Below are positions 1 through 64,000 of a DNA stretch of 64,000 nt, in pieces. Origin of the DNA: Luscinia megarhynchos (lineage: Eukaryota > Chordata > Aves > Passeriformes > Turdidae); the NCBI GenBank assembly GCA_034336665.1, contig JAPFBE010000002.1, positions 81,040,905 through 81,104,904 of the forward strand, in the 5' to 3' direction. The translations under genes and the position numbers were made by a program. Below the pieces are notes generated by a model that was given only the letters and a program-made list of their open reading frames with translations, was not told where the DNA came from and searched no databases. The first letter of the stretch is position 1. Each line of letters opens with the position of its first letter.

Positions 1-3000
1 ATTCTTCATAAAACAACTAACCTGTTCTCCACTCAGCAGTTCTCAAGAAGGACTTGCCAAAAGTAAGCCTAAGGAGCAGTATTCACCTCTACTAGCTGCT
101 AAAAACCAGCAGACCAGCAGAGATGTTTGCTTCATGTCATCCTGCAATGTTTCACACATCCTTCACCTGCTAATCCCTCACAGTCTCAGTATTTCCTATC
201 TTGCTGTACATCACCTCTCCCCTTGCCAGACCCTCTGTAGTCCATGGGTGTCTTACCTTAGGCTATTAAAATTATTGAATGAAAAATAAACTGATTTCAA
301 AGCAACTGTTCCTAAGCAGTACCATGAAAATTGCAGCTTGTCTCAGACCTGTAATACAAGCTCAGTTTCACAAAGGTTTATGTGTAGTTTTTGAATGCAT
401 AGGTAGGTGGGTCTCATGTAAAATTCACCTGTGTCCTGTCCTCGTTTGTGTCCTTGGACTTTCAGAGCTATTAGGATGATGTGTAATGTCAGGGGCTGGA
501 CACAGACACTTCCCACAATTACAGGGAGGCTTAGGCTCCCTTCTGGAACCAAATCACTCAAACAACAAGGATTTGACTCACAGCAAAGGCAGAGTGGCTC
601 CTTTGCTATCTCTGATGGTTTCTGTGAATGTTTAACACAAGCAGACACAACAGAGAAAAAAAAAAGTTAGCAACGATATGCAGACAAACATAGAAGTCTT
701 CGTAGCAGGAAAAATCCCCCACCCTTGTAGAGACTTCTGGCTGAAAATAATGTCTTTGTTCCCAGCTCCAAGAGGCTGTAGCTCCTATTTGATTTCCTCT
801 GCTTTAAAAGAAACAGACTTCTGCACATGCTTTGTAAATGAAAGGGATTGCACTGAAAAAAATGTTTACTATTATCTTTTTCTTCTTAACAAAAAGTGTC
901 TGTGGGGTCCCTTCTTTCAATCAAGGGCTTGTCAGAAAGCATCAAGAGTGACACTGAAGGAGTTTGATGTGTTCCTTTCATCCCTATTAGCTATTATTGA
1001 TCCAGAGGAAGTTGCATTGGATGGATGCTGGAGTCCCAGGCTGCCTGTATTGGCATTGATCAGGTATTTGAGCTTTGATAACTTTGTTCATAAATGCTCC
1101 AACACCCTGTTAAAGACAGGATACAGCCTCTGGCAGATATGAGCCTGAGAGTTCCTCTTGAAAAGATTAAATCTACCATCTCTTCTAGGAAGATTTGCAC
1201 GGTAAGGAAAATTACAAAACATTCCAACTCGTCTTCCAAAACCAAGACCATATATCAAAATGTTATTACTACTCATTTTTATATTTAAAAGTGCAAGTAT
1301 TTTTAAAAGATCAATACTGTTTCCATCCAAAAGCTCGAGAAGAATAAACTGTCCATCTAGGTCTTGAATTGTTATATAGGTATATCTACTTAGAGGTACA
1401 AAATTTATGATAATATAATAGAGTGTTTTGCAAGTCTGAAACTTCCAAAATGAAACACCTTTAATAAACCATCTTCTTCAGTGTTGAACTCTGAATATTC
1501 TAAAAATACAGTTAAGAAACCCAAATATCTTGAACTGTGTCTTACTCCTCACTGTATCACATCGATTTTTTTCCTCCTGTGAAGTCCCCAGGATAACAGA
1601 GATGTGAAAAGAGGCCATGGGGACAGCTGTGTGAGACATGAGCTCCTGATGACAATTACCACAGTGGCAGAGCTGACTGGAAATGTAAGGTGCAGTGGCA
1701 GCTGGGTGCCTGACCCTTTCCCTTGTCTCTGAGCTGTAAAAAATCCCTTTACTTAATTCTGGGGATCAGACTTCTTAGGTCTGTTGTCACAAGCTATCAG
1801 AAATACTGGTCTTATTACCACGACATAAAACTATTTATTAAGGCTAATAGTCTAACAACTAACAGTCTCCTGCCAAATTGTGCATAACCTCTCACACAAT
1901 GTCTTTCTAAATCTGAAGATTTATTAACAGAAAAAGTGAAATTATCAGAGCAATGGAAAAAAACTGAAACTCCTGACTCAGTCACCCCTCTGAACATGTC
2001 AGGCAGTGCATTTTCTGTCTCCAGCCATAGCAGGCAGATCTGGGAAGGCTTTTTTGTGACCATGAGCTGTACTCTGAGAGTATAAACAAGATAAGCACCT
2101 CTCCAGACCCGGAGGGCTGCAGCATCTTTCACTTCCAGCAGGCACAGGAGAGCAGAGGGGTAAAGGATGGGAGCCTGCTGGGAAGCAGGACTGTGCAGCT
2201 GGGACAGGGCCTGTGTTGAGCTCTTGAAGACAAAAGGCTCTCCTGTGCATGAAGAGCATTTTAAAAGCTTCCTCTCATGGCCTGAGAGTTCACAGGCTTG
2301 GTAGACAGACTCTACTAAAGCTATTTAAAAACTTTTCTTGCCTGACTTGAACATAGTGGCTCCGTAGAGGAAAGTGACTTTTTTCTCTGGAGATACATCC
2401 TAGTTAGGATGTGGCAAAGCACTTTTTAAAAAAACACTTTGTTAGCACTCTAGCAGGGACATCCTCCCCTTCCACAGCCCCAAAAAGAGGGCTGGGATTG
2501 GCACTGAGCCAGTGCAAATGGCTGGGGCAGGAGATGAAGAAACAGGAAGGGGAGTGGGATACAGGGATCAAAGCAAGGATCCAGGATCAATATTTGAGCA
2601 GAACCAGAATCAAACTAGCAAATATGTTGTACAAAACACTCCCTGGGATTCCCTGGGTGTCTGTGGGAAGCCAAGTTCTCTTAGAGTCCTTGAGAATTCC
2701 CAAATGTGCCTGTAGTGTCCAAAGGCAGTTTTAATCATCCTTGAGCCTCACCCAAGTACAAACCAGTTGCAAGTCAGGATGGTCAATTTTTGACCATCAA
2801 ATCCATCAAGCATAACCTTCCCTGTATTCACCAACCAATTTGGGAACTGGATGAAGAGTCTCCATAACATTCAAGACAATGTAGTTTAACACTAAAAGCT
2901 AACACACAGATGGCAGCATGGCTTTTGCTGCTCCACATGCTCTCCCCAAATGCCCTGTAGCTACCTACAGCATAAAAATAAATTCCTCCTGCTTCTCATT

Positions 3001-4287
3001 TTGCTATCACCATTATCACAGTACGAGTGTGGCCACATTCTGGATGGCTGGGGATAGGTATCACTCTACTGCAGCAGTGAGAAGGGGCCAGGAACTTGCT
3101 ATGGTAGGCACTGGTTACCCAGGCAGAGGCAATGCCCACTTGGAAGAACCCACAACTGCAGTGGAAGATGGAAGATGGAAAGAGGAAATATCGAATGTTC
3201 ATCTGGCATGCAGTCTGGAGAATGATCAGGGCCAACTTTTCCCTAAATTCACCTCTTCAGACTTGGCTGACAGGATGATGTCTAGGACACTGTCAGGCAG
3301 ATGGGAGCATTTTCCATCCATAATTAACCATCTCTGGCAAAAGAGGTGATGAAGAAGCAGGCAATAAAGATTTTATGTGATACTTAGGACAGATTTACAT
3401 CTCTTTGTGCTGTCTGATGCAAGGGAGATAAAGGCCACTATCACTGAAAGCATTTTAATCTTGTAGTTGGTCATGAAATCTGTTCCACAACTGGTTACCA
3501 TCACCCCTCTTGCCACACAAAAAGCATCACAGTCACAAGACACTGACAACCACATGAGCTCAAAGTCTGAAGTCTCATTCTCGCTTTTTTTTTTTCTGTG
3601 GGAAATTCCTGTTTAGATCAAATGCATCATTACTGTGGGAAATACATAAGCAGAGCTCTATCATTTATGATTATAATCTATTTTGGGACATACTTTGCAT
3701 TTCAGAGGTGTTAATCTCAAAATACTGGATGAGTTCCCTGTGTTCGCAATGTCCTTCTATTTCAGAAATTACAGCGGTTGCTGGGTGAGGAAGCTCTTCC
3801 TTTACTTTTTGTTTTAAAGTTCCTGGAAGGTCCTGCCCTGTGGGGGTCATGTAGACCTGGTCAAAAATTTCTGACTGAATCGTTTTCCCTGTGAAAATGC
3901 CTCACTTACCCTTTCCAGAGTTACTTTTCCAGACAGAGTATATGCTGTGCCAGGGAAAGAGGAGGGAGGCTAGCACTTTCTTCCTGAAGGTCAGGGCACC
4001 CTTTCTTGATGAAAGAGCTTGAGGCTTAGATACTATTTGATTACCTGAGAAACATCTAGTCTTTTCTTATGTCCTTCTAGAGAAACAAAAAACAAAACAA
4101 AACTTTAAAAAGACCTTGGTGTTAGCCAGCAAAAATACTTGGAAAATTCTAAAATCTGAACTGTTCTTGTGGGGTGGCATGAGCTTTTCATTTCACATTC
4201 CCCTCGACCAGAAAGTTTCATAACTTCTTTGCATGGAAGCAATAGATTTTAGTGGGACTGGACTTCCCCTCAGCAGCTCTTCCCTCT
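1..4287. other. Intergenic DNA, no gene recognised
   Basis: I read both strands and found no exon of a known family, RNA gene or clear transposon here. The longest open frame (678-1142, +) has no recognisable domain and lies in AT-rich DNA, so it is probably chance. The stretch lies downstream of the 3' end of ANKRD46. In human the next gene on that side is RNF19A, but none of its exons were recognised. Confidence 0.6.
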
Positions 4288-5440
4288 AGAATTGGGGTCA
4301 TTTAGATGGGAAGAGACTTCAGAAGTCATCTTGTCCCTCCTCCCATTAAACATCAGTCCAGCAAGATCAGATGGCCCAATACTGTGTAAGTCAAGTTTTG
4401 AAGGTCTGGAAATGACACAGATTCTCTGGGCAGCCTGTTCTGGAAGGAAATCCCTTCATGGTGAACATGATCTTCCTAACACCTGAATGAACTTCCTGTG
4501 CTGCAGCTGGTGCCCATTGCCTTTATCCTACCAGTGTGCACCACACAGAAGAGTCTGACTCTCGTTACTGAGCTGGGGAGAGCAGAACCATCTCCCTTGG
4601 CCTTCTCTTCATGGGGCTGGACAAAACCAGCTCTGTCTGCTGCTCTTCAAACACCACATGCTCCTGCCCCCTCGCTGTCCTGGTGACTCTCTGCTGGTCT
4701 TGCTCCAGTTTGTCACTGAACTTCTTGAACTGGGGAACTTCCAGAGCAGACACAGTACCCCAGCTGTGGAATTCACAAGTATGGAATATGAGAGAGGAAC
4801 AACTACTCTTGACCTGCTGGCTATATTCCTGCTAACAGCCCAACATATGGCTGGTCTTTGCCAGCATATTACAGATCACAGAATATTCTGAGTTGGAAGG
4901 GACCCAGCAGGATCATCGAGTCGAGGTCTTGAGTGAATGGCCCACACAGGGATTGAACCACAGCCTTGGTGCTATTGGCACCATGCTCTGACCAGCTGAG
5001 CTAATCTCACATCCTGCTTGAGGCACACAGGGACACCCAACCCCTTTCTATAAAGCTGCTCCATGGACAATTGGCCAGACTGAGATGTTGCACAAACTTA
5101 TTCCATCCCATGAACAGCACTTTGTATTTGCCTTTGCTGGATTGTCATGAAGCTCCTGTCAGTCCATTCCTCCCACTGCCAGGGTCCCTGTAAATAGCAG
5201 CCCTGCCCTCCAGAATTTTAACCACATCCCTGCAATTTGATGCTACCCACAGGTTCCAGTTGTTAATACACACATTAAAAAGTGTTGGCCCCGTACCAGC
5301 CCCAGGGGAACACCACCAATAGTAACCTGCCAGCAGATGGATGTTGTACTGCTGATCCCAACCTTTTGAGTCAGGCAGTCCAGTCAATTTTCTATCCACC
5401 TAATTGTCACTTATACAATCCATATCTGACCTTACAGACA
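4288..5440 (-). mobile_element. CR1 LINE, 3' part (reverse transcriptase end plus 3' UTR), decayed
   Basis: Read on the minus strand, 5440 to 5010 resembles the end of the CR1 ORF2 reverse transcriptase. It has a decayed form of the G-V-P-x-G-S-V-L-G-P-x-L-F-N block (the track around 5290 reads GPTLFNVCIN) followed by a degraded EGRxAIxRD stretch. The segment 4870 to 4288 is the typical CR1 3' region, with phrases such as the complement of 'tctgggcagcctgttctgg' and 'gtgcccattgcctttatcct'. Stops and indels make it non-coding. The copy is split by a SINE at about 4871-5003. Assignment rests on remembered avian CR1 consensus, not on a search. Confidence 0.85.
4871..5003 (-). mobile_element. tRNA-Ile-derived SINE with CR1-like tail (TguSINE1-like)
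   Basis: On the minus strand the head reads as a tRNA-Ile: TTAGCTCAGCTGGTCAGAGC (A box), an anticodon region like GGTGCCAATAGCACC, then GGTTCAATCC (B box) and a closing GGGCCA. It is followed directly by a CR1-type tail, GGGTCCCTTCCAACTCAGAA and a terminal CTGTGAT motif. A tRNA-Ile head plus CR1 tail is the architecture known for the zebra finch SINE TguSINE1, mobilised by CR1 machinery. It lies inside the 3' part of an older CR1 copy in the same orientation. No clear target-site duplication is visible. The head has diverged from a functional tRNA, so it is not called as a tRNA gene. Confidence 0.85.
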
Positions 5441-8400
5441 CATAGTGAGGATTTTTGGGTGTCTGTAAGATGTTTTGAGAGCTGTAGCCTCTGTGTGAAA
5501 GAAAATCACAATAAATTTGGATTAAAATATATTTGTTACATTTTCTGAGTGCTTGACTTTGCAAATAAAGTGAGTTTTTGTTTATACATTTTAATTTATA
5601 TTTATATTTATACCACGTGGGAAGTGCTAATAGGGGCTCAAATCTTTTTAAATATTAGGGGATGTGCTTGTGTATATGCTAGTGTGTTGCTTTTTGGTTT
5701 GGTTTTGGTTTTTTTTCTGGCAGATGCTTTGAAGTCCTGTGGGTGAAAGATGCAGTAGGAACAACTGAGTAATTTTTCCTGATGAATCTCACTCATTGCA
5801 GCAACAGTGACCAATACCACTAATGTTCTACTTTTCCACAAATCTTCTGCCTGCAGTCATGGATTATGTGGTTATTCAGGTTTCTCTGTTTGCCTGTTGT
5901 TCCTCTCTGTGCTACCTGTGATTCATGAAGCATCCCTCCCAGCTGCAGCAGTCACTACCTTCCCATGGCACTGGCAATGGCAGAAGTACCTCTGACTTCA
6001 GGACCACCCCAATATTTCCCTCTGTCCCTTCCCTTCTCACATTAGGGCAGGCCATCCTTGCAACAGCAAAAAATCAGTTTCACTTACAGTGCTGAGAAAT
6101 TTGAACAGAATTTACCTCACAACCAACACTAAATGGGACAGTAGGGGGTGAGGGAGGGGGATGGAAAGACTGCATTTGAGAAGGGAAGGGTTTTTTGCAA
6201 AGAAACTGCAGAAAACTTATTGAAGAAAGCTCAGGCCTCTTTACTGCACCAAAAGGCAGACAGAGCTTTTGGTGACAATGTCAGTTGTCTTCCACAGATA
6301 AAACATCCACTTCTGAAGAAGAGGTTTTTGTGCTAGTGGACTAGCTGCAGGCACTGTGGATGGTGGAAAGCCCTGCATGTCACACAGACACACATAAATA
6401 AGTTGATTGCCGAATGGGTCACACATTCAGAGGGGTGGGTGCAGCCTGGGCACTGTCACTGCCCAGCAGGAACGAGTCTCACTGTCAGAGCAGCCATCCC
6501 AGAATCGTGTGCTTGTGGCAGGCATGGCTGGGAGATGGTCATGCACACTGGAATTTCATCTGCTTCTGCTCAGGCAATGAGAAGAGCTTAGTGACAGCTT
6601 TCCAACAACCAAAATTGAGGAACTGTTCAAAGTTTTAGAAAGAGCGAAAAGGAAATAATACACAAGTTCATAAAAGAGCTATTTTGAGAAAAAAAGTCCC
6701 TGTCTTCCCACAGCAACTGCAACTGCTGAAGCTATTCATTAGCCTGCTGAGTTGTTTAGGATATCTGGATGAAGATGGGTGTTATCTGAGGAAAGGAAGC
6801 TTGACCAAAAATAGGAGGAATAAAAGGGAAGCAGAGCCTAGAGAGACTGATGCTTTCTTGTTGAAAAGTTCAACTGGAAAGCACAAACACAAGGCAACAG
6901 TGAGAGAACAAACCCCACTGGGCATGTGCTGGGCACAGTGCTTAAGGCAGAACTGGAATGCACTCAGAGATGATGGGGATGTGGCTAGTCATAAGAGCCA
7001 ATGTAGAATGAAAGCTTTGTAAAATTTGGCATTGCTCTAAGTTCAAATGGTGCATCTCAGGGTGGAAGATTGTTTCTTGCTTTTGTCATTGAGTTTTCAG
7101 CATACATTGGAGCAATGGTTTAGCATGTTCTTACTTGTGAGGACTGTCCTCACAGCAAGCCAGGTACCTGATAGCTGAGCAGTATGAGTGATGGGTACTA
7201 TTTAATGCTAATGCAAATATTTTGGTGATATTTCAAAAATATAAATTTAAAAGTAATGGTATGCTTTAGAAGAAATCCCAAAGCTGATTGCAAATCAATG
7301 CCATAGACACAAAACAGAATGAAGGAACTTTTGGGGAGGAAAATGACAGTTTTTCTCCATGAAGCATAATGATGCTCAAGCTTGTCAGAGAATGAGGAAT
7401 ACTAAGGTCAGCTCAAATGGTGTGTGCTTTTCATTCTGTTTAGCATGAAAAGTGACAACTCTGCTCAGAAACACTGCTGTCTACAGAAACTGTTTTGTTT
7501 TCTTGTAATGTCAGCTGGTATCTCCCCAGAAGTAATTTATTTCTTGAAGTAGCCTTGAAGATATAAAACCTCCATGATTATTACCAAGCTTTGCCATCAG
7601 CAGTCTCAGCTTAAGGGTACTGTGGTGATTAATACTTGGGAATGTCTGAACAGGGTTTGAATGCTGTGGAGGAACAGGATGCTTGTGCCATGCCTGACAC
7701 AAACTGCCCTGGCTCTGAGCTGCAGAACACAAGGTTAGACATGGTAAAGAACATGGATACTCCTGGCAAAATGGTGAATCATGTTATACTGGCAGAAAGA
7801 GGTTATTTCAGGGCAAGAGCTAGAGGGCTGTGGAGGAGCACCAAGTCAGTGCTTCAGGCCAGATCCAACTTTCAGGTAAACAGGTATTTACCTGAGTAAC
7901 TCCATCAAGACAGAACCTACTTACTTCATATTTGCCTAATTAGTTTGGTAGAATTGGTCCATGATTTTCCATGCTGTAGTTTCTTTTTCTTTTTTTCACT
8001 GCTTTCTTTTTTTCATCCTTGCTCACCACCAACTACCAGGTTCCCACTGATTTAGTCCATCCCATCTTTACACTCTTTCTCTACTTGCCCTGTTTTACTT
8101 AAACATACTTATGAACATTATAAAGTTTCATGCACATCTGCAATATCTTTGTTCCCAAAGTAACTATGATGGTCAAAAGAAAAAAAAAAATAAAAGAGGC
8201 ATGCTGTTTCAAACAAATGACACAAAGAATTGCTGGGCTGAATCTAGTGCCCTTCAAGTCATCAATAGCATTTCTGATAAATGCCATTTCCTCTCAAGGA
8301 TCCAGTACTTGCAAGAACTCTGGAAATCTTTCATGATGTAATCTTACACACATCAGCCTTTTTACATCTACACTGCCTATGACTTACAAAGGCTGTGCTG

Positions 8401-11400
8401 GACCCTGTCCCTCATTGTCAGCACAGGGAGAAAAGATACTGGGTACATAAATTTTAAAAATTTATTATTTCCATTTTTAATACTCATGGCAAGATAATAC
8501 TGCTTTCTCACAAAAAGGCCTTCAGTGTAATGTAAATGATGAACAAACATGGAAAGTAAAGACAAAGCCATTGAAAACTCATGAGGCAGGGTGCCATTTC
8601 AATGCAGTGAGTGAACTACAGAACTGAATCCTAATTTTGTTTTTAAAATAATTATACCACATTATTCCCAGTGAGAGAGTAGTTTGCCTTGCCTGAATCA
8701 CATAGCCTTTTATTTGGTTTAAGTCACTCTCTACATAGAAAAACAATTCTAGTCCCATTCATTTAGTCTTTCTGATTTCTACGTGGCTGAGATGTCTAAC
8801 CAACTCTCCCTTCCCTATGGAGAGCTGGCTTTATCTCCATTTACTTTCCAATATGCTATTCAGAATAATTTTCCTGTTTTCAGAACTTGGTCTTCAAAGC
8901 ACCTCACTATTAAAACTCCAAGTTATCTATTTTTATTGCTTTTTTTCCTAATACAAAGAAAATGCATTCAGAGTTTTAAGCTGAAGATGATGCAAGCAGA
9001 GCCTAAGCATCTTAATCAATATTTAATTTAGCTAGATTTGCTACTTAATTCTGAGTAGCCAAGTTGCATGCATTAATAATTACACCTCTTGGTCTTACAA
9101 GCAGTCCATACCAATACAAACATTGCTGCATCTGTAAGGACTGGGAGAACAAGCCAGAGGTTCACACTTTGCACTTATTATAGCTATTTATCTTAATATA
9201 ATTAGGAAATTATTGAGATCACTTGGCTGTAAAACTACCTTGTCCAAGCCTTAAGATTATTTTGGTGTCACAGAAAGCTGGATGGACCTAAATTGAAAGA
9301 ACTTTCAGAAGGCCTCAGATAGCTGCACAGTGCAAACAAAGGATTGACTCTGTCATCTACACTCACCAAAGCAGGCAAGCATCTCATCTTAGAGCTGGCT
9401 CATTAAAAAAATCCAACAAAACAACCATCTGCCCAGCCTGTGATTTGTGATAGCTAAGATATTTGTTTACAAATGGTAACAAATCCTTGAAGAATATTTG
9501 GCAATATAAAACAGTTTATCTTGTCTTTAGAAGTTAATCTTCTTTAGAAGAGGAATCTACACTTTGCACAGGGTTTTAATGATGTTTAGAGTCTGTCAGT
9601 TCAGCATTCAAGCAATGTCACTCCCCTTACCCATCTCATTCCCCATTCCTAGAGCAGCTGTCAATCAATATTCCCAGCCTTTTGTGCATCTAATATAAAC
9701 TAGTATCAGATATTTACATACCACTGAACTGCTAAGAGAAAGTCCACTGCACAGCTACTTGTCCTAAGTTAGCTGCCCTGCTGAGGCTACCAGTGTCTCT
9801 GGTGAATGGATATATCCATTCCCATATCCAAGAAGAAGTTTCTGGGCTTTGAATGGTTGGAAATTTGCCTGCAATTCACACAGCTGGAAAGAGACATTGT
9901 TTTTTAGACATCTTTGTCAATCTCTACTGGATACCTCTATGTACAATGAGCTTCAAGACAATAAGACAGGCAATTCCACAGTGGAAAGCTGGAGCAATAC
10001 CATTGCTTCAGTGGAGTTACTCTGGATTTACAGTGTGGAAAGTCACATTGGAATCTGGACAACTAATAATGGGTCAGTAAATCTTTTTCTCATCCTTTTT
10101 TTTCCCTCCCCAAGAAAGACAGTGAAGCTAACAAAAATGAAACTGGACCAAAAATAAAGTGAAGTGGCTGTTGCCACAGTTAATGCTGCACCCAGTGTTC
10201 TCATAAAGAACAGGGAGTTTCCACATGGGAAATTCCCTTAAACTGTGTGTTTATCCTCATGGGAGATGAGCAAGCAGCCAAGTAAGAGAATGCAAAGGAT
10301 TCAGCTGCTCCAAAGGAAGATTGGTTTTAGATTGCAGAGGGAGAATCAGAATTGCTATTTTTCTTCAATTTAACAATCACTGTGAGCAACAGATCTCCTA
10401 GTGGTCAATGAGGCCAACACAGGCTTCAACATGAACATCTAATGAGAGAGTTTCACTCACACTTGATCTTGCCTCAGCCTGCTGTAATGAAATATGTGGT
10501 AAAGGACATTTTCTGAAGTACAACACAACAGAAAATAGAAACAGCACAGCTTACACAGGAAGTCTAAGGCTGCTTTACTTGTACATCTTGCAGCACAAAG
10601 AATATTTTTAAGTCTTCAAGTTTTCATCCCAGACAAGTGTCTCTGATGTTGCACCAAGAGCCTCCCCAAAGTCAGGGTGACAGTTCAAGGCAGCTTTTCA
10701 CAATGCAGCACCCTGAGCACTGGTGTTGTGTTCCCACAGTCCAACACTGTGCACAGGGGTGGTGAAAGCAATGAGTTTCACAGCCAAAGCAAGGCCCTCA
10801 CAAGCCTGCTAGCTGTACCTTGAGTTTCCCTTTGCTCTTCCCCCTCCTGTCTCTCAGTGGATTCTTGATTGCATTTGCTTCTCTTTTTCCCTTGGAATTT
10901 CCCAAACCTTTTCCTTCTGGATACCAGAAGGCACATTGGGCTCCAGCTCTGAGAACAGGCTGCTTGTTTCCTCTAATGCTGTGAGGAGTTTTAGCCCTGA
11001 CCTCCACTGCACAGGACCAGGTGCTGCCAAGGGCTGTATGAGAACTGGGTAAGACCTTGAAGATACAGTCCTGTGTGACTGCCTGGACTGGAAACCCAGT
11101 GAGCAGAATGGAGGAGACTTGGAAATGCTACAGGAAATAAAGCAGCTCCTTTTTGCAAACTCATCTGCACCCTGTGGGACTGGAGCAGTCTGAGCAAAGT
11201 AGCTCCACAGCTAGTCCAAGACATGGCTGGAGAGCACTCCTCAGCTTCTTGCATTCAAACATGCAGTGTCTGGCCTGACTTCTGAGCCTGGATGCTAGAT
11301 TTAGGACCTGGCCATGAAGTGCTGTCATTAAATGATGTGCTAAGAATGGAGAAATGTCACTGAAGACCTTCCAAAGCTCTGATTCCATAGCTCATACATC

Positions 11401-14400
11401 CTCTTGCTGCCAAACTTGTTTCCAGAATGAAAACTGATCCCCTGCTCAAGAGGGAAATGTGAGACCCCCTACATTCACCAGAAAGAAGAAAGGGAAGTGT
11501 CTTGTTCACAATCCTTTCCTTCTCTGCTTACACTGAACCTCAGCCAGAGGCAGTGACACAGGGAGTGAATTTCTTAGGAACTGTAGGAAATGGCAAACAC
11601 CTGGCTCAGCTTCCCTCTTTTAATCTTCTTTCATTTCCATCATGTCTAGCTGAAAGCAGGCAGGTCTTCCATTCTTGGCCATGGTTCTGGATCTAAACCT
11701 TCTCTGGACACCAATTATTTTTGCCCACAGCCACTGAAATCAATGGGACTTCACACACTGGTGCAGAAGTCTCAGCTGGAGAGTGATGATGTAAGACCAC
11801 AGCTTTTGTCTGCAATTCATGCATGCCTAAGAGTGCTAAATAAATAAGTTAACAATGAGATTATTAATTGACATATCAAGGAATTTGTATTCCTTTGTCA
11901 TGAATATATTGGGTAAAGTGAATATATATATATGTTGAATAACCTACAGGCTATCAGTACCAATAGTTAATTTTAAAGACTTTTAATGCATGTTAATGAC
12001 AACATCCCTCTAAGATTAAGGTATTCTGGTTCTACTGGCAGGGAAGCAGAGGTTAAGTAAGTTTTTTAAGGCCACACAGCAAGTCCTTGGATTTATAACT
12101 CCCAAATCTGCCTTCTGCTCAGTCCAGCAGGTCATGCTGACTAACTGTGGAATGCATGTTTCCAAAGAACTCTTAAGGGACAAGAGGAATCAGAAGGAAC
12201 AAAAGGTACAGATAAAGTAAGCATTAATTCTAAAAAAAAATGTTTTCCACCATTCAAAAAACACAAGTCAACTTCTGTTTAAGTTGTCATACCTCACCAT
12301 TGCGTTAGCCAGGAACAGGAGCACTGGAAGAACACGAGGGAAATTGTCCTGACAGCATTTTTAACAAAGCTGAAATAGACACAACAGCTTTATGTCATGA
12401 GATTTCCAATACAAACAAAATCTGTGCCTAAGATTTCAAATAAAGTTTATGGAGGTTTATCCCAATGTAGCTGAAAAGTTCAGAGAAGCCAGAACTGCTC
12501 CCTTCCATGCAGATCTTGGCAGCCACAAGACTGTAGGAAACAAGCAGTGATGCTGTTATTTCAGCTTCTCGAACACTATTTCTATGCTACTGCTCTCTAT
12601 TATATAAGTCTGCTCCTCAGAGTTGGACCAATCTGTATGTACTGGAATACTAATAAAAACAAAATCTGTTTTAAGCAAATTAGGAATTTAAATACTAATT
12701 TACTCATGTTAAAGATGAAACATTTTCAGAAAACTAAGAAAATTAAATGGAACTGACCCTGCAATTTCAAAGACCTTTTGTCAGATATGAACCAAGACAA
12801 GTGTGAAAGGAAGTGCTGATTATGTGACAACTCTATAACCAGACCATCTGGAATCTGACTCTGGAGCAGGAATAAAGAATTTATTTCCATTCCTTCAAGA
12901 ATCTCCATCCATAAAAAGTTAATTTCCTTTTACGGGTAAACAAAAGGGGCTTGCTCAACGTGACCCAGCTTACAGAGGTACACAGAGGTTCAGGATGCAA
13001 ACTGCCTTTTTCTCCCTGTAGCCTTTTTTGACTGCACCTCATTTATTCTTGCACACCTTATGACATGGGACAAATCCCAACCTGTTGCTGGCAGATTAAA
13101 ATTAATTACCTGCAACAATCTTTCTCACTAACTGAAAGAGAAGTAGGTCCTTTGAGTCAAGTGACAAAGTATCAACAGAAAAACTTTTAGAGATTAAAGA
13201 ACTGAATGGCCCTGTTTGAACTTGGCTTTGGTTAAAGTCAAGCTGCTGGAAAAGCTCCTGATCCCATATTCACATGTAAAAAATAGATGGAGAAATCACA
13301 TATTCTGATGCTTAATTTAGAACCTGACATTCTAAACTTACTCTGTGGGTAGTTAAGTCAGAACCAGACACTACTCCTGCTACACATTACCGTTTCAGAA
13401 ACAGACTTCTGAGACCTCGTACACAGAAACATCCTAAATAATATTGCAAATAAAATTCACATTAAGAATCTTATTAGTTTTAGTCTAGAGGAAAAGCTCC
13501 AATTTTGCTAATATTTCTTGTTACAAAACTAGGAATATTTTGCTCACTTTGAGAGCTCTGGTAAAATTACACTTAGGTATCTGTACCTGGAAGAATGAAA
13601 AGATTTCTCCCAAACTCTTCTTTTTGCCAGGAGCATGGGAGCATGTCTGTGTCTGCCCAGGCTTCCTCAGAAACATCTCCAGTTTCTAAGGAAGTTGCTA
13701 ATCTCTCTCTGAATCTTTCTCCTTACTCTTTTTGATCCATTACTTTCAGCATTCTTCCTTCATGCACCAAAAAGTCACACTGAAACTCAGATCCTAATAC
13801 TTACCTACCTAAACCAGGGGAAGTTACTGACATGAAGTATTTCCATGAAGAAAATCTGTGATCTGTGCTGTGGGCCAGTGGCTCTCACACATGGTTTGTG
13901 GCCTCCAAGCTGGCCATGCAGAGAGAGGAGGCTACACAGCACTGACTCCACTTCCTCTGCTCCCCACCTGGCACTGGGGGCACGTCCCTGTCTCATCTGT
14001 GAAGCGACAGGGCACAGCCAAAATGCCATGGTATGTTCACAAAGCAGGGTAGATGTGCAGCTCACAGACACTGGGTGTTCCCACATGTTCCCAACTCTTA
14101 ACACCTGGTTTGGCCTCAACAGGCTGTGTCCTGGGCCACTTGCAGCAGAAGGGGAGTACCTGCAGTGCTCTGTGTCCACTCCAGAGGCTGTTTCAGCATC
14201 CTCCATCAGGCTATTATGAAGCCATAGCCAAAAGATTGGTGGTAAACCTGGGCCACCCCAGTATGCTGATCTGTGCTGCTGCTGCAAATGTCCAGAGCCT
14301 ACAACATGTTCCATGGAGCAGAGTGGTCTCCACCCAGTCCCACTGTCCCACCTCACAAGCAGTGCAAAGACTCCTTACATCCACTCTGACCTAAACCAAG

Positions 14401-17400
14401 TTCAGCTTGTTCACAGGTCACATTTTGGATGTTTTCTGTTGACAGCTGAAGCAATCCACACAGTCAGTTTGATTTAATAAAAGTAACAAAAGAATTAACT
14501 ACAGAATTGAAGAAGGGAAGTAAAACTGAAAACAAGGCTTGCACAAGGTTAGCTTCTTGTATCTTTATTACAGGAAAGTCTAAATTAAAAAGATGATTAC
14601 TACTGACAGCAGTGAACTAGTGAACTGAAGCCAGCTGATAACCCTCTCTGCAAACATGGTCTCTTCCATCCCATAAAGGGCTTTCGCTCCAGACAAAGCT
14701 AGACAAATAAAGATACCTTGGAAATGACAATTGCACAAGTGAGATAGGGGATAGTGTGCTGTAAGCAATAAAGATGGAAAAAATGGAAAGAAGTTCCATG
14801 GAAGACGTGTGTTTTATGAGCAGAATCCTCAGTGCATATGAAATGGGGTAAATCTCAAGCCTAGGTGAAGTGTAACAGAGCTATAGAGTAGAGGGCAGAA
14901 GATGAAATGACAAGGAGGGGCAGAGTTAGGAACAATGCAGTGGCAGTGAGAGTAAATTTCTGTTGGTGCTACCTGGCACAGCTTCCCAGTTCAGGCCCTT
15001 GGGGTCAGATGAAGCACTAGTGCCAGGGCAGGGCAAGAAAGCACACTGGGAATAAAGCAACAAGTGCCTGGCTTCACCCACAGGAGGTGAAGCCTGTGGC
15101 CTCATATCCTTATGTTACTTCAGATTTAAAAACTGATTTGCAGTTAAGATTACTTTCTTGGCTTAAAAATACATATATAAAGTATTCCTAATTGCTCTAC
15201 TGGAGCATAGCTTGTTTCTTGGAGGAAGACACAAGTTTTCAAAATATACCTTTGAATTTCAGAACATACATAATGGCCTGAAGTTTCTGCAAACCTATTG
15301 TCCTTTGGGTAGAATGACTCAGAATGGCCAATATGAAATCCCCAGGGCTCTGGAAAGCCTGAAAATGCCATGAGTAGACATCTCCTCAGTTTTACTGCCA
15401 GACCATCTTTTAACTCTCCCAAGCATTTGTTCCATCTCCAGAAGCTTTCTGGGGGACCAAGTTAAGCCAAGGCCAATAGTTCCTCCAATTAGTGTTAAAT
15501 TTCACACTAAAAAGTTGGACAAAATGACAAAGTTTTTAACTAAACAAACTGTTCTCACTAGAAATTGAGCTTCTCACTTTGCAAAACAGAGAGCATAACT
15601 CTAAAAACCAAAGAGAATTGACATTTTTAAAACTGACAAATTCACCTACTATCAAAGTAATGGTGCTCAGTGGGGAAGCACACCTCTGAGAGACAGGTAG
15701 TGTGATCTACCCTTCTTCTACCACCAGGACCAAGCAAACATGTCACTAAGTCAGTGCAACAAATAAAACCAGAACTGCTGGTATATTAAATACCAATCTG
15801 ATGACAAATGACAAACACCAGAATTCCTTAAATCAGACTTATTTCAACTTGATCTCACTGGAGGCCTTGCTTGCTATTCCTAAACATCCTTTTGGCACAG
15901 GAGTGCATAGAGTAAGGACACCCACATGCTCATTATCTGTGCACATTTGCAGGCTGTAGTTCTAGTAAACATTAGACTAAAAAAAAAAGTTCCTTGAACT
16001 TTGAAATAAAGAATAAAGCTTTGACTTCTGTAGTAATTAAAAACTTGGGAGAATGGCCTTTAGTTCAAGTCCTGTGTTCACCACTGGTGTTCAGTGACTG
16101 ACACAAGGGTTCAAGCCAATACCATAAATGGGAAAACCACCAGTTCTGCAAGGAATACATCTGGCAGGACTGTACAGTCCACATGCAAGCTGTCATAACT
16201 TTCAGTAGGATACTTCATTATTCTTCACGTCCTCTACAGAAACTGGTCTTGCCAGCTGAAACCTATTGATATCTACACACTTCATTTTTGTCTGAAAATA
16301 TCTGCAGCCAAGCAAACCAAGCCAGATGTTCAGCTTGCAGTGAGACAACAATATGAGGATGAACATATGGCATTTCAATCTTACATCCTAGCAAAAATTA
16401 CTCTATTACCTAGTTTGCAGCATGCACACTTCATTAAGCCAGACAGCCTTTTAAACATTACTATTTCACACCCCTGCAAGGCTATGTCAGCTTTTACTTT
16501 TAGAAAACTTACCTGCCAGAGTATTTCTTTGAAAAAGCACTCATACTAAGAAACTTGGCTCATTAAGGAATTCATATTCTACAGATCAAAACAAATTTAC
16601 TGTGATCTTCTTCTTGCTTTGCATTAAGAGAATGTTATCTGTTCTTTATTTTTTGGCAAAGGAAAATGAGACATTATTGCATATACTTGATCCTTCATCT
16701 GGATTCCCGCCTTCTGATATTTAGATAAACATAACTTAATACACCAGAAATATTTAATGTTTTACAAAGAGCTTCTGTTCATATTTGGTAAAACTTCTTT
16801 TGCTAACCTATGTGCAGAGGGATCCTTGTATAAGAGGAACCAGTTCAGCTTCCACATGAGCAGCTGGTAATGCAGGCACACATTCAAACACGCAGTTGTC
16901 TGAAATAGCAGCGCTGTAGATGTTGAAAGTCAAGAAGGGCCAGCTCAGGTTGCAGGGCTGCATGCCCACCCCTGTGGCATGGTGTAATCACAAGCCAGTG
17001 AAATCCTTCTCCTGCTAGGAAACTATTACTGGTCACTCCTTGCACTGCTTACAAGCACTGGGATTGGCCTTTAAGCAGTGATTCATGAAGGTATCACACT
17101 GCTCTCCCTGCCGTGCTGCTGTCTTGGCTCACTGCAGTCACTTCCCTCCTAGTTTCTGCAAACCATACATAGCACACAATAAATTCTGTTCCAAATGTCT
17201 CTCTCCCCGTTTTTTCCTTATCCAGAAGGTAGTTTAAAATCACAAATGGAAAGAATGTGTCTGCTTGAAGCCATGGTTATAACTGGTTCACACTCTGGCT
17301 TCATAAGATACTCTAATTTGTTGCTTTTTAGTTATGGCAATTTCCAGTAGATTCTCAGTTCCTTTGGCATTAATGAAGAACAACAGTTTTGTCTCATCCC

Positions 17401-17744
17401 AGTAATTAGGAAATACTAGTTGCTCAATGCTCAGTTACAAGAGTGAATTGCAAACTATAAATGCCTACAGCAGAGACACATTTTTCAGGGTTCTGCACAC
17501 GCAGACTGCTCAGCTGCAAAACCAGAGCACTCCTGCTTTGCGTACGAGCACAGACACATCTGATCACTGTCAGTCGGGGACTTCTAGTGTGCATCTCAGA
17601 TTTCTCTGGCAGCATGACCCTGGGAACACTTCACTTCCCAGAAATAAATAGCAAAGAACTACCAATTAGTTGCATTTGTTTCCTAATACTGTATGTTTTA
17701 AAAGCGTTCTCTCCTTGAAGCGTTTGTTAAGTGCAGTACAAAAA
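5441..17744. other. Intergenic DNA, no gene recognised
   Basis: About 12 kb without a recognisable exon, RNA gene or well-preserved transposon. Open frames are short and shadow each other across frames. A GC-richer island at about 13845-14390 is listed separately. Short A-, T- and AT-runs (for example 8177-8190 and 11925-11935) are the only other features. Confidence 0.55.
13845..14390. other. GC-richer segment open in several frames, unidentified
   Basis: This 0.5-kb stretch is clearly richer in G+C than its surroundings and is open in several frames on both strands, including 183 codons on the minus strand (13805-14356). No frame shows a recognised domain, splice sites in a sensible context or compositional bias typical of coding DNA. 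It may be an old repeat or an exon of an unknown non-coding transcript. Being open in several frames follows from GC content and few TA dinucleotides, so I do not call a gene. Confidence 0.35.
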
Positions 17745-17884
17745 TGCCAGGCAACACAGAATTCAGCTGAAGTACTTAAATATGATTAAGATAACAGGCA
17801 CACCATAATACTCTGCAAGTGCACATCCAGAATTATCCCTGTTGTCACCAGAAATTAATTTAATAACAATACAGATTCAGGATT
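17745..17884 (+). repeat. Inverted repeat, left arm (~140 bp)
   Basis: The reverse complement of this segment matches 19073-19215 at about 87% by hand alignment, roughly 17 mismatches and one 2-base gap. Shared blocks include TGCCAGGCAACACA at the outer end, TTAAATATGATTAAGATAAC in the middle and CACCAGAAATTAATTT near the inner end. Most differences are C/T or A/G. The family is not recognised. It may be two oppositely inserted copies of one repeat, or the arms of one large inverted repeat. Confidence 0.85.
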
Positions 17885-19072
17885 TATGATTCAACAGTAT
17901 TTCACCACTCAGAGTTCAGAGAGAAGTGCAGGTTATGAAACTGTGCAATGACATTTGAATTCCAGAAATCTGCAACACCATAGAAGAAAAGTGCAGGAAC
18001 AACCAGCAATGCTTTTTGTAACACTTTGGATCACTGAGGAAATGTTACAAAGGGTATCACAAGTAACCAATCTACAATGATTAACGTTGAAATGTAAAAA
18101 AAAAGAACAATGAAGGAAGGAAAAGCATTTGGGCCTAATTCTTCATCACTGAAGACTTATTTTAACCACCAATTCCAATATGAATTTAATAAAGAGCTGA
18201 CTTCAGAAAGAGGAACAACTTTAGAAACCAGCCAATTTGTGTGTCAGCTGAGGAAGCTATCTGTTCTGTTAAACATTAGCTTGGAGTAACATTTAAATAT
18301 GTGCTAGGCTTTTGAAAATCCTGAATCTGACACTAGCCAATATTACCCTTTTTCTGAGTTTTCAGGGAAGTCATAATTTGCAATTTCTACTTCTGAATAA
18401 ATTACTTAATTCGCATTTCTCTAAGTAATTATGACCAAATATATTTTGACTGAAAAAAGAGCTACCTAGCTGACTGGCCAGAGCTGATGATTTTTACTTA
18501 TTTAAGTTATTAAAACAGCCTTAGGTATCCACTGATTCATGGTAAAATCAAACTCCCCATCAGCTGCAGACCCAGAAACTATCAAGATCTTATGTTTCAA
18601 TACTTCAAAGTGAAACCATGATCTTTCTCTCACATGAAAAGCCTCACAGTGCCAGATCACATCCGGTAATTAATTACCTGTTGTACCGTGGCAGCCAGAA
18701 ACAATATCTGCTCATGACAGTCACCCAACAGAATATCCCCTTCTACAAAGCAAATTACCAAAATGAGTGAAAACAGAGCCCTTGAAGACAGAGATAATGG
18801 TTTGTGAACAATTACTGTGAGGTGAGATAGGTGTGATCTTGCCATGGGATAGATGTGAGCACCATTTCAGCCCACTGCAGAGGAACCTGTGTCTATCCTC
18901 TTTACACTCCAGTTTGCCTTGCACTATCTTGTCCACCAAGTTGTTTCCTGTCACTAGAAAAAGAAATCTCTTCATAGCTGTTTGTTTTCCCTCTCAATTC
19001 CTTATTCCATTTGAGCTCATTAGTCTAAGAACAGCTTGAGACAACAATCTGTTTTGGATTTGAAGAGTGACT

Positions 19073-19215
19073 AATCTTGAATCTGTATTAACATTATGAA
19101 ATTAATTTCTGGTGATAGCAGGGATAATTCTGTACCTGCACTTGCAGGATAGCATGATGCACCTGTTATCTTAATCATATTTAAGCACTTCAGCTGAATT
19201 TTGTGTTGCCTGGCA
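19073..19215 (-). repeat. Inverted repeat, right arm (~140 bp)
   Basis: Partner of 17745-17884 in opposite orientation, separated by about 1.19 kb. The match starts abruptly at TGCCAGGCAAC on the outer side, with only weak similarity beyond it, and fades inside of AATACAGATTCA. The arms lie roughly 1-2.5 kb downstream of the likely end of ANKRD46, so a read-through minus-strand transcript could fold into a long imperfect hairpin. Confidence 0.85.
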
Positions 19216-20310
19216 CAAAAGTGAGTACCTGGATCAAGGTACCGAGACACCACTGCAATAACAAAGAAAAGAAATCTTATTTACCTACAGCAATCTAAGA
19301 TCTATAAAAGCCTTTATATTGATATAGTAGAAACCCCTATGACAAGTAAGCTAGAGTTACAGAGGTAAATTCATTCTTTAGAAGCTGCCTTTGAAAAGGT
19401 AAACATTAGTGTTTGTAGATACATTGAAAGGCACAGCAGGCCTCTTTCAGTAACAGAGGTATATGCAGAGAAAACTCCACTTTTATCAGACATTTATCAT
19501 GTCCCTATTTCAAGGAGCAGTACTCATTACACAGTGAAGTTAAAACATTGCTTTGGATTTGGATTTTTCTGGTTTAAAACATGAAGTATCATAATTTCAA
19601 ACACAGTTTTTCAAACCTTTTCAATATGCAGTTCCTGCATGTCTGCTTATGCATGCAGCGAAATAGGAAAGGCTACTTAAGGCTCAAGCTTTATTTTCTT
19701 GGTTATGTTTTGTACCCCTTCATAGGCCATCTCAGATTTTGAGATGCCTCCAGACCACATGCTCAATACCTGAAGTCTCAGAGAAGAGAGACAGCCAGAC
19801 AGCAATTTTAATTCAGCAACACTACTGAAAACAAAGCAGGCAAATCTGAAGAACCTGTGCTCTAAAATCTTGTTTATAGCAGCTGCATGGTTGCCATATT
19901 TGTGTAGGGAAGTTCCTCACTTCTGAAATATTCAACACATAGCAAACTTAGTAAAATGGGGTAGCATCCTTACTGCTGCACTAATGTAATAATAAACCAA
20001 AACATATTTACTATATGTATTTATTTGTGGCATTCACCCATACTGAGAATACAATTACAAATTATGCAGATAATACATACTGAAAGACAACGTTGTTAAT
20101 CAAGATGCATGTTATTATTAAGAGAAATGTACTTATTTAGACAAGTAAATGTAATTTAGGTATATGATGAGTTTATATCTATCTGTTCATGAACAATGGT
20201 ACCATAAGTGAAATACACAGAAGAGGAATATGTTCTCATTTTTGTTTTTTTAAGATGTTTTCTTTTCTGCAGCATTGTGCTGCTAGAAAACTACTGTGTC
20301 ATTAAAGTCT
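19216..20310. other. Intergenic DNA between inverted repeat and ANKRD46 3' end
   Basis: AT-rich DNA without recognised gene or transposon. It is probably downstream flank of ANKRD46, unless a distal polyadenylation site near 20014-20019 is used. Confidence 0.45.
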
Positions 20311-20332
20311 AACTTAAGAATTGTGATCAAGA

Positions 20333-20338
20333 TTTATT
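20333..20338 (-). promoter_or_regulatory. Candidate distal poly(A) signal of ANKRD46
   Basis: AATAAA on the minus strand, about 1.48 kb past the ANKRD46 stop codon. This distance would give a 3' UTR of plausible length. The transcript end itself is not visible in genomic sequence; the choice among signals is inference. Confidence 0.4.
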
Positions 20339-20816
20339 CAGATGCAATTTAGAATGGGGTCCAGCTCCAGCAAAACCCATGTCACACATCAAAACAAAAA
20401 CAACAATCCCCTTCATTCAAACCAATTAACAATAAAAATATACATGGTACCAGAACCGAACCATGTAGGTTACATTTAAATGTACAATAAATGTTATATG
20501 TTATTTAACAACAACTGAGGAATGGCTAATTTAAAAAATAAAAAATTGATTCCTTAGGCTCACAGAATTCATTTTGTTTGGGATTTTCAAGGTAATGACA
20601 AAAGAGAATTAGATGTCTAATAAGCATGGGGAGAGAGAATCCACTTTCTTCGAAAACCTCCAACTTACTATGCAATACCTTTCCAGCCTTCATAAAGGAA
20701 TATCTAATGGATTCGTACCACTGGGTGATTTAGAACAAAGGGTTTCACAGCAAAGTACAGAATGGATCAAGATTTAATTTCATACAATCTTCCTAAATAT
20801 CAGTATTTTAAATACC

Positions 20817-20822
20817 TTTATT
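20817..20822 (-). promoter_or_regulatory. Candidate middle poly(A) signal of ANKRD46
   Basis: AATAAA on the minus strand about 1.0 kb past the stop codon. It is one of three such hexamers in the presumed 3' UTR, and usage is unknown. Confidence 0.3.
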
Positions 20823-21150
20823 CTGCATACTCAGGAAATAATTCATAAGCCTGTAGGTTCTGTCTGAAAGCAAGTGAAATGGAAAACAATTCCAGAAAGA
20901 AATTCTATTCAATCAAGTTCTCTCCACAAACATGAAAATGCAATTACATGGTTCAGTCTGATCCTTATGGGAGGAAGAAAAAGTTATCCTTCATGATATA
21001 TTTTACAATGACCTTACAGAATTATTACATCCATGGCAGAACACTTAAATCACTTTTTAATTACCCTTACAAAGAAAGGTTTGCTTAGCAACATTTCAAC
21101 AAAAATGCAAAATTTTCAGCCCAAGGCTCTTCCAAAGCACAACAAATAGT

Positions 21151-21156
21151 TTTATT
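21151..21156 (-). promoter_or_regulatory. Candidate proximal poly(A) signal of ANKRD46
   Basis: AATAAA on the minus strand about 0.66 kb past the stop codon. With the signals at 20817-20822 and 20333-20338 it could allow alternative 3' UTR lengths. Usage is unknown. Confidence 0.3.
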
Positions 21157-21817
21157 CTACAAAATTTACTTCAGGCAAGTATTAACAACATTAAATTCAT
21201 CTGGGAAAGACACACTACATTAACCTAATAAATAAAGGAGTGATCTATACATCAGAGACACAGTAAAACTTGAACTATTTCTCATTCTTTAGATAAACGA
21301 GTAGATAGGAAACTATGGAGAGGCATTAAAATAACTATGGAGTTGCAGCTTAACACCATCAATATATCAGAATGTGTTATTACATTATTGAGATTTCTTG
21401 AGGAGGACTTTTAAGAGTATTTTTCTTTCAACTGAAGCACTTATAAAAAATCCAACAATAGATTTTCCTCTCTTCATAGGAAGAAGAAACCAAATTTGGT
21501 TCTGTACTAGGATATATTTTCATACACAGGAATTTAATATTCATAATGAAAGGCCATTTCTAATCACAATAGTTTTGTCAGAGAGGACTATCTTTATATC
21601 TTGCTTGCAAGTCAAGCTAAGTCAGAGGTAGCTTAGGAATGCTTTAGAATTTAGTGTTTTACTTGAAGTTAATTAATTCCTCTTTCAAAGGGGTTAATAG
21701 TAAGTACAAAAGGCAAACAGTATATACAGCTGCCACTGTCTGCACCAAGAGAATAATTCCAAAAAATAAGATTAGATTAGAACAGGGAAAAGGGCATTGT
21801 ACTTCTTAGCATGTGCT

Positions 21818-22034
21818 TCAGTGCACCAGCTCAGGCTGGTTTTCTACAAAAGGGAGCACCCCACTAACATAATATGCTATTCCAAGGGACAGAAGAGCAA
21901 TGACAATGATGAGGAGCAGCACCCTCCAGAAGCCCAGGTCTTCCACAAACTCTTGCCACGTCGTGCGGAAACTGGAAAGAACTCCTTCACCTTGCTGTAG
22001 GTTTGGATTAAGAAGGGAATGGCTTTCCATTGCA
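21818..22034 (-). CDS. ANKRD46: ANKRD46 last coding exon (membrane segment)
   Basis: The acceptor is TTCTGTAG|TGCAATGG at 22034. It encodes residues 158-228, with the hydrophobic segment near the C-terminus, and ends at TGA 21820-21818. The open frame begins with an internal Met that is not the true start, because the exon joins in phase to the previous one. Confidence 0.95.
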
Positions 22035-25000
22035 CTACAGAAGATTAAAGTTAAAAATACATCAGAGAAAAAGAATGCACCTTTAAGTATGACAGTAATC
22101 CTACTAAGGGCATCTGAAACACTCCAGATTAAAAATTAAACTCCCTTACTGATTTATAGTATAGCATTGCTTCTGTTAAATCAAGACAAAATCAGATCAG
22201 GGAAAACACTCCTAATTATAAACTCATTTTAGCTGAAACTCATTTTATCAACCTGTGCAAAGATAATGATATTTGTGTATGTATAACTGCACTGAATTTT
22301 CAGGCTTGCTACCCAGAAGCCATCAAAGGTCAGTCCCCATAATTCCTACTAAATATGGCTTAGTAAAATACAATGAAGCATAAGTTAAGACCTCAAGAGG
22401 CACATATTATTTGTTAATAAAACAAATCATGACTAAAAATAAACTCTGATTAATGAAGTGGAAAGTTTAACCAATATTAGTTGAGATGCTGAATTCTGAA
22501 GTGACCTGTACTACTCTCCTGGATGTCTTTGTTACACGCCTCTTCTCTAGCACAAAAAAAATCACAGTAAACAATAACTTTGGATAAAAAGTTCAGAAAC
22601 TTTCTGAACAAGCTGGCATTTCTGTGTTTTCTGCCATATGGTGTTCAGTGACTGCTTTGATGTTTTAGGATTCTACTACCAATCCATCAGGCCCCCTTAA
22701 ACTGTCAGACTACAAATTAGGGAGTGGAATTCTCACTTTTAATGAAAAACAAATATAAAATCTGAGAGAGGCACTCTTCTTGACAACTGATCATCTTTAG
22801 AAAAAGATATAAGTTGTCTCAAAATCCAGCATGGCTTCTTGTGGAATTCTCCCAATTTTGCTGGTTTCACAATTGTAACAGGAAACTATCTGTTGCTTAT
22901 GAAAAACCCCATGAAGAATAGGAAAGCTTTTGCATAGCTTGACTGTTCACTTAAAATTTTGGCCATCTGCACAGTCTTACTACTTCTCACTTGAGTGAAA
23001 TTATGTACATGGGTGTTTACAGGATCAGGCCCTGACAACCACAGAAAGGAAATGGTGGAATCAACCACATACTTGATGTCAACAGCAGAATGTAAGCAAA
23101 AAAACCTATTTTTTTCCTCCCTTTTAAATGCTTTCTGTTACCATATTCCTATATATGTCTTACAGGACTAGTAATAAATTTTTTTAAATATCAAAGAAAA
23201 GCAATTTCCAAATCAAAACTAATTGTACAAATGTTGCTGTTCTTCATGACAGAAATAAATTGATGTTATCAGAAAAAAGTCTCATTCAGGAAGTTCTCTT
23301 CTAAGATTACACCATGGGAAACCTTCACACTATTCATATGGTATTTTTTCTCAGGAAGTACAACCACTGAAGAACAATTAGCCTAAACTCCCACAGCTTG
23401 CTCAAGTATTGCAGCATCATGTGCACAAGATTTCAGGAACTGCCTATTAAACAGCCTGTATTTTGGTTTTTTAAATATTTACCATGCTGTAAAGCTATTT
23501 TAGCTTACCCATAGCTGCAGGATTTAGTCATCTTCCTTGCTTATTATGATTTCCCAAGCAAAACAAAGGGTTTAGTAAAAGACAGCCCTTTGTGCAGAAC
23601 AGAATTTCTTACTCAGTAAGTTAGTAAGTAGTAACTAGTTAATACATAACCACAGAGAGGTTAAATAAAGGTGCAATGCAATTTAAGTGGAAAGGTCACA
23701 CGCTCACTCATTAAAAAGGGTACATAGAAAACATTTTTACTATTTTATATTACGACCCAATTAAAATCAATGTTATTCACGACTTTTTTTCTTATTACAA
23801 ATTACATCTGCATAAAAACTGGCAATGCAGCAACATGTCCTCAGAAGAGTTTGTGCCACACAGCCCAGACAAATGTGTGTCCAGCAGCAGCTGGGAGCTT
23901 ACATTTGGACAGGCTTGTGGCACAGCCCCAGGTCCAGCTGGGCTGTGCAGAAGGACAGATGTCTGTGTGAGGCAAGGACAGAGGGAGCTCTGCCTCCTGG
24001 CAGCAGGGCTGCTCCTCACACACAGCAGGGCAAAGCAAGCAAAACCAAACTTGACTTGGGAGCAGAGCCCTGGCCCCTGCCTCCTGAGCAGCAGCAGCTG
24101 TGTGTAACAAGGAGCAGAAAAATGAACTCGGAGACTGTTTTTAGAGAGAGTGCTATTTCTCCATAGGTTCATATGTAATGTAAAAGTTCAGAGGGCAGGG
24201 GACAGAAGACATTAATCTAAGTGTCTCTAAAATGTGAAAATAATACAAAGAGGGATAAGTGAAACTGTGGAGGTCTGAAAAGCCAATTGGTAAAGATATT
24301 ATTTCTTTACAAAGCAAACAGCACACAAGCTCATTTGCATTGGCTCCTGTAGGCATCTGCTATTTGTTACTTTAAAAATAATGTATTTCAGACATTTTAA
24401 ACACGTTCCCAAACAAGCTGGGTAATGCACTGCTTATGTCTCTGTGCCTGTCCCCAAGGAGAGTTGCAGACTTCCTGGCCAAAGCAAACAATATAACATT
24501 TATGAAGGTCAAATAACAGAAAGGGAGCTATGTTTGTTAAAGGGACACCATCAAATCAAAAATCAAAATTTAAATGGGGATGAGCTGTTCATCCACATGT
24601 TTAAACAAAATCAGCCTAAGTGCATTTCTGTGTGGCAAGAAACTTTCAATAAAAGATACTGAAGTCAGAAAGGTAATATGCATTAATTCTTACAATGTAT
24701 AACCACACAATTTTGAAAATAAAATTAATCTTCTGTTTCAGGGCTTACAACAGCCTCTCTGACAGGTGAGGTCACCCAAGGTACAAGAAAAAACTTCATG
24801 TCTGCTCACTGGGAGTACTAGATATTATTTCTGCAGTTTTGTTGGTTTCACCTTTTCTGTTTACTCTGCTTAGATCCAATTCCATCTATACAGCTTCTTT
24901 TCTGTTCACAGTGCAGCCTGTCTGTTTTTTCACATAAACCAAGCCACAGTTATATGACAAAACTGCCTGTCGTTTGTGATATAATGTTCCAGTAGTCATA

Positions 25001-27838
25001 GTTCATATGGTCATCATAAGACAATATAAAAAAAGCCACATCATTTTTGAATGGGGGTATCCACCATAATAAGATATACTAGAAAGCAGTCACCATTGCT
25101 TTATGCAACAGGATTGATAGTTTTCTTTGTGTAGTGAAAATACCTTGTTTTGTGCTTTGCAGGACTTTGCTGCATTTTTCAGAAAAGCAGTAACTCCTGG
25201 AACTGACTAATGCAGCAAGCCTGTTCTCCTTACATGCTTGTTTTCCACTGAGAAACTTTTATTTTATGGCATACAGCTTTCAGTAATTACAGCTGCATTT
25301 TGTGCTACAGAATCACAATTTATTACTACTGATTTCCTCTCCCTTGTAACCCCAGGTTTTTATCTGTGCCATCTCAATTTTCCTTAAGCTTGCCTGTATC
25401 TCACTTTTTGGTACCACTAACATGCTTCTTCTTCTCATGCTTTTGCTTTTATATTTAAGAAAATTCTAAGTAAGCACAGTCCCAGAAAGGGACTTTTAGG
25501 AATTTGTGAGTAACTTCCCTCTAACCTAGCACTTTCCCTGAAATGGTCAGCAGTTTTCTCAACATCTTCAGTTCTGCATTAACGTTCTCTTAAGCCACCA
25601 TAAAATTCTTATTCTCCATCTTTTCCAGGACTACTAACAATAGACATTTTAGGTACGACACCATATAAAATCCTTTATTCAAGTTCAGATGAATGAAAAG
25701 TCTGCTATCCCTTTTTTGCACAGAAAAATCATCAAAAGGATGTCAGGTTAGCCAATGATACTGGCATTTTGCATTTCACACTATTTCCTGCTTGGCTTTC
25801 TGGTAGGTGGTACAGTATTTATGTTTGGGACTCTGTAGTGGAAAATTAGAAATTATTTTTAAAAATTTCTACCATAAAATTAAAATCTCAATAGAAGTTT
25901 TCTTTTTGTTTTCTTCCATGGGATCTGTTTAAAGAGATTTTTCCAAAATCTAACACTCAATTTTGATTTTGTCTAATAATGCCAGGCCAAATTTGATATT
26001 ATCTCTTTTGAGGAATAAACAATCAAGTCAATCCCAAAAATCTAAAAGCCATGGACATTATTTCTCTTGGTAAGTATTTTTGTTTGGTAAATACCTTTCA
26101 CTTTCAGCCGTCTGCATTGTCTCCAGCTTTGAGTGAGCTCCTCTGTTAAATCCTTTCACCTCTTGCTCCTCTAAAGATTCCAGCAGCCTAATCACATCTT
26201 TATTCACACCCCTTCGTTTGGCAAGAACAAGTGGTGTTGCTCCTTGGTGGTTGCTAAAACAAGCCCATAAAAAGACACAAGAAAATTTTAACATAGAAAT
26301 TTTGTAACAAGTCAACTCAGCATAACATATTACAATTTCTTAAGTTCTCAGAACTATTTTCTGTTTTATCGGACTAATAAATTGCAATCTATCCAAGTTA
26401 CAGCGCAATTGGCTATAGAAGAAAATCAGTATATTTAGGTTTGAAATTGCACAACTCTTTTCCCCCTCTAATAAAATCAAAATTCCTAGGACTCTAATCT
26501 AACTGGAATCTCTGGGTGTTAGAGCAAAATAAAAAAAAACACAGTAGATTTATGGCAATGTTCAAGTTCAAGCTTAATTTCAAGAAAGAATTGTGCAATC
26601 TGGCTCCTAATAGTTTCTTTTCCATGAGGGTATTAGGACATGAGGCAGAAATGAAATAAAATACAGATGGTCCCTCTGCTGCTATTAAAATAATACTGAA
26701 TAGGTCCAGAGCTGCCTTTCGACCAGGAATTTCCACCAGGGCTGTTTGAAACGAGGGGAAAAAATCTCAACCCACAACCCATAAATAATCTGGTCTACCA
26801 ATAACTAGTTTTGCTGAGTTGAAAACATTAATGAGGGACAGGTGAAAAAGGGACAGACTTAAAAACTCAAAGGTTTTGATGTTACTCCTGGTTTTTGCAC
26901 ACGTCATGAATATGCAGAAAGTTCCACAAACAAAGTAATTCAGCACAGGAATGAAACAGCTAGTTATTTTGCAGCTTGAGAGCTTCCATCTGAGCACTGG
27001 CATCTGACAGCTGCTGGAAGCCAGAAGGAAAGAATATACAATATTCTGAGTCACAGACTTTGAGGGAGGGCAAAAACACTGAAAGGAAGCATTGTTACCA
27101 GAGGAGTACGGGAATGAACTGACACACACATATGCTGTATTTTCTTTGTCTTCTATAGTACAACAATAGAAAATAGGGTGGAGAAATTCTTTTAAAGTAG
27201 TCAATGTGATTTTTTCTTTGGTGCCAGCCACCCACACCTGGTTGTCTGGCCAAACCAGGGCAGCAATGCCATCAATGAAGCAGAATTAGACACAGCAGCT
27301 CACACCAGCAGCAGCTATTTTCACTTGCTTTGCTTGTTGCACAGACTAGCAGAAGTGGCCTCTTACTGTTTTCCTGCCTTTTTATTTTGTTTTTTTTAAT
27401 TAAGTGGTATCTTTGTAAAGTAGAAGTACACCAAATACAGCATTTCAGCAACAGCAGATTTATATACAAGACTCTGGTGACAGAAGATTAATGTATTATA
27501 AAATATGTACTGTATAAAGTGACTTACCAAATATCAATTTTAAGTCCATTAGAAACTAGGAACTGGATGGTATCGACATGCCCACACAGGTGAAGGGCTG
27601 TGTTACCCTGGTAATCAGTGGCTAGCAGGTCAGCACCAAATTTATGCAGGAGTTGGCAGATGTCTACATTTCCTCTGGCTGCAGCCAGGTGAAGGCCAGT
27701 TCGGCCCCGGCTGTCACGAATATTTGGGTCGAAACCACTCTCTAAGAGTCGTTTGGAATAGTTAAAATCTCCATCAATACAAGCCTGCAGCAGAGGCACA
27801 TTTGTCTGCGAGGAGTCGTTCACAAAAACGTAGGACAT
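21818..27838 (-). CDS. ANKRD46: ANKRD46, ankyrin repeat domain protein 46 (complete CDS, 3 exons)
   Basis: Joining minus-strand exons 27838-27528, 26253-26095 and 22034-21818 gives 687 nt, that is 228 codons plus TGA, the same length as human ANKRD46 as I recall it. The N-terminal two thirds carry about four ankyrin repeats (roughly residues 11-138), seen in TGLHLAAARGN, NTALHLC and GATPLVLAKRRG. A linker follows, then one C-terminal membrane segment at about residues 195-215 (VLLLIIVIALLSLGIAYYV) and a short tail ending in PELVH. It is a predicted tail-anchored membrane protein; its precise function is poorly known. The start is the ATG at 27838 (MSYVFVNDSS), about 31 nt into its exon. All junctions are GT-AG and in phase. 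The sequence looks nearly identical to mammals, so strong constraint is expected. SNX31 remains lie upstream on the same strand. Confidence 0.97.
22035..26094 (-). other. ANKRD46: ANKRD46 intron between coding exons 2 and 3
   Basis: 4.06 kb, GT-AG. It is mostly AT-rich, with no recognised transposon. It contains a GC-richer, multi-frame-open segment at about 23830-24115, listed separately. Confidence 0.85.
23830..24115. other. GC-richer intronic segment, unidentified
   Basis: About 285 bp inside the ANKRD46 intron is rich in CAG, CTG and CCC words and open in at least two frames on each strand. No protein motif or repeat family was recognised. It could be an old repeat copy or an intronic regulatory element; the sequence alone does not decide. 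Confidence 0.35.
26095..26253 (-). CDS. ANKRD46: ANKRD46 second coding exon
   Basis: The acceptor is GTTTTAG|CAACCACC and the donor is GAAAG|GTATTT. At 159 nt it completes Cys104 and runs to the split codon of Ser157. It encodes NHQGATPLVLAKRRG, the end of the ankyrin domain, and the charged linker ending TMQTAESE. Confidence 0.95.
26254..27527 (-). other. ANKRD46: ANKRD46 intron between coding exons 1 and 2
   Basis: 1.27 kb, GT-AG. A 156-codon minus-strand open frame (26767-27237) lies within it but has no recognisable feature and is treated as chance. No transposon was recognised. Confidence 0.85.
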
Positions 27839-27869
27839 TGCTGTGATTCCCTCAGGAGGAGGTGACCAA
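27528..27869 (-). CDS. ANKRD46: ANKRD46 first coding exon (5' UTR end plus codons 1-103)
   Basis: The acceptor is CTTGCAG followed by TTGGTCACC, so the exon starts at 27869. The ATG is at 27838-27836 and the donor is TTTG|GTAAGT at 27527. It supplies residues 1-103 and two bases of Cys104. It holds the first three ankyrin repeats (PLLQACIDGD, TGLHLAAARGN, NTALHLC). Confidence 0.95.
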
Positions 27870-30323
27870 CTGCAAGTAAAAGGGTGAAGAAATGATGGTG
27901 AAAAAATAAACACAATGCTAATATTCACTAGACTGCTCAGGTTTCCAAACAAGAAAGCAAACGAAGTTATAGGTCAACTCTGAAATCTTCCTCATATATG
28001 ATATAATTTCATATCCTGAAATCTTTGCAATATATGTTAGCTTTGTGTGCTGCACTCCCTTCTGGTAAAAAGCAAAGAGCTCACACCTCTGGAAAGAGCA
28101 GCAAAGCTTTGTTATGAGAGAAAACTGTAAGATGTCTGCCACAGATACCAGACAGGCGATCAGTTTTCAACCTAGTAAGGAATCACATGTAATACTGATA
28201 TTGAAGGGCAAAGCACCACAGATTGGGACAGAAATGAAGAACCTTTCATAAATGGGGAAACTCTAAACAATTCAGGCCACTGGTACAGTCACACTAACTG
28301 CAATTTTTACCAGCTATAAGAAAAGCTGCTTCAACGGATTTTCACCCTCTGAATTTGAACTTCAATGCACAAACTACAGCACAGCTGAAAATTATTAATA
28401 AAAAATAATAATTTCTTCATTCTGCAAAAAACATATTTTTCAATAGTCTTTGCAAAACATTATTTTTGCAGTGCCAGAGATACACAAACTACTGAACAAA
28501 CAAGAAGAGCAACACAGAAAACTGAATGTATTAGGTGAAATTGCCCACCAAAAACTGGAACTAGGTGCAAGGAAGACAATGCACAGAGCTACTGTGGGTT
28601 TCACTGGAGCCTCAACATGGAGAAACAAAACTACAAATGTAGTTTTCTCTGGCTTAATATTAAATAGAGGATTAAGTCCTTTCCTGACATAAAAAAGGAA
28701 GATAAATGTTTCACCATGGATTACTTGGTATAGAATATTTGATAAACTATGATTTCAGTTTTGCAGAAGAATATTTTAAGTGTGAGGCAAATCATGAGAG
28801 TATGATGACACTGTGTGCTTACGGGACACAGAAAAGATTACTTGAAAACAATAAGGGAAAAGAGAATGATTTAGCAAGAGAATGGTATAATGATACAATT
28901 TTAAGAAGAAATGAAAACATCTAGATGACTGGACAACAGTCCCCTTTTTGTACTCCCTCAGAGAGGAGGTAAAAAAGAAAAAGAAATCATACAGACAAGT
29001 AAAATTCCTCTAGAAGAAATCTCAACAGACACATGACAAAGTTCAAGTGATGGGAGGGAAAAGTGATTTTACTAGATAAGCTTTGAATAGAAAGTGAACT
29101 GAAACATCACTTGAAACAATATTTTTCACTTGCCCAGGGCTTCTATTCTGGGCTCATGGTGTAGCAGGGTTCTGATTTACTATCTGAACTACTTATTAAA
29201 ACTACTATACACAGATTTAAATTTTCTCATCTATATAAGGTATCCTTCCACACCAGTGCACTCATTCAGCCAGGAGAACGGAAACATGGCCAGTAGCCAA
29301 AGAATTCAATATAAAACCTCTCCTTTTTTGAGAGTTCATAATGTCTATATCTTATAGCTCTTCCCCCATGTTTTAGATCAAATTCAAGATCAAAGTACCT
29401 ACAGAAGTAATTTCAAAATGTTTGCACTGGCCTGAATAATAGTTCTAGCACTGGTGGCTGTTGAGGTTAATAAATCATATTTAAACTTCACTAGGCTGTG
29501 TTTCCTAACTGGACAAATTCTGCTACATATATCAATTCTGTCTAGTTTTTCAGTGCAGGAATGCACGACCTTTTTTTCTTTATTGGACGCTGAAGAGAAA
29601 GAGATAGAAATAAGTTCTATGTCTTGGTATCTGTAAAAGGAATGATTTTAAGCAGAGTACATTCCTCTAGGCTGCAAGTATGTTTTTAAGCACGTGATAG
29701 TACATCACTGGCTCAAGAACTCTTTTCCATAACCATCTCCAATAGCAAGTGGCCAGTTCACTGACACACAATAAAACAATGCGAGACTGGTGTCATGTAG
29801 GGCACTGACAGCTTCCTTATAACCCTACACAAAAAGAAAGGAAAATGCAATTACTCGAATTTTCAATTAATATGTTACAACCCCCTGCATGCTACAAAGG
29901 TATGATTCCCAGCTGACAGCAATTTCACTTTTTTTGCCCATTTTCCAAATCATGAATGATACAGAGAATTCTGCTTCCACTCAGCTTGTCCACTCTTCAC
30001 TGAGAAAAATAATGGGCCCAGTTTCTCTGTGATGTGATTGCAACCTCTATATTCTGCACTAAATCTTCCCTAAAGCAAGATCATAAATAATTTTAAAACC
30101 TCCAATTATCAGCCATAGTAGCAGCATATCAATACCACAAACCCCTACTTGCACTTGACAAAAAGATCGTGGTTTGCTTGTAAAATAATGCTTCAGTGCT
30201 TAACCTGCTTAATAAAACAAGGCCTAACATAAATCAACATGAAAATATTATACTGGAAGAAACTTAGGCTATTTGAGAAACAGCATGGCATGCTCTGTTA
30301 AACGTAAGCTAATTGTATTTTCA

Positions 30324-30345
30324 TACCAGACATGTATGTCTGGTA
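30324..30345. repeat. Perfect 10-bp-arm palindrome
   Basis: TACCAGACAT, two bases GT, then ATGTCTGGTA: the arms are exact reverse complements. It lies in the ANKRD46 5' UTR intron. It may be a dimer-binding site or chance. Confidence 0.9.
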
Positions 30346-33257
30346 AAGCCTTGCAGAATTCCCCAACTGTGATGAAACATTAGCTAATACTAAGAAAAAA
30401 AAAGTCACCTCCTTATCTTCTCAGAAAAGGAAGGACAAAGACTAGCAGTTAACAGATAGTGTAACTGGAAGTCATTCTCATTCAGAATTTAGTATGACTA
30501 GAACCTTCTAGAACTGATCATTGATGTGTAGAAGACTAAATTAAAACCTTAGTATTTCACAGTAAGAAAGACAAAGATGAAGCAAGTCCTTCTTCCCAAT
30601 ACTTGAAGATTGTGGACTAAGCAAATGCATTCACAAAAAAATCTGGACCATCTGGTATGATTTATCTTTGTGATTAGAAAGATTTTTTCTACTAACACAA
30701 TTCTATTTCGCATATGGCTAGCTAACCTATGCCAAATACAAGCTGCATACAAAGCTGAACTATGCACCATCTTTAAAATGTCAGTGCCCAAATGACATGT
30801 TCTTGTCTCAAAATTAACCCAAGCTAGCAAAATTTCCTGTGTAAGAAAACTCGTTTAAAAATCACAAGTCAACTAATTAGGTATTTCTGATTAAACAAAT
30901 GGTGGTTACATTTCTGCCTACTGTACCAAAAAGCTTATTATTGCAATGACTATCTAATACAACAGACTTAGGAGCAAAATTTAGAAACAAAACAGCATTA
31001 GCTATTCAATTTAAATGGCTTCTGAAAGGTGAATCAGGTAATGACTGAAGCTATCCATGAGCTGATATACTACCAGTAAGGACTGATTTCACAGGCACCA
31101 ATTAGGACAAATGGACTTGCATTTGTAACTAGACACAAAATATTGCAAAATGACCATCCTGAACACCCCCAAAAATTACTATTACTAGTTAAATAAATAT
31201 AACTTTTTAAAGACAGAACAGACAGCTTGTAAAAATGTATCAATATCTACTGAAAATGTATCTGTTAAATAATATTTTTGTTTAAAAAAAAAAGTTCGCT
31301 TTTAATAGCTTGGTGCTTTGACATAAAATTCAAATACATCTTTCCCAAGCTAGGATTCCCATTAAAAAGGCATAATATAAGAATACATTTTCCCTAGATT
31401 TATACATTTATTTAGCCTCAACACAGTGTACTTCTTAATTAATTACTTCTGAAATTACACTGTAAGCCTCTTCAATGACACATGTGGACTGGTCGAAGAT
31501 AAGAAAATTTAACCAAGTTGGTTTTTTTTCCCAAAAGGAATGCTTATATTAAGTAATTCTGTAAAAATAATTTATTTAATAGGAGTCAATTGTCTCTCAC
31601 TATACTGTGCATAATGGTAACTCATTGTCACACCCTGATCTGTTGCAGGACACGTTTTCACCTGCAGAAGGCAGGAGTGATCTTGAAAAATTCGAACCAC
31701 AGAGCTAAATGCAAGTTCTGTCACTTCTTACACTAGTCCTAAAATTTGTGTGCACAGTTTCATTTTACAGTAAACATATGCTGTTGTCTCTACTTTCTCA
31801 TTAAGTTCAACAGCTACCAAATAGCCCCAGAACAGGAGAGAATGGCTCCACGTGAGAGAGAGAAAATCACTCATAGGACCCATCCCTCCACTACAAAAGT
31901 AATAATGAACCTGCCAAATTGGGATTAAGTCACTGCTCCACAGGATATACCAGTCCTGCAATACAACAGTATTTCCCACTACATTCAGGAAAACGGAACT
32001 AATCGCCCCTATTTTAAAACAACACATCATAACCACAGAAAAATATCAGATTCTCCATCCTTGAGACTTCTCAATATTAATATACACCCTGACATCTAGA
32101 ACCTAGGCGTCAGTAAGATCACCACTAGGGAAACTGCCACCACCAAAAAGTGGAAACTCAAACAAATCCAGGAAAAAGTAACCTCCTATGCCAGCAAACA
32201 CACGATACGCTTTACTTGCAAAATTTGCATTTGTCAACTCCCTTGTGGCAAACAGCATCCTCTGTAATGCACTTTGAGAGCACTTCAGTGGCAGTGGCTT
32301 GCACAGCTCTTCCTCTTCATTATTTAAGTGAATGAAAAACATTCCAGTACTTTGCTTAAAACGCTGAGGGAGAAATTCCTTGCTAAGTTTTCATGCACAC
32401 ATGTATTTATGTGTAAGTTACTGAGAAGTAATTTGACTGAATGAATATCATATTTAGTAAAAAATTATGTGATCAACCCATTTCCATTTAAGAAAGAAAC
32501 CCAGTATGTACATCAAAATCCACTTAAGCTTTGTATTTTCTATTAGAAACATTTATCTTTTCAGTACAACTGGAACAGGTTTATGGCTCCACTAACATGA
32601 AGTGCTGCTAAAAGCAGCATCTCAGATTAAGCACAGCATGATGCCTATTTTACACACTGCTCTATTTTGCAGATCTTCTGTTTCTAACTTTAGCTATTTT
32701 TTTCAACAGTTCCTGGATCTGAGCTATCCCAGCAGGTTCATAACACCTACAACCCCTTTCATGTCCCTAGTCAGCCACATGGGTAGGTGGAATAGCAGAA
32801 TAAAATTATTTATGCCATTTGTTTCAAATAATTTCCATTCTCTTATGCAGACATGAGACATACAGGTAATGATTTCTTGATGTCAGGACCACCCTGTAAG
32901 TAGAAACTCTGGTGCACTGCATGTACAAAGGGCTTTACAAGTACAGATTACAAAGTGCTTTATGAAAAAGTTTTAACAACTATGGCTGCTCTTATGAATC
33001 TGCAGATGATGGCATTGGGAAACAGGGAGCTTTGTTCATTATCGCCCAGTATGTCAACACCACAAGATAAAAAATATACAAGACCTCAAATGCCAATCCA
33101 GGGTTGCAGAATGCTTTCTCAGATAAAATAGTACAAGCTTTGTGTATTTAGGTACACAAAACAAGGGAAAAATAAGAAAGAGATCGTTCTTTTAAAATGC
33201 CTTTATCAACGAGCAGAGTCACAAACATTTTGCCCTTGCTAAAATTAACTGGTAATT

Positions 33258-33293
33258 CAGTTGCATTACAAGTTTCAGTTGCATTACAAGTTT
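33258..33293. repeat. Exact 18-bp tandem duplication
   Basis: CAGTTGCATTACAAGTTT occurs twice with no spacer and no mismatch, in the ANKRD46 5' UTR intron. It looks like a recent slippage duplication. Confidence 0.95.
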
Positions 33294-33867
33294 AACTTCT
33301 ATCAAATATACAGCTAAGTATTTTTGAATACTACTCATCTTTCATCTTCTGCACAAGAACTATTTAGGAAAAAAGGCAATTTACAGATTTCTTCAAATAA
33401 TTTCTAACTTTAATTCCCCACAATTGGCTCAATTAAACCAGGATATAGCTGCAGTACTTCTCCAATCATTGTGGCCAGTATGAATACACCTGTTTTTATA
33501 TAAACTTACTGAATCATATCAGTCATAATTATCAACCTTTTCATAAAGCTTTACCCTTTTTTTTTTTGTTTCTGCTGGGAACACGTAGGGTGTATGCTGC
33601 TGAAGAAAATATTAAAGGTTACTACATACTGTTTGGTTGTTGGTTTAGTTGTCTGGTTTTTAAGAGAGTAGAGAGAATTTGTCGTGATTAAGTGTTTGTG
33701 TTTAAATTTGCTGCAGGCTCGGAGCAGTGCCCTGGCAAAGCCACTGAGAGGAAGGAGGGACATCTGCGGCTGGCTGCAGGCTGCCGAGGCAGGACCAGCG
33801 CCGGAGTCTGGATGGACACTGCCACCACGTGGACTGAAGAATTCCTGTCCCACTGCAGGGACAATCA

Positions 33868-34205
33868 CAATCACAGAACGGTTTGAGGTGCGAGGAACCT
33901 TAAAAGGTCAGCTGGTCCAACCTCCCTGCCATGGACAGGGACACCTTATACAGCACTAGACCTAGCTGCTCAGAGCTCCATCCAGCTTGGCCTTCAACAC
34001 TTCCAGGGACGGGGCATCCACAGCTCCTCTGGGCAACTTGTTCCGGTTTTTCTTCACCCTCACAGGAAAGAATTTCATCCTTTTATCCAATCTAAACCTT
34101 CCCTTTGTCAGTTTAAAGCCATTCCCACTTGCCCTATCATTTCATGTCCTTACAAAAAGCCCCTCTCCAGCTTTCTTGTAGGTTCCCTTTAGGTACTGGT
34201 GTGGT
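33868..34205 (-). mobile_element. CR1 LINE 3' fragment
   Basis: On the plus strand it opens with CACAGAACGG, the complement of the CR1 tail, then 'aggtcagctggtccaacctc', 'ccttcaacacttccagggac' and 'gggcaacttgttccgg'. This is the standard reverse-strand 3' end of an avian CR1. It is 5'-truncated near 34205 and non-coding. It is oriented like the host gene ANKRD46. A GC-richer unexplained block (33705-33865) lies directly against its tail. Confidence 0.9.
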
Positions 34206-35338
34206 GTGGTAAGACTGGACACAAACAGATCCCTTTTTCAGCATTTGTGGTGTTTTCTATTTTCTTGGGAAGGAAATTATGAAAGGCCTGAAAACAAGAT
34301 TTTATAAAACTTTATTAAAAAGATTCTGAAATCCAAATTGCTACTTCCTTGCAGTATAAACAGCATTCTCATTTAAGTTTTGATCCTCTATTAGTGAAAT
34401 GAGGACTTAGGCATGTTCCTTGAGTCCTGAAATCAAAGGTATTTAATTTTAGAAAGTATGCATTTATGCCTGTTTCTTAAAAAACACCCAGAACTAAATA
34501 CGAAACACCCCACACACAAAAACAGTCCTTAAGTAGACAAACAGTAAGTCTGAGGTGACACATTTACTAAAACAGGGAAAAACTTTCTGTGTCCAGCAGG
34601 AATCATCAGAAATAAGGAGTTAATATAAGCAATAAAGCATACTAAGAACCTGTCACCACATGACTCGTTATATAGTTCACATTTTCTTACTTTTTCTCTA
34701 TAATATATATAGTAGCTTATATGTCTTTAGTCATACATAACCTTGATGACATAGCCTTAGTATGCAACACCAAATCTGGTTTAGTCACTTTTAAAAGCAG
34801 TTGTCTCCTAAATCTGTGACTCATTTATATATAACTGTATGCTTGACTTTACCTTTGAAAAAATATCTTGCTCTGCTTGTTCACTGAAGTTCATTGTTTT
34901 ATACCAATGATGCATTTCTATTAATATACCAATGAGACAGTTAACACTGTCAAACATGTGTCTCTTACTACAATTGCTGGATACACATATTTCTGCTCAG
35001 AATTTTCATGTTCACACAGTAAATCACTAAACTAGTTCATCAAAGACAAATAGTAAATTGATGTATGTACTCTTTCAAATATTCTAAATATCTATCAACA
35101 CAGCATGACTTTAAAAACTTAACTGTATCATGGTGGATTTCCTTATGTAAGATGAAATGGTTACACTATTAAGGTTGTACATATAACTAGTATATACACA
35201 GTGATACTACTTATGCATAAATAGTTGCTTCACCATGCTTAGGCTCAAAAAATTTCTCCATGTAGGCAAATATGTAGTGCTAGTGTCTGCCCAACTTCAG
35301 TCTTAAGGGACTAAAGGGAGTAAACTAGCAGCCTAAGC

Positions 35339-35369
35339 ATTCCCAGGACAACAGACAAGTCCTGGGAAT
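35339..35369. repeat. Perfect 11-bp stem, 9-bp loop hairpin
   Basis: ATTCCCAGGAC, nine bases, then GTCCTGGGAAT: the arms are exact reverse complements. It is intronic in the ANKRD46 5' UTR intron. It is too short and isolated to call a known RNA. Confidence 0.9.
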
Positions 35370-36949
35370 AATTAATGAGGGTAATTAGAGAGGCCAATCT
35401 CAAGCTCCTGATCTGCACAGGGCCTGGAATTGACCAAAAAATGCAATGAAAGATGATTGAAAAGAACCTGAGAGTAAAGTAGATGAATTGATATTAACCA
35501 ATTGCATGGATTTATACTGCTGGGCCTGAAAACAAAAGACATCACATACACAGGGGAACCTCTACCTTTAGATAACTTAGCAAATACCAGTAACTAATCT
35601 GTAGAAGACTCAATATTCAGCATGAAACCCAATGTCTAGTCAATGAACAGCAATACTCATGTTTCTTTAAAGAGGTTTCACAAGTTCTATTCGAGGAAAG
35701 ATGAAGAGAAACTGTGAAAAAAGTCCGTGTAAATTATTACTTTTGTGAATAAAGAGACAACATGAAAGCAGCCACAGTGGACCACAACAAAGGTCCAGTT
35801 TAGGCCTAGTATAATTTTTCAAATGGTGGTAAAAAGCAAAGGCCAGAAAGAACACAGAATAGAACATGCACATATAATATTGCTTTTTCTATTCAAAATG
35901 GATGGGGTTTCTACATATTTGGCTCTGCCTCCACCTCTGAATCTGCTCTTTCTCCTCTTCAACATAAATACTTTGAATACCCACAACATACTCCAGTAAG
36001 TTCTCCAAGTCAGTTACCTATGAAGAAAACATATTTTAATCTTGCTGAATCAGAGGTTTCCCTTGTGGACTCCCAGCTCTCCTGCAGGAAGAACAGACTG
36101 TGCACCTCTGCCCATTCTTTTCCTGCCACTCACAATTCTACAGGCCTTCATCACAGCCTCCTCAGGCATCCCTTTCCAGGATGAATTATGCAGTACAGCT
36201 TTCTTGGTCATTCCTCATTTGGAAGGGGGTTGGTATTTATGACCATTCTTGTTTTGCTTCTCTGACTCTCACTCATTTTTACTGTTTTAAGCTGGGAAAC
36301 AGAGCAGGGGTGACTCAATCAGGATGTTCAGGGTGAACCATGGATTAACAAGTGTCATGACAAAATTCTTCACTATGTTCTTTACTTGTTTCTCTGTAAT
36401 ATTCACTGTTTGTTTTACCTCTTTCACAACTGCTTAATACTGTTGTTACATTTTCATGGAACCATTCACCAAAACTACAAGATACTGCTCATTACTGAGA
36501 GCCCAGTATTTCATATGGGAAGTCAGGATTCTCTTTATGCTATCTGAATCCCTCTGCTTACACTGAACTCACATGCCAGAACATTGCATTATCCAGTCAC
36601 TCAGTTTTACAGGGCTCTTCTGCAGTTTTTCATAGCTGACCCCATCTTTACAACCCACGTCCTGGCAAACACTATCATCTTGTTGCTCACTGCCTTTTCT
36701 AGGCTGGCCATGCAAATTCTAACAGTTCAGAAGCCAGAACTGAACCATGCAGAACTAGAATTATTCCAGTCTTACTGATCATAAGACTAAGGCTGGTGTC
36801 CTGGATCAGACTGGTCCCGCTCACCCAGTGCTCTGCCTTCAACAGCTGTCAGAGATCCTCCTTTGGGAGAGCACATGAGCCTGGCTGCTTCCTGCAGTCC
36901 ATTCTCCACACACACCCAGCCACTACAGCACATTGTGGACCTCCCTGAG

Positions 36950-37780
36950 CAGCTCTTTTAGCAGCCCCTCCACAGACTTTTTGTCCACTTTCCAACCCCT
37001 TCCTGAACCTGCTCACACTGCCACCACAGTGCTCCTGTCATCCTTCCCTGTATCCATCTGAAACCATCTCTCAACAGCCCCAGGACGCAACTCTCATTTC
37101 AGTGCCTCAGCACTGGATGAGTAACTCACACTTCACTCACTGCCTTCACTGGATAACTCTTGGTCATGCCCCAGCAATAACCTCTGTGAAGAATCCTGAC
37201 TTTTCAGTCTTTCCTCTTAAGGATGCTGATCCCCTTGTCCCTTTTGGCTGCCTTTCCCTATCCCACTGTATCCTTCTCCCAATGCAGAGACTGGAAACAC
37301 ACACACTTCCCCAGATGCAGGTGCACCAACTGCACCAGCAAAATAGTGCCCTCTGTCCTCTTCTCACTAGCTCTCTGAGGACAGTCACCACTTTCCTTGC
37401 TCTCTGGCTGCCACAGCACACTGAGCTTAGGTTTCCAGGGAACATTCAATGGTAACTCCAAGAACTTTCATGTGATTGGTGGCTGCCAGTTTTGAGTTCA
37501 TCACCATGTGAGCATGGTTTAGATTAGTCTACCCAAGACATCATCTTACTTTGTGTACACAGAAGTTCATGTGCCACCTTTCTGCCTCCTTCCTTTTTTG
37601 GCAATTTCTTTTTACCTTCTTTATAATAATTTTTCAACCCAACCACTTGTGCATGTAAGAAATGTCTTTGATCCATTCTCCTCAAAAGCCTCTGGTATGG
37701 TACTTTGCTTTAATGCTTCCTGAAGATCCACATCACCTGTATCTACAACCCTACTCAGTAAACCTGAGTAAAAGCTGATG
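36950..37780 (-). mobile_element. Old, degraded CR1-like LINE fragment
   Basis: The reverse strand keeps the order of elements of older amniote CR1 3' regions. There is a block like 'cagatgcaggtgcaccaactg', then 'tggctgccacagcacactga', then 'tggtaactccaagaactttc'. Near 37740-37700 a trace of the reverse-transcriptase D-x-Q-x-A region reads as VDLQEAL. Divergence is high and the boundaries are uncertain. The assignment is from memory of CR1 consensus sequences. Confidence 0.6.
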
Positions 37781-40576
37781 AGCCCTTGATGTAGCAAAAC
37801 TCTGAAGACGTACCCAGTCTCAGAGACAGCCAGCTCCTAGGGTACTAACACATAACAGGGATAGGCATATTCTGCATATTCTTCTGTGGCTAAAAAACTC
37901 TGAGGTGAAGACAGAAAAGCATTTTACACCACCCATGGGAAGCCCACACACCCCAAGCCTTTCCTGAAATGTGCTGCTGCCCTTTTTCTGTCACCATCTA
38001 CTACTCTAAGAGGTCTTGAGCATGCTGAAAACTATCATCAATAAGCATTACAGGATTTATGCATTTGAGTTTATATTATAAAATTCAGCTGATGTAGCTG
38101 CATTACTTGGATGTTAGAAACTTGCTGACTGACAAAACCGGTGTTTAAGCAGCTCTGCTCCACTCAGCCAATTGAAATTTTATTGATAAAGTAAAAGAAA
38201 AAATGCCACTTGGAAAAGTGATGTTGATACATGAAAGAAAGCCAGAATCTAAGTCCTGTAAGTACAGACAAGGCTGCAGTGGGGGACTGCACAAGATAAA
38301 GCCTTTTTTCAACATATTTAGTAAGTATCATCTTTAAATACAAAGCAAACCACAACAAAACTGACTGTTTCAGTATCTGTGCTCTTGACTTACAAACACA
38401 ATAAACACTCAGAATGGAAATTTGGTGGAACAAGTCCACTCACCCAAGACAGGCTTGTTGCCTGCTCTAACAGCATTCTATGGATGGTCTCTCCAGAAAG
38501 CCCAATGCTCAAGGATCATGTATTTCACAAAACATGTATAAACCAATGCCTTCTAAAATATCTTATGTGCTTATTAACAAGTCTATCTGGAAGTGGAACA
38601 TCCACAACTTGAGATCATGTGGGGAGATATTAACTGACAGACTGACCAAAATAAAAGAGTGGCAACCCTCAAAATTCCAGCATACCCAAATCCCTAGAAG
38701 GGCCTCTAGTAGTAGTTCACTCCTTGGACAACCGAGTATTTCAGGTCCTGAGCTGAAGATGAGGACTTCAAGGCCTCAATGTACTCAAACATTAAGTTCA
38801 AAAGAATGTGAGGTGAGATAACACAACCAACTTAAAGCACTGCTTCAAATCCCTTGCTCTTACTGATGAGACAACTTTAGTTAAAGGACACCAAAACCTG
38901 CAGAGAGGAAACATGTCACTGATTACAGATCAGAGCCGAATTTAAGAGGCCCCACTTGCAGAGGCCCCACTGCTCTGGTAAGAAAACAGCAGATGCACAT
39001 ACTACACTTCAACCTTCACCTCATCTCACCTTAGTCATCAAACCTTTTCTTCAACACAAAAAAGACAGCAATTACCCATTGTCATTTCCTGATTGTTGCC
39101 AATGCTACTATTCAGACTGCAAACATTACTATAAATATTTTTCATCTAAAAACAATTGAACAATTTAAGTTCTTGCTTACAACCAATTTCACAAACAAAA
39201 AAGAAAAACCGATCTATAGTCTATAGGTAACACTAAGCTTAGGCTTCTGCTGCAGCAAACAAAAATATTATTTTTACAAACCAGTCACATTCTATGCAGT
39301 GAGTGTTCAGTTTTGCTCTTCCTTGACCATTTGGAAGTCTGGTCCTGAATATCAGTGCTCTCTGATGGCTATAAATTTTCATATATTATTCATATATTAC
39401 TAATTATATGATATATTAACATAATTCTTTAGCTCAATTTACTTCCCTTACAGTGTTTATTTAATTTTGCAGAATAATTGTAGTTTTGCTTTTTGTTTAA
39501 CCGTCAAGGTAAAGCCAAATGCCTCTTCCAACAGACTCCTAATTTCCCTACTTGACTCAGCACATCTTCCTGTTTTTGTTCCACTTTTTTTGCTGAGAAT
39601 GATTAATTTATACACAGAATTTTAGGGTTCTGTTCATGGATAACAGTAACTCCTTTAACTGGATCACTGTAGCCAGCATTTACTTTTTCCTCAATTCAAT
39701 ATCCTGTAATTACCTAACATTCTTTGGTTTTTGTATTGCTTTCAACTGGTAAGAATTTCTTCTACAAATTTTTTGCTTGCAAGGTTACAATTCTAAACCC
39801 TTACTCTTTACATTGTTATTGAACTTATTTCATATGCTAGTCTCAGGATCACCCGATTCTTTCCGTACAGTACTATAACCCTCTTTCATACTGTCAGTAC
39901 CTCCCAACTCCCATCACAACCAAATCAAGACAGTAAAGTTTTAATTGCTACATCAAGACCTATTAAATATTTAATAAGATTGGTCTCAAGACTAATCTTC
40001 AAAGAACTAATTTTATACCCTCTGATACTCAGATTTGCTGGATTTTTCGATTCAATATTACTCACCATAGCTTGTCTCTAGTTACTTCCCCATTCTGTCT
40101 ACATTCAGGTGTTTTCCCTACCTTTTCACCACAATAACAACGTGCAGCAGCTTTAGTGTGGTCTAGAAAATAAAAAAAGGGAACTACCCCATCTCCCTTA
40201 AAAATAGTAATTGCTTCACCAAAGACAGTTATGACAGCAGGTTAAAATACGCATTTCAGTTTCACTTATCTTTTTTTCTCCTAGAAAGCACGTTCAAAGC
40301 CGCACACTTACCAATGCCCTGTCAGCAGGGCGGCCGCGTCCCCGTCCCCGTTTCCCCCCTCCCCTGCCGTGAAGGCTGGCACCGCTCCCGCTGCTCTCCC
40401 ACCACAGCGCTCCACCTCCCCTGCTCCCGGGCCGGGCTCTGCCCAGGGCCCGTCCCCGGGTCCCTCCCGGGCCCGGCAGAGGCCTGCCGGGGGTGACAGC
40501 TCCCTGCCGTGCCCCGCCGCGCCCTCCCGGCCTCCCGCTCCGCCCGGCCCCGGCCCCGGCCCCGCTCCCGCCCTAC

Positions 40577-40700
40577 CTGCGCGGGGCTCGCGGGGGGCGC
40601 GCGGGGCGGCCGGAGCGCGCGGCCGAGCGGCGGGCGGGAGCTGCCGCCCCCTGCTGGGCGGAGGCCGCGGGGCTCCGTGCTCCTCCGGCCCTCAGGGAGC
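40577..40700 (-). other. ANKRD46: Presumed non-coding first exon of ANKRD46
   Basis: On the minus strand the CpG island contains GCGCAG|GTAGGG, a good donor, whose exon would end at 40577. Joining to the acceptor at 27869 leaves a 5' UTR of this exon plus 31 nt before the ATG. The transcription start is not determinable here; 40700 is only a nominal upstream limit. Confidence 0.55.
40641..40657 (-). promoter_or_regulatory. CTCF-like motif in the promoter
   Basis: The minus strand reads CCAGCAGGGGGCGGCAG, matching the known CTCF core (CCASYAGRKGGC) at every position. It lies about 65 bp upstream of the predicted first-exon donor. Binding is inferred from the motif only. Confidence 0.65.
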
Positions 40701-40806
40701 CTTGGCCGGGCTCCGGGACGGGCAGAGCCGCGGGGCTCAGTGCCCCTCCGGCCCTCAGGGAGCCTTGGCCGGGCTCCGGGACGGGCAGAGCCGCGGGGCT
40801 CAGTGC
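40665..40806. repeat. 63-bp tandem duplication in the promoter
   Basis: CCGCGGGGCTC begins at 40665, 40728 and 40791, giving a 63-bp period and about 2.25 copies. The first two units are almost identical, differing mainly at CCGTGCT versus CAGTGCC. Because 63 is a multiple of three, several frames read through it as a 21-residue repeat, creating spurious long open frames on both strands. It adjoins the CTCF-like motif and a CR1 insertion. Confidence 0.95.
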
Positions 40807-40811
40807 GGCCA

Positions 40812-41402
40812 GCAGGACCAGAGCAGGGGTTGTCCCCGTACTCGGCTCTGGTGACGCCACCCCTCGAGTGCTGGGCTCAGTCCTGGCCCCTCAGCCCAGG
40901 ACGGACACTGAGGGGCGGGAGCGTGTCCGGAGAAGGGCAGGGAGCTGGGAAGGGTCCGGAGCAGCAGCGCTGTGGGGGCAGCTGAGGGAGCTGGGGGTGC
41001 TCAGCCTGGAGCCAAGGAGGCTCGGGGTGACCTGATCGCTCTGGGCAGCGCTGAGAGGAGCCGGGCCCTGCTGCGGGCCGGGCTCTGCTCACAGCAAACA
41101 GGGGACAGCAGAACCAGACATCGCCCCAAGCTGTGCCAGGGAGAAGTTTAGGTTGGACACTAGCAGAACAAGACATCGCCCCAAGCTGTGCCAGGGGTGG
41201 TTTGGGTTGGACAGTAGGAGGAATTTCTTCACAGAAAGGGTGATCAAGACACTGTCCAGGGAGGTGGGAGAGTCTCCAGCCCTGGAGGTGTCTGAAGACT
41301 TGAAGAACAGACTGTGGTGTGGTTGATGGGTTGGTGTTCAGGCAGACGTTGGACTCGACCTCAGTCTTTTCCATCTAAGTGATTCTGCGATTCTGCGATT
41401 TT
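40812..41402 (+). mobile_element. CR1 LINE 3' fragment at the ANKRD46 promoter
   Basis: Plus-strand CR1: 'tactcggctctggtgacgcc' corresponds to the LYSALV(R)P stretch of ORF2, then 'cagcctggagccaaggaggc', 'aggaatttcttcacagaaag', 'tccctgg(aggtg)'-like text 'tccagccctggaggtgtctg', and the tail repeats ATTCTGCGATTCTGCGATT. It is 5'-truncated and non-coding. An internal 55-bp tandem duplication (41107-41161 and 41162-41216) repeats AGACATCGCCCCAAGCTGTG. It runs antisense to ANKRD46 and directly upstream of its first exon. Confidence 0.9.
41107..41216 (+). repeat. 55-bp tandem duplication inside the CR1
   Basis: Two units starting AGCAGAAC at 41107 and 41162, both with ACATCGCCCCAAGCTGTGCC. The second diverges around GGTGGTTTGGG versus GAGAAGTTTAGG. 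The duplication occurred after or during CR1 insertion. Confidence 0.85.
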
Positions 41403-44400
41403 GACGCTGCTGTGTGTGCTATCCCTGTAAAACCACAACAATCAGCAAGCTACGAATTCAGGCCAAAGTACAATGCCTCTGTCTCCACCTCGCCTCAGCA
41501 CCAAGGTTCTCTAAGTGAATGGGAGCGGGAGTGAATGGCTGGAAAGGAGTTATTTAACTTCACCCAAAATACTACTGTAGCTTCTTTTTTTGGATGGATG
41601 ATACCTCAGCAGCTCAGTAAGCGAGCCAAAACAGTATGGTCTGCTTGGAAGGATCAGAGGAAATGCATGCCTTTCCCCAGACAATGCCTAGGTGGCAATA
41701 GCCTTCTCAACCATCGGACACTCACAAAAACATTACAAACCGATGTGTAAGCTTTCCTTGCTGATAGAGTAGCACCGGTAACCCTCACCTTTCTGCTCGA
41801 ACAGCGTCTGAGGAAAGGGAAAACAAAACAAAAAAGCAGAGTCTCAGCACTTATTCTCACTAGTAACTAGATCTGTAAAAACTCTAAAGAACGGGGGGAC
41901 AGACAAGGAATTACAGAGAAGATTTTTGGTTTGTTTTTTGTTTGATTGTTTTTTGGTTTTTTTGTTTTGTTGGTTTTTTGTTTTTGTTTTTGGGTTTTTT
42001 TGGTGGGGTTGGTTTTTTGTTATGTTTTGTTTGGTTGGTTGTTTTTTTTGCTTTATAATTCAAGACTTCAACAGTGGGTTTATTATTTCGTTTTGAAAGA
42101 CAGTATCTAAAATAAATTATTAAGGTCCTCTTCTCTTATTTTCTCAAATAAACAGTCATCTTTATTTGGCCTAACTAAAAGATCTTTTACTTGAGATACA
42201 ACCCAAATGAATTACATGCAGGGAAACAAAAGAAGGGCATCTCAATAATTATAGGTAGATACAACACGATAGAAAATCTCACATAATACAGTTCAGGTTG
42301 ATCTCTTCAGGATATTTCAGAGAGAACAGAATTTTTTTTTCCTGCTGGAATAGAACACAAGAACAATTGTTTCTGCTGTAAGGCTTATTACAATGTACTG
42401 TATGTGTGGATTGAACAGCAGTTCCAAAAGTGCCAATATCGATGTTACTTGGCATTCTAGTAACCACAAGGACATATATGCAGGTACTTTAACTGCCTAA
42501 TAGGCCTTCTGAATTAGATTGACTTCTGATAATCACACATTCTTTAACCATAACAACTGCATAAATGCTACCTTTCAACTCCACTTTTCCTAAAGGGTCC
42601 CAAGTACTGTGTGAAGCTTCTGAATACCATATCTGGCAGGTATAAACAGGTGAATTATACTATTCCATTGCCTGTATCTGCAGTTTTCTGTTGCATTAGG
42701 AAAATTTATGGCACTGATTTATCTTCTTGATATATCTTTGGAAAGTAAATGTCCTGAAAATCTAATAAGAGTGTCTATCATGAAGCTATGTTAACCATGC
42801 TGCAATAACTAATATCAAGGCATTAGGAAGCTGGAACCAGGTTTTGCATACGTTATTTCTGTAGAACTTATTTCATGCCTGTTTCAAGATTTCTAAAAGA
42901 CATAACAGCAGAATTGCCTAGGTGCAGGCACTTCTACATCACAGCCTCACTATCTGCAAAGTCCACCTATGCTTCTTCATTTTCCTACTAAACCTTACTG
43001 CTGCAGTAGACTGCACTCAGACAGGACTTTCCAGGCTGTTTTGCTAAGCTAGTAGTATCATGTACCCTACAGGATCAGAAACAAAATAGAAATGATGTAT
43101 CTCTTCTCATGATTTAGCAGTAAGTTTTCACAGTTTTTTGACAGCATCACTTAAACTTTTCTCCAACTCAGAGCAAAGATTTATATGACTCTTGGGGATG
43201 TTAATGCCAAAATTATAAAGATCCAACTCAATCAACACTTTTTCAAATGCGAATGTACAAAAGATAAACTTTTACTACATTTTTCAAGCATCTTGCAAAA
43301 AAAAAAAGATAAATAGCAGAGGAAATCCTTAAGAGCACTGTTATCACAGCATTTAGAAGCTAGCTAAGCATGGTTCAAGACTTGATATTAATTTTTTGAA
43401 AACAGAGCTTGGTGTGTGAAGATGTAAACCACTTCAAGTTTGCTGTAGAAAATAACAGATACCATTCCATATACCATATATCACTGTTTTAAGCAAGAGC
43501 ATACTGTGACTTGCTTTAACAGCTCTATTCTAATTAACAGCTTTAATTTTTTTAGCTCACTGAGTTTTGTGTCAGCAGCCAGACACAGCTGATAAGCTCA
43601 GTGATTTTCTGTTGCCCTGTCCAAGGCTGTTCTTCTCACAAAAAAATATTTTAAATATGTTCAGGTCAGACCAATGGCCTCAAGCCCAGAGTGCCATGGA
43701 ACTTAGTCCTTGCTAAAGCTTTGCCACAGCAAAGCCATTAAACCATATCCTTTGGTCTCCAGCATAGATGCAATTCTAGTCAGAAAATGTTGTCTCTGTT
43801 AATGTCAAGTGCAAGTTGTTTGTGAGTGTTGAAGGTCACACCTAACCTAGAATCTCACCTCCAGCAGTAACAAGTACAGAGCACTTCAAAGAAAGGGGCA
43901 AGAGAACTCACTACACAGTTTAATCAATTTGCTTATTGAAGAGCAGTTAGTGATTGGTTTTTATGGTTTCGGAAGGTACAGTAACATCACCTTTTTTCTG
44001 AATGCAGACTGAGTTTTTAGAAATATTTTTCTTTTAGAAATATTTTTCTTCAGCCAATCACACACTGTAATAGAGGTATTTATTTTAATTCACTTTATGT
44101 TCATTCAACAAATGACTTGAAAGAGCAACATCATTTAGCTGTTCAGGAACTATCAGCAATGGATACCAATTCCTGCAGATGAACTTGGAATTGCATTTTT
44201 TATGAGATGGGAATGTCCTGTGTATGGTATGTAGTGTGTCAGATTTTCCAGAGGGTATGATTCCCAACCAGAGGGAAAAAGAAATGCACAAACAATTCTA
44301 GTGTGGAATCTAAGTACAACTCTGTAAAATATATCAGCAGGTGCATGCAGATAAATACCTGATCTCCATATACATTCTGTCTCTCTGTAAATTTCAAATA

Positions 44401-45731
44401 TGTCATTCAGAAGCACTTGCAATTAGCAAATAAAATGAAGCAAGTTGTTGAACCATCAAGCTAAAATAATCTTTTTTCTTCAGACATGTTTTTTGCCTTC
44501 TTCATCCTCCAAAAAATTCAGGTTTTCCTCCTTTTCCTACCCAAAGAAGTTCTTACTAAATTTTTTAGAAGTTTACCTAGCCAGTAAACAGAGGTTGGGC
44601 TAAACAACACAAGCAAGAACACACTGTATTTACATTTTGGACACAATTTCTCACTCATTAACCTGTTTTTGTTGGTTGTTGGATTTCTTACTATTTTTCA
44701 TATATTCAGGCATCTTGATCTCCAGAACAGATTGACAACTGTAAATTGAGAATAAGCTGAAATGCTCTTCTAAGTACTGTAACAAAATATGCTGAGAAAA
44801 TCAGCATTCAGTTACTCCCAGCAGCAACAGTGTAAGAAATGAACTGGCAGAGTGGCCCTTCTCATAACTCTCTGTTTTAGTACAAGCTACTATCCACAGC
44901 TGATTAGTTACATAGTGAATGCTAACCTTCATAATTAAAAGTTTACTTCCATTAGAAATAAATTTAGAAATAAAGAGATCCAATCTTTTCCAAGATTAAA
45001 ATTTATCTTTTCTTCTGAATCAGTTACAGTTTAAAGCTATGAAATAACATGCTGTTCATTTCCTCACTGCTCATTCTAATCAGCATGGGCCTAGAAGATT
45101 ACACACGGTCCTTTCTTTTTTCCTCTTCAGACATTTTCAGTTGGCAGACAAAATCTTTAGATATCACAAGGTTAAATAAAGACATTAATAATGGTGGAAA
45201 TTATTTTTTAAAAATATCAAATATCTAAACATCCTTCCATCCTGAATGGCCTACATAAAAGAAGTATTTTAGCTACAAATCAGACTTTTAGTTTATTAAC
45301 ATTTCTATTTAAAATAAAAAAATTTCTATGTGTGAATGTCACAGATCTCAATTTGGTCTAGCATTGCAGCAGATGGAGCAAGCAAGTAAAGTGGGGAAAA
45401 ATTGAAAGCCAGAAATGGATATAACAGGGCAGTGCAGAACATACAAAAATTATACCATCTATATCCTTTATCAGAAAAAGTCAAAGCCAAGGAGAGAGAA
45501 TGTAAAGCATACTATTAAAGTTGTGATGATAAACCTTCTAACATTCAGAAAATTATTTCGGTAAAACTGACCAAAGATGTGCTTTATAGTGAATTAATTC
45601 TGGACTGAAATTTTGGAATGTGCAAGATACTTTTCCTCAATGGTACTGCTCTCAGCAAGGTTGTAAGAGTGATAGAGTAGCGGCCTTATCTCCTATTAAA
45701 TACAAATTCCTATACTAACACACACACTCAC
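41403..45731. other. Intergenic DNA between ANKRD46 promoter and SNX31 remains
   Basis: This interval should contain the last exon and 3' UTR of SNX31 if they survive, but I could not recognise them. It holds a T/G-rich low-complexity tract at 41923-42050 and otherwise AT-rich DNA. Confidence 0.5.
41923..42050. repeat. T/G-rich low-complexity tract, (GTTTT)n-like
   Basis: About 128 bp made almost entirely of G and T on the plus strand, with irregular GTTTT and GGTTTTTT units. The complement is a C/A-rich strand. Confidence 0.95.
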
Positions 45732-45806
45732 CATTTCTTGGCCTTTGGCTGCCTTCATTATCCGTCCTGGTACCATTTTATTCCAGCAGCTGCTGAACAC
45801 AAAGGT
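45732..45806 (-). pseudogene. SNX31: SNX31 remnant exon G (open)
   Basis: The acceptor is CTCTTTAG|ACC and the donor is AAATG|GTGAGT. 75 nt, in phase 0 at both ends, encoding TFVFSSCWNKMVPGR then IMKAAKGQEM. It matches the region after the conserved YTKQ motif near the SNX31 C-terminus. No lesion is visible in this exon. Confidence 0.85.
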
Positions 45807-46050
45807 CTAAAGAGGATAAACCAGAGAACTTTCTGATTTTTTCGAAATTACGCACTTGACTCTTCCATTCCTTCTCCAGGAGGAAATTACAGTCCCTAAC
45901 TACTGAACTATCATTTTCCTGACTCAGTTAATTTTACCCTGTTCTTAAGTAACAAACGAGTTGCAGTTCCTTATGGCCCAACCTCAGCATGACTAACCCT
46001 GTAAGATTACATTTTACCCTGATCCTTTCCTAAAAGGACTGAGAAATAAC

Positions 46051-46145
46051 CTGTTTTGTGTACAAAATTATCCAGTTTCATGTGCCTGAGTCATTGTACT
46101 CAAATCAGAGCTCCAGTGTGTCTTCTCTGGCTTCCTTTGTATACC
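46051..46145 (-). pseudogene. SNX31: SNX31 remnant exon F, two in-frame TGA stops
   Basis: The acceptor is TTTTTCCAG|GG and the donor is AAACAG|GTTATT. 95 nt, starting with two bases of a split codon. The reading is YTKEAREDTLEL, stop, FEYNDSGT, stop, NWIILYTKQ. The first TGA (46107-46105) stands where relatives have Arg or Ala between LEL and F. The second (46080-46078) stands where SNX31 has Trp. Both are single transitions from CGA and TGG. Flanking residues and splice sites remain recognisable. Confidence 0.9.
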
Positions 46146-46658
46146 CTGGAAAAACAAACAAATAGAAACATGAAACAAAAACCCTCTAGCCAATGAACGG
46201 GGGGCATAGCTAAAAACAGCATTAATGTGTTCAGCCTTAAATCAGAATCAGTCAATTAGGTTCATTTTATACAGTATATAAATAAAACAGCTGAAATCTC
46301 TACCAGAACACTTTCCTTGTGGGAGGGAGCAAGTGGGAGGTAGGAAGGGGGAGCCTTTGCAAGCATAAAGCTGGCTAAAGCAGTTATTTTGCTCCCACAC
46401 AAAACTCTGACAACTCTACCTCCAGAAGGAAAGGAAAGGAAAGGGGCAGGTAAAGCATGACATGGGATGCTAGGAAAGAACGGAAACAGAGTAAAGCAAG
46501 ATGTTTCACTGCTGTTAAGGCTGCCAAGGGAATATGTTTCAGAATAGGTTTGGAGGGGAATATGGGCAAGTGGAAGAGATTTAAAACACATCACCACCTT
46601 CTCCCCAGACGTTCCAACCTTATTTTTCATGGAGAGGAAGTGAATGTAAATACAAAGT

Positions 46659-47428
46659 TGTCGAGTTATTCATGGGTCTGGGTCTTCAAAAGAGACAAGA
46701 GCGGTTGTTGGTTGCTGTAAAGTTGTTTATTACAGAAGTACATCAGTCTCGAACGCAAGGAGTTCAGAATATTAAAGTCCATGCTAAGATTTTTTAGCAT
46801 AGACTCCCAAGCAGAAGAATCAGCATCAGCTTCCTGGCATTTTCTCTTTGTCCTCTGGGTGGTGATGATGGTGATGATGGTGGTAGTAATGGTGTTCTCT
46901 CACCCCAATACAGGGGGTTTTATTGATAAATCTTCCAATGAGCTAAAAACACAAACCTAAAACATTGCTTCTACACTGAATAGAATCTTAATTTTAGAGT
47001 ATGAAAGTAATATCTTAATTTACACATAGTAGCTCTATCTATTCACGTAAATGGTTCTATCTGTTCTAACTAGAAAATGTAAGCAATGTTCTTACTAAGT
47101 TTTCATTATGTCTGGGGCTAAGTTTCTGAACTTTTAACTGGGCTTTAGGTTGCTTGAACTTTAGTTAGGTTTTAGGGCTTTTTACTCTCTTGAGGCACTT
47201 ACAGTATATTCTTACTTTAAACTAAAACTTAAACTTCTACTTCATATCTATGTGACTTAATAATATTTCTACTAACTTAAAACTAAAACTTACTACTCCT
47301 GGACTCCTGCTTCATATCTGTGTGGCTTAATATATTTTAATTTCTCTACAGGCTTTAATTCAATCCCTGCATTCTTCTCTCTCTCTCCGAGGGACTCAGA
47401 GAGGCTTCTATTTACACACTCCAACTCA
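46659..47428 (-). mobile_element. Solo LTR of an endogenous retrovirus
   Basis: A 770-bp element begins TGTCGAG and ends AACTCA on the plus strand (TG...CA on both strands). It is flanked by AAGT at 46655-46658 and again at 47429-47432, a 4-bp target duplication typical of gamma-type (ERV1-like) integration. On the minus strand an AATAAA (46731-46726) lies about 70 bp before the 3' end, followed by a U5-like stretch, which sets the orientation. No internal viral genes are present, as expected after LTR-LTR recombination. It sits in an SNX31 intron, its target duplication starting 16 bp past a decayed exon's donor. An imperfect duplication of 'cttcatatctatgtgactta' (about 47230-47335) and a GATGATGGT tract (46860-46890) lie inside. 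Confidence 0.75.
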
Positions 47429-47447
47429 AAGTCAGCAAAGTACTTAC

Positions 47448-47643
47448 AAGAAAAGTAACCTGTCAAATTCTTAACCTGTTGATTTTAAAGCTGACCTCTA
47501 ATTTGGTTAGTAGGCAGCATCATGCAGCAGCTAATCTCATCATTGCCAACATGGATGTCAGCTGAGTAGCTTTCTTCTAGATAGTCACAAATAAAAGGAT
47601 CAAACATCAAGCTGTATGTGCCATAGAACTGTAGTTCTCAAAT
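47448..47643 (-). pseudogene. SNX31: SNX31 remnant exon E, frameshifts and Trp-to-stop
   Basis: The acceptor is CAATGCAG|ATTTGAG and the donor is TTTCTT|GTAAGT. The middle reads DPFICDYLEESYSADI then HVGNDEISCCMMLP, unmistakable SNX31. This frame soon hits TAA, while the +1 frame continues the homology as FKINRLRI, stop, QVTFL. A 1-nt (or -2) frameshift is therefore present, and the conserved Trp before QVTF is TGA (47465-47463). The start of the exon also needs small indels to match the expected HYGY-QLDP block. 196 nt compared with about 205 expected. Confidence 0.88.
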
Positions 47644-47674
47644 CTGCATTGAGAAATGCACCAAAAACACAGAA

Positions 47675-47730
47675 CTAATACTCTTTCCTCCAGAAAGTAT
47701 TCCTAATACTCTTTCTTCCAGAAGGACACG
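47675..47730. repeat. 28-bp imperfect tandem duplication
   Basis: CTAATACTCTTTCCTCCAGA begins at 47675 and recurs at 47703 with C/T changes. It lies a few tens of bases upstream (minus strand) of the decayed SNX31 exon E. Confidence 0.85.
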
Positions 47731-48239
47731 GATTCACACAATAGGCCTGTGTTTGATTCAGAGAAGAGTGCTCATAGTCCAGAGTAAGAAACTTGATTTT
47801 TAATTTTTTTTTAACAGGATATGGTGAGATGGGTCTTTTGGATGATTAGCATATATGATAATAGTAAGAGATAAAACTAATGTAAGAAATACTGTGAACA
47901 ACAACCCAGCAGTCTGAATTTTTATCTGGTTGCCTAAACTGAATGACAAACGTTTGCACCTGAGTTTTGCAGAGAAGAATAGCATTCAATCAAATACTTC
48001 TTGCCATCTCTTGAGATCCAGCTCATTCTGTTGGGATTTTTAAAAAATATTAGCAAGATGGGAATCTCCTTTTCTATTTGGTGGTTCAGTATCTGACCAG
48101 GAGATGGGAGACCTGGGTCTCTAGTTCAAATGACTCCACAAAACCATGCTCTTTTTGCAGTCACAGCCTCTAGTACCATTTCTTTAAAAAACCTACTTCT
48201 TTGATATGTTTTGATTGGTTTTTTAAAATACTGTTTTAC

Positions 48240-48331
48240 CTTTGCTTTGTTTACATTTTTTGTAGAAACTGAAGTTCCTGCATCTGCTCATCTGTTGGTT
48301 TAACCCAATTCCTCTTAACTTCCTGGACTGC
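48240..48331 (-). pseudogene. SNX31: SNX31 remnant exon D, lost acceptor and stop
   Basis: Encodes AVQEVKRNWVKPTDEQMQ then ELQFLQKM and TAA. It matches the SNX31/SNX17 stretch AxQDIEKGWxxxTxxQ. The previous exon ends in phase 0 (ATGCAG|), so this one must begin with GCA at 48331, but the two bases before it are AA instead of AG. The nearest AG (48332-48331) would shift the frame. The TAA at the end replaces an expected Gln if the downstream donor CAAAG|GTAAAA is the original one. An alternative donor (AAAT|GTAAAC) would remove the stop but change the phase. Confidence 0.8.
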
Positions 48332-48405
48332 TTTAAAAGAATTTTTAAAAATAGCAGAAAAAGTCAGCAAAAACGTATTTCCTTTCACGTAAACATTCAG
48401 AAATG

Positions 48406-48431
48406 CATAGAAATAGAAATAGAAATAGAAG
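48406..48431. repeat. (GAAATA)n short tandem repeat
   Basis: About four units of AGAAAT in a row, with simple slippage structure. Confidence 0.9.
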
Positions 48432-48912
48432 GCTTGCAGTTTATTTTGGTTTTTAAACAAAGCCTTTTATTTTAGGACAAGTTCATTCTACACTGTTCTT
48501 TCCTCATGAATTAATAGCTTCCAAAGCTGTGTGTAGGTATACAACTCAACAAACCTACAGTTCACCTACATGCTCTCATATGATTGCAGTGTGCCTACAT
48601 ATCAGGAACAATAGGATACATATATCACCAGAAAATACAGTGGGTAGATACTGAAATATGTCCTTTTTGAGTAATATTTTTGCCATGCATAAGCCATAGG
48701 TGAGTTAGAATCTCTAATACAAAGGTTTGAAGGAGAAAAAACCCCAAAACACCAACATGCCCCCTATTAACAACAGCTATATCCAGCACTTAGAAAAGAG
48801 ACAGAAATCCGTGCCAACAATAACCATTTATAAATATGTCAAGAATTTGTATAAAAGATTAAATTAATCTGGGAAAGGTAATATTTAAGATTACAAAGCC
48901 CTTTCTTTTTAC

Positions 48913-48983
48913 CTGCATATGTAGCAAGTTCAGTGAAATTCTACAATCCATCAGGAGTGTATTGGGAGAAGGATCCATACAAC
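48913..48983 (-). pseudogene. SNX31: SNX31 remnant exon C, out-of-frame junction
   Basis: The body reads CMDPSPNTLLMDCR then ISLNLLHMQ, ending ATGCAG|GTAAAA. It matches the LMDCR...DLLYMQ part of SNX31. The only nearby acceptor, GGGAAG|GTTGTATGG, leaves two bases before TGT, whereas the preceding exon ends with two bases of a codon (AAGTA|). The join is therefore one base out and reads TAG at a conserved Trp position, then runs into further stops. A 1-base insertion plus Trp-to-stop is the simplest reading. Confidence 0.82.
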
Positions 48984-49562
48984 CTTCCCAACCAAAGGAT
49001 AAGTAAAATAAGTAATAAAACATGAAGAAATTCTTCTGTTGAACAGTTGTTTGAATTTTTCAGCGGAATAAAATGGAAGTGCAATCCAGAAAGATTTCAT
49101 TACTTACCAGATTAAAAAACACCAAACCAAACAACAGACATGCTCTTGAATTGTGTCCAGTACTCATTCTTTACACATTGTAGCAGAATGGAAATAAACT
49201 GGGGTCAGGTTATCCAATCTCTCCACTGATTGTAGTGGTACCGAACATGTAAGTTACAATATAGAACTAACACCTTTTCCTCCTTTTCTCAAACAGCTCC
49301 GGGTTTCTTTACACGGTAGTTGGTAAGGCTCCTAGAGCAGCCACTGCCATGCTCCAGTGCCGGCATACAGGACCTAGCCTGAAGCCAGAGAGGTGCAGCA
49401 CCAAGCGCTGTGGAGCTGAGGCAGGCTGAGCTCAATGCAGCAAAGCAAATTGACCTCTCAGTTATCCACGTGCCAGGGCACAGCTGGCCTGAGCCCTTTG
49501 ATTTAAAGCAACCTGGGTAAATCTCCACAACCATACGACTGGAGCAGCACAGGCTCCACGGC

Positions 49563-49588
49563 CATTCATTCATTCATTCATTCATTCC
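49563..49588. repeat. (CATT)n microsatellite
   Basis: About six perfect CATT units in an SNX31 intron. They also produce a chance Met-rich start for a minus-strand open frame. Confidence 0.95.
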
Positions 49589-50818
49589 ACGGGCATTTCA
49601 TTCTGCACTTTCACGGGCATTTCCTGCTCTTGCAGCACAGACAGCCCCATTTCCTATCCTGGGCTTGGAGCAGTGCTGGATGGAGAAGGATCTGCTCAGT
49701 TTGCCATAGCTGAGAACCATGCAGTTCTTTCACTGAACTGCTAGTTCTGCAGTTCATAAGGCACATATAGAGAAACAGAGAAAGATTTGTAGAGGTTGAG
49801 CTCTAACACAGTAGATTTAAACCAGACAAGTTACCAGCATCAAACAACAGTTTCTGTGTCCCTTTCCTTGCTGCCACCAAAAGACATGGTCTGTTCTTCC
49901 TCTTCCACTCCATCCATTCTTCTGCTGCAATCAATACAACTCACTAAGCAAGCAAACATAGATTTCTTTTTTTTTTTTTTTCCGTTATAGGGAGAAGTAG
50001 ACCTGAACACAACTGCAGCAGGGAGTCATTAGACTGGCCCTGCTCTGCTGCCTAACTGCCCCCTCGGGGCACTCTGACAAATGGAACCTTGGCACCAGGC
50101 TCCCCATCCCCAGGGTTCATCCTCACCCACAAGTCAGCATTACCATTTGCTGCACAACAAACAGAGCCAGGGGACTGACTCAGGCCACAAACAGGCCGTC
50201 AAAACCAAACCAAAAGTAAAGAACCAGTATTTTTAGACCAAGTTAGCTCCCCAGTCCAGTTCACCACTGTTTGCCCACACAATCCCACCAGCATAACAGA
50301 GAAGTAGCCCAAGGAACACGCAATGAAAGGGGAAGAGTACTCTGCTGTTCAAGCCAGGCCACTTACTAAAAGAAATGCTCAAGCTATGGCCTCAGGTATT
50401 ATGCATATTAGTGTATAGAAAAGAGTACTTCAGATAAAAAGTAATCCACCTCTGCCCAGAGGGGCAGCTTGCAACTCAGAACTCAAAGTTCTCTTCTGTA
50501 TTGTTTATGGGTGTATTGCATTGTGCAAGTATAAATATCAGGAGGCAAGGAGCCACAAAACACCTCTCTATAGATTCTGAGAGAGGGAATAAATAGCTAG
50601 CTACAATAAAGGATCCTTCAGGAATACTACAGTGCTAAAATTTAAACATGCAACACCACAGAAAACACTCAATTAGAAATTGGCCTCAGAAAAAGAGAAA
50701 AACAACAGTCAAGCTGCTGAAGCTTGAAGGCTTCATAACTAAGTTATTCGAGGCATTTCTTCCTCTGCTTATATAGTTGTCACGCATCTTAGTAGTTTCA
50801 CTTAAGCTTCTTGCTCAC

Positions 50819-50906
50819 TACTTTCTGATCCCAAGCTTACAGTACAACTCCTTCATGCTCTGAAGTCTCACATAAGGAAGTTCAAGTTCTGCCGCTTTTT
50901 CCACCA
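50819..50906 (-). pseudogene. SNX31: SNX31 remnant exon B (open)
   Basis: The acceptor is TTTTCCCAG|TGGTGG and the donor is AAAGTA|GTGAGC. 88 nt, open, encoding VVEKAAELELPYVRLQ then SMKELYCKLGIRK. It matches the SNX31 stretch around ELPYV and GLRKW. It ends after the second base of a codon, which matters for the broken join to the next exon. Confidence 0.88.
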
Positions 50907-51302
50907 CTGGGAAAAGAAAAAAAACCGCAGAGACATTTGGTGAAGTCTAGTGAAATAGCTCAACTACTTTAATGTATCAGTTATTGCTGGCTAGCACTGT
51001 GCTTTTAGAGAAGGAAAAGAATTCTGGGGTAAAGTAAGGTGACAAGCTACTTATCTTCCTCACTTCTCTGAGTCTTATCTTGCAGAAAAGTCTGGGCTCT
51101 ACTACTTACAGAATATATCTGCTCTCTGAGACTTTGGACTTATAGGATAGTCTTCACTTGAAATACAGCTAAGCATGATATATGTTACAGGACACATGGA
51201 TGGAAACTTCCAGGGCTGGTGCTTTCTGAAACAGATCACCAGACAAGGTGTATAAAATGTCAAAGTACAGCATGAAAAGCATGTTACTTTTCAGAGATCA
51301 CT

Positions 51303-51344
51303 AAAAAAATGTAAGTCTAAAAAAAAAAAAATGTAAGTCTAAAG
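51303..51344. repeat. Short tandem duplication (AAATGTAAGTCTAAA)
   Basis: Two copies of ATGTAAGTCTAAA joined by A-rich sequence, intronic. Confidence 0.9.
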
Positions 51345-54300
51345 GCCTAAATCTGTAAATATTTAATTCCAAACCAATAGCATGATTCAGCAGAACACTT
51401 AAACATACCTTTCTAAGCCTGTGAGCATCTAAACATTTTTTGGCAGTGGAATGTGGGTTACATTTGGACTTGATATATTTGTGAGGATTATCAAGGATAC
51501 ATAGAAATGTAATCAACTGAAAAACTTTTCTATTCTCCTGTGTATCTGATCATATCACAATACTAGGCAACAATCATTCCATCTGGAACTGCACTGGAAG
51601 ATACATTTGAGATGTAGTAACTGCCAACTGTGTACTCAGAGATATCTTTCATAGCAGAATGAAGAGGGCAAGAGAATAATAAATAAAATAGACACAAGCT
51701 GTAAAGGTCCTACGTTACTAAGTAAGCCTGAGCTCCTTAATAAATTCAGTAGTAATTGGTCCTTCATTTTAAAACACTCAGAAGAGCACTTACATGTCTA
51801 TGACAATGAAAAGACTGAAAAAAGCTAAATAACTGCAATACCTAATATAACTCCAGTCAACAGCAGAGACTGTTCATTGTCCTGAGCCTATCCCAGTCAC
51901 AGGTCTGGATCCTGCCTCATCCATTTACACACCCACATGGGAAACAGGACATCAGCAGACCAATGAAGATGCAGAAGCCTCTCCACATTTTATGATCATA
52001 AAGGCACTCACAATCCTGATTTACAGCTTACTTAATAACACTGTGATCAAACTTCAGTTACTGGCAGTTAAGAAAATAAACATGTAATGATATAAAGGAA
52101 AGTAGAGACGTTTATAAGGATAAGAGAGCTTCCTGTCCTATTGTTAAACTCAGCATGTGATCTGTAAATTAAGAACTGTTTCATGTAGATATGGCCATCC
52201 CATTAAATGCCTGCCTAGAATACACACTCAATAGCTCCCATGTGGTAAAGTTGCTAAGTGACCTGTAAACTCAAAGGGATGATATTCATACATGAAAGTC
52301 TTACCCCTACATCACCCTGTCTCTTGCCATACTTTGTTCCCCACTAGCAGACTTTCCAAGAAGTAAGGGGAGAGAGCTTGAGGGAATTTATCAGACCAGA
52401 TGGGTCTTTTAACCTTAGCAGGATCATGCAAGCCTTGTTCAGATTTCAGAGTCAGTCACTGCAGCCAACAGCAACAACAACAAAAATCCAAGGGAGGGCT
52501 AAGTTAAGTGCCATGTAAAACCATCAGAGAGAACTTCATCAATACAATTTTGAAAGAAAAATAGGCTAAAATATTTTATGAATTCTCTCAACAGACCCAC
52601 CTCACACAATATAACCTTCAAAAACAAAGGTCAGAAGCTTCACTATACATTAGCATGGTTAAGGAAGAAGTGTTCATTAACTGTTTTTAAGTTTTCCCTT
52701 ATGTCCCATTGAATTGCTCATTTAAAAGTAAATATAACCACTCCCATATTCCAGCATTTTCCAGTGAATTTGTGATGAGTTTCCAAAGTTTTAAAGCAAT
52801 GTGAACATGTAATAAAATATAGAATGTTTACTACTCTCATGCATTTATTTTCTAACACAAGGCATTTAACATGTTATTCCAGATCTTTACTACTAAATCC
52901 TCAGTCCTGTTGTACAGTGAGCACTGTGTGCTCTGAGTTAACATTACTCTTGAGCATCACAAATACATATTTTTACAGGATTTGTGTGTTTTCCAGGCTG
53001 ATAGAGTTCTCTTGTTTTTCTAGGAAATATCTAAATGTCCTACCCCTTCAGTGAAAACACCAGTCTTGTAGGACTCTCTGTGAAGGTTTCTGACAAGAGC
53101 AGACTTGAGCTCTGTTGAACTTTCATTATCAATAGTGCATAAGGAGGAAAAACCCTATCTAGCTTGACATTTGGGCTGCTTTTAGTTTTGCTGTGGCCTC
53201 TCTACATCTTCTCTGAAAGAGGGCAAAAGTAGCACCAACAGAAAATACAGACAATATTTGCAGGACCAGCTGCACAGTGGGATGGTGGGGACAGAAAAGT
53301 CAGGCAGAGGTGAGCCCACTAACTACTGAATCTGATTGAGATAGTTGTCTTATTCTGGTTTAGGTTCTGGAAAACTTAAGCATAAGTTTAAACAGCCATA
53401 ACCTAAAAGAATGTGGTACCATTGAAGCACTCCTAAATTCCAGAGAGACCATAATCTCCTGAGTTTGCTCAGAAAAAGTGGTGTGGCAATTATAAGAAAT
53501 CACTTCAGTCCTAAGAATACAACTGTAATAGCTGCTCTGGCAGAATGTGCAGCCTCATGCTTTGGTCAGAGAGAATCGACTTTCTTTGTCTGAAGTGTGG
53601 AAGGTGGAAGTGTCAGGTTTCTCTTTTTCTAAAGCATGCCAATCCCAAAACACTTCAAACTGTGTCACAGAGACAGCATTGTAAAGTCATCTTCACAGTT
53701 CAGAGGGGTTTTCTCCAGCTGTATCAATGGGTTCAAAAAGCAGACGTAGGAATGGCAAACACAGATCTCAGATTTAGTAGGATTTTGTCTGATTTTATTT
53801 CTTGGATCAAAGCACAAGCTGGTATATGCTGCCTGAGCACCAGAATATTAGGGAGTGAGGATTGTAAAATCTACCACCATCACAAAGTAAATGTAGTAGC
53901 AATTTACAGTAATAAAAGAAAAATAATTCCCAAAAGTCCTATTTTATCTTTAAGACCACAAAAGAAGAAATGGTGTCTGCAGTGTTTTAACAAGGGACAT
54001 TGCTTCTTTACAGTGTCACATAAACGTTAAACATATATAAAAGTAACATACAAAGCAATATGCAACACCACTGTCTGGCTTGGAAATTACCATAACCCAT
54101 TGCAAACTGACAAATTTATCAAGCACAAATTACTTATGGTTTTTAAAGTATATTAGAAAATCCTTTCCTTTCTCAAGGCCCTTTGGACAAGTATCTTGTC
54201 CAAGAATGTCCTCTTACTTCTTCCACCCTATTAGCACCTATTCCTCTCTCCCCAAATCAGAATTCCTATCTCCCTGCCACCCCCAACGCTTTTTGCCTTC

Positions 54301-55450
54301 GGCATCTCCCACCTCACGAGTCTCCTGTTGCAGGGTCTCAGACAAACTCTGACACTTAAGTTCCCCTGGAAGAACTGGTCCCAGCATTGCCTCAGGTGCT
54401 GCAAACCCTATGGCAGGACAAAGACAGCAACGGGAAACCTTGTGTTACCCAGTTTATGGTTCCTATGCACAGACTGTAAATTCTGAGGCTGGACTAACAC
54501 ACATCAGCTCAACAGAGTACAGCAAACACATGTTCAGCTCCCTTATACCCGTGGCCAGTTGAGAAGCTCCTTCACAAACTCAGATTGCAAAGGCACAGCA
54601 GAAACACGGTGCACACTATTCTGTATGATGAGAGGAGATTTCAGAATCTCATGACAAAGAGCAGCACCCATCAGACAGATGTATGCTTTGTTATTGCTGT
54701 TAGGATTAGGAAATGAGGGCAACCGAAGAAGCCTTGCTTGTGCATACGTAAATGTGCAAATGCACAAATAGGCAGAGCCACTGCTGCTCCTCCTCTCCTG
54801 GCACAAGAAGAGAACTTCAGCTGAAAGTTTCAAACACCAAACAGCCAGTTGTGTAAACAATATTTGGTTGCTACTGGTTACAAATTGTAACTAGCAATTG
54901 TTTACTGTGTGTATTGCAACAGCTGCTGCAGATATCCCAGAGCCAGTGCTATAACAGCACCAGCACTGCAAACACACAGTTCCAGAGAAAGCACCAAAGG
55001 AAAACAAAACAAATAAGGAGAAGCATGCAGAAAAAAGAGATGCATCAGTTGTGCACTCAGTTTTAACAGCAGCTGCCAGCCAAGACACAGGTGAAGACGT
55101 GATCATTTCTGACTCCAGTGTTCGAGAACTTTCTCCCACACTATGCCAAACCAAAGGCAGCTTAATTCTGATTGTGAAGGAAACCTGCACTTGACAGCTA
55201 AATGCCATAGAAGCAGAAGTCATGTAACATTAAGAAGTTAATGGTGGACAATTCTAAGGACCCAAATTCTCATCTGCAAAAACAGCCATGCCCCCCAGCC
55301 CTCTGGTGCAATAAACTCCTCAAAGCCCAGAGAAAATACTCTTACATGTCTTCATATAAAGAGGTTTATCCTTTCCAAATTGAAATTATATTAATTTTTG
55401 TCCACTTCTCACAAAAGGAAACTTTCAACAGAATTCCAAAAAGCCATTAC

Positions 55451-55546
55451 CTGTAATATTCTTTCTGTAGTGTCTGATGACTGGATATAAAGTCTACCAT
55501 TGCTGCCATCCACAAAGGCTCTCTGGGTTTGGATCTTAAACATATC
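55451..55546 (-). pseudogene. SNX31: SNX31 remnant exon A (open)
   Basis: The acceptor is CTGACAG|GATATG and the donor is TTACAG|GTAATG. 96 nt, 32 codons, open in phase 0, encoding DMFKIQTQRAFVDGSNGR then LYIQSSDTTERILQ. It matches the start of the FERM-like F1 lobe of SNX31, including the SDTAERVL motif. Compared with remembered mammalian SNX31 it lacks about five residues after the AYLD-like motif, an in-frame loss. This is the most 5' exon I could recognise. Confidence 0.85.
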
Positions 55547-58120
55547 CTGTCAGGTAGAAATGCAACACTGTTTTACTGTTTTCCATATTGCTGAAATTCT
55601 TCTGAAGATGCTAATGGTCCATTCCCTATCTATTAATGTAAAATAAACTATTGAGATTACCATTTAATACACATAAAGTTACTAAAACTACTATTAGAAC
55701 TTGCAGATGACAAAAAATAAACATGCAGAACAGCAAATGGGAAGATATTGAGGAATCAGAGGAGAGTCTTTTTGGTTTTAAGTGCCACAGGCTTCCTGGT
55801 GTCTTAGTGTTTGTAGGCATGATGCAGTCGCCTCCAAGGAAGTAGAGACTCCAAAAAACAGGAGGTAGATACACAACTGCAGGTGAATGTTTAAAGCCAC
55901 AGTCTTGCCAAAAGGAAAAAGTGCATCCCTGTACCTAACCTGGGAAAATGTCGGGTGAAATAATGAGGCTACAGTACCTGAATAGACCAGAGCCACTGCT
56001 ATGGGAATGCTGTGCAGTGCGGGTGCCCAAAGGTCCAAACCGCTGCACAGCAGGAGAGGGTGTCAAAAAGAAACCGGAAAGCATTTAGGACATGAGAAAA
56101 CAGGTCTCAAATAAGTGACCTCAGAGAACTGTCTTATGTGTAGGCATAATAAAGGGGTGATTTGCAAAAACTAAAGCACAGAAGCCAGATCCATTGGGTG
56201 TCAGCTGATGATAGAGTCAGACTAGAGGCAAAGCTCACATTTCTAACAGTGAGGTAGTGCACAGGAATAGGATTTTCTCCACTGGTTTTATATTAAGACT
56301 TTATATGTCCCTAAATTACTTTCCTGAACTCATATTTAGAAAGTGCATGAAAAATCAGTTACTCATTTCAGGGAAGATGGGGTCTAGTTTGAGAACACCC
56401 TTGGGATTCCGTCTGGATCAGGTGGCAGAAACTCATCACTGCAGCTCCTCCTCCTGTTGACTGCCCTGTATCACAAGACAGCAGTGGTCCTTCTGGCATT
56501 GGTGTTAACTGAGAAGAGGCACTTCCCTTGACAATCACAGCAGACAAAAATGCTGGAATTGTACTAACTGCATGCAACATTAAATTTTAGTTTCTTGTAT
56601 CCACCTTTGCTAGCCTGGCAGAAAACATGGGAGGGTTTCTGGAAACCCTTAGGTTTCAATACTCTTGGCATCTTTCTGCAGTGTCTTCACAGTGTCTGTA
56701 TACAGGACCATCACCCAACTCCTGCAAGGTCAGCAAGAGGGGGGTGGCAGAGCTGACATTTACACTGTGTGCTCTATTACCTCTCTTTGAATACCCTGGA
56801 GAACATCCTAGGATGCATGACTCCAATTAACTGATTCAGTTCAGATTGGTAACTTATTTTTTTCAGTCAGAAAGACTATACAAGCATAAACAACAAGTGT
56901 TGGTTTGGGGGTTTTTCCTAACAGAACTGAAAATTAAGAACCTGCTATATAAGTTTGTAGAATGATATGTGGGGAAAAATTGAGGAAAGCCAAAATAAAA
57001 CAATCTTTCTTATTTAAACAAATTTTCATGACACCCAGTATTTCACCAATCTGTATACCCACACACCTGTTTGCATGTATTAAGGAACAAAAGAACCCCT
57101 TCTCAAGGCATTGAGTCCTTCTAGGGATTTAATCTTTATTCCAAAATCTATTTATTTCTTATCCAGAAGACAGATCTAGTTGTTCCTATTAATTAAAATA
57201 AGTACTACTTTTCCTTCTGTGAAGATGCAAAAGCCCCTCTGTCTCTTACACAGAGGATCATCTGCTGTGCTTTCTTGACTACTTTACAATTTTCCTCACA
57301 TGGGAAGGAGCAGATGCTTTCTCACAAATACCGTGGTGCACATATTTTGGTATGAAATATTTCAAATGTGATAAAAATGTATGTGAAGTGCAGAACAAAC
57401 ATGGCATGCAAACATCAGGATGAGATAAAGACCCACCCCTAATTATCAACTCTCAACGAGGAGCAAGCAGGTCACTACAGAGCCAGTTTACTACCTGGGG
57501 CTCAGCAGTGCTGGGGGCTTAAAAAGGCTCAAGTACCAGAGTAAGGGCTGCTGTGTGTGTGCTGGTCATGATGGAACCTTCACAAGGAAAGTACACGGAG
57601 GACCTTATGCATCTACTCTTCCCAGATCCTCAGTGCCACCCCTGCAGCTTTTACAACCTGGGAAACAGGGCACCTCATCCACTGTAGCAGCCCAGGGCTG
57701 GCAGCACAGAGGTCATTTCAACCTGCCACTCCAAGGGTGTCCCATCTGGCAGCACACCACCCTCCTTGCCGCCTCTCTACTCAGCAATCATGAGGGGAAA
57801 AAGACAAGCATGATTCAAGGTTTCAAGCTACTTCCAAGTAGTTTGGGTTCTCCAAGAACACTGTGCAACGTACTAGTAGCAGATTAATTTGGGGATCTTC
57901 AAAAAAAGGACGTTAGAGGAAATAAAATCTCAGTTCCATCTGGAATACTCACATTAAGTATGACTGTTTATACTTAAACCAGTGGTTTCTGCAGCTATCT
58001 TTACAAAATGGCATTATTTTCTCTTATTTGATTCTACCAAACTACAGCACAGCTTCACATCATGGCACTGGGGACAAATTCATTACTTATCTCCAACTTT
58101 TGATTACTGTTATTTTTAAA
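55547..58120. other. No gene recognised
   Basis: This is expected to hold PX-domain exons of SNX31, but no PX motif (such as the proline-rich PPK loop) was seen on either strand. The open frame at 57555-57887 has no recognised domain. Confidence 0.5.
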
Positions 58121-58403
58121 AGGGAATGTAGTAATAGAACAAGGGAGAATGGATTTAAACTGAGAGTGGGTTTAGATTAGATATTAGGCTGCAAAATCTT
58201 CACTGTGGGGGTGTTGAGACACTGGAACAGGTTTCCCAGGGAAGTGGTGGATGCCCCATTCCTGAAACTGTTTAAGAACAGGGTAGGCAGGGCTCTCAGC
58301 AATCTGGTCTAGCAGAAGGTATCCCTACTCATGGCAGGGGAATGGGAACTAGATGATCTTTAAGGTCCCTTCCAACCCAAACCATTCTATAATTCTGTGA
58401 TTC
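58121..58403 (+). mobile_element. CR1 LINE 3' tail
   Basis: Plus-strand CR1 3' end: 'actggaacaggtttcccagg', 'ctagatgatctttaaggtcc', 'cttccaacccaaaccattct' and the terminal ATAATTCTGTGATTC. It is 5'-truncated and non-coding. Confidence 0.93.
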
Positions 58404-59343
58404 CCTTAGTAAGGTTATGACACAGCAAACAAAAAATAAGAATCATCTTAAATTGTTGTGTTTGGGGATTCCCCTCCCCCCCTTCCTTTTATCACCTGCT
58501 TTTAGCCCAGAAGGCAGAAATGTCCATGCCAGAAACTCCACACATTGTTCAGTGTTACAAATATTTGTGTTTAGCCTCTTATCAGTGAAGTATTGTTGAG
58601 ACCAAAGAAAATTACTTACATAAAACAAAAGGAGGAAACAGTGCAGTCTGTAAGGCTGAAGAAGACAAGAGTTAAGTGAAGAAATACAAATAGAGACGTG
58701 CCCCTAAAATAACACAACAGAATCCAGCACAAGTTTAATACAAATACAATAGAAAAAACATTTAACAGTGTCAGCAATGATCCATTCAGTAATGGCACCT
58801 GGCAGTCCTAACCACTTCCAAATAGGATGGAAATTTATTTTTAAATAAATTTGCAGCAAACGCTCAGATTTTGTCCCAAGCAAGTATTTTAGTTTTGGAA
58901 AGAGCACTAGAGTTTTATCTACTCAAAATAGGCACCAACATAAAAAAACCTTGTGTTTTGGCAACAGTAGATGTCCACTAGAAGTATTCATGCTTCTTAC
59001 ACTTTTTCTCCTTTAATTCAGGAAACATGCTATGTAACGAGTTGGACATTTTCTTGAATCCCTTAATATTGTTCGAATATCCCCTTAACAGTGTTACTAT
59101 TACCTACAGTAAAATCTCCTGAAACACCTAAAGCTGCTGTTTACTACCCCCTACTCTGTCCCAGTAGCTTGAAGCACAGCTCAATCATTAACATAGGAAT
59201 ACAGAATAATACAGAGCTGGTAAGGCATTTTCTTTGGATTTCGGTTTTGGTGAAAAAAAGAAAATTTTTCATAAAGAAAAAAAACCAGAAACAAACAATA
59301 AACCAACAAAAAATGGAAAGGAATGGAAACAAACAAATATCTC

Positions 59344-59382
59344 ATATATATATGTGTGTATATATATATATATATATGTTTA
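59344..59382. repeat. (TA)n / TATG microsatellite
   Basis: Alternating TA with TGTGTG interruptions over about 39 bp. Confidence 0.95.
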
Positions 59383-61734
59383 TAGCAAAGAAAGATATAT
59401 AGATATCCTTTTTACTCCTCTAATTTTTCCTTTAGAGAACTTAGAATGATTTTGTTTTTGGAGTCAACCAACCTGAATCCTCAGGAAGCTCTCAGTGGAT
59501 CTGTTGCTCAGCTAAGAAGCATGGACCACAAAAGGAGAAAGGATGAGAATGAGATCCTTATTACAACATATTTGAAAAGAGCAGCAGGTCAGGAAGGCTG
59601 AGCTGCATCTTAACATTGAAATAAAAACAAAACAGACATCCTCGAGTTAAAATACTTCAGAACTTTCCATGCCAGAAACCTTCCCCCTTGGCCAGCACAC
59701 AATATAAGTCTAAAAGTAAAAGGAATTTCCCATATGAAATTCAGATGAAATTCAGTTCTATGTCCAGCTGTATTTTTGAAATAGAAGTTAAATAAATAAC
59801 AAACACAACCTAGTTTGATATGAACAAACACCATTTTTAGAGCAGTGCTGAAATCCAAGATACTCAGTCTTCTGTTTGTGTACACACACACCCAAACACA
59901 TTTGTGAATGAGAATTCCAAACGTGCATTCCTCCATCACTTGCACAAATGGTGTGTTGCAAGGTCAGGGGAGCAGAGATAGCATGGTCAGAGACAGGGGC
60001 TCTAGTGAAGAAAATGCAGCTAGTGATCAGAACAGCCTTGATTCTGGTTACACCTGCAGATTTCTGGGTTACATTTTATTTATATTTCCAATACCATACA
60101 TACCACAACTCTCTTATGGTATTCAATCCTTTTCTTCATGCTTGCTTTTCAAAAAGAAAACCACCTTATATCAGAGTCCTTTGGTGAAGAACCACCTAAG
60201 AATGCTACGTTTTGCCTGTTATCAGGCTCTGCTCTGTTCTATTTGCTCAAGTACACAACTTTTCATCTGTCCTTTCATCAACACCTGAATCCTTTTCCTC
60301 ATGTTAGAGGCTGCTGCTCAACACAGACTGGAAAAGGTCAGCCTCCTAGGTTCCCAACTCCAAACCTCTGCCACTTCAAGGAAACATGTCTCAATTCTAT
60401 TCATAAGTGCATAATGACTGGCTGTCCTCACAGCTGCATCCTGAATACACCACATTATTGCATGGATTCCCAACACAGGCAGACCATAATCTCAGGTTAC
60501 ATTCAAGGATATAGATGAGCTGCATGAAAATGAGACTGATAGGGATATATGTACCTGCTCATACTGCCTTTCTCCTGATGAAAAAGGAGAAGATGCAGCG
60601 CAGTCACAAGGTCTCCTCTTGTTAGTGGCATCTTGGAAGTACCACAGCATTTGTGTTTAGGAGCTGGAGGTAGTAAGGGGTATGCTGAATCAGTCTCTCC
60701 AGCTTGGTCATTGTTCAAGTTTGTGGAATCTGAAAGAGTGGAAGGGCAGGGGTGTTAGGGGTTAGGTTGTTCAACTCTATGTTCAACTCTACTACGCGAT
60801 AGTTTTGGTAAATAATTTAGCAGTGTTTGTTTTAAGCAAAGCATCCATTCTATTAAGCTGTCTCTCATTGTGTTGGGTGTCCTGCTGTCCCCTAACAGCA
60901 ACTTCTCCCATGAGATAAGTTACTGGGGCAACAGCCAGAATATGCCTGCTGTAACCTCTAAGCAGGAAAAGTGGTGCCAGGCAAAAGAAGGCACCTGGAA
61001 AGCTGTGTTAGCCTGCATGGGCTTGTTCCAAACTTGGAAAGATGGCCCTGTTAGATATGGCTGGGGATGCAGCTGGTTGGTGTGATGCTGAGTGCAGACA
61101 CACGAGTCATGTTAAACAGCTGCAGTAAAGCCATGATCCTTGCACAGCACTCCCACTCCAGCACACATTTCACAATCCACTTCAGAAGAAACACAAGACA
61201 AGGACCAAAAAAAATCTTAAATTGAGTTTGATTTTTCCCTTTGCATATTGTATTTTAGTCAGTGACACATACAAATCCCTTCACATAGAAGCTCAAATAC
61301 TGCTTTTAAGGCAAATCAAGAAAATTAAGTAAGTACTAACTTACTCTCTCTTAAGTAAATATTAACTTCTCTCTCATAATGAAAGAGAGATATGAAGGTG
61401 AAAAATAGTAACCAATAGAATTTTTTTGGGAAAAAAAGCATCCCAACCCTAGCAAGCTCGTTCACTTGCTTTCCCATATTTTCATTCTATTAAAAAGGAA
61501 GGTTTCTATTATAAAAGCTGCACTGGTTTGACCTGCAGACATATGTGTGCTCAATAAATTGCTGTGGTGGCAGAAAAGTGACTGCTTTCTGTTCATCAAC
61601 ACCTGCAGTGCAGTCCTTCTGCCTCTTCTCCCACATCAGCTGCCAAGTTGCTTGCACATGTGTGTGCTAACTTGTTTCAGATTGCCAAAACTGCCTACTC
61701 AAGACCAGTCCATGCCATTGACAGAAAAGGAACA

Positions 61735-61772
61735 TTATATATATATATTTTTTTTTTAATATATATTTTTTC
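61735..61772. repeat. AT-only low-complexity tract
   Basis: (TA)n, then an 11-T run, then more TA and T. No other structure. Confidence 0.95.
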
Positions 61773-64000
61773 ATGTTTTAATGATTTTTTTATTCACTAG
61801 TTATCCTTCTTGCAATATGAGATGAGCAAGTTTGGAATAATGCTTGATTTTAACACTAAGTATTCACTGTTTTCCCTCCTGAGAGACAGGTAGGATGCTA
61901 AGTGCTGCCTACACATCTTCAACAATGGGGAAGAAAAGAACAGCACAGAGGTGTTTTAAGAATGAACTTCACTCTGTGTCTTTCGATGCTGTTGGAGAAA
62001 TTTTGTTACTCTGCCATAAAACATCTCTCAAGTCACAGTATGCTAATAAATACTAGAACATGCACAGCTTTGCTGGGTGAGATTCTTTAATAGCCAAAAT
62101 GAATATTTATTCAACTGTCAATTGCACCAATAAAAGGCACTGTGCACAGGTAATGACAACTAATGCACTCTTGTCTTTCACAGAGTTATTTGATCTCTAT
62201 TTGGAGATTGTTCTTTACCATAATGAAAGAACACACAAAGCACTACTGCTGTTGTATTATGAATCAGCATATATTAGCACAACCATTTTAAGTTTTAATT
62301 GTAAGCAAATAAAGCTGTAGAACTACTGTCTTTGAAAACCAGGACACCTAAACATAGCTTATAAAAATCCATTGTATTGTGGAACAGAAATTTGGGTTCA
62401 TTTTAAGTCTTGGGAACGTACTGACCTTGCACTGACATTTAAAGAATAATTCTGTGCCTATCTTGACCTCTACAAAATAATTGACTGCTTTTGATCAATA
62501 TAAACCTAAACAGGTGTACATAACTATTTCTGCTGGTGCACTAAGAGAAATCCACAATGCTGTCATGTCAAAAGACATCTTTAAACCCTGGAAATTGATA
62601 TTTTGAAGAATTATTTCCTGACAGAACTTCGTAGAAGAAAAGTCAATTGGCAGTGTTTGACAACATATTGCAAGCATTCCTGACGGATTTAACTTTCTTT
62701 AGCAGCCCTGTTAGTCTCATCAAGACTAATTAAGGCTCAGCAGTAATTACTGGGAGTCATCTGCAGGGCTATAGCAGGCATTGGATCAGAACTAAATAGA
62801 TTGCTTCTCACAACAGAAATCAGAAGTAATTCACTGTCTTTAGCATTCCAGTAGGTCTGAATTTAAGAGACTGTAATTAAACAGTATCTTTTTATTTACA
62901 AAGTATGCAGGAAAACCTTTCTAGAATTTGTTAGGAATACTTATTTATACCATTTTCTATAGCCCTCCTGAACTCCCCTTACATACCTTAGTCACACATA
63001 GCCAGTGAAGAGCTCTTGAGACACAAACCTCTTATTTGGTCTTTCAAAACACTTCAAGCGTGAGCTGTTCACTTCAAGCAAGGTTACCACAGAACACAAA
63101 GCACTTCCCAGCAAGCCAAACCACAGCATCCCCTCCCTAAAAATTCTGTGGAGTCATACTGCACCCACCTACTCCAAAACACCACCATTCTCATAGAACC
63201 ACAGCAATGTGAAAGGAGGAATGGAAAAGGGACGTATACAAGCACAAGTTATCAAGGCTCCAAGCCTGCCAAAGAAAGATCACACATGCCATGGACCACA
63301 TTTAAATGGATTTGAAAAGTCATCTAGGCTACCACAACCCAAATATAAGCCAGATTCTGCCCATTGCTACAACTGCAAGATAAGAGAACACATTTTCCCA
63401 GCAGTCATCAATACACTCATCAGTGCAAACCACTGACACTATCAAAAAGCATTTACAATTGCAAAATGCAAGAATGTGTGTAATCCTTCTATTGAGTTCT
63501 CACAAAGACTTCCCTGTGAACTGTTTAGAGGCAAAAGATTCATCAGATATGCTACAGAATATAAAAACAAAGCATGCAGTTCTTTCTATGTGAGAAACAA
63601 GTTTGTACATGGAGAAAAAAACAATAGCAATATTATTATTATTGCCACCCAGGCTTCACAGAGAGCACTCTGTCGTTGGAACTCACTGCTTTAGAAGGCA
63701 GAGAACACAATGCTAAGAACACAAGGAAATGAAGATAGCAAGGAAGTCTTGAACCTGGGAGGTAGGATAATATTTCAACTCTTTCATATAACAAACTATT
63801 TGGCTGAAATATTCAAAACTTACCTGCTGTAGCTTTCAAAAAGAATTATGAAGACATCACTATTTGTAGTATTTGAATCCAAAGTAACTGAAAAACAAGT
63901 AGAAAATGGGAAGGGAGGAAACCAAATGTAGCCAGAAGATGAAAAATATGGCCAGTGTTTCAAAACATAACAGTTGATTAGTCAGTGTTACTTTACTCAT

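Follow-up and report, generated by a model that had tools for sequence, protein, structure and literature searches.

The 64,000-nt window analysed here (Luscinia megarhynchos, GCA_034336665.1, JAPFBE010000002.1:81,040,905-81,104,904; all coordinates below are positions within it) very probably, at roughly 0.93, contains the SNX31 locus in its original place, in a bird that clusters among the songbirds and with the gene decayed to a unitary pseudogene predicted to be without a working protein. Frameshift-tolerant alignment resolved 11 SNX31 exon remnants on the minus strand, in order from 63887 to 42122, which span residues 86-435 of stork SNX31 (435 residues in all), and a frame or splice lesion was found in nine of them (one ambiguous). 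An earlier note had described seven SNX31 segments within 45732..55546, in order and on one strand, four of them lesioned and several expected exons missing. Their order, strand and disabling lesions were upheld, but both counts were too low, the range took in only eight of the 11 remnants (exons 4, 13 and 14 lie outside it), and the missing exons came down to residues 1-85 (exons 1-3), which, if present, lie beyond base 64000 and thus outside the window.

The locus and its orthology

The note had named a protein-to-genome alignment as a check. With stork SNX31 as query, tblastn at E<=0.01 gave 12 pieces, colinear and without exception on the minus strand, and these together with the lesion map support a broken SNX31; 50 shuffled versions of the same query gave 0 pieces. 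The locus was closer to SNX31 than to its paralogue SNX17, since 47637-47497 scored 63.5 bits with the former vs 33.5 bits with the latter, and the SNX17 query yielded only two pieces at E<=1. In the read-through, Pfam profiles PF21273, PF21271 and PF18116 scored above cut-off, representing the F1, F2 and C lobes of an SNX17/27/31-type FERM (E-values of 4e-17 for F1, 1.5e-08 for F2 and 4.5e-21 for SNX17_FERM_C). The read-through gave no Pfam match to a PX domain, of which the window holds only the last exon (63887-63824), and no Rfam match was found in the window at gathering thresholds.

The introns were retained, with the 11 remnants spread over 21.8 kb beside ANKRD46, which agrees with the earlier view that this is the original locus and not a retrocopy. 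Also as described there, ANKRD46 (27838-21821) was intact, its three coding exons (27530..27838, 26097..26252 and 21821..22036) having good splice sites and lying on the same minus strand as the SNX31 remnants, in an order that presumably agrees with human chr8. It served as a flanking-gene control: its 681 coding bases were free of stops and frameshifts, vs eight such lesions in 1020 bases of SNX31, a modest difference (Fisher p=0.025).

Lesions and amino-acid constraint

Exon boundaries, on which the splice lesions rest, were deduced from protein homology and from the splice sites that survive. Frame-breaking changes, comprising four frameshifts and four TGA stops, were present in five of the 11 remnants, boundary lesions only in another four (one ambiguous), and two were clean; moreover, five to six splice sites were lost, together with a 15-nt in-frame deletion and the loss of the natural stop. 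Exon 4 (63824..63887), which starts at stork residue 86 in the end of the PX domain, carried a 1-nt deletion that shifts the frame between two intact splice sites. In the F1 lobe, exon 5 (55451..55546) held the 15-nt deletion and was otherwise open with intact splice sites, exon 6 (52525..52615) showed AT instead of the donor GT at the expected boundary, and exon 7 (50821..50906) had its donor lost or its phase broken. The F2 lobe comprised exon 8 (48913..48983), whose 5′ boundary was 1 base short of the expected phase (the ambiguous lesion), and exon 9 (48240..48331), with the acceptor AG changed to AA and a 1-nt deletion in an A-run leading to an immediate stop. Similarly, in F3, exon 10 (47448..47655) had lost its acceptor and carried two TGA stops and a 2-nt deletion, and exon 11 (46051..46145) had two TGA stops, at Arg and Trp positions. 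Exon 12 (45732..45806) was open, with intact splice sites and a 3-nt in-frame deletion, and exon 13 (44663..44722) was open with its acceptor lost (AG to TG). Exon 14 (42122..42215) carried a 1-nt insertion, and its acceptor was probably lost; the C-terminal EEDL was still encoded at 42133-42122, but the stop was gone and NNLF followed. The product of this exon would consequently be without the terminal leucine by which SNX31 binds Retriever (PMC11772769). Exons 5, 12 and 13, being open, count against full decay; even so, the stops, frameshifts and lost splice signals make it likely that no working protein is made.

Constraint was assessed at sites invariant in other sauropsids, each sequence being scored by leave-one-out. 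The window SNX31 was changed at 21 of 106 such sites, whereas 29 unflagged non-passerine birds had 0-5 changes each, with a maximum of 5/118 (p=0.0003 for the window against this highest bird). In the SNX17 control, all 14 passerine entries tested showed 0-2 changes among 272-295 invariant sites. Over exons 4-14, the window retained 246/326 identities with the stork protein. Judging from the changed invariant sites, selective constraint on SNX31 is evidently lost in the window lineage.

Songbird relatives and rival explanations

The protein tree placed the window as sister to Passerculus, Ammospiza and Geothlypis (ultrafast bootstrap 100), followed by Ptilorrhoa (100), and its root-to-tip distance was 0.363 vs 0.073-0.215 in unflagged non-passerine birds. 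The SNX31 models of Passerculus, Ammospiza and Geothlypis were all flagged LOW QUALITY by NCBI, and their protein sequences suggest that some of the window lesions are common to other songbirds. For example, all three, which are the songbird models that reach the C-terminus, ran on into NNLF past the lost stop. For the 2-nt deletion in exon 10, the Ammospiza and Geothlypis models imply the same change, and the Passerculus model is compatible with it but could alternatively reflect the in-frame loss of one codon. The loss of the exon 13 acceptor was implied also by Passerculus and Ammospiza, and the Geothlypis model was compatible with the same A-run change in exon 9. Further out, the 2-nt deletion was absent from the protein models of Ptilorrhoa, Neopipo and Piprites. 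Eight derived residues absent from the intact set were common to at least one oscine and at least one suboscine, but invariant sites held only two, namely Y225H, seen in five oscines and Piprites, and C286Y, seen in the window and Piprites. Given so few shared changes at invariant sites and the restricted occurrence of the 2-nt deletion, the decay of SNX31 in passerines may reflect either one early lapse or separate decays.

These results bear on three other readings of the locus. Errors of assembly or sequencing in a working gene are almost certainly not the explanation: two 1-nt frameshifts (exons 4 and 9) do fall within or next to homopolymers of T or A, where errors are typical of long reads, but all four stops are substitutions, ANKRD46 is clean in the same window, and such errors cannot account for lost amino-acid constraint. 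Some of the lesions are implied by the gene models of three other songbirds, all running past the same lost stop and two implying the same 2-nt deletion. It is scarcely more credible that the window holds a decayed duplicate, with a working SNX31 elsewhere in the genome, since this copy adjoins ANKRD46 on the same strand, and two protein searches recovered no unflagged full-length passerine SNX31 among the matches listed (120 of 143 and 120 of 225), yet 14 passerine SNX17 entries stood among the 120 matches listed in one protein search. There is also a very small chance that the locus yields a shortened or re-spliced protein with some function, such as a partial FERM from the open exons 5, 12 and 13. 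Three relatives still have NCBI coding models (P0121, P0141 and P0180), but each is flagged LOW QUALITY and omits residues near the lesions, all three FERM lobes contain frame or splice lesions, and constraint has been lost. A unitary pseudogene, the disabled gene that the earlier note had proposed, is thus the reading preferred here, borne out by the frameshifts and TGA stops, the changed invariant sites and the lesions implied in relatives. If it is true, the LOW QUALITY songbird SNX31 proteins in the databases would be models over a dead gene.

SNX31 across birds, possible causes and known systems

Unflagged full-length SNX31 was found, among the matches listed, in Ciconia, Bubo, Falco, Anas, Cygnus, Opisthocomus, Rhea, Struthio and others, and the unflagged avian copies were strongly constrained in the invariant-site test. 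Among the 79 avian entries listed, changes of at least 9% were observed in all six passerines, both parrots and the one hummingbird, and the remaining 70 showed at most 4.4%. Repeated losses of SNX31 might have occurred among birds, affecting at the least passerines, parrots and hummingbirds (lineages holding vocal learners) and perhaps pheasant-type fowl, a tentative proposal that falls somewhat short of even odds. Vocal learning as the cause was rejected, being a pattern only; suboscines are mostly vocal non-learners, and hummingbirds are represented by one entry. If repeated loss is true, the majority of living bird species would lack, as natural knockouts, a gene in which a human frameshift is linked to retinal vessel disease; passerines number 6,063 of 10,135 bird species (PMC7759463), so that a passerine-wide loss would by itself cover most birds.

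The earlier note had tentatively linked the loss to the lack of a urinary bladder, which is general in birds. This rationale is not supported, because other bladderless birds (storks, owls, falcons, ducks, the hoatzin and ratites) keep a constrained, unflagged full-length SNX31, so the absence of a bladder is not a sufficient cause. Moreover, the bladder was lost far earlier than the SNX31 decay seen here. In its favour, mouse SNX31 is highly specific to the urothelium and binds uroplakins (PMC4051706), but UPK3c has been reported in reptiles, birds and mammals, and birds thus keep at least one uroplakin (PMC3922775). The urothelium is not the sole known setting of SNX31 either, because the protein also has beta1-integrin as a binding partner and a role in retinal vessels (PMC10322688). 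The bladder is accordingly an improbable cause of the loss and unlikely to be its whole reason. Literature searches on uroplakins, birds and gene loss gave no relevant paper among those listed. Retinal avascularity was dropped as a driver, since it is a general avian trait, which SNX31 loss is not.

We propose that SNX31 was released from purifying selection in the passerine lineage, an effect already present on the oscine stem, perhaps because the paralogue SNX17 serves as backup for the cargo that both handle (beta1-integrin and other tails of the NPxY type), and that mutations would then have accumulated neutrally. If true, songbirds lead normal lives while lacking a conserved endosomal adaptor with effects on beta1-integrin and retinal vessels in mice and people and a tie to uroplakin turnover in mouse urothelium, which would make the supposed SNX17 backup testable. 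Among the papers listed in literature searches, none reported that birds have lost SNX31, although the loss may be listed in the supplementary tables of bird-genome papers; the main text of a songbird-genomics paper (PMC4377847) makes no mention of SNX, PABPC1 or ANKRD46.

Compared with known systems, the window gene is the same as SNX31 of other birds (for example Ciconia maguari P0123, Falco, Bubo and Anas) by protein similarity, FERM F1/F2/C lobes and tree position, but those are full-length and constrained, whereas the window copy has five frame-broken exons and four others with boundary lesions. By alignment to the human protein, the 2-nt deletion of songbirds lies around human residue 308-309, near a human SNX31 frameshift at FERM F3 residue 321 in familial exudative vitreoretinopathy (PMC10322688); the human change is a disease variant, whereas the songbird state is apparently normal for the lineage and includes many more lesions. 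SNX17 is likewise an endosomal cargo adaptor of the PX-FERM type whose last residue is a leucine that binds Retriever (PMC11772769), but it is fully constrained in passerines and matches the window locus only weakly. Cornulin (CRNN) in songbirds is similarly a conserved gene disrupted or absent in a lineage-specific manner, although it is another gene, lost also in eagles and cormorants (PMC7759463). Finally, Cry4 has been recurrently lost in hummingbirds, parrots and suboscines, an overlapping set of lineages, but songbirds, in which SNX31 is broken, are described as having retained a specialised Cry4 (PMC10846946).

Identity of the locus and its exon remnants

The SNX31 protein of the stork Ciconia (database handle P0123, 435 residues) matched 12 pieces of the window by tblastn (E ≤ 0.01). 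Every one of them lay on the minus strand and followed the order of the protein, and 50 shuffled versions of this protein matched none. The paralogue SNX17, used as query, gave two pieces at E ≤ 1, and its score at the same spot was 33.5 bits versus 63.5 bits for SNX31. Moreover, when exons 4–14 were translated across the lesions (the read-through), Pfam detected the three lobes of a SNX17/27/31-type FERM domain. On these three lines of sequence evidence the locus is SNX31, as the earlier note had recognized.

Frameshift-tolerant protein-to-DNA alignment, together with the raw strands, resolved 11 exon remnants spanning residues 86–435 of the stork protein. The seven exon-like segments reported previously were indeed SNX31 exons, and their number was revised to 11, eight within the range then proposed (45732–55546) and three beyond it. 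These remnants were numbered 4–14 after the human gene, which we take to have 14 coding exons, and their boundaries were deduced from surviving splice sites and homology. Exons 1–3 would be expected past base 64000, outside the window.

Frame-breaking lesions were found within five exons: a 1-nt deletion in exon 4 (63887–63824, minus strand), a 1-nt deletion within an A-run in exon 9, two TGA stops each in exons 10 and 11, together with a 2-nt deletion in exon 10, and a 1-nt insertion in exon 14 (42215–42122, minus strand). The acceptors of exons 9 and 10 were also lost, as probably was that of exon 14. Boundary lesions only were observed in exons 6 (donor AT), 7 (lost donor), 8 (an ambiguous one-base phase break at its start) and 13 (44722–44663, minus strand; acceptor TG). 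Exons 5 and 12 presented in-frame deletions of 15 and 3 nt, respectively; apart from these their frames were open, and their splice sites were good. The gene had lost its natural stop codon, and with it the terminal leucine by which SNX31, like SNX17, binds Retriever (excerpts of PMC11772769). The disabling stops, frameshifts and lost splice sites described from the sequence alone were confirmed by alignment.

Assembly error and lesions probably shared with other songbirds

The flanking ANKRD46 gene was intact, with three exons and matching splice sites. Its 681 bases were free of frameshifts and stops, against eight such lesions in 1020 bases for SNX31 (Fisher p=0.025), a modest argument against assembly error when taken alone. 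The sharing of lesions with other songbirds, deduced from protein models and not observed in DNA, is the stronger one. The SNX31 models of Passerculus, Ammospiza and Geothlypis, all three marked LOW QUALITY by NCBI, extend beyond the same lost stop. In exon 10, residues of the window's shifted frame recur in the models of Ammospiza and Geothlypis, which implies the same 2-nt deletion there; that of Passerculus lacks one residue at this place, which fits this deletion or a one-codon loss. The lost exon 13 acceptor is also implied by the Passerculus and Ammospiza models, and the Geothlypis model is compatible with the exon 9 A-run deletion. The exon 10 deletion was absent from the protein models of Ptilorrhoa, Neopipo and Piprites.

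A GC-rich island (40250–41000, 77–79% GC), probably the ANKRD46 promoter island, lies in the interval that separates the end of SNX31 from ANKRD46; it carries a 63-bp minisatellite (40656–40806), and a 55-bp tandem pair is placed just past it (41107–41217). The Passerculus model (P0121, 608 residues) extends into the counterpart of 40846–40325 in this island (tblastn E 3.7e-29), probably an annotation artefact following from the lost stop codon.

Constraint and distribution of SNX31 among birds

The read-through and 42 database SNX31 proteins (from 120 listed) were aligned to the stork protein, and counting was restricted to positions outside gaps, X and stretches with low local identity. Invariant sites were those unchanged, leave-one-out, in all other non-passerine sauropsids not marked LOW QUALITY (29 birds, alligator and two turtles). 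The window, readable at 106 of 113 such sites, was changed at 21/106; the 29 birds were changed at 0–5 sites each (maximum 5/118) and the alligator at 7/112. The six passerine entries ranged from 8/85 to 16/91, and the kagu, also LOW QUALITY, reached 5/113. The parrots Ara (P0206, 12/97) and Melopsittacus (P0232, 9/90) and the hummingbird Phaethornis (P0185, 16/113) likewise show a loss of constraint. These three models also contain gaps that hint at frameshifts having been corrected or exons skipped.

When the test was extended to all 120 listed proteins, at least 9% change was found in nine of the 79 avian entries, counted by names (six passerine, two parrot, one hummingbird), and at most 4.4% in the other 70, many of them isoforms or second entries per species and 29 having helped define the sites. 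Lizards and snakes (~6–13%), mammals (13–18%) and a caecilian (18.2%) also changed highly because they are far more distant, and the window's 19.8% exceeded every listed protein. All 14 passerine SNX17 entries among the matches listed changed at 0–2 of 272–295 sites; therefore, passerine proteins are not generally fast.

Two protein searches, with the best 120 of 143 and the best 120 of 225 matches listed, returned six passerine SNX31 entries and five of these again, respectively; P0121 is longer than the length range of the latter search. All six were LOW QUALITY or partial, and a PX domain was precomputed for none of them. Storks, owls, falcons, ducks, swans, hoatzin, condor, ostrich and rhea are among the birds for which an unflagged SNX31 of full length is annotated. 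No SNX31 of pheasant-type fowl was among the matches listed in either search (120 of 143, 120 of 225), a possible separate loss that is a lead rather than a test; Penelope and Alectura SNX31 and Phasianus SNX17 (P0098) were present.

Timing, cause and parallels

In the SNX31 protein tree (JTT+G4, exons 4–14, ultrafast bootstrap), Passerculus, Ammospiza and Geothlypis were sister to the window (support 100), Ptilorrhoa joined them (100), and the window fell within passerines with two suboscines (95). By this placement the source is most likely an oscine that lies outside the sampled sparrows and warblers. Root-to-tip distance was 0.363 for the window, 0.256–0.366 for other passerines and 0.073–0.215 for unflagged non-passerine birds. 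Since the derived residues L156F and Y225H, at otherwise invariant sites, were common to all five oscine sequences, decay was probably underway before Ptilorrhoa diverged. Only two such residues were shared between oscines and suboscines, Y225H (Piprites) and C286Y (window and Piprites), which falls short of demonstrating one event on the passerine stem.

The earlier note proposed that SNX31 is a unitary pseudogene in this bird, and loss of SNX31 function in the window is well supported by these sequence comparisons. As to its cause, excerpts of published work describe SNX31 in the mouse as highly specific to urothelium, where it is associated with multivesicular bodies that bear uroplakins (PMC4051706), and the earlier note had invoked the missing avian bladder. 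This is unlikely as the sole cause, because a constrained SNX31 is retained across many avian orders that have no bladder either, and birds keep UPK3c (excerpts of PMC3922775). SNX31 also binds beta1-integrin and acts in retinal vessels, and SNX17 is raised in mutant mice, its authors proposing mutual compensation (excerpts of PMC10322688). We infer that selection on SNX31 was probably relaxed, with SNX17 as a putative backup.

No paper on SNX31 loss in birds was found in the literature searched, supplementary tables being outside the reach of that search. Parallel losses are described in excerpts on cornulin, which songbirds lack or carry in disrupted form (PMC7759463), and on Cry4, which hummingbirds, parrots and suboscines have lost (PMC10846946). 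Consequently, this kind of event in bird lineages is already known, and what appears to be new is SNX31 as the gene lost, together with the apparent recurrence of its loss.
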